Shown: in pieces, positions 1-64,000 of the stretch | How positions within the stretch are numbered: the stretch's first letter is position 1 | Layout of the letters: each line of letters begins with the position of its first letter | NCBI RefSeq assembly: GCF_007827795.1 | Contig: NZ_VITI01000002.1 | Span: forward strand, 1-64,000 | Length of the DNA: 64,000 nucleotides | Source of the DNA: Azospirillum brasilense | GTDB lineage: Bacteria > Pseudomonadota > Alphaproteobacteria > Azospirillales > Azospirillaceae | Direction: 5' to 3' | Translations under genes and position numbers: made by a program | The notes under the pieces: model-generated | Databases searched by the model: none | What the model saw: the letters and a program-made list of their open reading frames with translations, nothing else | Told to the model about the DNA's origin: nothing

Positions 1-92
1 AGCCGTGACAGACCATCACGTCGATAGGAGGCATGTGGACGGGCGGCAACGCCTGAAGCTGAGCCTTACTAATCGCTCGATCGGCTTGATCC
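1..92 (+). rRNA. 23S rRNA, 3' end only
   Basis: The first ~92 bases read as the conserved 3' tail of a bacterial 23S rRNA, including CTGAGCCTTACTAATCGCTC and the closing TCGGCTTGAT. The rest of the gene lies before the window. A spacer of about 130 bases separates it from the 5S gene. The exact 3' end is estimated from conservation, not measured. Confidence 0.9.
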
Positions 93-222
93 TTCCCAGC
101 CGGCGGCCCGCGCGCAGCGGCAAGCCCTGGGCGCACGAGCCAACACCGCAAGAACAAGAACGCAGACGTCCTCAACTTAACGAAACCTGTCCGTCCGCAT
201 CCGGATGGTTCGCGTGTGCCTT

Positions 223-342
223 GGTGACCTGGTGGTCATGGCGAGGCTCCCAACACCCGATCCCATTCCGAACTCGGCCGTGAAACGCCTCAGCGCCGAT
301 GGTACTGCGTCTTAAGACGTGGGAGAGTAGGTCGCCGCCAGG
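223..342 (+). rRNA. rrf: 5S rRNA
   Basis: The stretch has the conserved 5S core (CCGATCCCATTCCGAACTCG, then GGGAGAGTAGGTCGCCGCC). Its ends form helix I: GGTGACCTGG at 223 pairs with CCAGGTCACC ending at 347. Length of about 120 nt is normal. It lies between 23S and tRNA-fMet in the usual order. Ends are uncertain by a few bases. Confidence 0.92.
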
Positions 343-443
343 TCACCACGGCACACGCCAAACCATCAAGGACTTGGACGCAACAGGTTTCGCACTCACT
401 TGACAATCGTCGTCGCACTGTCGGTTCCCAGCAGCCCAACACC

Positions 444-521
<78 letters not shown>

Positions 522-535
522 ACCACCTGTTCGCC

Positions 536-566
536 AAGGCCGGCTCCTTCTCGGAGCCGGCCTTTC
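536..566 (+). terminator. rRNA operon terminator
   Basis: A perfect 10-bp stem GGCCGGCTCC / GGAGCCGGCC (538-547 and 553-562) with loop TTCTC is followed by TTT. It lies 16 nt after the tRNA and fits an intrinsic terminator closing the rRNA operon. Confidence 0.8.
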
Positions 567-603
567 GCGTTTCCAGGCCGCGGCGCTGATCACGGACCTG
601 TGG

Positions 604-825
604 TCATGCGATGGCACGGTCCCGGATCGGCTGGTCGTTGCCCGCGCCGACAGCGAAGGCGAAGGGGTGGCCGCCCCCACCCGCGACGTTGCCGGCCTTG
701 GCATAGGCGCGGGAAATCAGACCTCCGGCCCGGTTGGCCAGGGTCAGCGTCCGCACCCTTCTGCCGCCCGAGGTGTCGAAGCCGTGCGCATCGGCCGAAT
801 CCGTGACGGGCACCGAGCAAACGCG
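604..825 (-). pseudogene. Possible 3' remnant of a DHH-family phosphoesterase gene
   Basis: The last ~70 residues of this minus-strand frame include SRAYAKAGNVAGGGGHPFAF. This resembles the DHHA1 signature (basic residues, then GGGGH and small residues) at the C-terminus of DHH phosphoesterases. Upstream of about 825 the frame turns into Arg/Ser-rich sequence unlike any DHH protein. I therefore read it as a decayed 3' fragment, perhaps left beside the rRNA operon. The resemblance is by eye and could be chance in GC-rich DNA. Confidence 0.3.
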
Positions 826-1076
826 CGTCAAGGCGGCCTTGCATGACCGTTCGGTGACGGATCGGCGAGATCGAGGCTGCGAACGGACAGGGAAACCGGC
901 CCGCCGGCGGCGGCTGTACCACAGCCAAGTCATTATTGCGGGCGTGGTGGTTGTCAGCGGGCTGCCACCCACCAATGTGAACGGCAGCCGGGCGGTTCCA
1001 TGGCCGCCCGGTTCTCCACCGGCATGCCTGCCGTCCGACACTCCACCAAGGAGGCGGCCCAAGAGGCCGAAATTAT
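826..1076. other. Intergenic region before pyk
   Basis: I see no convincing gene here. Frames on both strands are open only because of high GC and have no recognisable domain. The 3' part holds the ribosome binding site of pyk (AAGGAGG at 1048-1054). I could not pick a confident promoter. Confidence 0.4.
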
Positions 1077-2495
1077 ATGCGTCGTCACCGCCGCGCGAAG
1101 ATCGTTGCCACGGTTGGCCCTGCCAGCAACACGCCCGAGATGCTGAAGCGGCTGTTCCTGGCCGGCGTCGATACCTTCCGCCTGAATTTCAGCCATGGAA
1201 CGCACGAGGACCACGCCAAGGTCCACGCGTCCATCCGCGCCCTCGAGGCCGAGATGGGCCGTCCCATCGGCATCCTTCAGGATCTGCAAGGACCGAAGAT
1301 CCGCGTCGGCACCATCCGTGACGGCAAGATCACCGTCGCCGCCGGCGAATCGATCCGTTTCGTCCTCTCCGGCACCGATGGCGATAAGACCGCGATCCCG
1401 CTGCCCCATCCGGAAATCTTCGCCGCGGTGATGCCGGGCCACAATCTGCTGATCGACGACGGGCGCGTGCGCGTCGCCGTGACCGGGATGGGCGATGATT
1501 TCATTGACGCCAAGGTGGTGATCGGCGGGACCATCTCCAACCGCAAGGGCGTCAACCTGCCCGACACGGTGCTGGAACTGTCGCCGCTGACCGCCAAGGA
1601 CCGCGTCGACCTCGCCTTCGGGCTGGAGTTGGGCGTCGACTGGGTGGCGATGTCCTTTGTGCAGAAGCCGGCTGACCTGCTGGAGGCGCGCGGGCTGATC
1701 GGCGACCGTGCCGGGCTGATGTCGAAGATCGAGAAGCCGGCGGCGCTGGACCGGATCGACGACATCATCCGCCTGTCGGACTCGGTCATGGTCGCCCGCG
1801 GCGACCTGGGCGTCGAGATCCCGCACGAGGAGGTGCCGGGTCGCCAGAAGGAACTGGTGCGCGCCTGCCGCCTTGCCGTGAAGCCGGTGATCGTGGCGAC
1901 ACAGATGCTCGATTCCATGGTCAATGCGCCGACCCCAACGCGGGCCGAGGCGTCCGACGTGGCGACCGCCATCTATGACGGCGCCGACGCTGTGATGCTG
2001 TCGGCGGAATCGGCCAGCGGCGCCTTCCCAGTGGAGGCTGTCGAGATGATGGACCGCATCATCCGCAGCACGGAGCAGCACAAGCTCTACCGCTCGATCA
2101 TCGACGCCTCCGACCCCGGCGAGGAGCAGACCGCGCCGCACGCGGTGGCCGCCGCCGCCGCCGATCTGGCCGAGGTGATCCACGCATCAACCATCGTCGC
2201 TTACACCTCCAGCGGCACCACGGCCGCCCGCATCGCCCGCCGCCGCCCGGCGGTGCCGATCCTGGCGATCACGCCGCACGCAGCGGTGTCGCGCCGCCTG
2301 TCGCTTCTGTGGGGCGCGCACAGCGTCCTGTCCGCTGACATCCACACCTATGAGGAGATGGTCGAGCGGGCGCTGGGCTTCGCCAAGGAGGAGGGCTTCG
2401 CCAAGCCCAACGACCAGATGGTCGTGGTGGCCGGTATTCCCTTCGCCAAGGCGGGGACCACCAACAACCTGCGCGTGGTGCAGGTCGAGGGGTAA
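1077..2495 (+). CDS. pyk: Pyruvate kinase
   Basis: The enzyme converts phosphoenolpyruvate and ADP to pyruvate and ATP, the last step of glycolysis/Entner-Doudoroff, in the cytosol. At 472 residues it has the usual length. Family motifs are clear: the N-terminal RAKIVATVGPAS strand, MSKIEKP with the active-site Lys, MVARGDLGVEIP, and TQMLDSMVNAPTPTRAE for K+ and substrate binding, followed by the C-terminal allosteric domain. The ATG at 1077 follows AAGGAGG at 1048-1054 by a longish gap, but no in-frame start suits the conserved N-terminus better. The gene stands alone between the rRNA operon and a convergent reductase. Confidence 0.97.
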   Translation: MRRHRRAKIVATVGPASNTPEMLKRLFLAGVDTFRLNFSHGTHEDHAKVHASIRALEAEMGRPIGILQDLQGPKIRVGTIRDGKITVAAGESIRFVLSGTDGDKTAIPLPHPEIFAAVMPGHNLLIDDGRVRVAVTGMGDDFIDAKVVIGGTISNRKGVNLPDTVLELSPLTAKDRVDLAFGLELGVDWVAMSFVQKPADLLEARGLIGDRAGLMSKIEKPAALDRIDDIIRLSDSVMVARGDLGVEIPHEEVPGRQKELVRACRLAVKPVIVATQMLDSMVNAPTPTRAEASDVATAIYDGADAVMLSAESASGAFPVEAVEMMDRIIRSTEQHKLYRSIIDASDPGEEQTAPHAVAAAAADLAEVIHASTIVAYTSSGTTAARIARRRPAVPILAITPHAAVSRRLSLLWGAHSVLSADIHTYEEMVERALGFAKEEGFAKPNDQMVVVAGIPFAKAGTTNNLRVVQVEG

Positions 2496-2523
2496 AATCC
2501 CCGCAATGGTGCCCCCTCCCTAA

Positions 2524-2584
2524 CCCTCCCCTGCTGCATAGGGGAGGGGACTTAAACTCCCTCTCCCGCCTCGCGGGGGAGGGC
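2524..2584. terminator. Paired GC-rich palindromes between convergent genes
   Basis: Two hairpins lie between pyk and the convergent reductase: CCCTCCCC...GGGGAGGG (2524-2548) and CTCCCGCCTCGCGGGGGAG (about 2562-2583). They resemble the CCCTC/GAGGG intergenic palindromes seen again at 13594-13725. They probably act as bidirectional terminators and belong to a small REP-like repeat family. Neither has a long T tract. Confidence 0.55.
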
Positions 2585-2600
2585 TTGGGTGGGGCAAGGA

Positions 2601-3602
2601 TCAGCGCCGCCTGTACGTCTCGCTGTCCATGTGGACGAGCTGGGCCGCCGGGTAGCGTTCGCCCGCCGCGGCGCCGGGCGGCAGGGCTTCGGCCAGTTGC
2701 GCCAGATCCTCCGCCGACAGGGTGAGGTCCAGGGCGCCCAACGCCTCGGCCAGACGGTCGCGGCGGCGGGCGCCGACCAGGGGGACGATGTCGTGGCCCT
2801 GCGCCGCCACCCAGGCGATGGCGACCTGGGCGACCGAGCCGCCGATGCGCTGGGCGATCTCGCGCAGACGCTCCACCAGCGCCAGATTCCGGTCCAGATT
2901 CTCGCCCTGGAAGCGCGGGCTGCGGCTGCGGAAATCCTGGCCTGTGCGGTCCTTGCTCCAGTGGCCGCTGATCAGGCCGCGCGACAGCACGCCGTAGGCG
3001 GTGACGCCGATACCGAGTTCCCGGCAGGTGGGCAGGATGGCGTCCTCGATCCCGCGGGAGATCAGGGAATATTCGATCTGCAGGTCGCAGATCGGATGCA
3101 CCGCGGCGGCGCGGCGGATGGTTTCCGGACCGACCTCCGACAAGCCGATGTGGCGGATGTAGCCGGCCTTCACCATGTCGGCCATGGCACCGACCGTGTC
3201 CTCGATGGGGACGCTCGGGTCGAGCCGCGCCGGGCGGTAGATGTCGATGTGGTCGACACCCAGCCGGCGCAGCGAGTAGGTCAGGAAGTTCCTCACCGCC
3301 GCCGGGCGGGAGTCGTAGCCGTTCCAGCCCAACTGCGGGTCGCGCAGGGCTCCGAACTTGACGCTGATCAGCGTCTTGTCCCGGTCGCGCCCGCGCAGGG
3401 CGTCGCGGATGAGCAGTTCGTTGTGGCCCATGCCGTAGAAATCGCCGGTGTCGAGCAGGGTGATCCCGGCGTCGAGCGCCGCGTGGATCGTGGCGATGCT
3501 CTCCTCCTGGTCGGCGGGGCCGTAGAAATCCGACATGCCCATGCAGCCGAGGCCGATGACCGAGCTGACGGGGCCGGCGGCCCCAAGCGTGCGCTGTTCC
3601 AT
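2601..3602 (-). CDS. Aldo/keto reductase family oxidoreductase
   Basis: This is a 333-residue NADPH-dependent carbonyl reductase of the aldo/keto reductase superfamily; the substrate is unknown. The start MEQRTLGAAG is the normal family N-terminus, and the frame upstream of it is non-coding. Visible motifs are GLGCMGMSDFYG, LLDTGDFYGMGHNE (Asp and Tyr of the tetrad), SVKFG (Lys) and the NADP-binding C-terminus VPLVGARRRDRLAEAL. The segment that normally reads QHR (catalytic His) reads RPARLDP, so Ala stands at the His position, a variant I recall in one subfamily. A LysR gene is divergent 133 bp away and probably regulates it. Confidence 0.9.
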   Translation of the reverse strand: MEQRTLGAAGPVSSVIGLGCMGMSDFYGPADQEESIATIHAALDAGITLLDTGDFYGMGHNELLIRDALRGRDRDKTLISVKFGALRDPQLGWNGYDSRPAAVRNFLTYSLRRLGVDHIDIYRPARLDPSVPIEDTVGAMADMVKAGYIRHIGLSEVGPETIRRAAAVHPICDLQIEYSLISRGIEDAILPTCRELGIGVTAYGVLSRGLISGHWSKDRTGQDFRSRSPRFQGENLDRNLALVERLREIAQRIGGSVAQVAIAWVAAQGHDIVPLVGARRRDRLAEALGALDLTLSAEDLAQLAEALPPGAAAGERYPAAQLVHMDSETYRRR

Positions 3603-3735
3603 GTTCCTGTTCCTCTCCGTCCGTTGCGGCGCCATTTCAGCGCCGCCTTGCCCTGGATGATGACCTGACCTCATTGATCCGATAAGCTGGACAATGCCGA
3701 ATGGGCTGTTCACTTCCTCGAACAATCGGATGGGA

Positions 3736-4641
3736 ATGGACGACACCGACCTGCGCGACCTGCAAGCTTTTGCCGCCGTCGCCCGCCACCGCAGTTTCCG
3801 CCGCGCGGCGCTGGAGCAGCGGGTGTCCGTCTCCAGCCTCAGCCAACGGATGCGGGAGCTGGAGGAGCATCTCGGCATCCGCCTGCTGAACCGCACGACG
3901 CGCAGCGTCGCCCCGACCGAGGCCGGGGAACAGCTTCTCCGCCGGCTGGAACCGGCGCTGGGCGAGGTGGCCGGCGCCCTGTCCGACCTGCGGGAACGCC
4001 AGGGCCGCCCAGCGGGACGGCTGCGCATCAACGCGCCGGCCCCCGCGGCCGATCTGGTGCTGGCTCCGATGGTCACGCCCTTCCTGACTCGCTTCCCCGA
4101 GGTGGAGTTGGAGATCACCGTGGACATGGCGCTGATCGACATCGTGGCGCGGGGCTACGACGCCGGCGTGCGCTACGAGGAACATCTGGCGCAGGACATG
4201 ATCGCGGTGCCGCTCGGTCCGCCGCAACGCTACGTGCTGTGCGCAGCGCCGTCGGTTCTGGAGCGGTTCGGCGTGCCGGAGCGGCCGGAGGACCTGCTGG
4301 GCAAGCCGACCGTTTCCGTCGTCTACGCCAGCGGCGCCCACCCGCCCTGGGAGTTCGAGCGGGACGGGCGCGTCGTGCGCGTCCAGCCGGGCGGCCCCTT
4401 CCATGCCGGCCATGTCGGCGTCCAGATCCGCGCGGCCCTGGACGGGCTGGGCTTCCTGCTGACCTTCGACGGCTATGTGGCGGACCACATCGCGTCCGGC
4501 CGCCTCGTCGCCGTGCTGGAGGATTGGAGCCAGAGCTTCCCCGGCCCCTTCCTCTACTACCCTTCGCGCCGCCAGCCGCCGGCGGCGCTGCGCGCCTTCC
4601 TCGACTTCCTTAAGGACTGGCGCCGGCAGGCCGCGCCGTAA
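3736..4641 (+). CDS. LysR-family transcriptional regulator
   Basis: A 301-residue LysR regulator. The N-terminal winged helix-turn-helix (DLRDLQAFAAVARHRSFRRA, then LSQRMRELEEHLGIRLLNRT) is followed by a substrate-binding-like effector domain from about residue 90. The ATG at 3736 puts the helix-turn-helix at the usual distance from the start; ATGs at 3730 and 3694 are alternatives. It is divergent from the aldo/keto reductase, the classic arrangement for a LysR protein controlling its neighbour and itself. The effector is unknown. Confidence 0.92.
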   Translation: MDDTDLRDLQAFAAVARHRSFRRAALEQRVSVSSLSQRMRELEEHLGIRLLNRTTRSVAPTEAGEQLLRRLEPALGEVAGALSDLRERQGRPAGRLRINAPAPAADLVLAPMVTPFLTRFPEVELEITVDMALIDIVARGYDAGVRYEEHLAQDMIAVPLGPPQRYVLCAAPSVLERFGVPERPEDLLGKPTVSVVYASGAHPPWEFERDGRVVRVQPGGPFHAGHVGVQIRAALDGLGFLLTFDGYVADHIASGRLVAVLEDWSQSFPGPFLYYPSRRQPPAALRAFLDFLKDWRRQAAP

Positions 4642-4645
4642 GCGG

Positions 4646-5410
4646 TCAGACGGTGCAGAGGAAGCGGCGCTCCCCGCCTTCCAGGACCAGCGCGGTCAGC
4701 CGGTTGGAGGCGTAGGCGCCGGTGTCGATGCCGATGCGGTTGGAGCGGACATCCGGCTGCTCGACGATGGTGTGGCCATGCACGACGAGCTTGCCATGGT
4801 CGAGGTGGGAGGTCAGGAACTCCCGCCTGATCCACAGCAGATCCTCGTCCCGCTGGCGGTGCAGCGGCAGGCCGGGGCGGATGCCGGCATGGACGAACAG
4901 GTAGTCGCCGATGGCGACGCTGGAGCGCAGCCCGGCCAGGAAGGCCCGGTGATGGGGCGGCAGAGCGGCGGCGAAGCGCTGGCGGGCCTCCTCCACATGC
5001 TCCGGCGGGGCGTCCTCGACGGGGGCCGGAACGCCGTAGCTGGCCAGCGTCGCCCGTCCGCCATACTCCAGCCAGTCCGGTCCGGCCTCCGGCTTCTCGA
5101 TGAAGTCCATCATCGCGGCCTCGTGGTTGCCGCGCAGGTGGATGGCGCCGAAGCCGGGCAGGGGCTCCCGGCACAGCCGCTCGATGACCATCGCGGAATC
5201 CGGACCGCGGTCCACATAGTCGCCGAGAAAGACCAGATACTTGACGAGGTCGGCACCGCTCGTCGCGTCGCGGTCGATCTGCGCCAGCAACTGGTCCAGC
5301 AGATCCAGGCGCCCATGGATGTCGCCCACCGCGTAGACGCGCACGCCCCGCGGCACGAGGCTCGCGGCGGGTTCCGGGTCCGACCACAGTTTGCGCGCAA
5401 AGCCGAACAC
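4646..5410 (-). CDS. Serine/threonine (PP1-like) metallophosphatase
   Basis: A 254-residue calcineurin-like phosphoesterase of the bacterial PPP type. The metal-binding series is complete: GDIHGR, GDYVDRGPDS, LRGNHE, FVHAGI and VVHGHT. It likely dephosphorylates proteins or small phosphoesters. I prefer the GTG at 5410 because GGAGG lies at 5419-5423 and the protein then begins with the Phe/Arg-rich stretch just before the domain. An upstream ATG at 5527 would add 39 low-complexity residues. It is convergent with the LysR gene, with 4 bp between stop codons. Confidence 0.85.
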   Translation of the reverse strand: MFGFARKLWSDPEPAASLVPRGVRVYAVGDIHGRLDLLDQLLAQIDRDATSGADLVKYLVFLGDYVDRGPDSAMVIERLCREPLPGFGAIHLRGNHEAAMMDFIEKPEAGPDWLEYGGRATLASYGVPAPVEDAPPEHVEEARQRFAAALPPHHRAFLAGLRSSVAIGDYLFVHAGIRPGLPLHRQRDEDLLWIRREFLTSHLDHGKLVVHGHTIVEQPDVRSNRIGIDTGAYASNRLTALVLEGGERRFLCTV

Positions 5411-5609
5411 GCTCCGCTCTCCTCCGTCATCGATGGGTGGGTCCTGCCTTGACAGGATGGGGATGACGGCGCGCGTACTCAAGTCGGACAGCCGCTTGCC
5501 CGGGCCGCCTTCACCGAATTCATCCACATGGGGCGAGTCGGACTGGAAAGAGCGGGTGCGGTCAAGCGGCCGAAGTGGTTACCCCGAACGGCATTCCCTG
5601 GCGGCGCCG

Positions 5610-6299
5610 TCAGGAGCCGGGCATGGCCCGGTCCAGCGCCTCCAGCAGTCCGCCCAGCCGGAACTCCACCGTCCGCCGGTCGAGCCGCGGCCAGTGATAG
5701 ACCTGGGTCGCACCGCTCGCCTGTCTCTGGAACTCCAGCCGCAGCGGGCGATCCGAGCGGATCAGCGGCAGCAGGCGCTCCATCGGGCCGCAGGTCAGGC
5801 CGATGCGCCGAGGCTCCTTGATCGCGGCGAAGCGTTTCAGCATTTCCGGCCCGGCGTTCTCGTCGGTGATGGCGCCCTCGGCCACCTGGGTCAGGAAGCG
5901 GGTGAACTCGGGCGGGCCCGCTTCCGGTTCGGTGCCGGTCTGCGGTCCTTCATCGAGCGCATTCGCAAGATCGGAAAGCTGCCGCGGTGTGTAGAAACGC
6001 TGCGGCGGAGCGCCCTCCACTGCCAGGGTGACGGGACGGCCGAGCGCGATGGGTTCGTCGAACACGATGTAGAGGGAGGTGCAGGCGGCGTCGCGCACCG
6101 CGCTGATGCTCAGTTCGCCAAGGCCGCCCCGGTTATCGGCGAAGGGCTGGACGGCGGACACGGTGCAGCGCTGCCCGTCGCCCTCCCCGGCGCAGACGGT
6201 GTCGGAGAAGGCATCGGAAACGCGGGCCTCCAGGGCCAGGGCGGACGTGGCCGTTCCCAGCCCGGCCACCAACAGGAACAGCCCGATCCGGTGCGTCAT
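5610..6299 (-). CDS. Secreted protein of unknown function
   Basis: 229 residues, beginning with a clear signal peptide (MTHRIGLFLLVAGLGTATSA, then LALEA) after a strong GGAGGAGGG ribosome binding site. The mature part has three Cys (in DTVCAG, QRCTV and LTCGP) and no motif I recognise. It is probably periplasmic. The frame is open upstream of 6299, but that stretch lacks the character of a protein. It is divergent from the CorA-like gene across about 190 bp that should hold both promoters. Confidence 0.7.
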   Translation of the reverse strand: MTHRIGLFLLVAGLGTATSALALEARVSDAFSDTVCAGEGDGQRCTVSAVQPFADNRGGLGELSISAVRDAACTSLYIVFDEPIALGRPVTLAVEGAPPQRFYTPRQLSDLANALDEGPQTGTEPEAGPPEFTRFLTQVAEGAITDENAGPEMLKRFAAIKEPRRIGLTCGPMERLLPLIRSDRPLRLEFQRQASGATQVYHWPRLDRRTVEFRLGGLLEALDRAMPGS

Positions 6300-6489
6300 C
6301 GGCAAATGAACCCTCCTCCGGCGCATGATCTGAACGGGGGACGCTACCAGGGCCGGGCTTTCGTCCTGGTTAACGGTTCGGGGAGATGGGAATAGCGCGA
6401 AAGCCCGGCACTCCCCCCTCGGTGCCGCGTTTTCGCCGGTCCGGACTCTGCTAGGATGTGGAAAAAGAAGGATAAGGGGGAGGGGCGCC

Positions 6490-8151
6490 ATGAACGAGAG
6501 CCCGATCCGCGTGCGCCGGTTCCGCGAAATCCTGTTGTGGCCGGTGCAGCTGATGCCGCTGAAGGCGGGCGCGCAGATCCAGAACCATTGGGAATGGCTG
6601 GGCGGGCCGGATTGCCCCTGGCAGGAGGTGGCGGACGAGTTCACCCAGGACCCCGGCCAGTTCAGCGAGCGCCATTACAGCGAGTTCGTGTCCTTCCTGC
6701 CCTATGTGCAGCGCTTCCTCTATGGCGAGGGGGAATCGCGCGACCACCGGCCCGGCTATGGCGGTTCTCCAATCCGCGTCTTCCGGCGGCGCGATGTGGC
6801 GGCGCTGACGGTCACCCTGCGGCGGGGGCAGGCGCCGCTGCGCTTCGCCATCGCCCATGTCGACCTGCATTTCTTCCACGACGTCGACGTGGCGATCCTC
6901 GTGGTGGAGTTGTTCGGCGCGGATCTGCCGCTGGACCGCGTGCAGGACACACTGTTCCGGCTGGGCCGCACCTATCCGCCCGCCTGGGAGCCGGACGGCA
7001 GCGCCGCGCAATGCCCGCACCGCGTCGAATGGATCGGCGCCGACGGCGCCGTGCTCGCCGTCTCCGACTATGAGCGGAAGGGCGAGTATCTGTCCTTCGT
7101 GTGCCGCCACCGGGCGCCGCGCATCGCCGCCCATTGGTCGTTCCTTCTGCGCCCCCTGGTCCATCATCATTCGGAGGAAACCGGGCTGCTGCGTTACCGC
7201 CAGCTCGAATATCAGCGGATGCCGGCCATGGCCTATCTGTCGCTGGACGAGCCGGAACGGCTGGAACGGGCGGACTGGGTGCGGCTGGGCTTCGCCACCT
7301 CCCCTGGATTGGGACCTGGCGAGGTGATGCCCTTCGCCCCGGCCTTTCTGGAGGGTTTCGAGCAGCGCTATTGCTACGACCGCTATTGGGACCCGCGGGC
7401 GCCCGGCGCCTGGACGCGAAGCCGCATCTTGTGCTGCGGCCATTCGCTGGTCATGGTGGGGCCGGAACGCGACGCCTTCTTCACCGACGCGGAAACCGGG
7501 CTGTTGGGCCAATTCCGGCACCAGTATTTCCTGTTGGGGCTGGTCGTGCATTTCCACCGGGCGGCGCTGGTGATGCTGTCCGATCGGCTGGTGCTGGCGG
7601 TCAGCCAACTCGACATCGGCACCGTGGAATCGGTGAAGCGGTTCAAGCGTGACATCCGGCAGGTGTTCGAGATCTTCCTGCGCTTCACCCACCGCTACTG
7701 GTTCCACGAACTGTCGATCCAGGGGCCGTTGCGCGACCTGTTCCGCCTGTGGGCCGGGCATCTCGGCACCGACCGCCTCTACGCCGAAGTGCGGGACGAG
7801 GTTCAGGATATGAGCGACTATCTGGACAGCGACGGGCTGCGGCGGCAGGCCAACACGGTGCTGCGGCTGACCGTGGTCACGGTGGTCAGCACCATCGGGA
7901 CGTTGGTCACCGGATTCCTTGGCATGAACCTGCTCGCCATGGCCGACGACCCGCTGCCGACGCGGATTCTGTTCTTCCTGTTCGTCCTGCTGGCGACGGT
8001 GGGGCTGATCGCCTTCAGCGTGATGCGGTCGAAGCGCCTGGCCGATTTCCTGGAAGCGTTGTCGGATGAACGGCTGCCGGGACGGAGCAAGCTGGCGTTG
8101 CTGACGAAGGTGTGGGAGCGCTCTGGTCACCGCGCCGAACCGCCCTCCTGA
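6490..8151 (+). CDS. CorA-like membrane protein with GMN motif
   Basis: 553 residues, well above the ~320 of ordinary CorA. A long soluble N-terminal domain (1 to ~450) precedes two C-terminal membrane helices at about 460-480 and 490-510. The segment GFLGMNLLAMADDPLPTRI, with GMN at about 478-480, is the CorA/Mrs2 selectivity signature at the end of the first helix. It may carry Mg2+ or another divalent cation, or may be a regulatory relative; the extra N-terminal ~200 residues are unlike classical CorA. The start is set by the GGGGGAGGGG purine run just before the ATG. Confidence 0.75.
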   Translation: MNESPIRVRRFREILLWPVQLMPLKAGAQIQNHWEWLGGPDCPWQEVADEFTQDPGQFSERHYSEFVSFLPYVQRFLYGEGESRDHRPGYGGSPIRVFRRRDVAALTVTLRRGQAPLRFAIAHVDLHFFHDVDVAILVVELFGADLPLDRVQDTLFRLGRTYPPAWEPDGSAAQCPHRVEWIGADGAVLAVSDYERKGEYLSFVCRHRAPRIAAHWSFLLRPLVHHHSEETGLLRYRQLEYQRMPAMAYLSLDEPERLERADWVRLGFATSPGLGPGEVMPFAPAFLEGFEQRYCYDRYWDPRAPGAWTRSRILCCGHSLVMVGPERDAFFTDAETGLLGQFRHQYFLLGLVVHFHRAALVMLSDRLVLAVSQLDIGTVESVKRFKRDIRQVFEIFLRFTHRYWFHELSIQGPLRDLFRLWAGHLGTDRLYAEVRDEVQDMSDYLDSDGLRRQANTVLRLTVVTVVSTIGTLVTGFLGMNLLAMADDPLPTRILFFLFVLLATVGLIAFSVMRSKRLADFLEALSDERLPGRSKLALLTKVWERSGHRAEPPS

Positions 8152-8254
8152 GTGGGGGGAGGCAGGTGGACGCGGGCTTCGAAAAAGAGCCGGAAGGGTA
8201 GGGCATCGCTGCCCCGAATGGAGATGACGGGCGCCAAAGAACAGGCGGGAAGCA

Positions 8255-8279
8255 GGAACCAGCCGGCCAAGCTCGCGTT
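8255..8279 (+). promoter_or_regulatory. EcfG-type general stress promoter
   Basis: GGAAC at 8255-8259 and CGTT at 8276-8279 are separated by exactly 16 nt. This matches the alphaproteobacterial EcfG consensus GGAAC-N16/17-CGTT. Transcription would start near 8286, about 30 nt before the DUF3309 gene. A PhyR gene sits in the same window. Confidence 0.75.
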
Positions 8280-8314
8280 CTTGTCAGCGAAAGCTCCACA
8301 TTTGGGAGGACGCC

Positions 8315-8473
8315 ATGAGCATCGGCACCATTCTGCTCATCATTTTGATTCTCGTTCTAATCGGCGCGGTTCCGGCCTGGCCGCACAGCCGCGGTTGGGG
8401 TTATGGCCCCAGCGGCATCCTCGGCGTGCTGCTGCTGGTCCTGATCGTGCTGCTGCTGATGGGTCGCATCTGA
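8315..8473 (+). CDS. DUF3309 family small membrane protein
   Basis: 52 residues, start MSIGTILLIILILVLIGAVP, with a central WPHSRGWGYGPSG and a C-terminal LLLMGRI. This is the signature of DUF3309, tiny two-helix membrane proteins common in Alpha- and Betaproteobacteria. The two hydrophobic helices flank the conserved polar WPHSR..WGYGPSG turn. GGGAGGA lies just before the ATG. The upstream EcfG promoter suggests induction in the general stress response. Biochemical function is unknown. Confidence 0.85.
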   Translation: MSIGTILLIILILVLIGAVPAWPHSRGWGYGPSGILGVLLLVLIVLLLMGRI

Positions 8474-8539
8474 CGGGCGAGCCATCCCGGCGACCCGATG
8501 CGGGGGCGCCGTTCCCGTTCCGCCAGCGGTCCCTGGGCG

Positions 8540-8776
8540 TTACGCTCCAGGGCTGCGGCCGGGACGGGAACGGCGCCCGTTCCGCATGACGAACATCAGC
8601 CAGCCGATCGGCCCCAAAATCAGCACCATCACCACCCAGCCGGCCCGCGGGCCGAAGGGACAGCGCGTGCCGGGCGGCGGACGCCACGGACCGCCGCGGC
8701 GTGACAGCATCACATGCAAAAGAGGCGCGCCGTAAACGGCGACCAGGATCAGCCAGGGTGCGAAGTCTTGTGCCAT
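8540..8776 (-). CDS. Small two-helix membrane protein (PLDc_N-like)
   Basis: 78 residues with two hydrophobic segments (PWLILVAVYGAPLLHVML and GWVVMVLILGPIGWLMFVMR) joined by a Pro/Arg-rich loop. The second segment resembles the W..iil.P.iG pattern of phospholipase D N-terminal (PLDc_N) membrane domains, without any catalytic domain. It is oriented toward DUF3309 and ends 67 bp from it. The role is unknown, and reality of the gene rests on this membrane pattern. Confidence 0.6.
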   Translation of the reverse strand: MAQDFAPWLILVAVYGAPLLHVMLSRRGGPWRPPPGTRCPFGPRAGWVVMVLILGPIGWLMFVMRNGRRSRPGRSPGA

Positions 8777-8975
8777 GGCGGCATGCTACCCCAGAACGGG
8801 TGGCCACTCCCACCACGGAGCGACGCGAGCGACGCCGTGGGCGCTTGTTCGGCACTGTGTCCAAATGGTAATACCGCAAGGCAGGAATGGACTTCATGCG
8901 TATGAGGCATGATTGCGCCGCAGCATGGTGGGCGATTATCCTCAGCGGCGTCCGATATGCCGAAAGGCCGATATC

Positions 8976-9452
8976 ATGGCGGTTGAGATCGAACGGCGTT
9001 TTCTGGTCCGGAGGGACATCCGCCCCCTGTGCCGAAACGGGCAGTCCATCGTCCAGGGCTATCTGCCGTCCGACGACGGCCGAACGGTGCGGGTCCGGGT
9101 GGCGGGGCCGGAGGCCACGCTGACCGTGAAAGGTCCCCGCCATGGTCTGTGCCGCGAAGAGGTCGAGCATGCGCTTCCCCTCGACCTCGCCTTGGGTCTG
9201 TTGCGCCACAGCTGCCGTGGTGGCTTGATCGAGAAGACCCGTTACCTCATCCAACACCATGGTCTCTGCTGGGAAGTCGACGTGTTCGGTGGCGAGAACG
9301 CCGGTCTGGTGATCGCCGAGGTCGAATTGTCCCATGCCGACCAGCTCGTTCCGCTTCCCGACTGGGTGGGGGCGGAGGTCACGCATCGGGCGGCCTACAG
9401 CAACTCCGCCCTGTCACTCAGCCCGATCCGCCGCTGGGTCGGCGCGGCCTGA
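8976..9452 (+). CDS. CYTH domain protein (triphosphate tunnel enzyme family)
   Basis: 158 residues forming one CYTH domain. It begins MAVEIERRFLV, the ExExK-type signature of the tunnel fold (Arg replaces the final Lys), followed by VRVRVAGPEATLTVKGP and VIAEVEL with the acidic metal-binding residues. Such proteins hydrolyse inorganic triphosphate or act as class IV adenylate cyclases; short stand-alone bacterial forms are mostly triphosphatases. The ATG at 8976 places the signature at the start as in family members. Confidence 0.88.
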   Translation: MAVEIERRFLVRRDIRPLCRNGQSIVQGYLPSDDGRTVRVRVAGPEATLTVKGPRHGLCREEVEHALPLDLALGLLRHSCRGGLIEKTRYLIQHHGLCWEVDVFGGENAGLVIAEVELSHADQLVPLPDWVGAEVTHRAAYSNSALSLSPIRRWVGAA

Positions 9453-9467
9453 CCCTATCTCTTGGTC

Positions 9468-9501
9468 AAAAAGAAGCCCCGATCCGAAGGGGGACCGGGG
9501 C
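9468..9501 (-). terminator. Intrinsic terminator on the minus strand
   Basis: Read on the minus strand, a 10-bp stem GCCCCGGTCC / GGATCGGGGC with one G-U pair and a 6-nt loop is followed by TTCTTTTT. On the plus strand the A/T run lies on the wrong side, so the element terminates minus-strand transcription. No minus-strand protein gene ends here; see the candidate RNA at 9468-9521. Confidence 0.7.
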
Positions 9502-9521
9502 CAAGGCTGCGTGGATGACTG
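9468..9521 (-). ncRNA. Candidate sigma-54-dependent small RNA (~54 nt)
   Basis: A consensus -24/-12 promoter on the minus strand (9547 to 9532) predicts a start near 9521. The transcript would run about 20 nt of single strand into the terminator hairpin and end near 9468. No start codon with ribosome binding site lies in it. Its terminator lies 16 bp beyond the stop codon of the plus-strand CYTH gene, so read-through would be antisense to that gene. Prediction rests on promoter plus terminator spacing only. Confidence 0.45.
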
Positions 9522-9531
9522 TGTGCAATGC

Positions 9532-9547
9532 AGCAATCCGCGTGCCA
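9532..9547 (-). promoter_or_regulatory. Consensus sigma-54 (-24/-12) promoter, minus strand
   Basis: The minus strand reads TGGCACGCGGATTGCT, matching TGGCACG-N4-TTGCW at every defined position, with the GG and GC elements at the correct spacing. No protein gene follows on that strand until 8776, beyond a terminator at 9501-9468. Confidence 0.65.
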
Positions 9548-9581
9548 GATTGTGGGGTGACTCCGGCGATGCGCCGAAGGA

Positions 9582-9607
9582 GGAACGCAGCCCAGCGCCG
9601 TCCTGTT
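9582..9607 (+). promoter_or_regulatory. EcfG-like promoter upstream of BON gene
   Basis: GGAAC at 9582-9586 is followed after 17 nt by TGTT at 9604-9607, one mismatch to the CGTT -10 element of EcfG promoters. It lies about 55 bp before the BON-domain gene, a type often belonging to the general stress regulon. Confidence 0.5.
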
Positions 9608-9662
9608 GAGAAAAGGGCCGTCCGGACGGGCGGCGGGCAACGGCGAACGGGAGTCTGACAGG

Positions 9663-10292
9663 ATGACCCAGTACGAGAACCGATGGAAGGACGAGGCCCG
9701 CAACGCGGAAGAGGACGACCGTCGCGACGTCCGCGACCGCAACGAATTTGGGCGCGGCGCCTACGGCGCAGGCGGTTATCCCCGGAGTGACTACGAAAGC
9801 GGCGGTTCCGGCGGGCGCGATCCCAGCCGTCGCTGGGGCAGCGATTGGGGCCACGCGGGGCGCGGATGGCATCGCGACGACCGTATGAGCAATGAGGGCC
9901 ATCGCGACGAGCCCATCGGCATGGCGCGGGAACGCAACTTCTGGGAGCAGGCGGGGGACGAAGTCGCTTCCTGGTTCGGCAACGACGACGCCGAACGCCG
10001 CCGCCAGGAGGACGAGCGGCGCGCCCAGTTCCGTGGGCGCGGCCCGCGGGGCTACACCCGGTCGGATGAGCGAATCCGCGACGACCTGAACGACCGGCTG
10101 ACCGAGGACCCCTATCTCGACGCCACGGACATCGCGGTATCCGTGTCGGCTGGGGAGGTCACGCTGGACGGAACGGTGGACGACCGCATGGCGAAACGCC
10201 GCGCCGAGGATCTGGCCGACGCCATATCCGGTGTCCGTCACGTCCAGAACAACCTGCGCCTTCGTGAATCGGGCGGTACGATGGCCTTCTGA
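9663..10292 (+). CDS. BON domain protein with SWFGNDDA motif
   Basis: 209 residues. A long Arg/Gly/Asp-rich, probably disordered region (1-95) contains NFWEQAGDEVASWFGNDDA at about 97-115, the SWFGND(D/E)AxxRR motif common to a family of alphaproteobacterial stress proteins. A C-terminal BON domain (about 140-203, DLNDRLTEDPYLDATDIAVS then GEVTLDGTVDD) follows, a fold thought to bind membranes or phospholipids. There is no signal peptide. The ATG at 9663 has a weak GGAG 10 nt upstream. The family often depends on EcfG. Confidence 0.88.
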   Translation: MTQYENRWKDEARNAEEDDRRDVRDRNEFGRGAYGAGGYPRSDYESGGSGGRDPSRRWGSDWGHAGRGWHRDDRMSNEGHRDEPIGMARERNFWEQAGDEVASWFGNDDAERRRQEDERRAQFRGRGPRGYTRSDERIRDDLNDRLTEDPYLDATDIAVSVSAGEVTLDGTVDDRMAKRRAEDLADAISGVRHVQNNLRLRESGGTMAF

Positions 10293-10334
10293 CCGTGGTC
10301 CTTAGGTACGTCTTGCCTCTGAGGCGCTGACGAA

Positions 10335-10364
10335 ACGCCCTCGCGCCGGCCGGAGCGGGGGCGT
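10335..10364. terminator. Hairpin between convergent genes
   Basis: ACGCCC (10335-10340) pairs with GGGCGT (10359-10364), and inner CGC/GCG pairs extend the stem. It sits midway between the BON gene and the convergent hemerythrin gene. It lacks a T tract and is only a moderate terminator candidate. Confidence 0.45.
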
Positions 10365-10376
10365 TCGCGCGTCCGT

Positions 10377-10799
10377 TCAATGCGCGGCGCCGCTGCCGGC
10401 GTCTTCGGCCATGAAGGGGCAGTATTGCTTGTCCACCGACTGGATGTGTTCGATGAACCACTCCTTCAGAAGCAGGATCAGGTCGATGCGCAGCATCATC
10501 TCGTTGCTGTCGTCATCGTCCAGGGTCAGCTTGTGCACCTCGTCGATGAAATAGCGGTGCGCAGCCCGGTGGGCGTCGAGGCCGGGATATCCCTGCTGCT
10601 CCATCAGCGCCTCCTCCCGCTTGAAATGCACGGTCGTGTATTCCTGCAAGCCCCCCAGCAGCCCGGACAGGCTGGCGCGATCCTTCTCCGCGATGCCGGC
10701 CTTCAGAAGCCGATTGAACATATCGAGCAATTTCCTGTGGTCGTCGTCGAGAACTTCGACGCCGACGCTCATCGATTTATCCCAGGCAACATGTTGCAT
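10377..10799 (-). CDS. Bacteriohemerythrin
   Basis: 140-residue four-helix O2-binding protein with a diiron site. All seven ligands are present at standard spacing: His21 (DDDHRKL), His58 and Glu62 (TTVHFKREE), His77 and His81 (DAHRAAH), His118 and Asp123 (WFIEHIQSVD). Single-domain bacterial hemerythrins bind O2 for storage, delivery to oxidases, or sensing; in a microaerophile this fits oxygen handling. It stands alone and convergent to the BON gene. Confidence 0.95.
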   Translation of the reverse strand: MQHVAWDKSMSVGVEVLDDDHRKLLDMFNRLLKAGIAEKDRASLSGLLGGLQEYTTVHFKREEALMEQQGYPGLDAHRAAHRYFIDEVHKLTLDDDDSNEMMLRIDLILLLKEWFIEHIQSVDKQYCPFMAEDAGSGAAH

Positions 10800-11019
10800 C
10801 GGATCAATCCTTCCAGAGGGCCGGGTCAGGCGAGTATAGGGGGCCGTAAATCTTGTATCGCGATGTTAAAACCGGCAACCACGGCGGCACAAGCGGCAAA
10901 AAACCGCAGGCCGGTGGTTGCGCCGCACCCTCCTGAGCTTGCGGGCCGTTAAATGATGTGCTTCCACGCGCGCCGTCCAGGCATTATGAAAATGCACGGG
11001 ATCTGCGGAGTTCGGGACG

Positions 11020-11826
11020 ATGGCGCTGCTGGACGATATTCTGGAAAAGAAGCGGGTTCTGGACGACGCCCGGCCCATGCCGTTGACGGTGGTCCGCGAT
11101 CTGGCCGACCGCTTCGAACGCGGACTGACCTCTGCCTGCCTCCTCGCGGAGGGGATCGAGCTGTCCCCCGAGGACATCCGCATGGTGCTGGACCGCGGCG
11201 CGGTTCTGCGCAGCCGTCCGGCCGAGCCGCAGCGCCTCGCGCTCAACCACCGCGCCGCACTGGAACTGATGGCCCGCCTGTCCTTCCAGGGCGGCGGGGT
11301 GGTGACGGAGCGCACCATCGCGGCTTTCCACGGCGTGCTGTACCAGGGGATCGACACGAACGCCGGGCGCTACCGGGAGGGCGCGCTCAAGGACGACGCC
11401 GGGGCCTCCCCCGATCCGGCGAAGGTGCGGGTGTCGATGTCGGCGCTGTCGGGCTGGCTGCGCCGGACGGAGCCGGGTCCGGAGGCCGCCTTCGAGGCGC
11501 ATCACCGGCTGATGAGCGTCCGCCCCTTCTTCCAGGGCAACGCCGCGACCGCGCTTCTGCTGTGCAACCTGATCCTGAACCGCGCCGGCTTCCCGCCGGT
11601 GGTGGTGACCGGGGAGGATCGCGAGATGTACACCGCGATGGTGGAGCGCGCCTGGTCGCTCGGTGACAAGACGCCGTTCCGCGACCTGATGATGCGCCTG
11701 CTCGACCGCAGCCTGAACCTGTGCCTGCGCAGCGCCGCACGCGCCCTCCGTGATTTCGATCCGGCCGACGAGGACGAGCACGGCCTTGGCGGCGACCATG
11801 AGGAAGGCTACGGCCGGCGTCTCTGA
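11020..11826 (+). CDS. Fic-domain-like protein with degenerate active site
   Basis: 268 residues with Fic/DOC architecture: an inhibitory-helix-like segment (LTSACLLAEGIELSPED), a substrate-flap region and the active-site helix region VRPFFQGNAATALLLCNLIL at 167-186. In active Fic proteins this reads HPFxxGNGRxxR; here the catalytic His is Arg168 and GNGR is GNAA. It is therefore unlikely to transfer AMP or phosphate by the normal mechanism. The reading frame is intact, so it may be a binding or regulatory protein. No antitoxin partner lies beside it. Confidence 0.75.
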   Translation: MALLDDILEKKRVLDDARPMPLTVVRDLADRFERGLTSACLLAEGIELSPEDIRMVLDRGAVLRSRPAEPQRLALNHRAALELMARLSFQGGGVVTERTIAAFHGVLYQGIDTNAGRYREGALKDDAGASPDPAKVRVSMSALSGWLRRTEPGPEAAFEAHHRLMSVRPFFQGNAATALLLCNLILNRAGFPPVVVTGEDREMYTAMVERAWSLGDKTPFRDLMMRLLDRSLNLCLRSAARALRDFDPADEDEHGLGGDHEEGYGRRL

Positions 11827-11839
11827 CGGGGCCGGACGC

Positions 11840-13528
11840 TCAGCCTTTGGCCGGCAGCAGCAGGCGGGACGGGCGGGCGCCGCCGCCGTGGATGAGCAGG
11901 GTGATCGGCTGCGCGTCGACCAGCCGGGTTTCGCCCGGCTCCGCCCCCGTCCCCGGATTGACGGGGTAGGCCGGGAAGCAGGACCCGGCGAGGCTGAGGC
12001 GCAGCGCGCTTCCGGCGGGCAGCGTCGCGCAGAGGGCGCGCAAGGCCACCGGCATGGGCCGCTGCTCGCCACCCGGCTCCACCCGCGCGTGGCCCTGACT
12101 CAGCGGCAGGACGCGCCCGTCCGGCAACACGGCGGACAGGACGGCGCTGACGTCGAAGGACGGGGCGTCGGCCTCCACCCAGATCTCCAGTGCGGCCAGA
12201 CCGGACAGCGTCAGTGGCGCCGTGAGCGGGGCTGTGTCGTAGACCGCGACGTCGGGGCGGGCGTCGACGGCGGCGCGATCGCGTGGGCCGGCGTCCGGCA
12301 CGGCGTGACCACCCACGGTGGGCACCGGATCGCGCGGGTCATGGACCAGCACGTCGAGGAACGCTTCGTTCGGAGCATCGTCGTGCAGGGCGCCGCCGCG
12401 CCGCGTGGCGAGTCCGTCGCTCGACAGATGCAGAGGCTGTGCGGCGGGCGGCAGGGCCGGCAGGTCGCGCCAGCGGCGTTCCAGAACGTCGAACAGACGG
12501 ATCGGGCCGCCGCGCTCCGCGCCGTTCATCTCCCCTTTCAGAAAGCGCTCGAACCAGCCGAGTTGCAGGGCGTCGAAGGACGGCACGTCGAACGGCGCCC
12601 GGTCGTCACCGTGGGATTTGTCGGTCCGGGGGGCACGCGCGACGCCGTGCCGGTCCCACGGGCCGACCAGCAGGCGGACGGTGCCGTCGCTGCCGGCGGT
12701 CAGAGCCTCGTGCGCCGCAAGCGTGCCGGTCAGGCGCGGGTCGTACCAGCCGCCGATCTGGAGGACGGACACTTCCCCGACGCCGCCGGACAGGGCGTGG
12801 CGGGGAGTTAGGTCGTCCCAGCTTCCGCCAGGGCCGGGCGTGGTCAGCCAGTCGTCGTAATGGCAGTGGCGCGCGTATTCCCGCAGCACCCGCGGGCGCG
12901 ACGGAATCTCGTCGTCCAGCGGCAGGCTGCGGATCGCTTCCAGAAGCGCGCGGTAGGCCGCGCCATCCTCCAGCCGGCGGGCGGACTCCCCCGCGCAGCG
13001 CAGCGCCCAATCCATCGCGTCGGCCAGCCGGAAGGCGCCGCCCTCCGTCGCCCAGTCGGTGAACACGTCCCAACCGGCCAGCGCCGGAACCACCGCGCGC
13101 AGCGCCGCGGGACGTTCGGCCAAGGCCAGAAGCTGCGCCATTCCGGCGTAGCCGCTGCCGTACATGCCGACCGTTCCGTTGGAGCCGGGCAGGGACGCCG
13201 CCCAGGCCACCGCGTCGGCGCCGTCCTCGCGTTCCGCCTCGAAGGGACGGAAACGGCCCTCCGACGTGCCGCGCCCGCGCACGTCCTGCACCACCACCAC
13301 ATAACCGCGCGCGGCGTACCAGCGCGGATGCGCGTAATGGCTGGTCATCGCCGTGCGCCGCCCGCAGGCCAGACGCAGCAGCAGGGCGGGCCAGGGGCCG
13401 ACCCCGTCGGGACGGTAGAGGTCGGCGTCCAGCCGCACACCGTCGCGCGTCCGCATGGAAACGGTTTCGGGAGGCCGGACGGCCAGAAGAGGCGGCTGTT
13501 CGAGAATCACCGGGGCCATATGGGTCAT
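11840..13528 (-). CDS. CocE/NonD-family hydrolase with altered nucleophile site
   Basis: 562 residues: an N-terminal alpha/beta-hydrolase domain with the CocE features YVVVVQDVRGRGTSEGRF, a helical cap, and a C-terminal jelly-roll (LSGLAALEIWVEADAPSF onward) typical of X-Pro dipeptidyl-peptidase-like esterases. GGWYDPR and GPWDRHG carry the expected Asp and His. The nucleophile elbow, normally GxSYxG, reads GMYGSGYAG: Gly126 stands where the catalytic Ser is expected, with Ser125 one position early. It may be inactive or use a shifted Ser. There is no signal peptide. Confidence 0.85.
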   Translation of the reverse strand: MTHMAPVILEQPPLLAVRPPETVSMRTRDGVRLDADLYRPDGVGPWPALLLRLACGRRTAMTSHYAHPRWYAARGYVVVVQDVRGRGTSEGRFRPFEAEREDGADAVAWAASLPGSNGTVGMYGSGYAGMAQLLALAERPAALRAVVPALAGWDVFTDWATEGGAFRLADAMDWALRCAGESARRLEDGAAYRALLEAIRSLPLDDEIPSRPRVLREYARHCHYDDWLTTPGPGGSWDDLTPRHALSGGVGEVSVLQIGGWYDPRLTGTLAAHEALTAGSDGTVRLLVGPWDRHGVARAPRTDKSHGDDRAPFDVPSFDALQLGWFERFLKGEMNGAERGGPIRLFDVLERRWRDLPALPPAAQPLHLSSDGLATRRGGALHDDAPNEAFLDVLVHDPRDPVPTVGGHAVPDAGPRDRAAVDARPDVAVYDTAPLTAPLTLSGLAALEIWVEADAPSFDVSAVLSAVLPDGRVLPLSQGHARVEPGGEQRPMPVALRALCATLPAGSALRLSLAGSCFPAYPVNPGTGAEPGETRLVDAQPITLLIHGGGARPSRLLLPAKG

Positions 13529-13593
13529 GGGGCGCCCTGCCGAGCAACTGTGACCGGCAACTCTCGCAAGCGCTGTGCCATGACCTGATCAAA

Positions 13594-13725
13594 CCCTCTC
13601 TCCCCTGGGGAGAGGGCTGGGTGAGGGGGGATACGCCCGGCAGGGCGGAGAAAAAGCGCTCGTCTTGCGACGCGGACCGCCTTCGGCGCCCCCTCATCCT
13701 GACCTTCTCCCCAGAGGGGAGAAGG
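13594..13725. repeat. Pair of GAGAGG/CCTCTC intergenic palindromes
   Basis: CTCTCCCCTGGGGAGAG lies at 13596-13612, within CCCTC...GAGGG (13594-13616). A second palindrome CCTTCTCC...GGAGAAGG is at 13703-13725. They flank about 85 bp of non-coding DNA between CocE and apt and resemble the palindromes at 2524-2584. This is a REP-like dispersed repeat; a role in termination is possible. Confidence 0.6.
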
Positions 13726-13783
13726 AACTGAGTCGCACCGCTTCCGCACAAACGATAGGCGGACGCCTTTTTGAAAGGCGCTT

Positions 13784-14311
13784 TTATGAATCGTAGCTCA
13801 ACAGCGAGACGCTGGGCACGTCCAGCTTGTCGCGGCCGTTGAGGAAGGTCAGCTCGACCAGGAAGGCGGCGGCGCGGACGTCGGCGCCGACGCGGCGCAG
13901 CAGGCTGATCGCCGCAGCCATGGTGCCGCCGGTCGCCAGCAGGTCGTCCAGCACGACCACGCGCTGGCCGGGCTTCACGGCGTCGGCCTGAACCTCGATG
14001 GTGTCGGTGCCGTATTCCAGGTCATAGGAATGGGCGACCTTGTCGCCGGGCAGCTTGCCGTGCTTGCGCACCATGATGAAGCCGGTGCCGAGCGCCAGGG
14101 CCAGCGGGGCGGCGATCAGGAAGCCGCGGGACTCGATGCCCACCACCAGGTCCGGCTTATGCGGGCGCAGCGCTTCGGCCAGCTGGTCAACCGCCTCTTT
14201 CCACGCCTCGGCGTGAGCCAGCAGCGGGGAGATGTCGTAGAAGAGGATGCCGGGCTTGGGGAAGTCGGCGATGCCGCGGATGTGGTTCTTCAGGTCGATG
14301 GGGTTCGGCAT
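13784..14311 (-). CDS. apt: Adenine phosphoribosyltransferase
   Basis: 175 residues. It salvages adenine with PRPP to AMP in the cytosol. It shows [16 protein letters not shown], the substrate-specific N-terminus, [16 protein letters not shown], and the PRPP-binding loop [14 protein letters not shown]. The ATG at 14311 begins [12 protein letters not shown], the normal start; the open frame upstream is unrelated. It is divergent from the Mla-type operon. Confidence 0.96.
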
Positions 14312-14498
14312 GGTGAATAGGTTCCTGTGCAACGGCGGCGCCATACTATCGGCGCGGACCTCCGCGTGCAAACCACCGCTGTGCGGCTGTTTTTCCCCGG
14401 CTTGAGGTTGACCATCGGGGGGGCTTGCGGCCAAGTTCCTCCCCACAAGCATGAGCATCGCCGCAGGACGGCACCGGATGGAAAGGGCAGGACGGGGC

Positions 14499-15635
14499 AT
14501 GGCGCGCGAACGGGCGTGGTTGGAATCGTCGCGCGCCGGCGACGGCGAGTGGCGGCTGACGGCTCTCGGCCATTGGGACCTGAAGGCCGCCGGGGACCTG
14601 TCGGGCACGCTCGACCGCTTCGCGCTGGACGGCGGCGGGGCGGTCAGCCTCGACCTGTCGCGGCTGGACGCCATGGACACGGTGGGTGCCTATCTGCTGT
14701 CCACGCTGTCCGACCGGCTGAAGGCGGCGGGCCATGGCGTCGATCTGTCCGCCATCCGGCCGGAGCACGCCGCCCTGTTCGACGCCGTGCGCGAGGTCGG
14801 CCCCCCGCCGGTCGAGCGGGCGGAGACCCACCACCCCATCCTCGACATGCTGGAGCGCACCGGGCGCACCGCCGTCGACGGGCTGCGCGAGGGGCGGGAC
14901 CTGCTGTCCTTCCTCGGCCTCATCACCATCACCTTCGGGCGGCTGATCGTGAATCCGCGGCGGCTGCGCTTCCGCTCGGTGATGTTCCACATCGAGCAGA
15001 CCGGGCTGAACGCCCTGCCGATCCTCGGGTTGCTGTCCTTCCTGATCGGCGTGGTGCTGGCCTTCCAGGGAGCAGACCAGCTCCGCCGCTTCGGGGCGGA
15101 GCTGTTCGTGGTCAACCTGCTGGGCGTGTCCATCCTGCGCGAGATCGGCATCCTGATGACCGCCATCATCGTGGCGGGCCGCTCCGGCTCCGCCTTCACC
15201 GCGCAGATCGGCACCATGAAGGTGAACCAGGAGGTGGACGCCATCAGCACGCTGGGGCTGGACGTCGTGGAGCTTCTGGTGGTGCCGCGCGCGCTGGCCC
15301 TGATGATCACCCTGCCGCTGCTGGCCTTCTACGCCGACATCATGGGGCTGTTCGGCGGTGCGGTGATGAGCTACGCGACGCTGGACATCACCTTCGGGCA
15401 GTTCATCCGCCAGCTTCACGGCGCCGTCACCCTGCCGCATTTCGTGGTTGGACTGGTGAAGGCGCCGGTCTTCGCGCTGGTGATCGCCATGGTCGGCTGT
15501 TACGAGGGGCTGAAGGTCTCCGGCAGCGCCGAGAGCGTGGGCACGCTGACGACCAAGTCGGTGGTGGAGTCCATCTTCCTGGTGATCGTCCTGGACGCGG
15601 TCTTCTCCGTCCTGTTCTCCTTCCTCAGGCTGTGA
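14499..15635 (+). CDS. STAS-domain MlaE-type ABC permease
   Basis: 378 residues. An N-terminal STAS-like domain ([19 protein letters not shown] to about residue 100) precedes an MlaE permease domain with about five membrane helices and conserved motifs ([39 protein letters not shown]). It is the inner-membrane subunit of an MCE lipid transporter that keeps phospholipid asymmetry or moves lipids across the envelope. The STAS fusion is common in Alphaproteobacteria. ATGs at 14451 and 14478 are possible alternative starts. First gene of a four-gene operon. Confidence 0.93.
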
Positions 15636-15641
15636 GGGGCC

Positions 15642-16436
15642 GTGGCGCCGTTTGACGACACACAACCGGATGCGCAGGACGCGGTGATCCGCGTGCGTGG
15701 GCTGGTCACGCGCTTCGGCCCGCAGGTGGTCCATGACGGGCTCGACCTCGACGTGCGGCGGGGGGAGGTGCTGGGCGTGGTCGGCGGCTCCGGCACCGGC
15801 AAGTCGGTCCTGCTCAAGGAGATCCTCGGCCTGATCCGCCCGGCGGACGGCCGGATCGAGCTGCTGGGCCGCGACACCGCCGACCTGCCGGAGGCGGAGC
15901 GGGTGGCGCTCCAGGCGCGCACCGGCGTGCTGTTCCAGAACGGCGCGCTGTTCAGCTCGATGACCGTGGCGCAGAACGTCATGGTCCCGCTGCGCGAGCA
16001 CACCGACCTCCCGGCGGCGCTGGCGGCGGAGATCGCGCGGGTGAAGATCGCCATGTCCGGCCTGCCGCCCAACGCCGGGGCGAAGTTCCCGTCGGAACTG
16101 TCGGGCGGCATGATCAAGCGTGCCGGGCTGGCCCGCGCGCTGGCGCTCGACCCCGACATCCTGTTCCTGGACGAGCCGACCGCCGGGCTTGACCCTATCG
16201 GCGCCGCCGCCTTCGACCAGCTGATCCGCAACCTGCAGCGCAGCCTGGGGTTGACCGTCTTCATGGTCACCCACGACCTGGACAGCCTGACCTCCATCTG
16301 CGACCGCATCGCCGTGCTGGTGGACAAGAAGATCCGCGTGGGCACGCTGGAGGAGCATCTCCGGGACTCGCATCCCTGGATTCACGACTATTTCCACGGA
16401 CCGCGCGGCCGCGCCGCGCGCCATGCAGAAAGCTGA
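15642..16436 (+). CDS. MlaF-type ABC transporter ATPase
   Basis: 264 residues. It powers the MCE lipid transporter. Walker A is GGSGTGKS, the signature is LSGGMIKRAGLARAL, Walker B is ILFLDEPTAGLDP, and the H-loop is FMVTHD. It starts with GTG at 15642, 7 bp after the permease stop. SGGM in place of SGGQ is typical of MlaF proteins. Confidence 0.95.
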   Translation: MAPFDDTQPDAQDAVIRVRGLVTRFGPQVVHDGLDLDVRRGEVLGVVGGSGTGKSVLLKEILGLIRPADGRIELLGRDTADLPEAERVALQARTGVLFQNGALFSSMTVAQNVMVPLREHTDLPAALAAEIARVKIAMSGLPPNAGAKFPSELSGGMIKRAGLARALALDPDILFLDEPTAGLDPIGAAAFDQLIRNLQRSLGLTVFMVTHDLDSLTSICDRIAVLVDKKIRVGTLEEHLRDSHPWIHDYFHGPRGRAARHAES

Positions 16437-16445
16437 CCGGACGCC

Positions 16446-17405
16446 ATGGAAACCCGCACCAGCTACATCCTCGTGGGCAGCTTCGTGTTGGCCTTGCTGG
16501 CCGGACTGTTCGTCTTCACCGTCTGGGTCGCCAAGATCCAGCTGGAGGAGACGCGCCAGCCCTATTACATCTATTTCACCGGCTCGGTGACCGGCCTTCA
16601 GGAAGGCAGCCCGGTGCGCTACCGCGGCATTCCCGTGGGCACCGCGACCGACATCCGCCTGGACCCCAACGACGTCAGCCGCGTGCGCGTGCGGATCGAG
16701 GTGCAGGAAGGCACGCCGATCAAGACCGATTCCATCGCCTCGCTGGAGGTGCAGGGAATCACCGGCGGCGCCTATGTGCAGATTTCCGGCGGCACGGAGA
16801 TGAGCGAGCTTCTGCGCACCGCGCATGACGGCGGCATACCGGTGATCCCGTCGCGCCCCTCCTCCCTGACGGTGTTCGTCGACGCCGCCCCGCAGCTTCT
16901 GAACCGCGCGCTGGACCTGACCAACCGGGTGGCCGACCTGCTGACCCCGCAGAACCAGGCGGCCATCGCGGAGATCCTGGCGAACACGCGAACGTTGACC
17001 GGCGAGCTGGCCCGCGCCAGCCATGGGCTGGACGGCACGCTCGCCCAGGCCAACCGCACGCTCCAGGGATTCGAGACGGTCGGCCCGCAGCTTGGCCAGA
17101 CGATGGAGCAGGCGCAGCGCACGCTGGCCGCGGTGGAGAGCGGCACGAAGACCCTGACGGGCGACCTGCACACGCTGGCCGGATCGCTGAACAAGACCGC
17201 CACCCAGCTCAACGCCATGATCGGGGAAAACCGCGGGGCGATCCGCGACTTCACCGGCGGCGGGCTGTATGAGTTGACCTTGCTTATCTCGCAGTTGCGC
17301 GACCTGTCGGGGCAACTGTCCCGCGTCGTGACGCGGATCGAGAACGACCCGTCGAACTTCCTGTTCGGCGGAACCCGCCAGGGCGTGGAGGTGCGTGGAC
17401 GATGA
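16446..17405 (+). CDS. MCE (MlaD-like) lipid-binding protein
   Basis: 319 residues with one N-terminal membrane helix (YILVGSFVLALLAGLFVFTV), one MCE domain (about 40-120, VTGLQEGSPVRYRGIPVGTA) and a long helical C-terminal region (150-300) rich in Gln, Thr and Leu. It is anchored in the inner membrane and faces the periplasm, where MCE rings carry lipid. The helical tail is longer than in E. coli MlaD and may extend a tunnel. It overlaps the next gene by 4 bp. Confidence 0.93.
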   Translation: METRTSYILVGSFVLALLAGLFVFTVWVAKIQLEETRQPYYIYFTGSVTGLQEGSPVRYRGIPVGTATDIRLDPNDVSRVRVRIEVQEGTPIKTDSIASLEVQGITGGAYVQISGGTEMSELLRTAHDGGIPVIPSRPSSLTVFVDAAPQLLNRALDLTNRVADLLTPQNQAAIAEILANTRTLTGELARASHGLDGTLAQANRTLQGFETVGPQLGQTMEQAQRTLAAVESGTKTLTGDLHTLAGSLNKTATQLNAMIGENRGAIRDFTGGGLYELTLLISQLRDLSGQLSRVVTRIENDPSNFLFGGTRQGVEVRGR

Positions 17406-18067
17406 CGAGCCGTTTGATGAGGGCGATGGGGGCGGCGCTGCTGACGGTCAGCCTGATGACCGGCTGCGCGGCGCTGAACCCCACCGCGCCCAGCCTCTAC
17501 ACCCTGACGCCGGGGACGATGGCGGAATCGGGGTTGCCGCCAGTGAGATGGCAATTGCTGGTCGAGCCTCCGGCGGCCAGCGCCGGGATCGACACGCCGC
17601 GCATCGCGGTCACCCGCTCCGCCACCGCGCTCGACTACTTCGCCGGGGTGTCCTGGGCCGACCGGGCGCCGAACATGGTGCAGGGGCTGATCGTCCAGTC
17701 CTTCGAGGACAGCCGGCGGATCGTCTCGGTCGGGCGGGATTCCGCAGGGCTGCGCTCCGACTTCCTGCTGAAGACCGAACTGCGCGATTTCCAGGCGGAG
17801 TTCAGCGACGCCAGCGCCGCGGCGCCGGATCGGGTGCGGGTGCGGCTGTCGGCCAAGCTGGTCGCCATGCCCAACCGGACCATCGAGGCGGGCGAGACCT
17901 TCGACGCCGTGGTCCCGGTGCGCGGGTCGGATTTCACCGACGTGATCGCCGCCTTCAACACGGCGCTGGGGCAGGTGGAGGGCGCGTTGGTCGACTGGAC
18001 CCTGCGGCGGGGCGAGGCGGTGTTCCGCGCGGATGCCGGCCGCGCCGGTTCGGCGGGGCCCCGTTGA
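17402..18067 (+). CDS. ABC-type transport auxiliary lipoprotein
   Basis: 221 residues with a lipoprotein signal peptide ending in LMTGC (Cys21 lipidation site). The remainder matches the ABC_trans_aux pattern (PSLYTLTP near the start, then SATALDYFAGVSWADRAP). Such lipoproteins, like PqiC, link MCE proteins to the outer membrane. Start ATG overlaps the stop of the MCE gene, so translation is coupled. Last gene of the operon. Confidence 0.9.
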   Translation: MTSRLMRAMGAALLTVSLMTGCAALNPTAPSLYTLTPGTMAESGLPPVRWQLLVEPPAASAGIDTPRIAVTRSATALDYFAGVSWADRAPNMVQGLIVQSFEDSRRIVSVGRDSAGLRSDFLLKTELRDFQAEFSDASAAAPDRVRVRLSAKLVAMPNRTIEAGETFDAVVPVRGSDFTDVIAAFNTALGQVEGALVDWTLRRGEAVFRADAGRAGSAGPR

Positions 18068-18148
18068 GGAAAGCGCTTGCTAAGCGTACAAAGCCTCATA
18101 CGTAATAGGGATCTGGGAAGGGCAGGGGCTGACGGGGCAGAGCATCCG

Positions 18149-18910
18149 ATGATGGAGCTTTCGGAGCTTTCGCGCGACGAGTTGCAGGCGATGTCGGAGG
18201 CCGCGCGGGAGGTCCGGCTGTGCCAGCGCGTGCTCGCCAAGACCGGCGACACGGTGGTGGGGGAGCTTCTGCGCGGGCACGGTACGCTTTACGAATGGCG
18301 CCACTACCCGCCGGGCGACGTCTACGACGCCGAGTATCACGCCCAGTACTATTACCACTGCCACCCCGAGGACGAGCGGCCCGACGGCGAGCATGGGCAC
18401 TTCCACATCTTCCTGCGCCCGCTGGGGATGCCGCCGGGCATGGAGCCGGTGCCACTGAGGGATTACGAGGAGCCGGACAACCCCAACGACGCCCTGTCCC
18501 ATCTGGTGGGGATCGCCATGGACGTGGCGGGGCAGCCGGTGCGCCTGTTCACGACGAACCGTTGGGTGACGGGAGAGACGTGGTACGCCGCCGCCGACGT
18601 GATCCGCATGCTCGACGGCTTCACCGTGGACCACGCCCGTCCGTCCTGGCCGGCGAACCGCTGGATCACCGCGATGGTGCGGCTGTTCCGCCCCCAGATC
18701 CTCAGCCTACTGCACGAGCGCGACCGGACGGTCGCCGCTTGGAGCGACCGCCATCCGGACGGCTGGGTCTATGAGGATCGGGCGCTGGAGGTCACGTCAC
18801 AGATTTTGATCTCGGTGGAGGAGCAGGTCGCCGCGGTGGATCACGCGCTGCGCGGCGTGCGGCGGCGGTCTTCCGTGCTGCCGGAACCGCCGCGCTTCGT
18901 CACGCCGTAA
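18149..18910 (+). CDS. Conserved protein of unknown function (DUF6969-like)
   Basis: 253 residues, cytosolic, without transmembrane segment. A His/Tyr-rich stretch (YHAQYYYHCHPEDERPDGEH then GHFHIF at about 65-90) might bind metal. The C-terminal half has conserved-looking Trp/Arg segments. I believe it matches an alphaproteobacterial family named DUF6969, but this is from memory. I chose ATG 18149 over the TTG at 18077 because the first 24 residues of the longer frame look non-coding. Confidence 0.65.
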   Translation: MMELSELSRDELQAMSEAAREVRLCQRVLAKTGDTVVGELLRGHGTLYEWRHYPPGDVYDAEYHAQYYYHCHPEDERPDGEHGHFHIFLRPLGMPPGMEPVPLRDYEEPDNPNDALSHLVGIAMDVAGQPVRLFTTNRWVTGETWYAAADVIRMLDGFTVDHARPSWPANRWITAMVRLFRPQILSLLHERDRTVAAWSDRHPDGWVYEDRALEVTSQILISVEEQVAAVDHALRGVRRRSSVLPEPPRFVTP

Positions 18911-18935
18911 CGCACCGTGGGGAGGCTGCGGCCGG

Positions 18936-19835
18936 TCAAACCGGCAGCAGCGCCTTGCCCGTGGTGCCCGGAATCTGCCGGGCCTGGGCCATCACCGCCT
19001 TCTGAACCTTCTCGAAGGCGCGCACCTCGAGCTGGCGTACGCGCTCGCGTGAGACGTGGAAGTGCTGGCTCAGCTCCTCCAGGGTCAGCGGCTCGTCGCG
19101 CAGGCGGCGGGCCACCAGGATCTGCCGCTCGCGGTCGTCGAGAACGCCGAGCCCCAGCTTCAGGAACTGCTGGCGGCGCTTGCGCTCCTGCGCACCGGCC
19201 AGGATCGCTTCCTGGTCGGGGCTCTCGTCGGCGAGAAGGTCCAGCCATTCGCTGTCGCCATCCTCGGCCAGGGTGGCGTTCAGCGAGCGGTCGGTTCCCA
19301 GCCGGCGGTTCATCTCGACGACGTCGGCCTGGGAGACGTCCAGCGTCGTCGCGATGCTCTCCACCGCCTCCGGAGACAGGTCGCCGCCGAAGGTGCCGTT
19401 CTCGGCGTCCTGCAACTGGGCCTTCAGTCGGCGCAGACTGAAGAACAGCTTCTTCTGCGCGGCCGTGGTGCCGATCTTCACCAGCGACCAGTTGTGCAGC
19501 ACATATTCCTGGATCGCCGCCCTGATCCACCAGGAGGCGTAGGTGGCGAAGCGGAACCCCTTGTCGGGGTCGAACTTCTGGGCCGCCTGCATGACGCCGA
19601 CATTGCCCTCGGCGATCAGGTCGGACAGCGGCAGGCCGTAGCCCTGATAGCCGCGGGCCATTTTGAAGACGAGCCGGAGGTGGCTGCCGATCAGCTTGTC
19701 GAGGGCGCGGCGGTCCTGCCGCTCCCGCCAGCGGATGGCGAAGTCGCGTTCCTGCTCGGGGGTGAGGTAGTCGTACTTGCGGGTTTCTTTTAGAAAGAGG
19801 GTGAGGGGTTCGCCAGAAACTGCCAGTTCCGTCAA
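18936..19835 (-). CDS. rpoH: RNA polymerase sigma-32 factor RpoH
   Basis: 299-residue heat-shock sigma factor. Region 2 reads SDLIAEGNVGVMQAAQKFDP then FATYASWWIRAAIQEYVLHN; the RpoH box is QKKLFFSLRRLK (the usual N is S); region 4 ends with LEELSQHFHVSRERVRQLEV. I take TTG at 19835 as start: AGGAG lies 7 nt upstream, and the protein then begins with the conserved TELAVSGEPLTLFL. The ATG at 19871 would lack a ribosome binding site. The 3' end is convergent with the DUF6969-like gene. Alphaproteobacteria often have several rpoH copies. Confidence 0.95.
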   Translation of the reverse strand: MTELAVSGEPLTLFLKETRKYDYLTPEQERDFAIRWRERQDRRALDKLIGSHLRLVFKMARGYQGYGLPLSDLIAEGNVGVMQAAQKFDPDKGFRFATYASWWIRAAIQEYVLHNWSLVKIGTTAAQKKLFFSLRRLKAQLQDAENGTFGGDLSPEAVESIATTLDVSQADVVEMNRRLGTDRSLNATLAEDGDSEWLDLLADESPDQEAILAGAQERKRRQQFLKLGLGVLDDRERQILVARRLRDEPLTLEELSQHFHVSRERVRQLEVRAFEKVQKAVMAQARQIPGTTGKALLPV

Positions 19836-20051
19836 AGAGCTTCTCCTGATTCCGGCATCCTCGGGAAACACCCTGCAATGGACCGATGGCCCCCGGCCCG
19901 GCTGGCCGGCGGGGCCATCGGAGCGGGGTGGGATCGGCTGTGGCCCAGGGCCGGCCGTGAATGTGTGGATGTCGGCAAGAGCTTAGAAATAAGAGGTCGC
20001 AGCCGTGGTTCAAGGGGCGGTGGGAAAGAAAGTATCCGCAGCCGGAAAATG

Positions 20052-20076
20052 GGAACTCCCCGGAATGGGCCGCGTT
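20052..20076 (+). promoter_or_regulatory. EcfG-type promoter upstream of cydAB
   Basis: GGAAC at 20052-20056 and CGTT at 20073-20076 with exactly 16 nt between match the EcfG consensus. Predicted start is near 20083, leaving a leader of about 50 nt before cydA. No FNR-type palindrome was found in the same gap. Confidence 0.7.
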
Positions 20077-20134
20077 GGGGTCGGGTTGGGCCGGCTGGAA
20101 TCGGCCCGGTGACCGCCAACGGAGGACCGCGGCC

Positions 20135-21544
20135 ATGGACCTCGATCCGCTGCTTCTGTCACGAATCCAATTTGCTTTCGTGATTTCTTTTCACATTCTT
20201 TTTCCCTCTTTTACGGTGGGGCTGGCCTGCTGGATCGCGGTTCTGGAGGCGCGGTGGCTGATGACCGGCAAGGCGCTGTACCGCAGCCTGTCGGAGTTCT
20301 GGACGCGGATTTTCGCCATTTCCTTCGGCATGGGCGTGGTGTCCGGCATCGTGATGACCTACCAGTTCGGCACGAACTGGAGCCGCTGGTCCGACATCGT
20401 CGGCAACGTGCTGGGGCCGTTGATCCAGTACGAGGTGGTGACCGCCTTCTTCCTGGAGGCTGCCTTCCTCGGCATCCTGCTGTTCGGGCGGGACCGCGTG
20501 CCGCGGGGAGTTCATTTCCTGGCGGCGGTGCTGGTGGCGGCGGGAACGGTTCTGTCCTCCTTCTGGATCTTGTCGGCGAACAGTTGGATGCACACCCCGG
20601 CGGGGGCGGAACTGCGCGACGGGCGGTTCTTCGTCACCGACTGGTGGGCGGTGGTGTTCAACCCCTCCTTCCCCTACCGGCTCGCCCACATGCTGACCGC
20701 GATGTTCCTGACCACCGGATTCGTGGTGGCCGGCATCAGCGCCTTCTACCTGCTGCGCAACCGCTTCCTGGAGCACGCGCGGGTCGGGCTCAGCATGTCG
20801 CTGGCGCTCATCACCGTCCTGGCGCCCTTGCAGATCTTCCTCGGCGACCTGCACGGGCTGAACACGCTGGAGCACCAGCCGGCCAAGATCGCCGCGATGG
20901 AGGGCCATTGGGAGGGCGGGGCGCGGGCGCCGCTGATCCTGTTCGCCATTCCCGACAACGAGGCGGAGGCCAACCACGCGGAGATCGCCATCCCCGCCCT
21001 GTCGAGTCTGATCCTGACCCATGAGTGGGACGGGGTGGTCCCCGGCCTGAAGAGTTTTCCGGTGGAGGACCGGCCCAACCCGGAAATCCTGTTCTGGACC
21101 TTCCGCATCATGGTGGCGATCGGCATGGTCATGCTGACGGTGGCGCTGATCCATCTGGTGCAGCGGGTGCGCGGGAAGCTCTACAGCCCCAACTGGTTCC
21201 ACAAGCTGCTGGTCGGCTGCATGCCGCTGGGCTTCATCGCCATCCTCGCCGGTTGGTTCACCACCGAGATCGGGCGCCAGCCCTGGGTGGTCTACGGGAT
21301 GATCCGCACGGCGGACGCGGTGACCCCCGCGCTGACCGGCGGGGCGGTGCTGACGTCGCTGATCGTGTTCATGGTGGTCTACGCCATCATCTACGGGGCC
21401 GGGACCTATTACCTGTTCCGGCTGCTGACCATCGGCCCGGCGCGGTTGATCGACGAGGATCTGGAGCTTCCCGCAGTGGCGCAGGGCCACCAGCCGAAGC
21501 GGCCCCTGTCGGTGCCCGGCGAATCCATCGAACCCGCGGAGTGA
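20135..21544 (+). CDS. cydA: Cytochrome bd-type quinol oxidase subunit I (CIO type)
   Basis: 469 residues with about nine membrane helices. It oxidises quinol and reduces O2 to water without pumping protons. Expected features: heme-ligand His20 in VISFHILFPSF, the quinol-side region FLGDLHGLNTLEHQPAKIAA, and GRQPWVVYGMIRT. It is about 50 residues shorter than E. coli CydA because the Q-loop insertion is missing, as in cyanide-insensitive (CioA-type) enzymes. The ATG at 20135 has GGAGGA before it. It forms an operon with cydB 5 bp downstream. Confidence 0.96.
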   Translation: MDLDPLLLSRIQFAFVISFHILFPSFTVGLACWIAVLEARWLMTGKALYRSLSEFWTRIFAISFGMGVVSGIVMTYQFGTNWSRWSDIVGNVLGPLIQYEVVTAFFLEAAFLGILLFGRDRVPRGVHFLAAVLVAAGTVLSSFWILSANSWMHTPAGAELRDGRFFVTDWWAVVFNPSFPYRLAHMLTAMFLTTGFVVAGISAFYLLRNRFLEHARVGLSMSLALITVLAPLQIFLGDLHGLNTLEHQPAKIAAMEGHWEGGARAPLILFAIPDNEAEANHAEIAIPALSSLILTHEWDGVVPGLKSFPVEDRPNPEILFWTFRIMVAIGMVMLTVALIHLVQRVRGKLYSPNWFHKLLVGCMPLGFIAILAGWFTTEIGRQPWVVYGMIRTADAVTPALTGGAVLTSLIVFMVVYAIIYGAGTYYLFRLLTIGPARLIDEDLELPAVAQGHQPKRPLSVPGESIEPAE

Positions 21545-21549
21545 CGTCC

Positions 21550-22557
21550 ATGGAAGGCAGCCTGCTGACCCTTGCCTGGGTCGCCATCGTCGGATTCGCC
21601 GTCTTCATGTATGTGCTGATGGACGGCTTCGACCTCGGCATCGGCATCCTCTACCCCTTCGCTCCCAGCGAGGAGGCGCGGGACGTCATGATGAACTCCG
21701 TGGCGCCGGTCTGGGACTTCAACGAGACGTGGCTGATCCTCGGCGGGGCGGGGCTGTTCGCGGCCTTTCCCATCGCCTACGCCGTCGTCCTGCCGGCCAT
21801 GTATCTGCCGCTTCTGCTGATGCTGATCGCGCTGATCTTCCGCGGCGTCGCCTTCGAATTCCGCTTCAAGGCGCGGAGCAGCCGCCATTTGTGGAACAAA
21901 GCCTTCTTCCTGGGGTCGCTGCTCGCCACCTTCGCGCAGGGGGTGGTTCTCGGCTCCTTCATCCAGGGGATCGAGGTGGAGGGGCGGAACTTCGCCGGAA
22001 CCATGCTGGACTGGCTGACCCCCTTCAGCCTGTTCTGCGGCGTGGCGCTGATCGCCGGATACGCGCTGCTGGGGAGCACATGGCTGATCTGGCGGACGAT
22101 CGGCATCCTGCAGGACTGGTGCTTCCGCGTGGCGCGGCGGCTGCTCATCGTGGTGCTGGTTCTGGTTGCCGCGGTCAGCTTGTGGACGCCCTTCCTGGAC
22201 GCCTCCATCGCCGCGCGCTGGTTCTCGGTGCCCAACATCCTGCTGCTGTCGCCGGTGCCGTTGATGGTCGGCTTCCTCGCCTTCGGCCTGTGGCGGGCGC
22301 TGGACGAGGGGAGGGAGGTTCTGCCCTTCGCCTTCGCCATGGGGCTGTTCGCCCTGTCCTATTTGGGGCTGGCGATCAGCCTGTGGCCGGTGCTGATCCC
22401 GCCGGGAATCACCGTGTGGCAGGCGGCGGCCCCGCCGGAGACGCAGGTCTTCCTGCTGATCGGCATGGCCTTCCTGATTCCGACGATCCTGATCTACACC
22501 GCCTACAGCTATTGGGTCTTCCGCGGCAAGGTGACGGGCGCCATCGGCTATCATTGA
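21550..22557 (+). CDS. cydB: Cytochrome bd-type quinol oxidase subunit II
   Basis: 335 residues with about eight membrane helices. MDGFDLGIGILYPF and VWDFNETWLILGG are the CydB signatures. Partner of CydA. The sequence after the stop codon shows no CydX/CioX-type small subunit. Start ATG at 21550. Confidence 0.96.
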   Translation: MEGSLLTLAWVAIVGFAVFMYVLMDGFDLGIGILYPFAPSEEARDVMMNSVAPVWDFNETWLILGGAGLFAAFPIAYAVVLPAMYLPLLLMLIALIFRGVAFEFRFKARSSRHLWNKAFFLGSLLATFAQGVVLGSFIQGIEVEGRNFAGTMLDWLTPFSLFCGVALIAGYALLGSTWLIWRTIGILQDWCFRVARRLLIVVLVLVAAVSLWTPFLDASIAARWFSVPNILLLSPVPLMVGFLAFGLWRALDEGREVLPFAFAMGLFALSYLGLAISLWPVLIPPGITVWQAAAPPETQVFLLIGMAFLIPTILIYTAYSYWVFRGKVTGAIGYH

Positions 22558-22628
22558 GCGCGGCGATCGTTGAGCCGGGGCCTGCCCCTGGCGTACAAGA
22601 GCCGACCCCCATCGACGGAGAGCGTGCC

Positions 22629-23303
22629 ATGAGCCCAGACACCACCCCGGACATCAGCTTCGCCGAGGTGATGCTGCGCAAGGGCGCGGAGCTGTTGCAG
22701 GACACGATTCCGGAGGATGCGTCGGAGGAGGCGGTGAACATCATGGCGCGCCGTCTGGCCATCGCCGCGACGATGGACGCGCCGCTGGTCGTCCACGCCG
22801 AGGGCGGCGGCCGGCCGGAGATGTTCGAGGAGGCCATGCGGCTGGCCGATGTCTCCGCCGGGGAGCGCGCCGCCGCCCTCGCCGAAGCCCGGCAGACGGA
22901 GCGCGCCGTGGTGTTCGAGTTCGACGGCACCGGCCTGCTGACCGGCAACCGCGTGGTCGCCGCCGTGATTCGCCCGGAGGATCGGCCCGACCTTCTGGAG
23001 GCCTATCTCGCCATCGGGCGCCTGCGCGACGGCACCGCCCAGGTGACCGTCGCCCCGGCGACCCTGCGCCTCGACGCCCGCGCGCTGGCGGAGACGCTGG
23101 CGCTGATCGGCCCGGCGGCGCAGCACAGCGCCAACGCCGCCAACGCCGCCATGGCCCATGCGGCGAACATCACCGCTTTGCCGGGGCATGAGCTGGACAG
23201 CCTGCCGGGCGCCCTGGTGGCGCTCTACTGGCACGCCTTCTGCCTGTCCTCCGCCCGCGCGCGGTTGCGCCCCACCGGGCCGAACGCGCCGACCCTGCAT
23301 TGA
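22629..23303 (+). CDS. Protein of unknown function
   Basis: 224 residues, cytosolic, Ala-rich, no transmembrane segment or motif I recognise. Two regions are visible: an acidic helical N-terminus (SFAEVMLRKGAELLQDTIPE) and a C-terminus with a run of Ala/Asn (HSANAANAAMAHAANITA). Its stop overlaps the TTG start of pseG by 4 bp, so it may be translated together with the glycan genes rather than with cydAB, which ends 71 bp upstream. Confidence 0.6.
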   Translation: MSPDTTPDISFAEVMLRKGAELLQDTIPEDASEEAVNIMARRLAIAATMDAPLVVHAEGGGRPEMFEEAMRLADVSAGERAAALAEARQTERAVVFEFDGTGLLTGNRVVAAVIRPEDRPDLLEAYLAIGRLRDGTAQVTVAPATLRLDARALAETLALIGPAAQHSANAANAAMAHAANITALPGHELDSLPGALVALYWHAFCLSSARARLRPTGPNAPTLH

Positions 23304-24370
23304 GCGTTGGGGAGCGGACCTTGAGGGTGCTGTTCCGCGCTGACGCCGGGGCGTCCATCGGGGCCGGGCACGTCATGCGCTGCCTCGCCGTGGCGGAAGC
23401 CGTGCAGGAGTTGGGCGGCGATGCGCTGTTCGCCGCGGCGAGCCTGCCGCCGGCTTTGGAGGATCGTCTGCGGGCAGCCGGAATCGCGGTTCGCCGGATC
23501 GCCGCGGACGCCGGCAGCGCCGCCGACCTCGTCGCGACCGGCGCCATCGCGGCGGAAACCGGCGCTGCCGCCGTCGTGCTGGATGGCTACGGATTCGGGG
23601 AAGACTGGCGGGCCGGACTGGCCGGGACGGGGCTGCGCATCCTGGCCTTCGACGACGCCGGGACGGGGGAGCCGATCCACGCCGGGTTGATCGTCAACGC
23701 CGCCCCGGATGCCGGGCTGCTGCCTTACCGCAAGGGGAACCCGGCTGCCCGGCTGCTGCTCGGCCCCGCCTACGCGCCGTTGCGGCGGGAGGTGCGGGAG
23801 GCGGCGGCGGCGGCGGCGGCCAAGCCGCCGTTGGAGGAACGCCGCGGCCTGCTGGTGACCTTCGGCGGCTCCGATCCGCTGGGGCTGACGGCTCCGGTGA
23901 TCGAACGCCTCGCGCCCCGCCTGCCCCCCGGTGTTTGGCTTGACGTGGCGGTCGGCGGGGCGGTGCGCGATGCGGGCGCGGTGGAGGCGGTGGCGGAGCG
24001 TTTCAAAGACAGCTTGCGGCTGCACCGCGACACGCCGCGCATGGGCCACCTGATGGCGCAGGCCGGGCTGGCCGTCTCGGCGGCGGGCACCACGACCGGG
24101 GAACTGGCGGCCATCGGCACGCCCGCGGTCCTCGTCACCATCGCCGACAACCAGCTGGAGGCCGCCCGCCAGTCGGAGGCTCTGGGCTGGTGCGCCTTGG
24201 TGCCCGGACAGACCGAAGGCGCTCCGGAGCGGATCGCTGACGTGGCGCTGGAGCTTTGGGCCGATCCGGCGCGGCGGCGGGCCATGGCGGACAAACTGGC
24301 GGGGATCGTCGATGGCCAGGGCGCCGTGCGCATCGCGCGGGCGCTGGCGGAGGCCGTCACCCGGCGGTGA
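23300..24370 (+). CDS. pseG: PseG-like UDP-sugar hydrolase
   Basis: 356 residues resembling UDP-2,4-diacetamido-2,4,6-trideoxy-beta-L-altropyranose hydrolase, which releases UDP in pseudaminic acid synthesis. GT-B fold: N-terminal FRADAGASIGAGHVMRCLAV (with catalytic-type His) and C-terminal LLVTFGGSDPLGLT, MGHLMAQAGLAVSAAGTTTG and VTIADNQ. I list TTG 23300, which overlaps the preceding stop; TTG 23321 with GGGGAG before it is an alternative. PseB and PseC, needed earlier in the path, are not in the window. Confidence 0.88.
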   Translation: MSVGERTLRVLFRADAGASIGAGHVMRCLAVAEAVQELGGDALFAAASLPPALEDRLRAAGIAVRRIAADAGSAADLVATGAIAAETGAAAVVLDGYGFGEDWRAGLAGTGLRILAFDDAGTGEPIHAGLIVNAAPDAGLLPYRKGNPAARLLLGPAYAPLRREVREAAAAAAAKPPLEERRGLLVTFGGSDPLGLTAPVIERLAPRLPPGVWLDVAVGGAVRDAGAVEAVAERFKDSLRLHRDTPRMGHLMAQAGLAVSAAGTTTGELAAIGTPAVLVTIADNQLEAARQSEALGWCALVPGQTEGAPERIADVALELWADPARRRAMADKLAGIVDGQGAVRIARALAEAVTRR

Positions 24371-25127
24371 AGCCGCCGTCCAAGGGCAGCACGGTCCCGG
24401 TCACCCAGCGCCCGCTGTCGGCCAGCAGATAGGCCACGGCGTCGGCCACGTCCTGCGGTGCGCCGTAGCCCAGCGGGTGGGCGGCGGCGAGCGCCGCGTT
24501 CTGCTCCGCCGGCAGCATGGCGAACTGCTTCTCCGCCTTGGCGCCCAGCACCACCGCCGGGGCCACCACATTGACACGGATGCGCTTGTCGGCGAGTTCC
24601 AGCGCCAGCGATTGCGCCACCGACACCAGCGCCGCCTTGCTCGCGGCGTAGAGCGAGCGGCCCTTCTGCCCCTTCAGCCCGGCGACCGAGCCGACATAGA
24701 CGATCGACCCGCCGCCCGGCGCAAACACGCCCTTCTGGTGGAAGCCGCGCGCCAGCATCAGCGACGCCCCGACGTTCAGCGTAAAATAGCGGTCGAACTG
24801 CGCCCGGTTGACCTGCCGCAGCACGGAATAACCCTGCTCCGACGCGGAATGGACCAGCCCGGCGAAAGGACCGCCCGCCTCTGCCAGCCCCTTCATCCAG
24901 CCGGGGATGGCGTCCAGATCGGTCAGGTCGAAGGGGGCGACGCTGTGCCGCTCCGGCTCGTCCAGCAGGGCGCGGGTGGCTTCCAGCGCATCGGCGCGTC
25001 GGCCCACCAGCGTCAGGGCGGCGCCCAGACCGGCCAGCGTCCGGCAGATTTCCCGCCCGATGTCGCTGTCTGACGACGCCCCGGTCACCAGCAGGCGCCG
25101 TCCCGTAAGGTTGAGCGGGTTGCGCAT
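24357..25127 (-). CDS. SDR-family oxidoreductase
   Basis: 256-residue short-chain dehydrogenase. Cofactor motif is TGASSDSDIG (a variant of TGxxxGIG); the catalytic Ser, Tyr and Lys are in VGSVAGLKGQ and YAASK. The usual NNAG reads HSAS. The C-terminus PLDGGFTAG is standard. It follows a minus-strand KAS III-like gene by 11 bp, and its 3' end overlaps pseG by 14 bp. It is clearly related to the SDR at 27464 (shared DAIPGW and AEAGGP). Probably a 3-oxoacyl or sugar ketone reductase for glycan side chains. Confidence 0.9.
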   Translation of the reverse strand: MRNPLNLTGRRLLVTGASSDSDIGREICRTLAGLGAALTLVGRRADALEATRALLDEPERHSVAPFDLTDLDAIPGWMKGLAEAGGPFAGLVHSASEQGYSVLRQVNRAQFDRYFTLNVGASLMLARGFHQKGVFAPGGGSIVYVGSVAGLKGQKGRSLYAASKAALVSVAQSLALELADKRIRVNVVAPAVVLGAKAEKQFAMLPAEQNAALAAAHPLGYGAPQDVADAVAYLLADSGRWVTGTVLPLDGGFTAG

Positions 25128-25138
25128 GGAGCGGCGGC

Positions 25139-26221
25139 TCAGGGAGTCAGCAGGGGGAAGTCGTCGGGGATCTCCTGCACCGCCGGGGCGGGGATCGGCC
25201 CGACGTCGGCGACCACGGCGCCCCAGGACCAGCCGACGCCGAAGCCGGCCAGCAGCATCTTGCGCGTGCCGGTGGACAGCGCCTCGCCCAGCCGGTGGCT
25301 GACCGCCAGCGGGATGGAGGCGGAACTGGTGTTGCCGAAGTCGTGCATGTCCACGAGGAATTTTTCCGGCGGGAATTTGGTCTTCTTGCGCAGATGCTCC
25401 AGCATGAAGGCATTGGCCTGATGCATCACGCAGAGGTCGATGTCCTCCACCCCCACGCCGGCGAACTCCAGCGTCTCGCGGATCAGCGGCGGCACGGCGC
25501 GCAGCGTGAAGGCGAACACCTCCGCCCCGTTCAGCGACAGGCGCGAGTCGGTGAACATCCGCTCCTGCTTCTCCGCCGGCCAGGGCTCGCGTCCCGGCAC
25601 CAGCGAATTGCGGCGCCCACCGGCCTTGACCCAGATGTTCTTGGCGCCGCCGCCGTCGGTGCCGACGACGACGTGGATCGGCGCGGCCCCCTGGCTGACC
25701 TCCAGCGCCACCGCCCCGCCCGCGTCGCCGAACAGCGGCAGGGTGGAGCGGTCGCCCGGCACGAGGTGGCGCGAGCTGGTGTCGCCGCACAGCACGATCG
25801 CCCGCCGGCCCGTCGATCCGCCGAGCAGCCGCCCGGCCATCCACAGGCCGTAGACGAAGCCGGAACAGCCCAGATTGACGTCGAAGCAGGCCGCACCGGT
25901 CGACAGCCCCAGCCGCTTCTGCATGACGCAGGAGGTCGCCGGGACGTTGTAGTCCGGGTCCTGCGATACGAAGACCAGAACGTCGACGCTGGCCGGGTCC
26001 CAGCCGAGCTGGGCGAGCAGCCCTTCCGCCGCCGCGACGCACATGTCCGACGCGCAGATGTGCGGCGGGGCGATGCGCCGCTCGTAGACGCCGGTGGTGG
26101 CGAACAGCTTCTCCGCCTCCTCCGCCGTGAAGAGGGAATGATCCTCCAGGAAGGAATGGCGGTGCGGCGGCACGGCGGCCCGGAATCCCGCGATGCGCAC
26201 GCCCTCGATGATGGCCTTCAC
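25139..26221 (-). CDS. KAS III-like beta-ketoacyl-ACP synthase
   Basis: 360 residues of the FabH family, which condense acyl-CoA with malonyl-ACP. The triad is complete: Cys119 in DVNLGCSGFVYG, His in VMHQANAFM, and Asn in FGNTSSASIPLA. I choose GTG 26221 with GGAGGG upstream, giving the family-like start KAIIEGVRIAGF; longer frames add 40 atypical residues. With the downstream SDR it could build a short 3-hydroxyacyl chain such as 3-hydroxybutyryl for glycan N-acylation. It is divergent from the Rieske gene. Confidence 0.92.
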   Translation of the reverse strand: MKAIIEGVRIAGFRAAVPPHRHSFLEDHSLFTAEEAEKLFATTGVYERRIAPPHICASDMCVAAAEGLLAQLGWDPASVDVLVFVSQDPDYNVPATSCVMQKRLGLSTGAACFDVNLGCSGFVYGLWMAGRLLGGSTGRRAIVLCGDTSSRHLVPGDRSTLPLFGDAGGAVALEVSQGAAPIHVVVGTDGGGAKNIWVKAGGRRNSLVPGREPWPAEKQERMFTDSRLSLNGAEVFAFTLRAVPPLIRETLEFAGVGVEDIDLCVMHQANAFMLEHLRKKTKFPPEKFLVDMHDFGNTSSASIPLAVSHRLGEALSTGTRKMLLAGFGVGWSWGAVVADVGPIPAPAVQEIPDDFPLLTP

Positions 26222-26327
26222 CGGATGCTCCCTCCCACCGTCGCCGCTGCGTCCGTCCTGGACTTGGGCGAATTCGGAGACTATTAACCGAAAGAACGCT
26301 AGGGTCGAATGATTAACGAACCGATAA

Positions 26328-27467
26328 ATGGAATCAGCCATGGATGACCGGGGTCAGCAAAGCCGGCTTTCGTTCCCGCCCGACATGGTGATCCCGCCCC
26401 AGCGTTACTCCGGCGAGGCCAATCACGCCGAAGAGGCGGCGCGAGTCTTCCGCCGCTGCTGGATGTTCGTTGGATTTACGGACGACCTGTGCAACGACAA
26501 CGACTTCATCACCGCGGACATCGCCGGCACCTCGGTTCTGGTGCAGAACTTCGACGGCGAGCTGCGGGCCTATCACAATGTCTGCACGCACCGCTATTCG
26601 CTGATCCACCTGCGGCCCTGCGGCAACGGCAAGCCGGTCTGCCCCTATCACGGCTGGGTCTTCAACCGTGACGGCGTTCCGGTCGGCATCCCCGGCAACC
26701 GTGAGCATTTCGGCCTGGACGACGCCGCGAAGAAGCGCCTCGCCCTGCGGCGTTTCGAGGTGGCGGTGCGGGGCCGCTTCGTCTTCGTGCGGCTGGAGCC
26801 GGCCGGACCGGGGCTGGACGAGCAGTTGGGGGCCTATGGCGCCGTCCTCGACCATCTGTCGGCGCTGTTCACCGACCGCATCGACGAGGGCGTGCTGCCC
26901 TGGAACGCCAACTGGAAGGCGGCGCTGGAAACCGCCCTGGAAGTCTACCACGTCGATGCCACCCACCCGGACACCTTCAAGAGTTACGTCAAGAAGGTGT
27001 GGATCTGCTCCTACGAGGGCGAGCATTCGCGGGGCGTCAGCCAGCTGTCCGACGGTTCGGCGCGCTGGTGGGACGGCGTGGCCCGGAAGATGGGGCTGCC
27101 GCGCAGCGACCGGCTGGAGAGCTACGACCACTATCTGATCTTCCCCAACCTCGCCATCGGCGTCTCCCACGGCGCGTTGATGAGCGTCCAGACCTACGAC
27201 CCGGTCGGGCCGGACCGCTGCGACCTGCATTTCCGCCTGTTCCTGGGGGAGACCTCCAAGCCGCAGACCAAGGGCGGGGCCGCCCGCAAGGCGGTGGAGG
27301 CCAACGTCGCCGGCTTCAACCGCACCATCCTGGGCGAGGACCAGCGCGTCGCCGAAGCCACCCACAAGGGGCTGAAGCAGGTCCAGGCCCCGGCCGTCCT
27401 CGGCTCCTGCGAGGAGCGCATCGCCGCCTTCCACCGGGCGTGGCTCGCCCGCATGGTGGCCGAATGA
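26328..27467 (+). CDS. Rieske-type aromatic-ring-hydroxylating-like oxygenase, alpha subunit
   Basis: 379 residues. The Rieske [2Fe-2S] ligands are Cys86 and His88 (CTHRYS) and Cys105 and His108 (CPYHGW). The catalytic domain has the mononuclear-iron signature with two His in EVYHVDATHPDTF. Family members hydroxylate or demethylate diverse substrates with a separate reductase, which is not nearby. It overlaps the following SDR by 4 bp, so it belongs to the glycosylation operon and may oxidise the sugar or its acyl group. ATG at 26340 is an alternative start. Confidence 0.9.
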   Translation: MESAMDDRGQQSRLSFPPDMVIPPQRYSGEANHAEEAARVFRRCWMFVGFTDDLCNDNDFITADIAGTSVLVQNFDGELRAYHNVCTHRYSLIHLRPCGNGKPVCPYHGWVFNRDGVPVGIPGNREHFGLDDAAKKRLALRRFEVAVRGRFVFVRLEPAGPGLDEQLGAYGAVLDHLSALFTDRIDEGVLPWNANWKAALETALEVYHVDATHPDTFKSYVKKVWICSYEGEHSRGVSQLSDGSARWWDGVARKMGLPRSDRLESYDHYLIFPNLAIGVSHGALMSVQTYDPVGPDRCDLHFRLFLGETSKPQTKGGAARKAVEANVAGFNRTILGEDQRVAEATHKGLKQVQAPAVLGSCEERIAAFHRAWLARMVAE

Positions 27468-28222
27468 CACCGCTCGTCGATCTCACGGGGCGGCACGTCC
27501 TGGTCACCGGCGCGTCCGCCGGGATCGGGCGGGCGACGGCGCTGCTGGCCGCGACACTCGGCGCGCGGGTCACGCTCAACGGGCGCGACACGGGGCGGCT
27601 GGACGAGACGCTGGCGCTTCTACCGGGGGAGGGGCACCGGACGGCCGCGTTCGACCTGTCGGACAGCGACGCCATTCCCGGCTGGGTCAAGGCACAGGCC
27701 GAGGCCGGGGGACCCATCGCCGGGCTGGCCCATTGCGCCGGGGTGCAGGTCGGCAAGCCGGTGCGCGGCGTCGACCGCGCCTTCTTCGACAGCATCCTGC
27801 ACGCCAACCTTCTGAGCGCGCTGGCGCTGGCCCGCGGCCTGCGGCAGAAGGGATGCCATGCCGAGCCGGCGGCGCTGGTCTTGGTGTCCTCCGTCGCGGC
27901 GGAGATCGGGCAGCCGGGCAACGTGGTCTATTCGGCGGCCAAGGGCGGGTTGGTCTCGGCCACCCGCGGGTTGGCCATGGAGTTCCTGCGCGACGGCATC
28001 CGCGTCAACTGCGTCGCCCCGGCGATGGTCGAGACGGAGATGATGGAGCGCTTCCGCCGCACCACCACGGCGGAGCAGTTCGAGGCGATCCGAGCCGCCC
28101 ATCCCATGGGCTTCGGCAAGCCGGAGGACGTGGCCTCGGCCATCGCCTTCCTGCTGTCGCCGGCCAGCGGCTGGATCAATGGGGTGATGCTGCCGGTGGA
28201 CGGCGGCTATCTGGCGACGTGA
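27464..28222 (+). CDS. SDR-family oxidoreductase
   Basis: 252 residues. TGASAGIG cofactor loop, HCAG in place of NNAG, and catalytic Ser/Tyr/Lys in VLVSSVAAEIGQ and YSAAK. The C-terminus PVDGGYLAT is classical. ATGA overlap with the Rieske gene gives tight coupling, so it may dehydrogenate or reduce the product of the oxygenase. Paralogue of the minus-strand SDR at 24357. Confidence 0.92.
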   Translation: MTPLVDLTGRHVLVTGASAGIGRATALLAATLGARVTLNGRDTGRLDETLALLPGEGHRTAAFDLSDSDAIPGWVKAQAEAGGPIAGLAHCAGVQVGKPVRGVDRAFFDSILHANLLSALALARGLRQKGCHAEPAALVLVSSVAAEIGQPGNVVYSAAKGGLVSATRGLAMEFLRDGIRVNCVAPAMVETEMMERFRRTTTAEQFEAIRAAHPMGFGKPEDVASAIAFLLSPASGWINGVMLPVDGGYLAT

Positions 28223-28251
28223 CGCCGCGCGCGTTCGAAGGGTAAGGGTCC

Positions 28252-28803
28252 ATGTTCCGCTTCCGCCGTCCGACGACCGACGATGCCGAGACGCTGCTGC
28301 GCTGGCGCACCGAGCCGTCGATCACCCGCTTCATGTTCACCGATCTGGAAACCCCGGATGTGGACCGGCAGCGCGCGTGGCTGGCCGCGATGGACGCCCG
28401 CCCGGACTTCCGTCATTTCATCATCGAGCATGAGGGCCGCCCGGTCGGCTATCTTTCCTACTATGACATCGACCGGGTGCATCTGCGCTGCTCCTCCGGC
28501 TCGTACATCGTGGAGGAGAAGGACCGGAAAAAGCTGGCCGGGTTCCTGCACTGCTTCATCATGGACTATTGCTTCTACGGATTGGGGATGAACAAGCTCT
28601 TCAACTATTTCATGGAGGGCAACGACACGGTCATCCGCATCCAGAGGGTTGTGAAGGCGCGCGAGGTCGGGGTGCTGCGTCAGCATGTCCAGAAATATGG
28701 CCGTTTCCACGACGTCCATGTGTTCGAGACGCTGCGCAGCGACTGGGAGGGGCATCCCCATATCTTTTCGCGCGAAACCACGCTGGCGGCCTTCGCGGAA
28801 TAG
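28252..28803 (+). CDS. GNAT acetyltransferase, PseH-like
   Basis: 183 residues of the GNAT fold (MFRFRRPTTDDAETLLRWRT start, then EHEGRPVGYLSYYDIDR). Similar proteins beside pseG/pseI acetylate the 4-amino group of the UDP-sugar precursor of pseudaminic acid. The C-terminal half (FYGLGMNKLFNYFMEGNDTV) is like sugar N-acetyltransferases, while the tail differs from textbook PseH, so it may use another acyl donor such as an acyl-ACP product of the adjacent cassette. Start follows AAGGGTAAGGG. Confidence 0.8.
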   Translation: MFRFRRPTTDDAETLLRWRTEPSITRFMFTDLETPDVDRQRAWLAAMDARPDFRHFIIEHEGRPVGYLSYYDIDRVHLRCSSGSYIVEEKDRKKLAGFLHCFIMDYCFYGLGMNKLFNYFMEGNDTVIRIQRVVKAREVGVLRQHVQKYGRFHDVHVFETLRSDWEGHPHIFSRETTLAAFAE

Positions 28804-28934
28804 GCCATGCGGCGGGGGGCTTACGTTGGGCGGTCGGCCGGGAAAGTTTGCCGTCACCCCCACCGAATGTTTGACCAATCCACCGCCGACGCGGTATGCG
28901 GCGGGTATGGGGGCGGCGCCGCGGCGCCGGAAGC

Positions 28935-29675
28935 ATGAGGGGAAGCACGGTGCGGCCTGAGGAAGCCTTGACGGACATCGACGTCACGCTGCTTGCCGGC
29001 GGTCTCGGCTCGCGCATGCGGGGCGTCTCGGGCGACACGCCCAAGGTGCTTGCGCCCATCGCGGGCCGCGCCTTTCTCGGACATCTGCTGGACCATCTGG
29101 CGGCCTACGGCGCGCGCCGGGTGGTGCTGTGCCTGGGCCATCTGGCCGACCGGGTGACGGCGTGGCTGGCCCAGGGCGACACCAACCGGTCGCTGGACGT
29201 CGTCTGCCAGATCGAGCCGAGCCAGATGGGCTCCGCGTCGGCGCTCGCCTACATCCGCAAGGATCTCAAGGCCGGCACCGTCCTGGTGATGAGCGGCGAC
29301 ACCTTCCTGGACGCCGATCTGCGCGCCTTCGTCGCCTCGCACCGCCTGTCAGGGGCGGAGGCGTCGGTCCTGTGCGTGGAGGTGGAGGACGCCGCCCGCT
29401 TCGGCCGGGTGGAGGTCGGGCCGGACAGCCGGGTCCGCCAATTCCTCGACAAGGCGCCGGGGCGCGGGGTTATCAACGCCGGAGTCTATCTCTTCTCCGC
29501 CGCCTTCCTCGACCGCATCGCGGCCTCCGGGGCCAGTTCGCTGACCCGCGACGTGCTGCACAAGATGCCGCCGGGCACGCTGCACGGCCACATCGCCAAG
29601 GCCCGCTTCATCGACATGGGCACGCCGGAGAGTCTGGCGGTTGCCGCCAGCGTGATCGGCGGCCGCGAAACCTGA
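28935..29675 (+). CDS. Sugar nucleotidyltransferase (HddC/PtmE-like)
   Basis: 246 residues. The N-terminus VTLLAGGLGSRMRGVSGDTP followed by PKVLAPIAGR is the nucleotide-binding signature of sugar-1-phosphate nucleotidyltransferases, and VMSGDTFLDAD the metal site. Relatives make GDP-heptose (HddC) or activate hexosamines in legionaminic acid synthesis (PtmE). No CBS pair is fused. GTG 28950, preceded by AGGGGAA, is an equally good start. The role is presumably to supply an activated sugar to the flagellin glycosyltransferases. Confidence 0.85.
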   Translation: MRGSTVRPEEALTDIDVTLLAGGLGSRMRGVSGDTPKVLAPIAGRAFLGHLLDHLAAYGARRVVLCLGHLADRVTAWLAQGDTNRSLDVVCQIEPSQMGSASALAYIRKDLKAGTVLVMSGDTFLDADLRAFVASHRLSGAEASVLCVEVEDAARFGRVEVGPDSRVRQFLDKAPGRGVINAGVYLFSAAFLDRIAASGASSLTRDVLHKMPPGTLHGHIAKARFIDMGTPESLAVAASVIGGRET

Positions 29676-29689
29676 GCGGAGCGGGCGCC

Positions 29690-31639
29690 GTGGCGACGCT
29701 GGACGAGGCGCTGGCCATCGCGCTCGACCTCCATACCGCCGGGCGGACGGAGGAGGCGGAGACCCTCTACGGTCGCATCCTCGACGCCGTTCCGGACGAG
29801 CCGAACGCCCTTCACCTCTATGGACTTCTTTGCGCCCAAGGCGGGCGGCTGGAGCAGGCCGCTGAACTTCTGGGCCGGGCGGTGGCGCTGCGTCCCGGCC
29901 TGCCCGAATACCGCGCCAACCTCGCGATGCTGCATCAGGCCCGCGGCGACCCCGCTGCGGCGGCCGAGGAATACCGGGCCGCCTTGTGTCTTTGCCCCGA
30001 TTCGGCGGCGCTCGCCTTCCCGCTGGCCGGAGCGGCGCGGCAAGCGGGGCAGGGCGGGCTCGCCTTGGCGGCCTACCGCCGAACCACCCTCATCCAGCCC
30101 GACCTTGCCGAGCCGATGGTCCAGGCCGGCATCCTGCTGCGCTACGAGGGGCGGACGGTTGAGGCGGTGTCCGTCCTGCGCCGCGCCGTCCGGCTGCGCC
30201 CCGACCATGGGGAGGCGTGGCACCATCTCGGCGTGGCGCTCCAGCGCCTCAAGGACCCGACGGCGCCGACGGCGCTGGCGCACGCCGCCACCCTGTTGCC
30301 GGAGGACGCGACGGTCCGGCTCAATCTCGGCCGCGCCCGTTACGAGGCGGGGCGCTGGGACGACGCCGCAGCGGCCCTGCGCAGCGCGCTGGCGCTCACC
30401 CCGGCGAACGATAGCGCGCTGGAGCTTCTCGCCGCCGCCCGGCACAGAACGGGCGGGGAGGGCGAGACCGTGACGGTGCTGCGCCGTCTGCTGCGGCTGC
30501 GTCCGGACGCGGCGAACGGCTGGCACGCGCTGTCCCTGTCGGAACCCGGCGCCCTGGGGTCGCTCTACCGGGCGTTGGCCCTTCAGCCGGAACACCGCAA
30601 TGCGCTGAGCGGTTTGGCGAACCGGCTGCGCGACCGGCGGGAGATCGCCGCATCGCTGCGCCTGCACGACCGGGCCGTCCGCCTCCAGCCGTCCAGCGCC
30701 GAGGCGCGCTGGAACCGCTCCCTGGCGCGGCTGCTCGCAGGCGACCTGACGGGCGGTTGGGAGGATTACGAGGCGCGTTGGGGCGTGGCCGATTTCCCGA
30801 CCAAACCGCGCGGCCTGCCGCAGCCGCTGTGGAGCGGTGAGGACATTGCCGGGCGGACCATCCTGCTGCACGAGGAGCAGGGCCGCGGCGACGCCATCCA
30901 GTTCGTCCGCTACGCTCCCCTGGTGGCCGCCCGCGGCGCCCGCGTGCTGCTGGAGGTCGGGGCCGATCTGCTTCCGCTGTTCCGCGGCCTGCCGGGGGTT
31001 GAGCGGGTTTTCGCGCGCGGCGAGGCTTTGCCCGCCTTCGACTGGCAGTGCCCGCTGCTCAGCCTGCCGCGCGCCTTCGGCACCCGGCTGGAGACCATTC
31101 CCGCCGCCGTTCCCTACCTGACCGCCGACCCGGCGCGTGCCGCGGCGTGGCGGGAGCGGTTGGCCGGCGACGGCCTCAAGGTCGGGCTGGTCTGGGCCGG
31201 CAACCCGCATTTCGCCGGCGACCGGGAGCGGTCGCCGGGGTTGGCGGCGCTGGCCCCGCTGCTGGCGGTGCCGGGCTGCCGCTTTTTCGGCCTGCAACTC
31301 GGCCCCGGCCATGACGAGGTGGCGCGGCGACCGATGCCCCTGTCCTTCATCGATCTGGAGCCGGAGATCCGCGACTTTGCCGACACCGCGGCGATCATGG
31401 CGTCGCTGGACCTCGTGCTGTCCTCCTGCACCGCGCCTGCCCATCTGGCGGGGGCGCTGGGCGTCCCGCTGTGGCTGCTGCTGTCCCACGCGCCGGACTG
31501 GCGCTGGCTGCTCGACCGCGCCGACAGCCCCTGGTACCCGACCGCCCGCCTGTTCCGCCAACCCCGCCCCGGCGACTGGGCCGCGGTGGCGGAGGAGGCC
31601 GCGGCGGCGCTGGCGGAGCGGGTTGCCGCGCGTTCTTGA
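29690..31639 (+). CDS. TPR-glycosyltransferase protein, one module (FlmG-like)
   Basis: 649 residues. About nine TPR-like units fill residues 5-370; a GT-B/heptosyltransferase-like domain follows (ILLHEEQGRGDAIQFVRYAP at about 390, GLVWAGNPHFAGDRERS, then LDLVLSSCTAPAHLAGALGV). This is the plan of Caulobacter FlmG, whose TPR part binds flagellin and whose GT part adds pseudaminic acid. Its GT domain is of the common WxGNPxHxxDxxRS type, unlike the variants at 42110 and 48568. Start GTG 29690, 14 bp after the preceding stop. Confidence 0.85.
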   Translation: MATLDEALAIALDLHTAGRTEEAETLYGRILDAVPDEPNALHLYGLLCAQGGRLEQAAELLGRAVALRPGLPEYRANLAMLHQARGDPAAAAEEYRAALCLCPDSAALAFPLAGAARQAGQGGLALAAYRRTTLIQPDLAEPMVQAGILLRYEGRTVEAVSVLRRAVRLRPDHGEAWHHLGVALQRLKDPTAPTALAHAATLLPEDATVRLNLGRARYEAGRWDDAAAALRSALALTPANDSALELLAAARHRTGGEGETVTVLRRLLRLRPDAANGWHALSLSEPGALGSLYRALALQPEHRNALSGLANRLRDRREIAASLRLHDRAVRLQPSSAEARWNRSLARLLAGDLTGGWEDYEARWGVADFPTKPRGLPQPLWSGEDIAGRTILLHEEQGRGDAIQFVRYAPLVAARGARVLLEVGADLLPLFRGLPGVERVFARGEALPAFDWQCPLLSLPRAFGTRLETIPAAVPYLTADPARAAAWRERLAGDGLKVGLVWAGNPHFAGDRERSPGLAALAPLLAVPGCRFFGLQLGPGHDEVARRPMPLSFIDLEPEIRDFADTAAIMASLDLVLSSCTAPAHLAGALGVPLWLLLSHAPDWRWLLDRADSPWYPTARLFRQPRPGDWAAVAEEAAAALAERVAARS

Positions 31640-31704
31640 AACCTTAACCACACCGGGGCTATCAGGAGGCGAAGCGCACGACACGCGCCGGTTGGGGGAA
31701 CAGC

Positions 31705-33312
31705 ATGTCCGACATCGCCGGGGACCAGGCCGCCACGCTGAAGGCCCTGCTGGCCGAGCGCCAGTTCAACGCCGACCGCCTCAACGCCCTGACGGCCCAT
31801 TGCGAGCGCATGCGCCGCGAGCTGGATCGGGACGCCCGCCTGTCCATCGCCGAGGAGTTGCGCCACGATCCGCCGACCGGGGAGACGGTGCTGCTCCACT
31901 CCGTGCTGTTCCAACTCACCGGCGACCTCTACCACTACGAACGGATTCTCCATTACCTGCTGCTGGGTGGGGAGCGCGTCGGGCCGCAGCTGATGCACTA
32001 CACTTACTGGTGCATGGCGCGGCAGCTGTTCCTGGCCGCGTCGGCGCCGGAGAAGCTGGGCGCCTTCGGCCCCTGCGACCTCTTCCGCTTCTACGAGGAG
32101 CTGGTGCGGGCGGTGGCGCGGCGCTGGGGCGTCGTTCCGCCGCGCCACGTGCCGCGCGACGGGCCGATCCGCCGGGTGGCCGTGCTGACCAACCAGTTCA
32201 CCAACGACCAGCACCAGCCCTCGCGCGACTGCTTCGACTACGCCAGCCGGCTCCAGGACGATTTCGGGCTCGACGTCGCCATCGTCAATTGCAACACCAT
32301 GCCGCTGCGGGCCGAGAGCCTGTTCGTTCCGCCGATGATCGCGGAGCTGGTCGCCGATTACGAAGGCGTCTTCGCGCTGAAGATGTTTGGCAAACAGGTG
32401 AAGATGGCCTCCTTCACCGACCGCGCCTTTTCCAAGGACAAGCTGGCCACCATCGTCGGTGCCATCGACGGCTACGACCCCGACCTGCTGGTGACCTTCG
32501 GCGGGGCCAACGTGGTGGGGGACCTGTTCGCGGTGACGGACGCCCGGCCCGTGGTCTGCCTGCCCACCACGTCGGGCATGACCATCTCACTGGCCCATCT
32601 GGTGCTGGGCTACGAGGAGGGGAACCACACCGACGCCATGCCGGCGCTCTACCGCGGCCCCTTCGCACGGCGCTTCCGGCCCTTCACGCTGGGCTTTTCC
32701 CCGCCCCCCACGGCGGGGGTTGGGGGCGCTCTCGACCTCGGCGATGCGGCCTTCGTCTTCGCCGTGGTCGGCACCCGCCTGGATTTCGAAGTGACCGCGG
32801 AATTCCTCGCGCTGGCCGATTCCATCCTCGACCGCTGCCCTGGCGCGGTGATCGTCTTCGCCGGGCAGGTGGAGCAACTGCCGGCCCGTCTGGCGGCGGC
32901 GCGCAACGGCGCGCGGATGCGCAGCCTGGGCCACCTGACCGACATCCGCGCCTTCTACCGGCGCTGCCACGCCTACCTCAACCCGTCGCGCCAGGGCGGC
33001 GGCGGCAGCGCCGCCTACGCCATCGCGGAGGGGCTGCCGGTGGTCACGCTGGCCTGGGGCGACGTGGCGAGCGTTGCGGGGGCGGGCATTCCCGTGCCGG
33101 ACGCCGCCGCCTATGTGGAGCGCGCCGCCGCCCTCGTCGCCGACCAGGCGCTGCGGGAGCGGCAGGCGGAGCTGTCGCGCATCCGCTTCCGGACCGTCGG
33201 CGACCGCCACCGCTGCGCCGAACGGCTGCTGGCCTACGGCGAGGAAGCGCGGGACCTTCTGCGGGCTGCCGCACAAAAGGAAGACCCGCCGTCCGCTTCC
33301 GTGGCAGTGTAA
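31705..33312 (+). CDS. Glycosyltransferase-like protein (GT-B fold)
   Basis: 535 residues. A helical N-terminal region (1-150) precedes a Rossmann domain (RVAVLTNQFTNDQHQPSRDC) and a C-terminal nucleotide-sugar domain (FAVVGTRLDFEVTAEFLALA, then YLNPSRQGGGGSAAYAIAEG). The PSRQGGGGSAAYAIAEGLPV segment matches the donor-binding Glu-containing loop of GT-B enzymes. It is a soluble transferase probably acting on flagellin or a sugar acceptor. It sits between the TPR-GT gene and pseI. Family assignment is by fold pattern only. Confidence 0.75.
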   Translation: MSDIAGDQAATLKALLAERQFNADRLNALTAHCERMRRELDRDARLSIAEELRHDPPTGETVLLHSVLFQLTGDLYHYERILHYLLLGGERVGPQLMHYTYWCMARQLFLAASAPEKLGAFGPCDLFRFYEELVRAVARRWGVVPPRHVPRDGPIRRVAVLTNQFTNDQHQPSRDCFDYASRLQDDFGLDVAIVNCNTMPLRAESLFVPPMIAELVADYEGVFALKMFGKQVKMASFTDRAFSKDKLATIVGAIDGYDPDLLVTFGGANVVGDLFAVTDARPVVCLPTTSGMTISLAHLVLGYEEGNHTDAMPALYRGPFARRFRPFTLGFSPPPTAGVGGALDLGDAAFVFAVVGTRLDFEVTAEFLALADSILDRCPGAVIVFAGQVEQLPARLAAARNGARMRSLGHLTDIRAFYRRCHAYLNPSRQGGGGSAAYAIAEGLPVVTLAWGDVASVAGAGIPVPDAAAYVERAAALVADQALRERQAELSRIRFRTVGDRHRCAERLLAYGEEARDLLRAAAQKEDPPSASVAV

Positions 33313-33342
33313 GCCAAGACCATCACAGCGAGACCGCCCTCC

Positions 33343-34395
33343 GTGCCGCGCGACGTCATCATCAACGGCCGTCCCATCGGCCCCGGCCATCCGCCCTATC
33401 TGATCGCCGAGATGTCGGGCAACCACAAGGGCGACCTGAACCGGGCGCTCGCCCTGGTCGACGCCGCCAAGGAGGCCGGCGCCGACGCGGTGAAGCTGCA
33501 GACCTACACCGCCGACACGCTGACCATCGACCATGACGGGCCGGGCTTCCTGCTGGAGGGCGGGCTGTGGCAGGGCCGCACCCTGCACGACCTCTACCGC
33601 GAGGCCCACACCCCCTGGGAGTGGCATGGCCCGCTGTTCGAGCGCGCGCGCGCCATCGGCCTGGCCATCTTCAGTTCTCCCTTCGACGACACGGCGGTGG
33701 ATCTGCTGGAGCGGTTGGACGCCCCGGCCTTCAAGATCGCCTCCTTCGAGCTGAACGACCTGCCTCTGATCCGCCGGGCCGCCCGCTCCGGCAAGCCGCT
33801 GATCCTGTCCACCGGCCTCGCCACGCTGGGCGAGATCGCCGAGGCGGTGGAGGCGGCGGGCGACGCGCCGCTCGTCCTGCTCCATTGCGTCAGCGGCTAC
33901 CCGACGCCGCCCGAGGACTGCAACCTGCGCACCATCCCGCATCTGGCGCAGGCCTTCGGCGTGGCCGCCGGCCTGTCCGACCACACCCACGGCGCGGCGG
34001 TGCCGGTCGCGGCGGCGGCGCTGGGCGCGGTGGTGATCGAGAAGCATTTCACGCTGTCCCGCGCCGACGGCGGGGTGGACAGCGCCTTCTCCCTGGAACC
34101 GGCGGAGTTCAAGGCGATGGCCGACTCCGTCCGCACCGCCTGGGCGGCCTTGGGCCGCGTCCATTACGGGGTGAAGCCGAGCGAGGCGGGCGGGCGGGAC
34201 TACCGCCGTTCCCTCTACGTCACCGCCGACGTGGCGGCGGGCGAGGCGCTGAGCGCCGTCAGCGTCCGCTCGATCCGTCCCGGCTTCGGCCTGGAGCCGA
34301 AGCATTTCCCCGCCGTGCTCGGCCGCCGCGCCGCCCGCGCCCTGACGCGCGGCGAGCCGCTGCGCTGGGACATGCTGGCTCCGGAGGAGGAATGA
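33343..34395 (+). CDS. pseI: Pseudaminic acid synthase
   Basis: 350 residues. It condenses phosphoenolpyruvate with the 6-deoxy diacetamido sugar to give pseudaminic acid. NeuB-type barrel: YLIAEMSGNHKGDLNRALAL, KLQTYTADTLTIDH, IFSSPFDDTAVDLLE, KIASFELNDLPLI, GLSDHTHGAAVPVAAAALGA; a C-terminal SAF antifreeze-like domain (RRSLYVTADVAAGEALSAVS onward) caps it. The LYREAHTPWEWH segment is typical of PseI rather than NeuB or LegI. Start GTG 33343. The next gene overlaps by 4 bp. Confidence 0.93.
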   Translation: MPRDVIINGRPIGPGHPPYLIAEMSGNHKGDLNRALALVDAAKEAGADAVKLQTYTADTLTIDHDGPGFLLEGGLWQGRTLHDLYREAHTPWEWHGPLFERARAIGLAIFSSPFDDTAVDLLERLDAPAFKIASFELNDLPLIRRAARSGKPLILSTGLATLGEIAEAVEAAGDAPLVLLHCVSGYPTPPEDCNLRTIPHLAQAFGVAAGLSDHTHGAAVPVAAAALGAVVIEKHFTLSRADGGVDSAFSLEPAEFKAMADSVRTAWAALGRVHYGVKPSEAGGRDYRRSLYVTADVAAGEALSAVSVRSIRPGFGLEPKHFPAVLGRRAARALTRGEPLRWDMLAPEEE

Positions 34396-35150
34396 GCGCC
34401 GCCGCGGCCAAGCCGCGCGTCGTCTGCATCTCGCAGGCCCGCATGACCTCGACCCGACTGCCCGGCAAGGTGCTGATGGAAGCGGCGGGGCGGCCGCTGC
34501 TGGCGCATCATCTGGGCCGTTTGGCGCGCTGCCGGACGCTCGACGCGCTGGTGCTGGCGACCACGGCGAACGGCACCGACGACCCGGTGGCGGAGCTGGC
34601 GGGATCGCTCGGCGTGCCGGTGTTCCGCGGCGACGAGCAGGACGTGCTCGGACGCTTCGCCGGGGCCGCCGCCATGGCCGGCGCCGACGTGGTGGTGCGG
34701 GTCACCGCCGATTGCCCGCTGATCGACCCGGCGCTGGTGGACCGTGTGGTGACCGCCTTCCTGGAGTCGGCGCCGCCGCTGGACTATCTCAGCCTGGACG
34801 TCACCCGCTTCCCGCGCGGGCTGGATGCGGAGGTCTTCACCCGCGCCGCTCTGGACGAGGCCGCCGCCTCCGCCACCGACCCGGCGGAGCGCGAGCACGT
34901 CACCGCCCACCTTTACCGCCGCCCGGAGCGTTTCTGCATCGGCGCCCCCCTGACTCCGCAGGACGGCAGCGTCCTGGACCAGCGCTGGTGCGTGGACGAG
35001 CCCGCCGACCTGGAACTGGTCCGCCGCCTGCTGGGCGCCTTGCTTCCCGAAAATCCCGGCTTCGGCTGGCAGGATTGTTGCAATCTGCTGCGCCAGCACC
35101 CTGAATGGGCCGACCTGAACGGCAGCGTGCGTCAGAACACGCTCCACTGA
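34392..35150 (+). CDS. SpsF/PseF-like cytidylyltransferase
   Basis: 252 residues with QARMTSTRLPGKVLMEAAGR at the N-terminus, the nucleotide-binding signature of the SpsF/CMP-sugar synthetase family, then VRVTADCPLIDP for Mg2+/CTP. Placed directly after pseI with ATGA overlap, it most likely makes CMP-pseudaminic acid (the PseF step). SpsF-type sequences are also annotated as glycosyltransferases, so specificity is inferred from position. Confidence 0.85.
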   Translation: MSAAAAKPRVVCISQARMTSTRLPGKVLMEAAGRPLLAHHLGRLARCRTLDALVLATTANGTDDPVAELAGSLGVPVFRGDEQDVLGRFAGAAAMAGADVVVRVTADCPLIDPALVDRVVTAFLESAPPLDYLSLDVTRFPRGLDAEVFTRAALDEAAASATDPAEREHVTAHLYRRPERFCIGAPLTPQDGSVLDQRWCVDEPADLELVRRLLGALLPENPGFGWQDCCNLLRQHPEWADLNGSVRQNTLH

Positions 35151-35165
35151 AACGGAGACACCACC

Positions 35166-35399
35166 ATGGACCGCAAGGAATTCCTGCTCGCGCTCGACGA
35201 GATGCTGGAGCTGGACGCCGGCACCCTGACGGGCACGGAAGAACTCGACTCGATCGACAGCTGGGACTCTCTGGCCGTCATCAGCTTCATCGCTCTGGTC
35301 GATGAGCGGTTGGGCCACGTCGTGGAAGGCGAGAAGCTCGTCAAGGCGAAGACGGTGGACGACCTGCTGGGGCTGGCCGGCATCGCCGTGGCCGCCTGA
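35166..35399 (+). CDS. Acyl carrier protein 1
   Basis: 77-residue stand-alone acyl carrier protein. The phosphopantetheine site is in DSIDSWDSLAVISFIALV (DSL; Ser of DSL). It is acidic and helical throughout, with the usual length. It is not fatty-acid acpP, whose site reads DSLDTVELVM and which sits with fabD/fabF. It probably carries an acyl chain used to decorate the nonulosonic acid. RBS GGAGA precedes the ATG. Confidence 0.9.
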   Translation: MDRKEFLLALDEMLELDAGTLTGTEELDSIDSWDSLAVISFIALVDERLGHVVEGEKLVKAKTVDDLLGLAGIAVAA

Positions 35400-35406
35400 T
35401 CCTGTG

Positions 35407-36237
35407 ATGGATGGCCGGGTGACCGGAAGGATCGAGCGCTCCCCACGGCGCGGACGGGCCGACATCGAGGGCGGTCCGGCCTCCTATCTGTCGATGGGGC
35501 AGGGCGGCGTTCCGGCTCTGCTCCTGCACGGCTTCGCCGGGGATTCGCTGACCTGGCAGTTCAACGCCGCGGCACTGGCCGCCGACCGCCGGGTTCTGGC
35601 GGTGGATCTGCCGGGGCACGGCTCCTCGACCCTGGAGGTCGGGGACGGGCGGGTCGGCGCCTTCGCACCCTGGCTGCTGCGCCTGCTGGACGCGCTGGAG
35701 ATTCCGCGCGTCCACGCCGTCGGCCACTCCATGGGCGGCTACGTCGCGCTGGAACTGGCGCGGCTGGCGCCGGAGCGGGTGGCGAGCCTGTCGCTGATCG
35801 CCAGCGCCGGCCTCGGTCCCGATTTCGACCTGGAGTTCCTGCGGCGGGTCGCCGCTCTGGAGACGGTGGAGGAGGGGCGGGACTGCGCCGCGCGTCTGTT
35901 CGCAAGACCCTGGCTTCTGGCGGGGCGCGTCGGCGAGGTGATGCACGCCCAGGCCGCCGATCCCCGGCGCCGCGCCGCTCTGGAGCGGATCATCGCCGGC
36001 TCCTTCGCGGAGGCGCACCGGTCACCCGGCCCGGTGGACTGGACGGCCTTCCCCATGCCGATCCAGCTTCTGTGGGGGCGGGAGGACCGCATCATCCCGG
36101 TGCCGAGTGCCGACCGCCTGCCCCCCGCTGCACCGCTTCATCTCTTCGACAAGGCCGGGCACTTGCCGCATAGTGAGGCGGCAACCCCCGTCACGGCCAT
36201 CCTCCGCGACTTCCTTTCCGCATGCGACCACCAATGA
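35407..36237 (+). CDS. Alpha/beta-fold hydrolase or acyltransferase
   Basis: 276 residues. LLLHGFAGDSLTWQFNAAAL holds the oxyanion region; GHSMGGYVALELA is the nucleophile elbow (Ser); WGREDRIIP and DKAGHLPHSE carry Asp and His. It resembles the hydrolase part of AcoC-type dihydrolipoamide acyltransferases. Lying between two ACP genes, it may release or transfer the acyl group from ACP (thioesterase or acyltransferase). It starts 7 bp after the first ACP and overlaps the second. Confidence 0.85.
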   Translation: MDGRVTGRIERSPRRGRADIEGGPASYLSMGQGGVPALLLHGFAGDSLTWQFNAAALAADRRVLAVDLPGHGSSTLEVGDGRVGAFAPWLLRLLDALEIPRVHAVGHSMGGYVALELARLAPERVASLSLIASAGLGPDFDLEFLRRVAALETVEEGRDCAARLFARPWLLAGRVGEVMHAQAADPRRRAALERIIAGSFAEAHRSPGPVDWTAFPMPIQLLWGREDRIIPVPSADRLPPAAPLHLFDKAGHLPHSEAATPVTAILRDFLSACDHQ

Positions 36238-36497
36238 CCGAATCCATGTTCGCGCTGATCGCCGAAGAGCTTGCCCGCATCGCCGCCGACAAGGGGGAAA
36301 CCCTGCCGGCGCTCGGCCCGGACACGCGCTTCCTCGGCGGGGAGTTGCCGATCGACTCCCTCGACCTCGCCACGCTGTTGGTGGTGCTGGAGCAGCGCAC
36401 CGGCCAGGACCCCTTCCGCGCCGGCTTCGTCCAGTTCAACACGGTCGGGGAACTGGCGGCCCTCTACCGTCCGGACATGCCCACCGGGTCCGCATGA
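36234..36497 (+). CDS. Acyl carrier protein 2
   Basis: 87 residues from the ATG at 36234 (ATGA overlap with the hydrolase); ATG 36222 would add four residues. The carrier site is GELPIDSLDLATLLVVLEQR (DSL). It differs from ACP 1 and may serve the adjacent adenylating enzyme, which it overlaps by 4 bp. A dedicated ACP-ligase pair suggests direct loading of a free acid on ACP. Confidence 0.88.
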   Translation: MTESMFALIAEELARIAADKGETLPALGPDTRFLGGELPIDSLDLATLLVVLEQRTGQDPFRAGFVQFNTVGELAALYRPDMPTGSA

Positions 36498-37687
36498 ACC
36501 GGCCGCCACCCTCCTGGCTGCATCCCGGCGTCCGCCTGATCGAGGCGGAGCGAAGCGTGGGCTGGGCGGAGATCGCCGCGCAGGCCGACACTTTCGAAGC
36601 GGCGTTCCGGGCTGCGGGGGCACGCGTGGTCCTGCCGCCGCGGGGCGTTCCGGCCCTGGTCGCCGCCCTGGTCGCCGCTGAGCGGGCCGGGGTGGAACTG
36701 CATCTGTCGCGCCGCACCTCCGCGGAGACGGACGCGAAGCCCCACGAGCCGGGCTTCGCGGTGCTGCTGGAAACCTCCGGCACCACCGGCGCGCCGAAGC
36801 TGATACGCCACGACTTCCAGCGCCTGCGCGGGCGCCTGCGCGGCACCGCCGATCCGGGCGCGCGCTGGCTCCTGGCCTATGAGCCGGCGGCCTTCGCCGG
36901 GCTTCAGGTCATCCTGACGGCCCTGGCGTCCGGGGCGACGCTGGTGTCGGCGCCCGGCGCCGGTGCGGGGGAACTGGCGCGTCTCGCCGGGAGGCACGCG
37001 GTGACCCACATCAGCGCGACGCCCAGCTTCTGGCGCGCCTTCCTGCTGGCGCTCGACGGCGCGGCGCCGCCCCTGGCGGCCGTCACGCTGGGCGGTGAGG
37101 TGGCCGACCAGCCGCTGCTCGACCGTCTGGCGGAGGGCTTCCCGAATGCGAAGCTTCGCCATATCTACGCCGCGACGGAAACCGGAGCCCTCTTCGCGGT
37201 GGGCGATGGAATGGCCGGCTTCCCAGCCGCGTGGCTGGACGGCGGCATCGACGGGGTGGGCCTGCGCCTGAGCGACGGCGTGCTGGAGGTGAACAGCCCC
37301 CGCGCGATGCTCGACCATGGGGACGTCTGGCTGTCCACGGGCGACGTCGTGGAGGTGCGCGGCGATCGTGCGCTGTTCGTCGGGCGGCTGGACGGTCGGA
37401 TCAATGTCGGCGGGGTCAAGGTTTCGCCGGAGGTGGTGGAGCAGGTGCTGTTGGACGTGCCGGGCGTGCAGGACGCCTTGGTACAGGCCGCCGCCAACCC
37501 GGTGACCGGCCACATCGTGACCGCTCTGGTGGTCCCGGCGCCGGGGGCGGAGGAGGCCGCTTTGCGCGCCGCGATCCGCACCGCCGTCGCCGATCTGCCG
37601 CCGGCCGCGCGCCCCCGTCTGGTGACCATGACCGGGAACATCGCCCTGGGAGCGGCGGGCAAGAAGACGCGGAAGGGCACGGCATGA
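36494..37687 (+). CDS. AMP-forming acyl ligase (short form)
   Basis: 397 residues of the ANL adenylating superfamily, shorter than the usual ~500 because the N-terminus is compact. Motifs: LLETSGTTGAPKLI (P-loop), YAATETGA (A5), STGDVVEVRGDRALFVGR (Asp and hinge), INVGGVKVSPEVVE and the terminal GKKTRKGTA with the catalytic Lys. It activates a carboxylic acid with ATP and likely hands it to ACP 2. The substrate is unknown. Overlaps on both sides (ATGA) place it firmly in the cassette. Confidence 0.88.
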   Translation: MNRPPPSWLHPGVRLIEAERSVGWAEIAAQADTFEAAFRAAGARVVLPPRGVPALVAALVAAERAGVELHLSRRTSAETDAKPHEPGFAVLLETSGTTGAPKLIRHDFQRLRGRLRGTADPGARWLLAYEPAAFAGLQVILTALASGATLVSAPGAGAGELARLAGRHAVTHISATPSFWRAFLLALDGAAPPLAAVTLGGEVADQPLLDRLAEGFPNAKLRHIYAATETGALFAVGDGMAGFPAAWLDGGIDGVGLRLSDGVLEVNSPRAMLDHGDVWLSTGDVVEVRGDRALFVGRLDGRINVGGVKVSPEVVEQVLLDVPGVQDALVQAAANPVTGHIVTALVVPAPGAEEAALRAAIRTAVADLPPAARPRLVTMTGNIALGAAGKKTRKGTA

Positions 37688-38415
37688 GCGCCAAACGGCA
37701 CGTCATCGTCACCGGGGGCAGCCGCGGGCTGGGGCTGGGGATCGTCGAGGCGCTGCTGGCCGAGGGCTACCGCGTCTCCACCTGCAGCCGCGCGCCGAGC
37801 GAGGCGTTGGAACGGCTGGCCGGGCCGGACCTGTTCTGGCAACCCTGCCGCATCGGCGACGGGGACGAGGTGCGCGCCTTCATGGACGCCGCCCTGGACC
37901 GGGGCGGCGGGTCGCCGCTCTGGGGGCTGGTCAACAACGCCGGCATCGCGCGCGAAGGGGTGCTGGCGACCTTTCCCGAGATCGACGTCGAGGAGGTCAT
38001 CCAGGTCAACCTGACCGGCGCCATCCAGGTCGCCCGCGCCTTCCTGCGCGCCAAGCTGGTGAAGCGGGGGCCGGGGCGGATCGTCAACATCTCCTCGATC
38101 ATCGGGCAGCGGGGCTACAATGGACTGTCCGCCTATTCGGCGTCGAAGGCGGGGCTGGACGGGCTGACTCGTGCGCTGGCGCGCGAGGTCGGGCGGCTCC
38201 AGGTCACCGTCAACTCGGTCGCGCCCGGCTACCTCGCCACCGAGATGTCGGGCACGCTGGCCGAGGGGCAGCGCGACCAGATCGTCCGACGCACGCCGCT
38301 CGGCCGGCTGGGCGAGGTGGCCGACGTGGTGCCGGTGGTCCGCTTCCTGCTGGGCGACGGAGCGGGCTTCGTGACCGGCCAGACCATCGTCGTCGACGGC
38401 GGCATCACCGGCTGA
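37684..38415 (+). CDS. FabG-like 3-oxoacyl-ACP reductase (SDR)
   Basis: 243 residues. TGGSRGLGLG cofactor loop, LVNNAGIAREG, catalytic Ser/Tyr/Lys in NISSIIGQRG and YSASK, PGYLATEMSG and the end VVDGGITG: a complete classical FabG. It should reduce the 3-oxoacyl product of the adjacent KAS III to a 3-hydroxyacyl-ACP using NADPH. Overlaps the ligase by 4 bp. Confidence 0.93.
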   Translation: MSAKRHVIVTGGSRGLGLGIVEALLAEGYRVSTCSRAPSEALERLAGPDLFWQPCRIGDGDEVRAFMDAALDRGGGSPLWGLVNNAGIAREGVLATFPEIDVEEVIQVNLTGAIQVARAFLRAKLVKRGPGRIVNISSIIGQRGYNGLSAYSASKAGLDGLTRALAREVGRLQVTVNSVAPGYLATEMSGTLAEGQRDQIVRRTPLGRLGEVADVVPVVRFLLGDGAGFVTGQTIVVDGGITG

Positions 38416-38431
38416 CGGAAGGAGGCGCCCC

Positions 38432-39544
38432 ATGGTGGCCAGCGTGATCGAGGGCGTCGCCCTGGCGGGAATCGTCGCCTGCGTTCCGGAACGGCGCGAG
38501 ACGGTGGAGGATCTGGCCGCCCGTTTCGGCGAGGACGCCGCCCGCCGGATCGCCAAGGCGACGGGCATCGAAGCCCGCCACCTCGCCCCCCCCCATCAAT
38601 GCACCTCCGATCTGGGGGAGGCCGCGGCGCGGCGCCTGCTGGACCGGCTGGGCTGGGCGGCGGACAGCGTCGATCTGTTGGTCATGGTCACCCAGACCCA
38701 CGATCACATCCTGCCGGCCTCGGGCTATCTGCTCCACCATCGGTTGGGGCTGGGCAAGGGGGCGGCGGTGCTGGACCTGACCCTCGGCTGCTCGGGTTAC
38801 GTCCACGGCTTGTGGACCGCTTCGGCGATGCTGAAGGCGGCGGGCGGGCGGCGCGCCCTGCTGGTCGCGGGCGACACGACATCGCGTGTGCTCGACCCCG
38901 ACGACCGCACGGTGGCGCCTCTGTTCGGCGACGCCGCCACGGCCACGGCGCTGGTCGCGGAGGAGGGGCGCTTCCCCATGGCCTTCGCGTTGGGCAGCGA
39001 CGGCGCCGGCGCACCGTACCTCGCCGTTCCCGGCGGCGGCCTCCGGCGGCCCGGCGAGCCCGCGCACCTCTTCATGGACGGCACCCAGGTCTTCGCCTTC
39101 ACGCTGCGGGAGGTGCCGGGGAACATCCGCGCCGTTCTTGAGCATGCCGGCTGGACGATGGAGACGGTGGACCGACTGGTCCTGCATCAGGCCAACGCCC
39201 AGATGATCCGCCACCTTGCCCAGAAGCTCGGCGCCACGCCCGACCAGACCGTGCTCGGGCTCGCCGGATTCGGCAACACCAGCTCCGCCTCCATTCCCCT
39301 GGCGCTGGCTTCCGAACTGGGAGCGGCGTTGTGCGGCGGTCCGTTGCGCCTCGTCCTGTCGGGATTCGGCGTCGGCTGGTCCTGGGGAAGCGTGGCGCTG
39401 ACCGCCGGTCCGCTCGCCGTCTGCGAGGTGATGGCGCTTCCTGCAAGCCCGGCAGAATCTGCCGGGTCGGAAGCACAACCGGCAAAGGGTGCCGGGCGAG
39501 AGGCAATTCTTGCCGGGCACCCGGCAAAAATTGCCGAGTCCTGA
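38432..39544 (+). CDS. KAS III-like beta-ketoacyl-ACP synthase with repeat-encoded tail
   Basis: 370 residues. Cys120 (TLGCSGYVHGLW), His in VLHQANAQM and Asn in GFGNTSSASIPLAL form the intact triad. It is closely similar to the minus-strand KAS III at 25139. The last ~30 residues (Ala/Glu/Gly/Lys-rich after ALPASPAES) have no counterpart in the paralogue and are encoded by palindromic DNA that looks like the upstream control array of the flagellin promoter. Preceded by GGAGG, 16 bp after the FabG-like gene. Confidence 0.92.
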   Translation: MVASVIEGVALAGIVACVPERRETVEDLAARFGEDAARRIAKATGIEARHLAPPHQCTSDLGEAAARRLLDRLGWAADSVDLLVMVTQTHDHILPASGYLLHHRLGLGKGAAVLDLTLGCSGYVHGLWTASAMLKAAGGRRALLVAGDTTSRVLDPDDRTVAPLFGDAATATALVAEEGRFPMAFALGSDGAGAPYLAVPGGGLRRPGEPAHLFMDGTQVFAFTLREVPGNIRAVLEHAGWTMETVDRLVLHQANAQMIRHLAQKLGATPDQTVLGLAGFGNTSSASIPLALASELGAALCGGPLRLVLSGFGVGWSWGSVALTAGPLAVCEVMALPASPAESAGSEAQPAKGAGREAILAGHPAKIAES

Positions 39545-39569
39545 TTTGCCCGGAGGCAGCAATTGCCTC
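39448..39569. promoter_or_regulatory. Array of GGCA-N3-5-TGCC palindromes upstream of flagellin
   Basis: Five inverted repeats share a GGCA...TGCC core: CCCGGCAGAATCTGCCGGG (39448-39466), CCGGCA-N5-TGCCGG (39479-39495), GGCAA-N3-TTGCC (39502-39514), CGGCAA-N3-TTGCCG (39522-39536) and GAGGCA-N5-TGCCTC (39553-39569). The third and fourth also join in TTGCCGGG-CA-CCCGGCAA. They resemble FlbD ftr-type enhancer sites of Caulobacter flagellar genes as I remember them. Four of the five lie inside the KAS III coding sequence. Confidence 0.65.
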
Positions 39570-39590
39570 GCCCGGGCGGCAAATTCGATC

Positions 39591-39606
39591 TGGCCCATTT
39601 TTTGCC
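39591..39606 (+). promoter_or_regulatory. Sigma-54 promoter of the flagellin gene
   Basis: TGGCCCATTTTTTGCC has GG at -24 and GC at -12 with correct spacing and a TTTTTTGC -12 region. Start would be near 39617. The leader then begins with GAGGGA-N5-TCCCTC (39619-39635), a 5' hairpin that could affect mRNA stability or FlbT action, and ends with AAAAGGAG before the ATG. Confidence 0.8.
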
Positions 39607-39686
39607 TACCGGTAGCCCGAGGGAATTAGTCCCTCTCCGTGCGCGCACCGTCGTACGGACTGACATCCTCCAAAAGGAGTGACTCC

Positions 39687-41552
39687 ATGGCTACCAGCGA
39701 CATCTCCCTCTCGTCGTCGATGCGCACGAACCTGCTGCAGCTGCAGGGCGTCCAGGACTCGATCGCGAAGAAGCAGAACATCCTCTCGACCGGCAACAAG
39801 ATCAATTCGGCGCTCGACGGCCCGACCTCGTTCTTCGCCGCGAAGAACCTGACCCAGCGCGCCGGCGATCTGACCGCGCTGAAGGACACGATGGGTCAGG
39901 CCATAAGCACCATCAAGGCCGCCGACAAGGGCTTGACCTCGATCGACGACATGATCGAGCAGGCGCGCGGCCTGACCACCGCCGCCTATTCCGCGCTCGG
40001 CACCGACGCCGGCTCCGTCGCCACCCGCAAGTCGCTCTCCAACCAGTTCAACGCGCTGAAGGAGCAGATCGACAAGCTGGCCGGTGACTCCGCCTACGGT
40101 GGCAAGAACCTCCTGGCCGGCAACGGCCTGCGTCTGGACTCCACCAGCGAATCGCGCCGCGCCGTCAACACCATCCAGGGCATCGAGAACGCCCGTGTCA
40201 CCAACGTGGTGTCGACCGACACCTACACGGTGCGCGTCAAGGGCGACGGCTCCATCGAGGGCGCGGCCGGCGAGATCAACAGCGCCGAAATGGCCCACGG
40301 CCTGGTCGGCCTGAAGCTGTCCGGCACGATGAACACGACGGCGGGCAGCTTCTCCGACGTGCAGATCGAGGTCCGCGGCGCGTCGGGCCGCGAGCGGTCC
40401 TTCATCGTCACGGACGGCAACGAGTCCCGCACGGTCACCTACTTCGACAATAGCCAGACCATCGCCGCCAACACGACGACGGCGGCCAAGACGGGCACCG
40501 CGCAGATTACCAACGTGACGCTGGGCGGCACGATCGAAGCCGGCGACAGCTTCACCATCACCGTCGAAGACCAGACCTTCACCTACACCGCCACCGCCGG
40601 CGACGTGGCGACGGGTCAGACCGCGCGCAACAACATCGCCAACCAGCTGAAGGCGTCGATCAACAGCGCGCTGGGCGCCAACGGCCGTCTCAGCGGCAAG
40701 GACGTCCAGACCGTCACGACCGGCTCGTCGGGCACGATCACGCTGTCCGGCGCGACGACGACCAACGCCGCCCGCGAGATGACGGTCAAGGCGACCGCCG
40801 AGAACGCCCTGACCAAGCGCATCTCCGAGAGCTTCGCGTCGGGCACCATCGTGTCCTTCACGGTCGACCGCAAGCTGCTGGAGCAGGCCGCCAACGGCGG
40901 CAACGGCGTCTCGTCGATCGAGAAGAAGGTCGACATCCAGATCTCGGTCAGCAACCTGAGCGGCGCCACGGTGACCCGCGACGGCATGTCCAAGCGCGGC
41001 GAGGGCAAGCTGGCGGACGGCGAGAACGCCTACGCGTTCGACACCGGCACGGTGCGCTTCAACGTCGATCAGAAGAGCATCAAGCAGGCGGCGGCGGCCA
41101 ACTCCGCGGCCAACCTGGTCTCGGTGCAGGTGACCGACGCCAACACCTCGAACGACCTGACGGTGCAGCTCAACGAGCGCAACACCAACGCGATCACGGT
41201 GAAGGCCCAGAACCTGACCACCAGCGGCCAGGGCCTGCGTCTGGACTACGCGCAGAACGACTGGACCGACCGCGCCGACATCGACAAGGCGGTCGCCAGC
41301 ATCGACTACGCGAAGCAGAACCTGCGGTCGTCTTCGCAGACGCTGTCGACCAACCTGAACGTCATCACGACCCGTGAGAACTTCACCAAGGAGTTCAGCG
41401 ACGTGCTGACGGAAGGCGCGAGCAAGCTGACGCTGGCCGACCAGAACGAGGAAGGCGCGAACCTGCTGATGCTGCAGACCCGTCAGCAGCTCGGCACCAT
41501 CGCCCTCTCGCTGGCCAACCAGTCGCAGCAGTCGATCCTGCGTCTGTTCTAA
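39687..41552 (+). CDS. Flagellin
   Basis: 621 residues. The N-terminal D0/D1 (SDISLSSSMRTNLLQLQGVQ, then LSTGNKINSALDGPTSFFAA) and C-terminal D1/D0 (LSTNLNVITTRENFTKEFSD to QQSILRLF) are conserved. The ~350-residue central region is rich in Thr, Ser, Asn and Ala, with many potential O-glycan sites. Size and setting fit the glycosylated polar flagellin Fla1 of A. brasilense, although lateral flagellin is not excluded. The filament is exported by the type III flagellar system. AAAAGGAG lies 7 nt before the ATG. A strong terminator follows. Confidence 0.96.
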   Translation: MATSDISLSSSMRTNLLQLQGVQDSIAKKQNILSTGNKINSALDGPTSFFAAKNLTQRAGDLTALKDTMGQAISTIKAADKGLTSIDDMIEQARGLTTAAYSALGTDAGSVATRKSLSNQFNALKEQIDKLAGDSAYGGKNLLAGNGLRLDSTSESRRAVNTIQGIENARVTNVVSTDTYTVRVKGDGSIEGAAGEINSAEMAHGLVGLKLSGTMNTTAGSFSDVQIEVRGASGRERSFIVTDGNESRTVTYFDNSQTIAANTTTAAKTGTAQITNVTLGGTIEAGDSFTITVEDQTFTYTATAGDVATGQTARNNIANQLKASINSALGANGRLSGKDVQTVTTGSSGTITLSGATTTNAAREMTVKATAENALTKRISESFASGTIVSFTVDRKLLEQAANGGNGVSSIEKKVDIQISVSNLSGATVTRDGMSKRGEGKLADGENAYAFDTGTVRFNVDQKSIKQAAAANSAANLVSVQVTDANTSNDLTVQLNERNTNAITVKAQNLTTSGQGLRLDYAQNDWTDRADIDKAVASIDYAKQNLRSSSQTLSTNLNVITTRENFTKEFSDVLTEGASKLTLADQNEEGANLLMLQTRQQLGTIALSLANQSQQSILRLF

Positions 41553-41582
41553 GCCTGAGACTTCGGGTAGGATCACGCCCGG

Positions 41583-41612
41583 CGGGCGGCGGCGCAAGCC
41601 GCCGCCCGTTTC
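41583..41612 (+). terminator. Flagellin terminator
   Basis: A perfect 11-bp stem CGGGCGGCGGC / GCCGCCGCCCG with GCAA tetraloop (41583-41608) is followed by TTTCAT. It ends the flagellin transcript 31 bp after the stop codon, before flbT. Confidence 0.85.
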
Positions 41613-41684
41613 ATTTGGTGCGGCGCTTTCCGGCAATCGCCTTCCGCTTCCGCGCGCCGCCGAGACAAGGACCGGGTCCGTTTC

Positions 41685-42113
41685 ATGCCTCTGAAGTTCG
41701 TTCTCCGCCCCAATGAAAAGGTCATCATCAACGGTGCGGTCATCGGGGCCGGTGATCGTCCCGGCTCCTTTTTCCTTTACAACACCGCCAACTTCCTTCG
41801 TGGGCGTGAGGTGTTGAAGGAAGAGCAGATCGATTGCATCGAAAAGAAGCTCTACTTCGTCATCCAGCTTATTTATATCTTCCCGGAAGACGCGGTGCTC
41901 AACCTGCAGCGCTTTGCTTCCATTCTGGCCGAGACGCGCGAAGCCCGGCCGGATTGCCGCGACGACCTTGAAGAGATCGAACGGCTGGTCGAAGCGCGCA
42001 ACCACTACCGCGCCCTGAAAATCTGCCGGAAGATGTTCAAGGGTGGGTCCGAGGCGTCACCCAACGCCGCCGACGGTGCGGCGGACAGCCCGGCGGTCGA
42101 TCCGGCGCCGTGA
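41685..42113 (+). CDS. flbT: Flagellar biosynthesis repressor FlbT
   Basis: 142 residues. The start MPLKFVLRPNEKVIINGAVI and the following FFLYNTANFLRGREVL and LYFVIQLIYIFPEDAV are FlbT hallmarks. In Caulobacter FlbT binds the flagellin mRNA leader and destabilises it until hook assembly is complete. Here it sits directly downstream of the flagellin. The C-terminal ~25 residues are Ala/Pro/Asp-rich and extra. Its stop overlaps the GTG start of the giant TPR gene. No flaF is seen nearby. Confidence 0.93.
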   Translation: MPLKFVLRPNEKVIINGAVIGAGDRPGSFFLYNTANFLRGREVLKEEQIDCIEKKLYFVIQLIYIFPEDAVLNLQRFASILAETREARPDCRDDLEEIERLVEARNHYRALKICRKMFKGGSEASPNAADGAADSPAVDPAP

Positions 42114-45100
42114 TCGAAGCGGGCCTGCAGGGTTGGGACGACCGGTCGGCGGACGATGTTCTGACCGACGCCATCGCACAGCATCGCGCGGGGAATCTGG
42201 ACGAGGCACGGGCACTCTACAGCCGCATCCTGTCCGCCGACCCATCCCATACCGATGCCCGGCACCTGTCCGGCATCGCCAACTATCAGGCCGGTCAGGC
42301 CGCGCAAGCCTCGGCGTGCTTCCGGGCGACCCTGGCGATCGATCCGTCCTTCGCCGCCGCCTACAACAGCCTGGGCAACGTCCTGGCCGACCGGAGCCGT
42401 CCGGACGATGCGGCCCGCGCCTATCGCCGCGCCATCGCGCTTCAGGACGGCTATGCGGAGGCGCTCGGCAATCTCGGTCTGCTTCTGCAGGCGCAGGAGC
42501 GGATCGACGATGCCATCGCCGCTTATGAGGCGGCGCTGCGCGCCGATCCCGGGCGCACCGCGACCCGCTTCGATGTGGCGGTGCTCCTCCGCCGCCGCGG
42601 TCGTCTGGACGAGGCCGCCCTGGCTTTCTACCAAGTGGTCCAGGCGCAGCCGGACCATGCCGAGGCCTGGCGCAGCCTGGCGCTCGTGCTGCGCGTCCTG
42701 AACCATTCCGACGCGGAACTGTGCCTGCGCCGCGCCCTGTCCGATGATCCGACGGACCGCGAAGTGGCGCGGGGCCTGGGAACGCTTCTGAACGAGCGCG
42801 GCGACTTCGCCGAGGCGGTGGCGGTTCTGGCTCCGGCGGTGGATGCCGACACGGGCACGGGCACGGGCCGGGACGCGCGACTGCTCTTCCATTTGGGCAG
42901 CGCGCTTCAGGGGGGCGACCGTCTGGCGGAGGCGGCTGCCCGCTATCGTGAAGCGCTGTCGCAGGACCCGCTGCTGGCAGGGGCGTGGAACAATCTTGGC
43001 GTGGCGCTGCTCGACCTGGGAGACCACGCCGCCGCGGTGATGGCGCTGCGAGCGTGCATCGCGTTGCGGCCCACCGATGCGGTGGCCTTTAACAATCTGG
43101 GCACCGGTCTCGACGGCGTTGAGCGACCGGATGAGGCCGCCGGCGTCTTCCAGCGAGCGCTGATCATTCAGCCGGACTATGGCAAGGCGCTGAACAATCT
43201 CGGCAATTCCCGCCGGGCCGCGCGCCGGGCGGAGGCCGCTGCCGCGCTGTACCGGCGGGCGCTGATCGTCCAACCGGACTATCCCGACAGCTACACCAAC
43301 CTCGGCAACGTCCTCAAGGATTGGGACGACTGGCCGGGTGCGCTGCGCCTGCACCGGCGCGCGGTTCGTCTGGCACCGCGGAGCGCCATCGCGCTGACCA
43401 CCCTGGGTCTTGCCCTGAATGTGCTGGGACGGAACGAGGAGGCGGAAGCCGCGCATCGGCGCGCTCTGTCCATCGACGCGGGGCATGCGGAAGCCTATGC
43501 CAACCTCGGCATGCTGCAATGGCAGTCAACGCGCGTTGTGGAAGCGGAGCGAACCCTGCGCCGCGCCCTGCGCATCGACCCGACCCTGGCGGCGGCACGG
43601 CTGAACTTCGCCCTGGTCAGCCTCGCGAGCGGCAATCTGCCGGAGGGCTGGGATGCCTATCAGGACCGGTTCAAGGCCAAGGAGCATCCGGAGCGAACCA
43701 TCGCGGCGCCGCTCTGGCGGGATGACGGAGCGGCCGTCCGCCGGCTTCTGGTCTGGCGCGAGCAGGGGGTGGGGGACGAACTGATGTTCGCCTCCTGCTA
43801 CCCCGCCCTAGCGGATCGCGTGGCGGCGAACCGGATCGGTCAGGTCATCCTGGAGTGCGACCGTCGGCTGGTCAGCCTGTTCAGCCGCTCCTTCCCCTGG
43901 GCCACCGTCCGGGGGGAAACCGCGGCTGCCGACGGAACGGAGACCCTGGTCCCTCCGGACTGCGACGCCCACATCGCCGCGGGCGCTCTCCCACGCCTCC
44001 TGCGTCCGGATCTGGCGAGCTTCCCGCCCCGTCCCTGGCTGGTGCCCGACCCGGAACGCCTCGCCGTCTGGCGGGAGCGGCTCGCCGCCCTGGGGCCGGG
44101 GCTGAGGATCGGCATCGCCTGGCGCAGCCAATTGATGACGACCGAACGGAAGGCCGCCTACATCACTCTGGAAGCGTTCGCGCCTCTGTGCGCGATTCCC
44201 GGAGTGGTGCTCGTCAATCTGCAGTACGGGGATTGCGCGGCGGAGATCGCGGCGGCGGAGGCGCGCTTCGGCGTGACCATCCACCGCTGGGACGATCTGA
44301 ATCTCAAGGATGATTTCGAGGGTGCGGCGGCCCTGACCGCTTCGCTCGATCTGGTCATCGCGCCCGCCGTGTCCACCGGCGAACTGGCGGGAGCCCTGGG
44401 CGTGCCGGCTTGGCGCATCGGCGCCCGCGACTGGACGCAGCTCGGCACCGGCGTCCGCCCCTGGTACCCGACGATGCGCCTGTTCCAGCCCCGCCCCGGC
44501 GAGACTCTGGCAGCCGTCATGGCGCGCATCGCCCTGACCCTGCGCGCTCTGGCGCGGCCGGTCGAGGGCATCACCAGCCGTCCAACCGCCGCACCCGTGG
44601 ATGTCGCCCCGGTGGTGGCCAAGGCCATCGCCCACTACCGCGCCGGGGCGCTGAAGGAGGCGGAGGAGCATTGCCGGACGGCGCTGGACGCCCTGCCGGA
44701 GCATCCCGTAGCCCTCCATCTCCTGGGAATTCTGCGGCTTCGCCAAGGCGATGCCGGCGACGCGGTGGTGGTGCTGGCCCTCGCGGTGAAGGCCGATCCC
44801 GACAACGCCGCCGCCCATGCCGCGCTGGCCGATGCCTGCAAGGCGACTGGTCGGCACGATGCCGCTCTGGCGGTGCAGCGCAACGCCGTGCTTCTCCGTC
44901 CGGACGCGGCGGAGCATTGGCTCAACCGCACCGCCCTCCTGCGGGGGCGTGGCGACGCCGAGGATGCGGAAGCCTGCGCGCGGCGCGCCCTGCGACTTCA
45001 CCCGGTGCTCGGCGTGGCGCACACCCATCTGGGGCACCTGCTCGCCGAGCGCGGGGACCGGGCGGGGGCGGAGCGGAGCCATCGGCGGGCGCTTGCCCTG

Positions 45101-48094
45101 ACGCCGTCGGAGGTGGATGCGCTGGTGAGCCTCGGCGCGCTCCACCTGAGGGCCGACCGGCCAGCGGAGGCGGAGCGGCTGTTGCGTCGCGCCACCGTGA
45201 CCGCACCCGACGCCGCCGTCGCCTGGAGCCACCGGGGCAGCGCGCTCGACCGGCTGGGTCGTGTCGAGGAGGCGTTCGCCTGCCACGGCCGGGCGGTCGA
45301 CCGAGCGCCGGAGATGGCGGAGGCTCAGGCGAATCTCGCCATGCATTGGGCGCGGCGGCAGCGACCGGCCGAGGCCATCGCCGCCTACCGTCAGGCCATC
45401 CGGATCGATCCGGCGCTGCCGACCGCTCATTACAACCTGTCGCTCCTGCTTCTGGAGCAGGGGGAGCTTCGCCCCGGATGGGCGGAGCATGACTGGCGCT
45501 TCAACACCCCCCAGTTCGGCGACCAGAAGCGGCGCTTCGCCGCGCGGCCCTGGCGTGGCGAGAACGTCGCCTCCGCCCGCCTGCTGGTCTGGCGGGAGCA
45601 GGGGGTGGGCGACGAGATTCTCTTCGCCTCCTGCTATCCCGATCTGCTGCGCCGCGCCGGGCATCTGGTGGTCGAATGCGACCGCCGTCTGGTGTCGCTC
45701 TTCGCACGCTCCCTCCCCGGAGCGACGGTCCGCCCGCCGACCGTGGAGCCGCGTGACGTGGACGTGCAGGTCGCCGCCGCGTCGCTACCGCGGTTTCTGC
45801 GGTCCGATAGGAAGCGGTTCCCGGCCCGGCCCTGGCTGGTGCCCGATCCCGGACGTGTGGACCACTGGCGGGACCGGCTGGCCGTTCTGGGGCCGGGACT
45901 GAGGGTCGGCATCGCGTGGCGCAGCCAGATCATGGATGGGGAGCGGCGGGCCGCCTACGTCACGCTCGACGCCTTGGCGCCGCTGTTCGCCGTGCCGGGC
46001 GTGGTCTTCGTCAATCTGCAGTACGGGGATTGCGAGGCGGAGATCGCGGCGGCGGAGGCTCGCTTCGGCGTGACCATCCACCGCTGGGACGATCTCAATC
46101 TCAAGGACGACTTCGAGGGCGCGGCGGCCCTGACGGCCAATCTGGATCTCGTCCTCACGCCCGCAGTCTCCTCCGGCGAACTGGCCGGCGCCCTCGGCGT
46201 GCCGGTGTGGCGCTTTGGGCATCGCGACTGGACGCAGCTCGGCACCGGCGTCCGTCCCTGGTTCCCGTCGATGCGACTCTTCCAACCACGCCCCTGCGAA
46301 GGGCTGGACGCCGTCATGGGCCGGATGGCGGCCACGCTGCGCCGGCTCATGCCCGGGGACGACGAACCGCCGCCCGGCGATGTTGCATGTGATCCGGACG
46401 CGCTGCTGGACACCGCCGCCGCCCATCACCGGGACGGTCGGCTGGCCGAGGCGGCTCCGCTGTACGAGCGCGTGCTGACGGCGCGGGCCGACCACCCGGT
46501 CGCTCTTCACCTGTCGGGATTGCTGGCGCACCAAAGCGGCGATTCCGATGCGGGTGCGGCGCGCATCACCCGTGCCCTGGACGCGCTGCCCACTTACGGT
46601 GCGGCCCAATCGAGCCTGGGAACCGTGCTGCTGGCGCTTGGCCGTGCGCCGGAGGCCGTGCGTCGGTTCCGTTTGGCGCTCGCCCTGCAGCCCGCCGCCG
46701 CGGCCACTCTGACCAATCTCGGCAACGCGCTGGAGGCGGCGCACGAGCTGACCGCCGCCGCCGAGGCTCACCGCCGGGCAACCTTGGCCGACCCGGTGCT
46801 GGCGGAGGCGCATGACAATTGGGGCGCCGTGCTGACCCGGCTCGGCGCGTTGGAGGCGGCCGAGGGGCGCCATCGCCACGCCCTGCGCCTGGCCCCGGAC
46901 CGCGAGGTTGGCTGGCTCAATCTGGGGGTGGCGCTGCGCCGGGTGGGGCGGCTGGACGACGCGCGGCGGGCGCTGGTCCGCGCGCTGGCCCTGGCGCCGG
47001 CGCAAGAGGATGCGTTGGGCAACCTGGGCCGATTGCTGCGGGACCGGGGCGAAGCCGTCGCGGCGGAGCGCTGGTGCCGCCGTGCCCTGGCGGTTGAGCC
47101 GGGGCATCCGGCGGCCGCCTTCAACCTCGGGCTGCTGGATCTGGCCCGCGGCCGGCTGGAGACGGGCTGGGCCGGCTACGACGCCCGCTTCCGCGCCCGT
47201 GAGCTGTCCGGTGCCGCCCGGGTCGTCCCGGTTCCCGCCTGGGAGGGGGAGGACCCCTCCGGCCTTCGCTTTCTGGTCTGGGCGGAACAGGGGATCGGTG
47301 ACGAGATCCTGTTCGCCGGTTGCCTGGACGAGCTGATCGCGCGGGCCGCCGCCGTGGTGGTGGAGTGCGACCGACGGCTGGTGCCGCTGTTCGCGCGGTC
47401 CTTCCCCCGCGCGGAGTGGCGTCCGGCCCCGGCGGACCCGGAGGCGCCCTGCGCCGGCATCGACCGCCACGTCGCCATGGGATCGTTGCCACGCTGGTTG
47501 CGGACCCGCCTCGACCACTTTCCGCAACGCCCATCCTTTCTGACCGCCGACCCGAAGCGGGCCGCCCGTTGGCGGGAGAGGGTGGACGCGCTCGGCCCCG
47601 GCCTGAAGGTCGGCATTGCGTGGCGCAGCGGGCTGATGACGGCGGAGCGTCGCGGAGCCTACGCACCGCTGGACATGTGGGGGCCGGTGTTCGCGCTGCC
47701 GGGGGTGGTTGTCGTCACCCTGCAATACGGTGACTGCGCCGCCGAGATCGCCGAGGCGGAGCGTCGGTTCGGCGTGACCATCCACCGCTGGGACGATCTG
47801 GACCTGAAGGACGACCTGGATGGCGTGGCGGCCCTGATGACGGCGCTCGACCTTGTCGTCACGCCGGCGAGTTCGGTGGGGGAATTGGCGGGAGCGCTGG
47901 GCATGCCGGTCTGGCGGTTCGGGCCACCGGGCGATTGGACGGCGCTCGGCACCGGGGCGCGGCCCTGGTTCCCGACCATGGCTTTGATCCCCGCGCCGCC
48001 GGGACAGCCGGCGTCCGGCGCCTTGCCGACAATCGCGCGCCGTCTGGCCGGGCTCCGTCCCAAGGCGGCGCCAGTCGTCGGAAAGAAAACATAA
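42110..48094 (+). CDS. Giant TPR-glycosyltransferase with three modules (FlmG-like)
   Basis: 1994 residues built of three head-to-tail TPR+GT modules. TPR blocks span about 10-530, 835-1140 and 1430-1705. GT-like domains span about 540-815, 1155-1410 and 1718-1994, each opening with LVW(R/A)EQG(V/I)GDE and continuing with GIAWRS, LQYGDC.AEIA, HRWDDL.LKDD and GELAGALG. Cytosolic, no membrane segment. Caulobacter FlmG has one such pair and glycosylates flagellin. Start is GTG 42110, coupled to flbT by a 4-bp overlap. The first and second GT domains are nearly identical in DNA over 126 bp. Confidence 0.85.
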   Translation: MIEAGLQGWDDRSADDVLTDAIAQHRAGNLDEARALYSRILSADPSHTDARHLSGIANYQAGQAAQASACFRATLAIDPSFAAAYNSLGNVLADRSRPDDAARAYRRAIALQDGYAEALGNLGLLLQAQERIDDAIAAYEAALRADPGRTATRFDVAVLLRRRGRLDEAALAFYQVVQAQPDHAEAWRSLALVLRVLNHSDAELCLRRALSDDPTDREVARGLGTLLNERGDFAEAVAVLAPAVDADTGTGTGRDARLLFHLGSALQGGDRLAEAAARYREALSQDPLLAGAWNNLGVALLDLGDHAAAVMALRACIALRPTDAVAFNNLGTGLDGVERPDEAAGVFQRALIIQPDYGKALNNLGNSRRAARRAEAAAALYRRALIVQPDYPDSYTNLGNVLKDWDDWPGALRLHRRAVRLAPRSAIALTTLGLALNVLGRNEEAEAAHRRALSIDAGHAEAYANLGMLQWQSTRVVEAERTLRRALRIDPTLAAARLNFALVSLASGNLPEGWDAYQDRFKAKEHPERTIAAPLWRDDGAAVRRLLVWREQGVGDELMFASCYPALADRVAANRIGQVILECDRRLVSLFSRSFPWATVRGETAAADGTETLVPPDCDAHIAAGALPRLLRPDLASFPPRPWLVPDPERLAVWRERLAALGPGLRIGIAWRSQLMTTERKAAYITLEAFAPLCAIPGVVLVNLQYGDCAAEIAAAEARFGVTIHRWDDLNLKDDFEGAAALTASLDLVIAPAVSTGELAGALGVPAWRIGARDWTQLGTGVRPWYPTMRLFQPRPGETLAAVMARIALTLRALARPVEGITSRPTAAPVDVAPVVAKAIAHYRAGALKEAEEHCRTALDALPEHPVALHLLGILRLRQGDAGDAVVVLALAVKADPDNAAAHAALADACKATGRHDAALAVQRNAVLLRPDAAEHWLNRTALLRGRGDAEDAEACARRALRLHPVLGVAHTHLGHLLAERGDRAGAERSHRRALALTPSEVDALVSLGALHLRADRPAEAERLLRRATVTAPDAAVAWSHRGSALDRLGRVEEAFACHGRAVDRAPEMAEAQANLAMHWARRQRPAEAIAAYRQAIRIDPALPTAHYNLSLLLLEQGELRPGWAEHDWRFNTPQFGDQKRRFAARPWRGENVASARLLVWREQGVGDEILFASCYPDLLRRAGHLVVECDRRLVSLFARSLPGATVRPPTVEPRDVDVQVAAASLPRFLRSDRKRFPARPWLVPDPGRVDHWRDRLAVLGPGLRVGIAWRSQIMDGERRAAYVTLDALAPLFAVPGVVFVNLQYGDCEAEIAAAEARFGVTIHRWDDLNLKDDFEGAAALTANLDLVLTPAVSSGELAGALGVPVWRFGHRDWTQLGTGVRPWFPSMRLFQPRPCEGLDAVMGRMAATLRRLMPGDDEPPPGDVACDPDALLDTAAAHHRDGRLAEAAPLYERVLTARADHPVALHLSGLLAHQSGDSDAGAARITRALDALPTYGAAQSSLGTVLLALGRAPEAVRRFRLALALQPAAAATLTNLGNALEAAHELTAAAEAHRRATLADPVLAEAHDNWGAVLTRLGALEAAEGRHRHALRLAPDREVGWLNLGVALRRVGRLDDARRALVRALALAPAQEDALGNLGRLLRDRGEAVAAERWCRRALAVEPGHPAAAFNLGLLDLARGRLETGWAGYDARFRARELSGAARVVPVPAWEGEDPSGLRFLVWAEQGIGDEILFAGCLDELIARAAAVVVECDRRLVPLFARSFPRAEWRPAPADPEAPCAGIDRHVAMGSLPRWLRTRLDHFPQRPSFLTADPKRAARWRERVDALGPGLKVGIAWRSGLMTAERRGAYAPLDMWGPVFALPGVVVVTLQYGDCAAEIAEAERRFGVTIHRWDDLDLKDDLDGVAALMTALDLVVTPASSVGELAGALGMPVWRFGPPGDWTALGTGARPWFPTMALIPAPPGQPASGALPTIARRLAGLRPKAAPVVGKKT
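44216..44341 (+). repeat. Internal DNA repeat, copy 1 (GT domain 1)
   Basis: From AATCTGCAGTACGGGGATTG this 126-bp stretch matches 46013-46138 with about eight mismatches, most in third codon positions. It encodes NLQYGDCAAEIAAAEARFGV and the start of the HRWDDL region. The identity exceeds that between either copy and GT domain 3, pointing to recent duplication or gene conversion. Confidence 0.8.
46013..46138 (+). repeat. Internal DNA repeat, copy 2 (GT domain 2)
   Basis: Partner of the 126-bp repeat at 44216. The copies are in the same frame, 1797 bp (599 codons) apart, which approximates the length of one TPR+GT module. Confidence 0.8.
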
Positions 48095-48099
48095 AGAAA

Positions 48100-48134
48100 G
48101 CCGGGAGCGAACCGTCCGCCGCTCCCGACTTTTC
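48100..48134. terminator. Terminator between convergent genes
   Basis: CGGGAGCG (48102-48109) pairs with CGCTCCCG (48120-48127), followed by ACTTTTC on the plus strand and preceded by AAAGAAAG, so T-rich on the minus strand too. It likely ends both the giant TPR gene and the convergent YdcH gene. Confidence 0.75.
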
Positions 48135-48158
48135 GAATCGGATCGATCCGGAAGGGTG

Positions 48159-48341
48159 TTAATTCACCCTGTGACTGGTTCTGGCCAAGCGATCAATTTC
48201 TTCCTTGAGGTGGAGCTTCTCAAGCTTCATCCGCTTGATGGCACTATCGTCAGGCCACGAACGCTTCTCCTCGTCGAGGATGGCGCGGTCGAGACGCAGG
48301 TGCTTTTCCTGCAAGGAAGATAGGCGAGCATCAGTGTGCAT
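48159..48341 (-). CDS. YdcH family (DUF465) small protein
   Basis: 60 residues, helical, Lys/Glu/Leu-rich. LSSLQEKHLRLDRAILDEEK and LKLEKLHLKEEIDRL-type heptads match the DUF465/YdcH family of short coiled-coil proteins, whose function is unknown. GGAGAGCAGCCC precedes the ATG. Convergent with the giant TPR gene. Confidence 0.88.
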   Translation of the reverse strand: MHTDARLSSLQEKHLRLDRAILDEEKRSWPDDSAIKRMKLEKLHLKEEIDRLARTSHRVN

Positions 48342-48567
48342 GGGCTGCTCTCCGTCAGATCGAACCGGCTCCTGCCAAGTCCGGCAGGCCGGAAACCATA
48401 GTGTTCACCCATCCGTGCTGCCAAACAACCCCAAACTTTTGTCCTAGTACTCCAAAGACGGGGGGTGACCGCCCCTTACGATGGGGGGGTAGGACGATTC
48501 GCCGCATAGGCCTGCCTTTTGCCGTTCGTTGCGGAATTAGACCAAAAGGCGGAGTTTCCTTGCGTCG

Positions 48568-51500
48568 TCATACCTCGTCGGGGTTGGGGTTCGTCATCAT
48601 CCGGGTCAGCATCCGGGCAATTCGGCGGAGCAGGTCGGCGGAGGTCTCGCCGGGGTGTGGCGCGATCAGCCTTTGGGTGGGGAACCAGGGCCGCACCCCG
48701 CTGCCCATCCAGGTCCAGTCACGGCTGCCCAGCCGCCAGACCGGCACCCCCAGGGAGCCCGCCAACTCACCGGCGGCGGTGGCGGGCAGGATGACGAGGT
48801 CGAGCGCCGCCATCAGGGCCGCCACGCCCTCCAGATCGTTCTTCAGGTCCAGATCGTCCCAGCGATGGACGCGCTGCACGCCGTCCGGCTCGATGGAGGC
48901 CAATTCGGCGGCGCAGTCGCCGTATTGCAGGTTGACGATGCGGAGGCCGGGCACCTCCAGCAGCGGCAGCCAATCCGTGATGCGGGTGTAGGCGCCTTCG
49001 CGGTGCGCCGTGACGATCTGGCTGCGCCAACTGATGCCCACCTTCAGGCCGGGGCCGAGCGCGTCCACCCGCTCCCGCCAGAGGGCGGCCCGTTCCAGGT
49101 CCGGAGTTAGGAAGGACGGGCGGGCCGGAAAGCGCTCCAGCCGGTCCCGCCGCAGGGCGGGCAGGGAGCCGGCGGCGATCTGCAGGTCGCAATCCGGCGG
49201 GTCGAACCGCTCCCGCCCGTCGGCGGTGACGGATTCCGCCCGCACGGTTGCCCAGGGAAAGGCGCGGGCGTAGAGGGACACCAGGCGCGCATCGCACTCC
49301 AGGACCACGGACCCGCCGCTCTCCTTGAGGTCGCCGAAGACGGAGGCGAAGAGGATCTCGTCGCCCAGCCCCTGCTCCGGCCAGACCAGCAGACGGCGCC
49401 CGTGCAGGGGCTCGCCGTTCCAGACGGGCAGCGCGATGCGGCGCGCCCGCTGAAGCTGGCGGGCGGAGAAACGGCGACCGTAACCGGCCCAGCCGGTGAC
49501 GAGGTCGCCGTCCGCCAGGGCCATCAGCCCGACGTTCCAGGCGGCGAGCGCCAGCCCGGGAGCCACCCGCAGGGCGCGGTCGAGGAAGTGCCGGCAGAGG
49601 GCCGGACGATCCGCCATCTTGGCGAGGGTGCCCAGGTTGTTCAGGGTGTCGGCGGAGTCCGGCCGCAGGGTCAGGGCGCGCCGGTAATGGGCCGCGGCGT
49701 CGTCGAAGCGTCCTTCCACTTCGCAGGCGTAGCCCAGGTTGGTGTGGGCCGCCGGGTTGGCCGGGGCGAGATGGATGGACCGGCGGTGCCAGCGCTTGGC
49801 CTCGGCCAGCCGGTCCGGCCCGTTCATGCTCAGCCCCATGTGGGTCATCGCCTCGGGGAAGTCCGGGCGCAGCGCGATCGCCCGGCGGAAGCAGGCGAGG
49901 GCGTGGTCCGGGCGGTTCAGGGCCTGCTGGACGAGGCCCAGATGGTTCCAGGCGGTGGGGAAATCCGGATCGATCCGGAGCGCCGCCGCGATGTTGCGCT
50001 CCGCCTCCGCGTGATGGCCCGCCTGATGCCGGGTCAGGCCGAGAAGATGGAGCGCGTCGCCGTGCCGTGGCGCCAGATCGAGGACCGCGCGGTAGGCCGC
50101 CATGGCGTCGTCCAGCCGCCCCGCCCGGTGCAGGGCGATGGCGTGGTTCAACAAGGCTTCCGGATCGGCGGGCGGCGGCGACGTCGGGGCCGAGGGGGGA
50201 GCGGCCACGCGGTCGGGAACAGGGGGCGGAGCGGGCCGCATCGCGGCAAGGCCGCGCGCCATGCCCGCCAGCACCTCGCCGAAGGTTTCGCCTGCACGTG
50301 GCTGGAACAGACGCATCGTCGGGAACCAGGGGCGGACGGCGGTGCCGAGCTGCGTCCAGTCGCGGTGCCCGAAGCGCCACACCGGCACGCCCAAGGCCCC
50401 GGCCAACTCACCCGCCGCCATCGCCGGGGTGATGACGAGGTCCAGATTGGCGGTCAGGGCCGCCGCGGCTTCGAAATCGTCCCTCAGATCCAGATCGTCC
50501 CAGCGGTGGATGGTCACACCGAAGCGTTTCTCCGCCGCCGCGATCTCCGCCGCGCAGTCGCCGTATTGCAGGGTGACGAACACCATTCCCGGCAGCGCGA
50601 ACAGGGGCGCCCACTGGTCCAAGGTGGTGTAGGCGCCCTTGTGCTCGGGCGTCGCAAGCTGGCTGCGCCACGCGATGCCGACCTTCAGGCCCGGCCCAAG
50701 GGCATCCAACCGGTCCCGCCACAGGGCGGTGCGGGCCGGATCGGGCTTCAGCCAGGGCGTGAACTGGTCGAAGGAGGCGAGCGTTCCCCGCAGCAGTCCG
50801 GGTAGGCTGGCCGCCGGAATCTGAAGGTCGACGTCGGGGGGAACCATGGTTTCCCGCCCTTCGGCATCCAGCGTTTCCGCCCGCACCGTCGCGCGTGGGA
50901 AGGACCGGGCGAACAGGCCGACCAGCCGCGGGTCGGTTTCTATGGTCACCGGCCCGCCGCCCCAGGCGATCACATCGCCATAGCAGGAGGCGAACAGGAT
51001 CTCGTCCCCGATCCCCTGTTCCCGCCAGATCAGCAGTCGGCGCCGGCGCAGCCCCTCGCCGCGCCACCGCGGCGCGTCGATCCGCCGGTCGGGCAGAACC
51101 CGGCCGGCGGCGAAGCGCCGTTCGTAGCCCTCCCAGCCGCGCTCCAGCCGTCCGTGCAGAAGGGCGATGACGGCGAGGTTGTCGCTGGCGCTGGCGAGGT
51201 TCGGGTCGTGGGCCAGCGCCTCCTCGTAACAGGCTTCCGCCTTCGCGAACTGCCCCTGCGCCCGAAGCGCGTTGCCGAGGTTGTGGATGGCCTCGACGGC
51301 GTGGGGGTTCCGGCTGAGCACCTTGCGGAAGCACCGCTCGGCCTGGGCGGGGCGTCCCAGCTTCAGAAGAACGCTGCCCAGATCGTTCAGCGTCACCGGG
51401 TTGTCGGGTGCGCGCTTCAGCGCCTCACGGTAGGCGATCTCCGCACCCTCATAGGCGCCCTTGCGTTGCAGGGCGGTGCCGAGATTGTGGTGGGCCTTCG

Positions 51501-52158
51501 GGTCGTCGGGCCGCAGCCGCAGCGCGGCGCGGGCCTGGGCCAGCGCCTCGTCCAGCCGCCCGGCGGCGCTCAAGGCATCGCTGAGGTTGGTGTGGGCCTC
51601 GACCATCGCAGGGGCCAGCACCGCGGCGCGGGCGAAGGCGCGCAAGGCGTCGGCAAGGCGGTTCTGAGCGCGCAGCGCGTTGCCGAGGTTGTACCAGGCC
51701 TTGGCGTAGCCCGGTTCAAGCTCCACCGCCGTGGTGAAGGCCAGCGCCGCCAATCCCGGCAGCGCCTGCGCCTGGAAGGCGTTGCCCAGATTGTGGCGCG
51801 GCTGGGCCGACAGGGGAGTCAGCGCGGCGGCCATGCGGTGCGCGTCCGCCGCCTCGGCGTGGCGGTCCAGCGCGGCGAGCGCGCTTCCCAGATTGTCGTG
51901 GTAGTCGGCGACGCCGCCGGCCTGCCGGATGGCTTCCTCGATCAGCTCCACGGCGGGGCCGGGATGCCCGGCCTGGAGCGCCAGAACGCCCAGCAGATGC
52001 AGCGCGTCGGGGTGGCGCGGGTCGGCGGCCAGGACGGTGCGGTAGTCGCGTTCCGCATCGGCCAGCCGGCCCGCCCGATGGTGGGCGACGGCACGGCCGA
52101 GCCGGGCGGCGACGTCGTCCGGTGTCGTCGGCGAAGCCTGGTCGGGGGGCTGGTTCAT
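48568..52158 (-). CDS. TPR-glycosyltransferase protein with two modules (FlmG-like)
   Basis: 1196 residues: TPR (about 15-360), GT (about 370-635), a Pro-rich linker (PAPPPVPDRVAAPPSAPTSP, about 640-660), TPR (663-905) and GT (about 918-1196). GT domains open with LLIWREQGIGDEILFAS and LLVWPEQGLGDEILFAS and share the LQYGDCAAE and HRWDDLDL motifs of the giant protein, so both genes derive from one ancestor. I start at ATG 52158 (MNQPPDQ) with GGAAAAGGCGA upstream; 29 more residues are possible. It is divergent from the TPR-methyltransferase gene. Likely a cytosolic flagellin glycosyltransferase. Confidence 0.85.
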   Translation of the reverse strand: MNQPPDQASPTTPDDVAARLGRAVAHHRAGRLADAERDYRTVLAADPRHPDALHLLGVLALQAGHPGPAVELIEEAIRQAGGVADYHDNLGSALAALDRHAEAADAHRMAAALTPLSAQPRHNLGNAFQAQALPGLAALAFTTAVELEPGYAKAWYNLGNALRAQNRLADALRAFARAAVLAPAMVEAHTNLSDALSAAGRLDEALAQARAALRLRPDDPKAHHNLGTALQRKGAYEGAEIAYREALKRAPDNPVTLNDLGSVLLKLGRPAQAERCFRKVLSRNPHAVEAIHNLGNALRAQGQFAKAEACYEEALAHDPNLASASDNLAVIALLHGRLERGWEGYERRFAAGRVLPDRRIDAPRWRGEGLRRRRLLIWREQGIGDEILFASCYGDVIAWGGGPVTIETDPRLVGLFARSFPRATVRAETLDAEGRETMVPPDVDLQIPAASLPGLLRGTLASFDQFTPWLKPDPARTALWRDRLDALGPGLKVGIAWRSQLATPEHKGAYTTLDQWAPLFALPGMVFVTLQYGDCAAEIAAAEKRFGVTIHRWDDLDLRDDFEAAAALTANLDLVITPAMAAGELAGALGVPVWRFGHRDWTQLGTAVRPWFPTMRLFQPRAGETFGEVLAGMARGLAAMRPAPPPVPDRVAAPPSAPTSPPPADPEALLNHAIALHRAGRLDDAMAAYRAVLDLAPRHGDALHLLGLTRHQAGHHAEAERNIAAALRIDPDFPTAWNHLGLVQQALNRPDHALACFRRAIALRPDFPEAMTHMGLSMNGPDRLAEAKRWHRRSIHLAPANPAAHTNLGYACEVEGRFDDAAAHYRRALTLRPDSADTLNNLGTLAKMADRPALCRHFLDRALRVAPGLALAAWNVGLMALADGDLVTGWAGYGRRFSARQLQRARRIALPVWNGEPLHGRRLLVWPEQGLGDEILFASVFGDLKESGGSVVLECDARLVSLYARAFPWATVRAESVTADGRERFDPPDCDLQIAAGSLPALRRDRLERFPARPSFLTPDLERAALWRERVDALGPGLKVGISWRSQIVTAHREGAYTRITDWLPLLEVPGLRIVNLQYGDCAAELASIEPDGVQRVHRWDDLDLKNDLEGVAALMAALDLVILPATAAGELAGSLGVPVWRLGSRDWTWMGSGVRPWFPTQRLIAPHPGETSADLLRRIARMLTRMMTNPNPDEV

Positions 52159-52296
52159 GGGGTTCGCCTTTTCCGTCTGCCCGATCCGGACCCGTGTCTC
52201 AGGGCCTTCCACCGGTCTGTTGCCGGAAGGGAGTGCCATGTTCACCGGTTCCCGGTAAAGATGCTGTTAGCCCATGCCCCATTCAGGAGCCGTTCC

Positions 52297-53586
52297 GTGT
52301 CCGAACCGAGCGATCCGCCCCGTTCCCCGTCGCCGCGTCCGGGCCTGCTGGCCCGTGGCGTGGGGAGGCTCGGCGGATTGGCCGCTCAGGCGATGCGCCT
52401 CTATGCGGAGGCCAACGCCCTGGCCTCGGACGGGCTGGCCGTGGAGGCGGAAGCGGCCTACCGCCGCACGCTGGCGCTGAACCCGCGCTTCGCGGAGGCG
52501 CACAACAACCTGGGCAACGTCCTGCGCGCCCTGGACCGCGCGGAGGAGGCGGTGGTGGCCTATCGCGAGGCGCTGGCCTGCGGCCTCGACCATCCGCTGG
52601 TCCATTACAATCTGGCTTCGGCCCTGAAGGCGGCGGGCGACGCGGTGCCGGCCGAGCGGCATTTCCGCCGGGCGCTGGTCGAGGAACCGGCCTATGCCGA
52701 GGCGTTCAACAACCTCGCCAACCTGTTGCGCGACGGCGACCGGCTGACCGAGTCCGCCACCGCCTACCGCCGCGCCCTGGCCCTGCGGCCCGCGTGGGAC
52801 GAGGCGCACGACAACCTGTCCGGCGCCCTCTACCTGCTTCACGAGGAGGGGCGGCACGAGGAGGCGGCATGCTTCGCCCGGCTCTGGCTGCGCGACCATC
52901 CCGACCATCCGGTGGCCCGGCACATCGGCGCCGCGATCGCCGGGCTGGACGCCGAAGAACGGGCGTCCGACGCCTATGTGCGGCAGGTGTTCGACCTGTT
53001 CGCCGGGGAGTTCGACGACAAGCTGCTCGGCGAGCTGGGCTACCGTGCGCCGACGCTGCTCGCGGAGGCGCTGGCCGGGGCGGGGATCGTGGTGGACGGG
53101 TCGCTGGACGTTCTGGACGCCGGTTGCGGCACCGGCCTGTGCGGCCCTTTCCTGCGCGGCCCGGCCCGGCGGCTGGTCGGGGTGGACCTGTCGCCGGGCA
53201 TGCTGGAGCGCGCCGCCGCCCGTGGCCTTTACGACGCGCTGGAGGAGGCGGAACTCGGCGCCTTCCTGTCGGCCCATCCGGCGGCCTTCGACCTGATCGT
53301 GGCCGCCGACGTGCTGTGCTACTTCGGCGCGCTGGACGGGGTGCTGGCGCAGGCCGCCGTGGCGCTGCGTCCCGGTGGGCGGCTGGCCTTCACGGTGGAG
53401 CGGCTGGAGGAGGGCGGGGCGCCCTGGCGGGTCAGCCCGCACGGCCGCTACGCCCATACGGAGGGCCATGTGCGGGACGGCCTGAGCGCCGCAGGGCTGA
53501 CCAACCTGCGCCTCTGCCCGGATACCCTGCGCCATGAGAGCGGTGCGCCGGTGGCCGGGCTGGTGGTGCTGGCGGCGCGGCCCTGA
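52297..53586 (+). CDS. TPR-methyltransferase fusion
   Basis: 429 residues. Four to five TPRs (about 35-220) precede a linker with AYVRQVFDLFAGEFDDKLL and a class I SAM methyltransferase domain (LDVLDAGCGTGLCGPFLRG at about 270-288, LIVAADVLCYFG, VALRPGGRLAFTVE). I choose GTG 52297, which has AGGAG 7 nt upstream; ATG 52261 lacks one. Set among TPR-GT genes, its TPRs may bind the same flagellin or the glycan acceptor, with methylation of sugar or protein as the outcome. The substrate is inference. Confidence 0.85.
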   Translation: MSEPSDPPRSPSPRPGLLARGVGRLGGLAAQAMRLYAEANALASDGLAVEAEAAYRRTLALNPRFAEAHNNLGNVLRALDRAEEAVVAYREALACGLDHPLVHYNLASALKAAGDAVPAERHFRRALVEEPAYAEAFNNLANLLRDGDRLTESATAYRRALALRPAWDEAHDNLSGALYLLHEEGRHEEAACFARLWLRDHPDHPVARHIGAAIAGLDAEERASDAYVRQVFDLFAGEFDDKLLGELGYRAPTLLAEALAGAGIVVDGSLDVLDAGCGTGLCGPFLRGPARRLVGVDLSPGMLERAAARGLYDALEEAELGAFLSAHPAAFDLIVAADVLCYFGALDGVLAQAAVALRPGGRLAFTVERLEEGGAPWRVSPHGRYAHTEGHVRDGLSAAGLTNLRLCPDTLRHESGAPVAGLVVLAARP

Positions 53587-53604
53587 CGAGGCCGCTAGCC
53601 AGCC

Positions 53605-54987
53605 TCAGTCGAGCATCGGCAGGCCGGTCTCGATCCGCACCAGGGCGGCGAGCAGCGGGGCGCCGATGTCGCGGCGGACGAAGTTGCTCGCCCGGTCCGC
53701 GGCGTTGAGCGAGCCCTGGAAGCTCTTGCGCCAGCGGTCGTCGCCGTACATCACCTTCTCCGCCTTGGCCTTCTGGGCGAGCAGGCCGGGACGGCGGCCG
53801 GCGGATTCGTCCACCAGTCGGGTCAGCCGCTTCATCAGCTCGTTGGCGCTGGTCGGGTCGCCGCGCTTCAGCGCCGCCTCGATCAGCTCCGCCAGGGCCT
53901 CGCCGCGGATGTCGAGGTCCTGCACCTGCTCGGCGTAGGACAGCGCCACCGAGGCGTCGGAGCGGCGGGCGATGCGGCCCAGCACCGCCGGGATCGTCCA
54001 AGGATTCTCGTCCTGCACGGTGCGCAGCAGGCCGAGAGCCAGATTGGTGTCGCCCAGCTCCGCCGCGGCGACGGCCAGCTCCGGCGGGCAACAGTCGGTC
54101 TTGGTCTCACGGAATTTGGAAAACTGAGTCTCCACCGTGTTCAGGAACAGGGTGCGGGCCGCCCCCTCCTTGCCAGCGCGCAGCAGAGTCTGGGCGACCA
54201 GACCCAGCTCCCAGCTGCAGTTGCGGGCGGTGGCGTAGGCCTTGGCCTCCTCGGCAAGCTGGCCGGCCAGCGCCATGTCGCCACGCCACGCCGCCGCCTT
54301 GGCGATGTCGGCGAGGTTGTAGATGCGGGTCGAGCATTCCGGGATCTGCCGGGTGATGTCGAGCGCCAGCTGGCTCTGCCCCATCAGGGCGAGCGCGCGG
54401 GCGACGAACAGATCCTGGCCGGCCCCGTCGGACGCCGCACCGCGCCGCACCGCGCTGACGAAGGGCGCGATGATCTCCTTCGACCGCGCGGTGTCGCCGA
54501 TTGTGTTGTAGGCGACGGCCAGCGACAGCCAATCCCAGCGCGCGGCGGTGATCGGCGTCTCCACCGGGGGCAGCATTTCCGCCACGCGGTGCAGGAAGCA
54601 CAGTGAGGTCATCGGCTCGTTGCAGACCAGCGAGCGGATGCGCGAGCGGAACTCGAAGAAGTCGAAGTCGCCGACGAACTGGTTGGTGACGAGCTGAACG
54701 GCCAGCGCGCTGTCCGGATACTTGACGACGATCTCGTTCAGCAGCCGGTCGGCCTCCTTCAGGAATCGGCTTTCCTCGGCGATGTCGTAGGTGTTGTCCG
54801 CCTGCCGGATCATCTGCATCGCCTGGACGAACAGGCGGTTGGCCGGCCCCTGGTCGGGCTGCGGCTGCTGCGCCATCGCCGGAGCGCCGGCCCCTCCCGC
54901 CGCCACGGTGAACGCCGCCAGCGCCACGAGCAGGCTCATGGCGGCGGAGGCGGCAAGACGGCGGGCGAGGGCGGGCAGGATGGCCAT
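53605..54987 (-). CDS. Periplasmic helical-repeat (TPR-like) protein
   Basis: 460 residues with an N-terminal signal peptide (about 1-39, ending APAMAQ). The mature protein is all-helical with TPR-like pairs (VVKYPDSALAVQLVTNQFVG, ELGLVAQTLLRAGKEGAART). Six Cys include CCPPE and CNEP. No catalytic motif. Probably a periplasmic scaffold. It follows the BON lipoprotein gene on the same strand by 23 bp and is likely co-transcribed. Confidence 0.75.
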   Translation of the reverse strand: MAILPALARRLAASAAMSLLVALAAFTVAAGGAGAPAMAQQPQPDQGPANRLFVQAMQMIRQADNTYDIAEESRFLKEADRLLNEIVVKYPDSALAVQLVTNQFVGDFDFFEFRSRIRSLVCNEPMTSLCFLHRVAEMLPPVETPITAARWDWLSLAVAYNTIGDTARSKEIIAPFVSAVRRGAASDGAGQDLFVARALALMGQSQLALDITRQIPECSTRIYNLADIAKAAAWRGDMALAGQLAEEAKAYATARNCSWELGLVAQTLLRAGKEGAARTLFLNTVETQFSKFRETKTDCCPPELAVAAAELGDTNLALGLLRTVQDENPWTIPAVLGRIARRSDASVALSYAEQVQDLDIRGEALAELIEAALKRGDPTSANELMKRLTRLVDESAGRRPGLLAQKAKAEKVMYGDDRWRKSFQGSLNAADRASNFVRRDIGAPLLAALVRIETGLPMLD

Positions 54988-55010
54988 GGCGGTGCGGAAA
55001 CCCTGGTGCG

Positions 55011-55595
55011 CTAGAGGACGCGGGCGTAATTGACGACACGCTGGACGTTCGGCAGCGTGCGGGCGTGCTCGATCACGCGGTCGAGCTCGCCCTGGTGGGT
55101 GGCCAGACCCATGAGATAGACGACTCCGTTGACGGTATCGATGCTGAAATTCTGGCTGTGAATCTGCGAATCGAAGGTGAGCTTCGTGCGCAGCTGCGTG
55201 GTGATCCAGGTGTCGCGGGCGCTGTCCATGATGCCCGAGTCCGTGTCCACCTGGATCTCGTTGATGACTTCCTTGACGCCCTCGACCTGCCAGCACAGGC
55301 GTACGGCGTCGAGGCGCATCTGGGCGTCGGTGGCGCGGCCGGTCAGCAGCACGCGGCCCTGATCGACCGTCAGGCCGATGCGGCTGTGCATCTCCAGCGA
55401 ATGCTGAAACCACAGGTGGTTGATGCGGGCCTTGATCTCGGTGTCCGAGGCGAAGCCGGACAGGCCGCGATGCTCGCTGGCCGCGACGACGGCGGTGCCC
55501 CCGGCGGCGCCCAGCACGACGGGCGCGCAGCCAGACGCAAGACCCGCGACAGCGGCCATCCCGACCAGCGCCCAAAGGCGGCCAAACCCCGACAC
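55011..55595 (-). CDS. BON-domain lipoprotein
   Basis: 194 residues. Starting at GTG 55595 (GGAGG 8 nt upstream) gives an ideal lipoprotein signal peptide ending LASGC (Cys23). Two BON domains follow (IKARINHLWFQHSLEMHSRI and TWITTQLRTKLTFDSQIHSQ), the arrangement of OsmY/DolP-like envelope proteins that bind anionic phospholipid and protect the outer membrane. Longer frames begin with non-coding-like sequence. Likely anchored in the outer membrane. Confidence 0.9.
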   Translation of the reverse strand: MSGFGRLWALVGMAAVAGLASGCAPVVLGAAGGTAVVAASEHRGLSGFASDTEIKARINHLWFQHSLEMHSRIGLTVDQGRVLLTGRATDAQMRLDAVRLCWQVEGVKEVINEIQVDTDSGIMDSARDTWITTQLRTKLTFDSQIHSQNFSIDTVNGVVYLMGLATHQGELDRVIEHARTLPNVQRVVNYARVL

Positions 55596-55760
55596 GCTCT
55601 GCCTCCGATCCCCGGCCCGCCGAAAGAACGGGCGGGCGGAAAAAGTCATGCCGCAGGTGCGTTGGCAATGGGGAATCTTGGGAGTGTCAGGCTTCATCGT
55701 GGTTTTGTCCCAGGGTGATGCACGAATGTTTCACTCGCTGCGAGCGCGAAGGAATCCGGG

Positions 55761-56558
55761 CTAGGCGAAGGGCGCGCGCGTCACAAGACCGGCGATTTCG
55801 CGCGCGAGAACGCGGGCGATCTTCTGCCGCGCCTTGGGGTCGCGCAGGATCGCCTCGTCCTTCGGATTCGACAGGAAGCCGGTTTCCAGCAGAACGGACG
55901 GGACGTCCGGCGCCTTGAGCACCGCGAAGTTGGCCGAGCGCATCGGGTTGTCCAGCAGCGGAATGTCCTTGCCCGCTCCCTTCACGATCGCGTGCCGGGC
56001 CACCAGCGCCGCGTGCCGGGTGTGGCGCGCCGTCAGGTCCAGCAGGATTTCCTTCACGGCCTTCTTGGCGTCCTTCACGTCGACGCCGCCCAGCCGGTCG
56101 ACGGCGTTTTCCTTGTGCGCCAGGGCTGCCGCGAAGGAGTCGGAGCTTTTCTCGGACAGGGTGTAGGCGGACAGGCCGCGGGCCTCGCGGTTGGGCGCGC
56201 TGTCGGCGTGGATGGACACGAACAGGTCGGCCCGCGCTTCGCGCGCCGCATCCACCCGCTCGCCCAGCGACAGGAAGCGGTCGCCGTCGCGGGTCAGCGT
56301 CACCCCCAGCCGGTGCTGCCGGGACAGAAGGCGCCCCACCTCCTGCGCGATGTGCAGGGTGATCTCCTTTTCCTGGGTGCCGCGGACGCCGATGGCGCCG
56401 GGATCGATGCCGCCGTGGCCGGGGTCGAGCACAACCATGCGCTGCCGCGCCGCCGGGCGGGGCTTGGTCTGGGCGCCCGCGGCGTGCGGGAGCAGCAAGG
56501 CGCCGGCCCCGGCGAGGGGGACGGTCAGCGCCAGCTGGAGAAGACGTCTGCGTTCCAT
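55761..56558 (-). CDS. N-acetylmuramoyl-L-alanine amidase
   Basis: 265 residues of the Amidase_3 (AmiC-like) family, which cut the bond between MurNAc and L-Ala during cell separation. Signal sequence MERRRLLQLALTVPLAGAGA has a twin-arginine look. Zn ligands are in DPGHGG (His), GTQEKE (Glu) and SIHADS (His), and the catalytic Glu is in LLETGFLSN. No AMIN domain is present, so it is a short form. Start ATG 56558. Confidence 0.93.
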   Translation of the reverse strand: MERRRLLQLALTVPLAGAGALLLPHAAGAQTKPRPAARQRMVVLDPGHGGIDPGAIGVRGTQEKEITLHIAQEVGRLLSRQHRLGVTLTRDGDRFLSLGERVDAAREARADLFVSIHADSAPNREARGLSAYTLSEKSSDSFAAALAHKENAVDRLGGVDVKDAKKAVKEILLDLTARHTRHAALVARHAIVKGAGKDIPLLDNPMRSANFAVLKAPDVPSVLLETGFLSNPKDEAILRDPKARQKIARVLAREIAGLVTRAPFA

Positions 56559-56817
56559 TCGCCCCTGATTCCGCAAGGAGTTGGGGCCGCCGAAACCAAA
56601 AGTCCTGAGCGCGATCGGAAAGGCGGCGTCCGGCCCGAACAGGCCTGAGGTTGAGCCCAAGGTGTGAGCGTTAACCAATGGGGACGCGCAAAAGGGTTGT
56701 CAAGGCCGGGTGGGTTAGCTCCGCCAATTGTCGCGGCCAAGCCGTCATGAAGGGCGTCGCCACCCTACGAAGATTCGACTCTTTCCAAGAATTCCTTGAT
56801 GATGATGGTCGAAAGCG

Positions 56818-56829
56818 CTAAAATTTTAG
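56818..56829. promoter_or_regulatory. AT-rich palindrome before a small gene
   Basis: CTAAAATTTTAG is a perfect 12-bp palindrome in a GC-rich surrounding, 10 bp before the ribosome binding site of the small gene at 56851. It could be an operator or lie in the leader mRNA. No known regulator match. Confidence 0.35.
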
Positions 56830-56850
56830 AAATAAGCTCGGGAGGTGGCG

Positions 56851-57018
56851 ATGTTGAGGAAAGCCTTGTTCAACATCATCCGGCAGGAGCAGCGCGAGGT
56901 CGAAGACGAACTCGAAAAGGAAGAGCGCCGCACGGCTCCCGACATCGGCCGGGTGGTTGCTTTGCAGCGCGAGGTTACCGACCTGCGGCGCGAACTGGAA
57001 CATTACAGCGACGTCTGA
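56851..57018 (+). CDS. Small coiled-coil protein, unknown
   Basis: 55 residues, MLRKALFNIIRQEQREVEDE then a Glu/Arg-rich stretch and VVALQREVTDLRRELEHYSD, a leucine-heptad coiled coil. GGAGG lies 7 nt upstream and a strong terminator 31 bp downstream, so it looks like a complete one-gene unit despite its size. The function is unknown. Confidence 0.7.
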   Translation: MLRKALFNIIRQEQREVEDELEKEERRTAPDIGRVVALQREVTDLRRELEHYSDV

Positions 57019-57048
57019 TCGCACGAATACGAACAATTCCGTCCACCG

Positions 57049-57082
57049 ACCCCTTTCCTGCACCGGCGGGAAAGGGGTTTTC
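57049..57082 (+). terminator. Intrinsic terminator
   Basis: Perfect 10-bp stem ACCCCTTTCC / GGAAAGGGGT (57049-57058, 57069-57078) followed by TTTTCT. Ends the small coiled-coil gene. Confidence 0.9.
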
Positions 57083-57385
57083 TGTATTCGCATGCGCTCT
57101 GTCGAGCATTGTAGCGGCGCAGCATTGAAATGCTGCATCGCAGCATAATTCTGCTTATTCAATGAGCAGTGATTGAGTCGCGTCCTAAACTATGACTGAA
57201 AATTAATCACGGTCGTGCCCGAAATCGCGGAACCGGTTGATCCAAAGCAATGGGCGCGCCGGACGCGCTTGGCAGACTTCCGGGGTAGCCTGTTTGTCAC
57301 AGGGGCGATTCATCCCATCCGGCCAAGCACATGAACGGGCCGGGGCGGCAGGCTGCGGGACCGGGTGAGACCGACGACGAACCGC
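57083..57385. other. Non-coding gap with clustered palindromes
   Basis: No gene. At 57119-57146 the arms GCAGCAT, ATGCTGC and GCAGCAT are arranged so that the middle arm can pair with either neighbour (TGAA or ATC loop), and CTGCT-N9-AGCAG follows at 57151-57169. The block is AT-richer than the rest. It lies 220-270 bp before a sigma-54 promoter, a normal enhancer distance. Confidence 0.5.
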
Positions 57386-57400
57386 TGGCACGCCGGTTGC
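57386..57400 (+). promoter_or_regulatory. Consensus sigma-54 promoter of the MotA/TolQ-like operon
   Basis: TGGCACGCCGGTTGC matches TGGCACG-N4-TTGC perfectly, with GG and GC at the right spacing. The start is predicted near 57412, leaving a leader of about 37 nt with GGAGG before the first gene. Confidence 0.75.
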
Positions 57401-57448
57401 GGGGTGCCAGTCCGAACGCTCCCTGCTCCCTGGATGGAGGGCTGCCCG

Positions 57449-58192
57449 ATGACGGACGCTGTTTCGGACGCCTTGGCCGAAGACGCCCAGAACGTCCCCG
57501 TTCACTCCCTCGTGCCCACCGTGCGCCGCCGACGCGGCGGCGAATTGACCGCCGGCCTCTCGCTGGTGTCGCAACGCTACCTGCTGCTTCTGCGCTTCGC
57601 GGTCGTCAACGCCGCGGGCTTCGCCCTTCTCGCCGCCGCCTGGGCGGAGGGGCTGATCGACCCCATCGTCGCCACCGACAGCACGCATCTGTGCCTGTTG
57701 ATCCTTTTGGTCTTCCTGGCCGGACTGGCCCTGTCGGCGCAACGCATCCTGCGCACCAGCCGCGAATTGAACCGCGCCAAGGAATTCGACCCCTCCGTCC
57801 CGTCGCGCGCCGCACGCTATCTGGCGGAGGTTCGCGGGCGGGATTCCGGGGCGCGGTCGATCGCCGCGTCGTCCCTGAAGTTCAAGCTGTCGGCGCGCAT
57901 CGGCACGGTGCGGCAGATCTCCTCGACCCTGGTGATCCTCGGTCTGATCGGCACGGTCATCGGCTTCATCATGGCCCTGTCGGGCGTCGACCCGGAGAAG
58001 GCCGGCGACGTCGCCGCCATCGGCCCGATGGTGTCGAAGCTGATCGAGGGCATGGCGGTCGCGCTCTACACCACGCTGGTCGGCGGCGTCCTGAACATCT
58101 GGCTGAACATCAACATCAGCCTGCTTTCGGGCGCCACGGTGAACCTGATCACCGAGATCGTCGCCGTGGGGGAACGCCATGCAGGCCCTTGA
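57449..58192 (+). CDS. MotA/TolQ/ExbB-type proton channel protein
   Basis: 247 residues with four likely membrane helices (about 45-65, 78-97, 160-182, 205-228). The third and fourth (LVILGLIGTVIGFIMALSGV and SKLIEGMAVALYTTLVGGVL) carry the family signature of proton-driven motors such as TolQ, ExbB and MotA. The usual partner (TolR/ExbD/MotB) is not present in standard form; the next two genes are membrane proteins that could take its place. GGAGG before the ATG; overlaps the next gene by 14 bp. Confidence 0.85.
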   Translation: MTDAVSDALAEDAQNVPVHSLVPTVRRRRGGELTAGLSLVSQRYLLLLRFAVVNAAGFALLAAAWAEGLIDPIVATDSTHLCLLILLVFLAGLALSAQRILRTSRELNRAKEFDPSVPSRAARYLAEVRGRDSGARSIAASSLKFKLSARIGTVRQISSTLVILGLIGTVIGFIMALSGVDPEKAGDVAAIGPMVSKLIEGMAVALYTTLVGGVLNIWLNINISLLSGATVNLITEIVAVGERHAGP

Positions 58193-58790
58193 CCAGTTCG
58201 AGGACGACGACGCCGGCACCGTCTTCCGCGACGTCATCACGCTGGCGCTCTGCGGCTTCGTGGCGGTGGTCATCCTGCTGCTTCCCCACATCCGGCCCGA
58301 GGCCAAGCAGGCCGACACGGCCGGCGTCGCGGCGCCCGGCAACGTGATGGTCGAGGCGCGCTGGCCCGACGAGCTGGACGCCGACGTGGACCTGTGGGTG
58401 GAGGCGCCGGGCGACGTGCCGGTCGGCTATTCCAACAAGTCCGGCGTAATCTTCAACCTGCTGCGCGACGATCTCGGCCGCAACGCCGACCCGACGAAAC
58501 TGAATTACGAGACCAGCTACAGCCGCGGCATCCCGCCCGGCGAATACGCGGTGAACCTGCATCTCTACCGCAACAAGGCGACGGTCTTCCCGGTCCCGGT
58601 CACCGTGGTGGTCAGCGCCAAGCGGCCGGACGGCGACAACGCGCGCCAGCTCCTCGCCACCACCGTCCAGCTGGACCGGGAGGGGCAGGAGCTGACCGTC
58701 TTCCGCTTCAAGCTGACGGAGTCCGGCGAATTGGTCGGCGACAGCGTGCACAGCCTTTACAAGCCCCTGCGCAGCGGAAGGAAATCATGA
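58179..58790 (+). CDS. Membrane-anchored periplasmic protein, possible ExbD-like partner
   Basis: 203 residues: one N-terminal helix (about 17-37, RDVITLALCGFVAVVILLLP) and a periplasmic beta-rich domain (about 55-190) with VDLWVEAPGDVPVGYSNKSG and PPGEYAVNLHLYRN, reminiscent of DUF2135-like sandwich domains. Asp18 at the start of the helix is placed like the proton-carrying Asp of ExbD/TolR. Family is otherwise unknown to me. Middle gene of the operon. Confidence 0.7.
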   Translation: MQALDQFEDDDAGTVFRDVITLALCGFVAVVILLLPHIRPEAKQADTAGVAAPGNVMVEARWPDELDADVDLWVEAPGDVPVGYSNKSGVIFNLLRDDLGRNADPTKLNYETSYSRGIPPGEYAVNLHLYRNKATVFPVPVTVVVSAKRPDGDNARQLLATTVQLDREGQELTVFRFKLTESGELVGDSVHSLYKPLRSGRKS

Positions 58791-59308
58791 CCCAACTGCT
58801 CGACTTCCAGGTCGCCGCGGTCGCGCTGGCCGCCACGCTCGCCACCATCGCCATCTGGGCGCCGCGCCGGCTGTGGGTGAAGGTGTCGGCGGTCGCCGTC
58901 TCCATCGGCTTCATGCCGGTCGCCTACGCCGGCATGGCCGACCTGCTGAGCAAGCCGAAGCCTGTCCGCATGGAATGGGCGCAGAGCGCCACCGCCCAGG
59001 CCACCATTCTGGGCGCCCAGATCAAGGAGGGGCAGGGGATCTACCTGTGGCTCCAGTTGGAGGGCGGGGCCGAGCCGCGCTACTACAAGCTGGCCTGGGA
59101 CCAGAAGCTGGCCGAACAGCTCCAGCAGGCGATGCGCGAGGCGGAAAGGAACCGGTCCGGCATGGCGATGACCCTGCCCTTCGAAAACACGCTGGACCCC
59201 GACAAGCCCAAATTCCACGCCCTGCCGCAGCCGCAGCTTCCGGAGAAGAACGGCGAGGAGGGCGGGCCGGGACCGATGGTCTACCGCCATCCCGGCATGG
59301 ACGCCTGA
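58787..59308 (+). CDS. Inner-membrane protein of unknown function
   Basis: 173 residues. Two helices near the N-terminus (about 7-25 and 33-50) precede a soluble domain with QGIYLWLQLEGGAEPRYYKL and a Pro-rich tail. No family match known to me. Start ATG overlaps the preceding stop (ATGA), so all three proteins are probably made together as one complex. Confidence 0.7.
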   Translation: MTQLLDFQVAAVALAATLATIAIWAPRRLWVKVSAVAVSIGFMPVAYAGMADLLSKPKPVRMEWAQSATAQATILGAQIKEGQGIYLWLQLEGGAEPRYYKLAWDQKLAEQLQQAMREAERNRSGMAMTLPFENTLDPDKPKFHALPQPQLPEKNGEEGGPGPMVYRHPGMDA

Positions 59309-59351
59309 AGCCCTGAACTCGACCCGGTCGTGACGCTGGGGGAAGGGGCAC

Positions 59352-59738
59352 TCATCCCAGCTTCACGTACCCCCGCTCGATCACCCGTTCCGCCGCTTCG
59401 AAGACGGCCTGCATCTCCTCGTAGGCGCGGCGGACGCGGGCCAGCTCCTCGATGGCGGCGGCGTCGGGATGGCGGTGATCCGCCACCTTCAACCCGGCCC
59501 GCAGATAGTCGGCCCGCAGCTCCGCCACCCGGACGGCCATGCGCAGGAAGGAGGTCTGGTTGAGGTTGGGAAGCTCGCGCCCCATCACCTCGCAATTCGC
59601 TTCCAGGACCGCCGCTTCCATGTTCTCCAGGAAGTGCATGATCCGGTGCCGCGACGTGCTTTCCGCCGCTTCCGGGGTCAGCAGCTTATCAACCTTGCCC
59701 TTGGCGTATTCGCCGATGATCTTTCCACCCATGCCCAT
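59352..59738 (-). CDS. Helical protein of unknown function
   Basis: 128 residues, MGMGGKIIGEYAKGKVDKLL start, then almost all helix (MHFLENMEAAVLEANCEVMG, EELARVRRAYEEMQAVFEAA). No membrane segment or known motif. GGAGG lies 9 nt before the ATG. It is convergent with the three-gene membrane operon. Confidence 0.65.
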   Translation of the reverse strand: MGMGGKIIGEYAKGKVDKLLTPEAAESTSRHRIMHFLENMEAAVLEANCEVMGRELPNLNQTSFLRMAVRVAELRADYLRAGLKVADHRHPDAAAIEELARVRRAYEEMQAVFEAAERVIERGYVKLG

Positions 59739-59907
59739 GGCTCGCCTCCGCCGTCGGCCCGATGCCGAAACGGCGCATTGTCGCATGGGAATCCTTACCA
59801 AATGCTGCCGGAGGGGCGTTCCGGTATTCCCACATTGCACGATGCATCCCGCGGACGATCGTGCTAGGGAATTCGCCCTTGAGTCCAGGTCGCAATGGTA
59901 GGCGCGC

Positions 59908-60774
59908 ATGTCCGGCACCGGTTCCGAATACATCCTCACCGTCTCGTGCCCCGATGCCGTGGGCATCGTCTATGCCGTGTCGGGCTTCCTGGCCGAGCGG
60001 TCGTGCAACATCATCGACAGCGCGCAGTTCGGCGACCGCGGGACCAATCTGTTCTTCCTGCGCATTCATTTCTCGGCCGCCGCGTCGGGGCCGTCGCAGG
60101 CGGAGCTTCAGGCGGCCTTTGCCGAGCAGGTGGCCGAGCGCTTCGGCATGACCTGGAAGCTGCACGACGCCGGGCGGCGCCAGCGGGTGCTGATCATGGT
60201 GTCGAAGTTCGGGCACTGCCTGAACGACCTGCTGTACCGCTACCGCACCGGTTATCTGCCGATCGAGATCCCGGCCATCGTGTCCAACCACCGCGACTTC
60301 TACCAGCTCGCGGCGTGGCACAACATTCCCTTCCACCATCTGCCGCTGACCAGCGACACCAAGGCCCAGCAGGAGGCCCGTCTGCTGGAGATCGCGGAGC
60401 AGGAGAAGGTCGATCTGGTCGTGCTCGCCCGCTACATGCAGGTGCTGTCCCCGGCCCTGTGCGAACGGATGGCCGGGCGGGTCATCAACATCCACCATTC
60501 CTTCCTGCCCAGCTTCAAGGGCGCCAAGCCGTACCATCAGGCGCACGCCCGCGGCGTGAAGCTGATCGGCGCCACGGCCCACTACGTCACCTCGAACCTC
60601 GACGAGGGGCCGATCATCGAGCAGGAGGCGGAGCGCGTCGATCACACGATGACGCCCGACGACCTGGTGGCCATCGGGCGTGACATCGAGAACATCGTGC
60701 TGGCTAGGGCGGTCCGCTATCACGTCGAACACCGCGTCCTGCTGAACGGCGGACGCACCGTGGTCTTCAAGTAA
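59908..60774 (+). CDS. purU: Formyltetrahydrofolate deformylase
   Basis: 288 residues. It hydrolyses 10-formyl-THF to THF and formate, balancing one-carbon pools. N-terminal ACT domain (YILTVSCPDAVGIVYAVSGF, about 1-85); C-terminal formyltransferase-like domain with RYMQVLSPALC, INIHHSFLPSFKGAKPYHQA (catalytic His) and GATAHYVTSNLDEGPII (catalytic Asp). Full length. Convergent with phyR. Confidence 0.96.
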   Translation: MSGTGSEYILTVSCPDAVGIVYAVSGFLAERSCNIIDSAQFGDRGTNLFFLRIHFSAAASGPSQAELQAAFAEQVAERFGMTWKLHDAGRRQRVLIMVSKFGHCLNDLLYRYRTGYLPIEIPAIVSNHRDFYQLAAWHNIPFHHLPLTSDTKAQQEARLLEIAEQEKVDLVVLARYMQVLSPALCERMAGRVINIHHSFLPSFKGAKPYHQAHARGVKLIGATAHYVTSNLDEGPIIEQEAERVDHTMTPDDLVAIGRDIENIVLARAVRYHVEHRVLLNGGRTVVFK

Positions 60775-60775
60775 C

Positions 60776-60793
60776 GGCTGGGCTTCCCCAGCC
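60776..60793. terminator. Hairpin between purU and phyR
   Basis: GGCTGGG-CTTC-CCCAGCC is a perfect 7-bp stem with a stable tetraloop right after the purU stop codon, facing convergent phyR. No T tract follows, so termination is a guess. Confidence 0.45.
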
Positions 60794-60805
60794 CTCCGCG
60801 GAACC

Positions 60806-61600
60806 TCAGTGTTTCATGGCGAGCGAGGCTTCCTCGGGGTGGGGGGTGAAGACGGCGCGGGTGATCGCCTGCTCGATCTGCTCGCGGGTGAAGGGCTTGG
60901 GGATCACCGGGCCCAGATGCTCCAGCCCCTGCTTGGCCAACTCGTTGGGGAAGGCGGTGACGAAGATCACCGGCAGGAAGCGCTGGCGGCGAAGCTCCCG
61001 CGCCACCTCGATTCCGTTGTCGCCCTCGGCCAGACGGATGTCCATCAGCGCCAGCGTCGGCGCATGGCGGGAGGCCAGCGTCAGCGCCTCGTCCATGGTG
61101 GCGGCGTTGCCGCAGACGGTGTGGCCCATGCCGCGCACGGTCTCCGCCAGATCGAAGGCGATGATGGCGTCGTCCTCGACGATCAGGATCGTCGCCGTCA
61201 GCCTTGTCCGCACCCGCTCGCGGGCGAAATTCAGCCGCTCCACGGCGTCCTCCGGAGCAATCCCCAGCACGATGGCCGCGTCGGCGACCGGCAGATCCTC
61301 CAGATTGACGAGCAGGTAGAGGCGGCGATCCATCTCGTCCAGGCTGTGCAGCGCGGCTTCGACCGGATGGGAGCCGGGAGCGCCGGCGCGGGCGCCGGAA
61401 CTGTCCTGCAATTGGTTCAGGTATCGGTAGAGCGAGCCGCGCGACAGGTCCACCGCCGTCGACCCGCCCGGCCCGTCCAGGTACCATTCCAGCGTGCGCG
61501 TCACCAGGGCATCCCCCTGCGTCGATGTGCCGGTCAAGGCCCGCGCATAGCGTCGCAGATAGGGCAGATGTTCCATCAGGTGGCGGGTGTTGTGATCCAT
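60806..61600 (-). CDS. phyR: PhyR-type general stress response regulator
   Basis: 264 residues. An N-terminal sigma-factor-like domain (about 1-130; LPYLRRYARALTGTSTQGDA then LNQLQD and LEDLPVADAAIVLGI) is joined to a C-terminal receiver (ILIVEDDAIIAFDLAET, phospho-acceptor Asp187 in LMDIRL, KPF Lys). Phosphorylated PhyR binds the anti-sigma factor NepR and frees EcfG. Neither NepR nor EcfG is encoded next to it here, which is unusual for Alphaproteobacteria. EcfG-type promoters occur elsewhere in the window. Confidence 0.94.
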   Translation of the reverse strand: MDHNTRHLMEHLPYLRRYARALTGTSTQGDALVTRTLEWYLDGPGGSTAVDLSRGSLYRYLNQLQDSSGARAGAPGSHPVEAALHSLDEMDRRLYLLVNLEDLPVADAAIVLGIAPEDAVERLNFARERVRTRLTATILIVEDDAIIAFDLAETVRGMGHTVCGNAATMDEALTLASRHAPTLALMDIRLAEGDNGIEVARELRRQRFLPVIFVTAFPNELAKQGLEHLGPVIPKPFTREQIEQAITRAVFTPHPEEASLAMKH

Positions 61601-61885
61601 GACTTTTTCCCCGTACCTCCAGCCAGTGCGAACCGCCGAGGGGCGCTGGCTTGCCTGCCGCGTTTTCCGGACTTTGCCGAATGTTCCCGTCCGATCGCTT
61701 ACAAAGTTAAGTTCATATGGCGCAGTTCGCGCCGTATCGGGAGTGAAGACGAAAGGGTTATTCGGGATAGCTTGATCGGATTAAGTCCCTGAGCCGATCG
61801 GGCGGCGCCATACCCCGTTCGCTCGGGCGCGAGGGCTTTTCGGGAGGCCTGACCCCGGTCCGGTCGCTGCACATGCGAGGGAAAC
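61601..61885. other. Intergenic region upstream of phyR
   Basis: No gene. The phyR leader and promoter should be here. GTTCC at 61683-61687 reads GGAAC on the minus strand but has no CGTT at the right distance. I see no NepR-like reading frame. Confidence 0.5.
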
Positions 61886-61911
61886 GGAACAATCGGCAAA
61901 GGCCGGTTGTT
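61886..61911 (+). promoter_or_regulatory. EcfG-like promoter for a candidate small RNA
   Basis: GGAAC at 61886-61890 and TGTT at 61908-61911 with 17 nt between; one mismatch to CGTT, the same variant as at 9582. Directed away from phyR. Confidence 0.5.
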
Positions 61912-61917
61912 GGGAGT

Positions 61918-62002
61918 GCCAATGGTGTGATTCCTCCCTGAACCGCCAGTCACTGCCGCCGCAGCGCCTGTCCCAGCGGGGACGCGCCGGCGGCGTTTTT
62001 TT
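61918..62002 (+). ncRNA. Candidate general-stress small RNA with anti-SD motif
   Basis: Predicted ~85-nt RNA between the EcfG-like promoter and a very strong terminator (GCCGCCG 61955-61961 with CGGCGGC 61988-61994, an inner GTCCC/GGGAC stem, then T7 at 61996-62002). The 5' half exposes TTCCTCCCTG between GTGA and TCAC arms, complementary to Shine-Dalgarno sequences. It recalls GsrN, the C-rich-loop RNA of the Caulobacter general stress response, by promoter type and setting; homology is not shown. No coding potential. Confidence 0.55.
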
Positions 62003-62143
62003 GCACGGCATCAAAAAAAAGCGCGCCGGTGGGCTTGCGCCGGGATGAGTGCAATATTACTGACTGTCCCCGGCGTCGCGCACCGGTGGCGGAACGGCTT
62101 GGAAGCCGCCCGGCACCGCCTCGCCAGACCCGTGCCTGTCGAA

Positions 62144-62188
62144 CCGCGAATGCCAGGGCCGCGAATGCCAGAGTCGCGTATGACCGAA
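62144..62188 (+). repeat. 15-nt tandem repeat with in-frame ATGs
   Basis: Three units CCGCGAATGCCAGGG, CCGCGAATGCCAGAG and TCGCGTATGACCGAA follow each other. Each contains an ATG in the frame of the gene at 62180. The repeats lie at its 5' end, so slippage could add or remove possible starts. Confidence 0.7.
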
Positions 62189-62758
62189 CCAGATTTCGAC
62201 CCGGCAGACTCCGATCCGCCCGATTCCGATCCGCCAGACTCAGATCCGTCGGTGACCGACGGCATGGCGCCGGACGAACTGGCGGATTTTCATGCCTGGC
62301 GGCAGCGCGTGGTCGGCACCAATATTTCCGACAAGACCTTGCTGGCGACCGATTATCTCAATCACTTCAATGAAATCGTGATGCTGATCGAGATGATTCC
62401 GGACATGCCCGACATGCTGGAGGAATGCCTGATCTGGCAGCCCAAGAGCTATTCCGAGCATTTCCGCGACAGTGGATTCTCGGACAAGGATCTGGCCATC
62501 GAAGCGTACGGTCACGTCCCCGCCAAGTTCAAGCGGCCGTTCGAGGACACCATCGCCCAGGCGCATCAGGTGGTCCGCCACACGCTGGAGCGCGTGTCCG
62601 TCGACATTCAGGATGGGGCGGGCGACAAGCTGAGGATGGACTGCCAGACCTCCGTCGCGATGATCCACCGAATCATCCAGGTCGCCAACGGCATCATCCA
62701 CGGTACCGCCCACGTCATGGAGCAGGCCGAAATCGACCTGTATCTGAGCGCCGAATAG
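62180..62758 (+). CDS. Protein of unknown function with repeat-encoded N-terminus
   Basis: 192 residues from ATG 62180; starts at 62165, 62150 or 62045 are possible and no ribosome binding site decides. An acidic N-terminus (SDPPDSDPPDSDP) is encoded by 15-nt repeats. The rest is helical (DYLNHFNEIVMLIEMIPDMP, then VPAKFKRPFEDTIAQAHQVV) with no known motif. It is cytosolic and follows the candidate stress RNA. Confidence 0.65.
   Translation: MTEPDFDPADSDPPDSDPPDSDPSVTDGMAPDELADFHAWRQRVVGTNISDKTLLATDYLNHFNEIVMLIEMIPDMPDMLEECLIWQPKSYSEHFRDSGFSDKDLAIEAYGHVPAKFKRPFEDTIAQAHQVVRHTLERVSVDIQDGAGDKLRMDCQTSVAMIHRIIQVANGIIHGTAHVMEQAEIDLYLSAE
62206..62250 (+). repeat. 15-nt tandem repeat encoding (D/S)DPPD
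   Basis: AGACTCCGATCCGCC, CGATTCCGATCCGCC and AGACTCAGATCCGTC are three 15-nt copies in frame, giving repeated Asp-Ser-Asp-Pro-Pro. Same period as the neighbouring repeat at 62144. Confidence 0.75.
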
Positions 62759-62807
62759 GCCGCGTCGCGCTTGGGGCAAAACGCCCGATCCCTGCGCAGA
62801 TGATTAT

Positions 62808-62824
62808 TGCTTGTGCACCAAGCA
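62808..62824. promoter_or_regulatory. Inverted repeat, likely MarR operator
   Basis: TGCTTG-TGCAC-CAAGCA is a perfect 6-5-6 inverted repeat about 110 bp before the marR gene. MarR proteins bind such palindromes and usually repress their own operon, here including the CoA ligase. Confidence 0.55.
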
Positions 62825-62932
62825 TTCTTTCCTTGCATGGCTCAAAGGCCGAGCGTCCAACTACAGTAAGCCTTCGAACGAAGAGGAGGCGGCGCTGCGG
62901 CGGATGCCTCCCACCGGGAGTGGAGACAGACC

Positions 62933-63466
62933 GTGAAGGGACCCGCCACCGCAGCGGCCGAGGCATCGGCCGGGGCGCAGGGGGACGTGTCGGTCGATGT
63001 GGAGGCTGCGGCTGACCTTGCCGCCTCCCCGGAGATGCGCCTCTGGTTGCGTCTTTCGGCGTGCGCCGTTCTGATCGGCGCCCGGCTGCGCAGCCGTTTG
63101 CGCGACGAGTTCAGCACCACCCAGCCGCGTTTCGACCTGCTGTGCCTGCTCGACCGCCAGCCGGAGGGGCTGACCATGGGAGAACTGTCGAAGCGCATGA
63201 TGGTCACCAACGGCAACGTCACCGGCATTGTAGAACGGCTGACCACGGATGGGCTGGTCACGCGCGCCGCGGCGTCGAACGACCGGCGCATGCAGTTCGT
63301 CCGGATCACCCCCGAAGGCAGCGCCCTGGCGCAGGCCATCGCGGCGGCGCAACGCCGCTGGCTGGCCGAGCTGACGGCGGGAATGCCCCACGGCGACGTG
63401 GTCCAGTTGATGGGGCTGTTGGGAAAGCTCAAGAACACCGTGCGTGGCGGAGGCGTCAGGGGATGA
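62933..63466 (+). CDS. MarR-family transcriptional regulator
   Basis: 177 residues. After ~35 extra N-terminal residues comes a MarR winged helix (FSTTQPRFDLLCLLDRQPEG, MGELSKRMMVTNGNVTGIVE, then RLTTDGLVTR and DRR of the wing). GTG start at 62933 with GGAG upstream. Its stop overlaps the ATG of an aryl-CoA ligase gene, so it probably represses that operon and responds to the aromatic acid or its CoA ester. Confidence 0.92.
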   Translation: MKGPATAAAEASAGAQGDVSVDVEAAADLAASPEMRLWLRLSACAVLIGARLRSRLRDEFSTTQPRFDLLCLLDRQPEGLTMGELSKRMMVTNGNVTGIVERLTTDGLVTRAAASNDRRMQFVRITPEGSALAQAIAAAQRRWLAELTAGMPHGDVVQLMGLLGKLKNTVRGGGVRG

Positions 63467-64000
63467 TCCGGTCCGGTCATATCGACAGTTTCACCCGCGA
63501 CCGGCTGCCGCCGCCGGCGCAGATGCCCGATTTTTCCTACGACCGCCCCGAACTGACCTATCCCGAGCGTCTCAACGCCGCCGCAGCCCTGCTGGACGTC
63601 TGGCGCGAGCGCGGCTGGGACGAACGTCCCTGCGTCATCGGAAACGGCGACGTGTGGAGCTACGGCCGCTTCCGCGACACGGTGGACCGCATCGCGCGGC
63701 TGCTGACCGAGCGGTTCGGCATCGTTCCGGGCAACCGCGTGCTGGTGCGCGGGACCAACACGCCGATGCTGGCCGCCTGCTGGATGGCGGTGCTGAAGGC
63801 CGGCGCCGTGGTGGTGCCGACCATGCCGCTGCTGCGCGCGGCGGAGCTGGAAAGCATCATTGAGCGGGCCGCCGTCTCGCTGGCGCTGTGCGACGCGCGC
63901 TTCGCCAAGGATATCAACGCGGCGGCGGAAACGACGGGCGGGCGAATGCCCGTCGTGACCTTCAATGGCGGCGACCTGGAAGGGCGGCTGGAGGAAACAG
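63463..64000 (+). CDS. Aryl-CoA ligase (2-aminobenzoate/benzoate-CoA ligase type), 5' part
   Basis: The first 179 residues of an AMP-forming ligase; the gene runs off the window. HIDSFTRDRLPPPAQMPDFS and ELTYPERLNAAAALLDVWRE match the N-terminus of 2-aminobenzoate/benzoate-CoA ligases, followed by GDVWSYGRFRDTVDRIARLL and GNRVLVRGTNTPMLAACWMA. It would start aerobic breakdown of an aromatic acid. ATGA overlap with marR. Substrate is inferred from the N-terminal pattern and regulator type. Confidence 0.85.
   Translation, partial: MIRSGHIDSFTRDRLPPPAQMPDFSYDRPELTYPERLNAAAALLDVWRERGWDERPCVIGNGDVWSYGRFRDTVDRIARLLTERFGIVPGNRVLVRGTNTPMLAACWMAVLKAGAVVVPTMPLLRAAELESIIERAAVSLALCDARFAKDINAAAETTGGRMPVVTFNGGDLEGRLEET

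Follow-up and report, generated by a model that had tools for sequence, protein, structure and literature searches.

Multi-module FlmG-type putative flagellin glycosyltransferases of Azospirillum, with signs of gene conversion in their C-terminal halves

Based on our analysis of a 64,000-nucleotide stretch of Azospirillum brasilense DNA (the window), we propose that two large proteins encoded beside the flagellin gene, A and B, are FlmG-type flagellin O-glycosyltransferases whose modules would act at module-specific sites, with three of the five modules (A1, A2 and B1) using one donor and being kept equal by gene conversion. We give this reading a probability of roughly 0.6. What is new here is a conversion signal limited to one domain: the C half of the glycosyltransferase (GT) parts of A1, A2 and B1 groups by genome, and the TPR arrays and GT N halves group by module. 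Our searches of the open-access literature found no report of a multi-module FlmG or of its gene conversion.

Table 1. Features of the flagellin region, in coordinates of the window
Feature	Position	Strand	Remarks
PseG	23300..24370	+	180 bits, cut-off 154
PseH-like N-acetyltransferase	28252..28803	+	70 bits, below cut-off 93
Sugar nucleotidyltransferase	28896..29675		in island
Protein C	29690..31639	+	single TPR+GT, other subfamily; several FlmG-type residues missing
GT4-like protein	31705..33312		near flagellin
PseI, pseudaminate synthase	33343..34395	+	487 bits, cut-off 340; genome's only match
Cytidylyltransferase domain protein	34392..35150	+	start approximate
Flagellin	39687..41552	+	621 aa, 65.05 kDa; probable main substrate
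FlbT	41685..42113	+	Pfam over cut-off, NCBIfam below cut-off; overlaps A
Protein A	42110..48094	+	1994 aa, three TPR+GT modules (A1-A3); GTG start overlapping FlbT stop
A1 TPR array	42110..43627	+	~506 aa
A1 GT	43628..44572	+	C half from ~44087, apparent conversion group with A2/B1
A2 TPR array	44573..45457	+	model: 18 helices = 9 TPRs
A2 GT	45458..46363	+	C half starting ~45884
A3 TPR array	46364..47146	+	Pfam TPR models
A3 GT	47147..48085	+	C half outside apparent conversion group
Protein B	48568..52158	-	1196 aa, two TPR+GT modules (B1, B2)
B2 GT	48574..49512	-	C half mostly outside apparent conversion group
B2 TPR array	49513..50172	-	~7 TPRs in model
B1-B2 intervening segment, residues 643-662	50173..50232	-	pLDDT <50
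B1 GT	50209..51156	-	C half from ~50703 down, apparent conversion group with A1/A2
B1 TPR array	51157..52158	-	model: 20 helices = 10 TPRs

Two multi-module chains beside flagellin and flbT

Flagellin, flbT and A follow one another, B is convergent to A, and a pseudaminate island adjoins them (Table 1). The first-pass annotation had described repeated TPR plus GT units, three in one chain and two in the other, which together with a single-module protein surround the flagellin gene; open reading frames, motif counts and gene positions all agree with this description. Each of four motifs, WxEQGxGDE, GIxWRS, LQYGDC and HRWDDL, is present three times in A and twice in B, and the GT parts of A2, A3, B1 and B2 are 56-69% identical to that of A1. 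Protein B is taken to start with the ATG at 52158; the frame stays open upstream as far as a GTG at 52245. Many Pfam TPR models hit the TPR parts, and a Pfam scan of the five GT parts returned no family at E<=1. For A, the search with Pfam, NCBIfam and PADLOC gave nothing beyond TPR-driven matches; the NCBIfam names PilW and MamA were set aside as TPR-based, though some exceeded their cut-offs. AlphaFold confidently predicts a single module as a TPR superhelix plus a GT, whose strand order in the predicted structure we read as two Rossmann domains. In the model, a module thus runs from an N-terminal TPR part into a C part that looks GT-B-like.

The three-plus-two architecture is not a chance arrangement, since it recurs: 21 of 35 Azospirillum-type loci contain one frame with three GT matches and another with two. 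The chains are not whole in two of the 21 (a partial domain in one, an A frame beginning just before the first GT in the other), and the remaining 14 loci comprise contig-end pieces, interrupted frames, one of the two chains, or extra paralogues. The loci were gathered by LQYGDC/HRWDD patterns, so the sample favours these motifs. Of the 35 loci, 24 have FlbT and 23 a flagellin, and the two chains are linked to both genes; the tie to flagellin is the one that the first-pass annotation had read from the window.

What kind of glycosyltransferase do A and B contain? LQYGDC occurs in four Caulobacter-type proteins whose genes sit in an FlmG locus context, with flbT, a GNAT gene and three or more flagellin matches as neighbours; HRWDDL is absent from these four. 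A profile was built from these four GTs, which are taken as FlmG by locus context. When the 20 modules of the A. brasilense genome were ranked with this profile, A1-A3, B1 and B2 scored 205-236 bits and a single-module paralogue on another contig 199.5 bits; no flagellin match was found in the 18 kb read beside this paralogue. Two modules on a third contig reached 171 and 131 bits, protein C came ninth with 127.5 bits, and the other 11 modules scored at most 123 bits. By sequence, A and B carry GTs closer to the Caulobacter FlmG type than the other TPR-GTs of the genome; because the modules at 171 and 131 bits fall between this set and protein C, the subfamily border is less sharp than the gap between A/B and protein C would suggest. 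LQYGDC aligns with LQLGPG of protein C, so the GTs are homologous (39% identity between the GTs of protein C and A1), and the sole Pfam match of the protein C GT is GT9, at an E value of 0.075, below the Pfam cut-off. The earlier suggestion that A and B are FlmG-like is thus supported by the profile scores and the flagellin/flbT linkage. Its proposal of a distinct GT subfamily holds for the motif contrast with protein C, but the assignment is reversed: LQYGDC in the Caulobacter-type proteins places A and B in the FlmG type and makes protein C the more distant relative.

A PDB sequence search with one GT gave no match, and a 49-row profile reached 1psw at E 0.16, no close relative; of 49 family members, 6 match PF01075 (best 5e-6). 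Whole-chain structure searches returned OGT (7ntf, Z 28.1, 417 aligned residues, rmsd 13.4) beside designed TPR proteins at Z 27, and Foldseek a SPY row with a TM of 0.28; these rows indicate TPR plus GT and little more. No match to Maf (PF01973) was found in the genome at E<=0.001.

Across 193 modules, 32 residue columns are at least 95% conserved. All five module groups retain them with scattered exceptions, the commonest being V for L1303 in 5 of 25 A1 modules, and seven fully invariant residues are always present in every group. Since the invariant family residues are kept, all five modules look active. The module phylogeny called for by the first-pass annotation recovers five orthologous groups: in a 92-row tree each group forms one side of a branch against the others, with support of 100/99 for A3, 100/100 for B2, 86/99 for A2, 57/95 for A1 and 59/99 for B1. 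The first values for A1 and B1 are low. In the FastTree tree, A1, B1 and A2 of A. picis cluster together.

Gene conversion in the C half of the glycosyltransferase

In GT-B folds the C half is the nucleotide-sugar half. We compared TPR arrays, N halves and C halves in the window and in 11 genomes picked among the 21 loci that contain the two chains. Identity within genomes versus between genomes was 31.5 versus 60.7% for the TPR arrays, 53.3 versus 69.2% for the N halves and 66.4 versus 72.5% for the C halves; for the C halves of A1, A2 and B1 the order is reversed (80-81% within a genome against 73-77% between). The TPR and N-half trees of these 12 genomes each need four module changes, the minimum, and the C-half tree 17. 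In 6 of the 12 genomes the C halves of A1, A2 and B1 group by genome, and AU tests, from which four rows lacking the split motif were dropped, reject single groups for the C halves of A1 (4.5e-7), A2 (3.5e-48) and B1 (4.5e-66).

Third codon positions carry the same signal. In the C half, 5 of the 12 genomes reach 0.79-0.96 identity at these positions, and 5 of 9 further genomes with both chains reach 0.75-0.97. The latter come from a second set of ten stretches, one of which has no two-module chain in its stretch; three rows without the split motif were dropped from this comparison. As locus L131 is probably the same assembly as L019 of the first set, the two sets amount to at most 20 genomes, ten of which show high C-half values (0.75-0.97) beside N-half values of 0.48-0.70; the other ten lack high values in all three pairs together. 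In lineages whose third-position identity is near 0.9, purifying selection alone was rejected as the source of C-half likeness. As to assembly error, five genomes assembled into seven to ten contigs repeat the pattern, and errors in single draft assemblies may lie behind individual signals. The strength of the signal varies. It is weak in the window's own clade, where the A1-A2 C halves are 80% identical in DNA and third-position identity is 0.65. In L019 the C halves group by genome, yet third-position identity is 0.46-0.55, so any conversion there would be old. The C halves of A1, A2 and B1 therefore seem, from these alignments, to have been homogenised by gene conversion, both inside A and across the two chains, and A3 and B2 appear to stay mostly out of it; B2 is not wholly outside, since one 30-codon window between A1 and B2 of L016 reaches 95%. 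Conversion may persist only as long as copies remain similar enough, with no selection for a common donor.

A model for multi-site flagellin glycosylation

How might five modules act on one flagellin? In our model, five ancient and still active copies of an FlmG module would have been joined into two cytoplasmic chains. In each module the TPR superhelix and the N-terminal Rossmann half would present its own stretch of the polar flagellin, and the C-terminal Rossmann half would hold a nonulosonic acid in activated form. The likeliest candidate is CMP-pseudaminic acid, or an acylated form of it, supplied by the same island. A1, A2 and B1 would use a common donor, their donor halves being equalised through gene conversion. 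A3 and B2, with which the two chains end, would keep donor halves of their own and might serve other sites, work with another derivative, or act on a sugar already added. We infer the activity, donor, acceptor sites and order of action of the modules and, by analogy with Caulobacter FlmG, the role of the TPRs. The pseudaminate pathway is supported by matches over cut-offs for PseG and PseI in the window and for PseC elsewhere in the genome; a PseB-like gene was recognised by eye only. PseI is the one nonulosonate synthase of its type in the genome, which, together with a shared C half and module-specific TPR arrays and N halves, points to several sites and one sugar for A1, A2 and B1. Of the two options in the first-pass annotation, several sugars or several sites, the latter is thus favoured for these three modules. 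A fit of module number to flagellin size was dropped, as there were too few independent cases.

Could the modules instead work as a relay, the ordered form of the assembly line suggested in the first-pass annotation, adding different sugars in order and so building the oligosaccharide known from A. brasilense flagellin? We consider this unlikely, though several points favour it. Five modules, protein C and the GT4-like protein lie near one flagellin, the donor halves of A3 and B2 are separate, and the island includes a sugar nucleotidyltransferase that could serve another sugar. Moreover, the polar flagellin glycan of A. brasilense Sp7 has been described as a repeat that resembles an O-antigen and consists of Rha, Fuc, Gal and GlcNAc, with no mention of a nonulosonic acid (PMC3958885, PMC8100600); the nonulosonate model leaves this published glycan unexplained. 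Against a relay, donor halves are common to and exchanged among A1, A2 and B1, motifs and near-invariant residues are the same in all modules, and no rhamnose- or fucose-pathway enzyme was recognised among those island proteins that were scanned. Somewhat less probable still is that equivalent modules merely raise local concentration or processivity on many flagellin sites. The retained near-invariant residues, a B1-B2 linker of low confidence in the model and perhaps flexible, and a flagellin of 65 kDa that is reported to run at about 100 kDa (PMC8100600, PMC12826043) would all fit; distinct orthologous groups of TPR arrays and acceptor halves in 12 genomes would be needless for equivalent copies. 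That A and B modify a protein other than flagellin is improbable: 16 of 31 non-Azospirillum loci, some from Planctomycetes, have no flagellin or FlbT match (the other 15 do) and no flagellin was found in the 19.9 kb surrounding either of the four-module genes in the sister genus, but such absences are weak because loci span at most 10 kb per side and many are shorter, flagellin, flbT and A adjoin in many Azospirillum loci, one genome has a flagellin about 17 kb from a four-module gene on the same contig, and the single genome of 45 in the genus without A/B-grade modules (at most five candidates scored per genome) also has no match to the window's flagellin.

Our preferred reading of module-specific sites and a shared donor has a bolder form, which we offer tentatively: a template-like glycosyltransferase in which each module corresponds to its own flagellin site and the sugar half is a cartridge spread by conversion. 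If so, a set of modules could switch its sugar jointly while site choice stayed fixed. Evolution seems here to have split two functions, fixing acceptor-side parts per module and leaving the sugar-side half mobile between modules, and this split makes site choice and sugar choice directly testable. The genus is associated with plants and has a polar flagellin reported to be glycosylated, and A and B may offer a natural design for engineering the glycosylation of proteins at several sites. According to the FlmG paper, what determines specificity in cytoplasmic O-glycosylation is poorly understood (PMC7591256).

Relation to known systems

Mutants in flmA/flmB and in fabG have reportedly been studied in Azospirillum. 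The closest known system is FlmG of C. crescentus (flmG, CCNA_01524; flmH, CCNA_01523; PMC7591256), which like A and B combines a TPR N part with a GT C part and goes with a pseudaminate pathway, but has one module of about 600 aa in place of three and two. Its flagellin FljK is modified at four threonines, as quoted there (PMC7591256), so several sites do not require five modules. The FlmG-context relatives (three Caulobacter genomes and one CAULO1 MAG) share LQYGDC and flbT/flagellin neighbours with A and B, and the GTs are 37-40% identical to one of them; HRWDDL sets A and B apart. FlmG has reportedly been produced together with flagellin in an E. coli K-12 strain that makes CMP-pseudaminate. 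The GT41 enzymes OGT and SPY likewise join a TPR superhelix to a GT and give the top whole-chain structural rows, tied with TPR-only proteins, but they have one catalytic unit, and the GT part of A and B has no sequence match to GT41 in the PDB searches. GT9 heptosyltransferases are the sole sequence trace of the GT part (PF01075, 1psw); they are not known to carry TPRs, and they act on lipopolysaccharide. In modular NRPSs, the substrate-choosing adenylation subdomain is swapped between modules by recombination. The substrate half seems to recombine in A and B as well, but there the exchange would make glycosyltransferase modules alike.

Two multi-module chains beside a flagellin gene

The first-pass annotation described both reading frames correctly. 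A encodes 1994 aa (215 kDa) with three TPR+GT modules (A1–A3), and B, which is convergent with it, 1196 aa (130 kDa) with two (B1, B2); their closest named matches, with identities of up to 91% across one module, are from Azospirillum and place the window in this genus. A starts with a GTG that overlaps the stop codon of flbT; this gene and one for flagellin (621 aa, 65.05 kDa) are on its upstream side. Farther upstream are genes for PseG, PseI, a cytidylyltransferase and a sugar nucleotidyltransferase, as well as two KAS III enzymes, an AMP ligase, a Rieske oxygenase and protein C; the same island holds a PseH-like acetyltransferase scoring below its cut-off. The KAS III, SDR, AMP ligase, hydrolase and Rieske enzymes of this pseudaminate island suggest an acyl derivative, perhaps 3-hydroxybutyryl. 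Two further SDRs were seen there by eye. The methyltransferase gene divergent from B, whose methyltransferase part is matched in 21 of 35 Azospirillum-type loci, perhaps encodes a TPR-guided enzyme for flagellin or its glycan. On other contigs are a second flagellin, 92% identical to that of the window and with no FlmG-type GT match in the surrounding 19 kb, and a PseC gene over its cut-off next to a PseB-like gene (by eye), on a contig different from that of the island.

Coordinates of features in the window and on other contigs of the same genome
Feature	Position	Strand
A, modules A1–A3	42110-48094	+
B, modules B1 and B2	48568-52158	-
Protein C, single TPR+GT module	29690-31639	+
TPR + SAM methyltransferase gene	about 52300-53586 (frame 51154-53586)	+
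Island enzymes: two KAS III, SDR, AMP ligase, alpha/beta hydrolase, Rieske oxygenase	24357-28245 and 35302-39544	
Two adjacent TPR-GT frames (L139)	G000:C1:722483-725503	
Second flagellin (L137)	G000:C10:33629-35491	
PseC and PseB-like genes (L138)	G000:C40:781-3083	

Relationship to FlmG and distribution of the modules

A collection of named genomes was scanned once with the aligned GTs of the five modules; of 302 confirmed stretches the best 80, in 66 loci, were kept. Among these loci are three of Caulobacter and one of a CAULO1 MAG with a single-module protein of ~600 aa, and each of the four genes has flbT, a GNAT gene and three or more flagellin matches next to it. An excerpt of PMC7591256 gives flmG as CCNA_01524 and flmH as CCNA_01523, adjacent by tag; the four loci fit flmG, a match made by locus context and tag. 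LQYGDC occurs in all four proteins and HRWDDL in none, counts that are biased because the collection was searched with these same motifs. It had been proposed from these motifs that the GTs of A and B might form a subfamily distinct from protein C, but the comparison comes out the other way: the A and B GTs are of the FlmG type, and protein C is the distant one. When a profile of the four Caulobacter-type GTs was scored against all 20 TPR-GT modules found in the genome, the five window modules came first at 205-236 bits, then a paralogue from contig C23 (199.5), two C1 modules (171 and 131), protein C (127.5) and eleven modules at 123 or below. These scores put a set of six on top, with a gradual border and protein C distant. 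The C1 modules lie in adjacent frames and take a middle place in score, under the FlmG-type set and over protein C.

Conservation reaches 95% or more in 32 residue columns across 193 FlmG-type modules. The Azospirillum modules, in all five groups, retain these columns with scattered exceptions and always keep the seven fully invariant ones, so they look active. Protein C lacks two arginines and one tyrosine nearly invariant across the set. The AlphaFold model of A2 (mean pLDDT 96.7, pTM 0.91) contains nine TPRs and a GT; the order of strands in the latter agrees with a pair of Rossmann domains. Foldseek placed SPY in the top row (E 5e-19, TM 0.28), and VIA-align OGT 7ntf (Z 28.1, 417 aligned, rmsd 13.4), with TPR-only proteins tied at Z 27. 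The B model shows two confident modules (mean pLDDT 86.9, pTM 0.49), whose mutual placement the model does not fix because residues 643-662 between them have pLDDT under 50.

Each of the 45 Azospirillum genomes gives matches at a threshold of 1e-90, at least four in 44 of them and one in G031, which has no match to the window's flagellin either. G042 also gave no flagellin match, though six modules are present; the gene is perhaps cut by a contig end, judging from A. tabaci, whose locus (L009) begins inside flagellin. Three-match and two-match frames occur together in 21 of 35 Azospirillum-type loci (two of the 21 not whole). Of 385 class members sampled, 52 (two of them Azospirillum) have a match at 1e-55, and the frames listed mostly hold one module and measure about 500-780 aa. 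Two sister-genus genomes carry four modules in one frame (about 2255 aa), three genomes of one other genus two per frame, and multi-module chains appear in 4 of 31 named loci outside the Azospirillum type, two of them from Planctomycetes. As the four-module proteins form a group of their own (support 89/88) and the two modules of an Oceanibaculum chain are not mutual nearest relatives, the trees indicate that modules were probably joined several times.

The four-module genes also have PseH-like and Rieske matches nearby. In some Azospirillum species, additional FlmG-type genes with one or two modules lie close to matches for NeuB, nucleotidyltransferase, KAS III or PseG (L036, L037, L040). A record named Roseomonas genomospecies 6 (L024) holds the Azospirillum locus at 82% identity and is probably misnamed, and two MAGs under the names Egibacteraceae and Halomonas (L044, L047) contain FlmG-type modules that may reflect binning error or transfer.

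Different histories of the two GT halves

In GT-B enzymes generally, the nucleotide sugar is bound by the second domain and the acceptor side is formed by the first, and the halves of this family are expected to be alike in this. Each module was divided into three parts: the TPR part (its last 230 residues) and the N and C halves of the GT, which meet eight residues ahead of GIxWRS. In the A2 model this point follows a helix and precedes the strand taken to open the second Rossmann domain. Across 12 genomes (120 within-genome and 330 orthologous module pairs), identity within a genome versus between orthologues was 31.5% versus 60.7% for TPRs, 53.3% versus 69.2% for N halves and 66.4% versus 72.5% for C halves. 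This order is inverted for A1, A2 and B1, whose C halves share 80-81% within genomes and 73-77% between them. In quick trees of the 12 genomes, TPRs and N halves each require four module changes, the minimum, whereas C halves require 17. In the C-half tree, A1, A2 and B1 cluster by genome in six of 12 (L014, L016, L017, L019, L020, L025), and the AU test rejected single groups for their C halves; A3 and B2 remain whole groups (support 99 and 98).

The same pattern is visible in the DNA. In five of 12 genomes, third-position identity among A1, A2 and B1 is 0.79-0.96 in the C half versus 0.48-0.68 in the N half, and A. tabaci has A2-B1 windows at 98-100%. Of nine further genomes that carry both chains, five are alike (0.75-0.97 versus 0.57-0.70) and four lack the high identity, one of these probably L019 again. 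A third gene in one genome has the same C half at 95-96% (L025 with L037); in five other genomes, the extra modules that were compared share 65-75% identity with A1, A2 and B1 of the same genome. The C halves of A3 or B2 match A1 at 61-74%, with one 30-codon A1-B2 window at 95% in L016, and the four-module proteins show no such likeness (45-57%). The window itself has a small signal, two overlapping 75-base A1-A2 windows at 95%. These sequence patterns indicate that the sugar halves of three modules, on two genes, are kept alike by gene conversion that does not touch the acceptor side. A neutral account would have conversion last only where copies are still alike; if true, it would weaken the inference of selection, not the likeness of the donor halves.

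A proposed single donor and several acceptor sites

What does a shared sugar half imply for flagellin glycosylation? The genome has one PseI and no Maf match, and together with the shared C halves the simplest reading of the sequences is that A1, A2 and B1 would use one nonulosonate donor at several acceptor sites. Two published observations count against parts of it. Caulobacter FljK, according to an excerpt of PMC7591256, has four modified threonines with a one-module enzyme, so that several sites do not call for five modules; the Sp7 flagellin glycan of A. brasilense, in the excerpted text of PMC3958885 and PMC8100600, has no nonulosonate named, which the reading leaves unexplained. In excerpts of PMC8100600 and PMC12826043, the A. 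brasilense polar flagellin is glycosylated, 65 kDa, and runs at 100 kDa. The window's flagellin fits it in size, and we infer that the A and B modules are responsible for its glycosylation.
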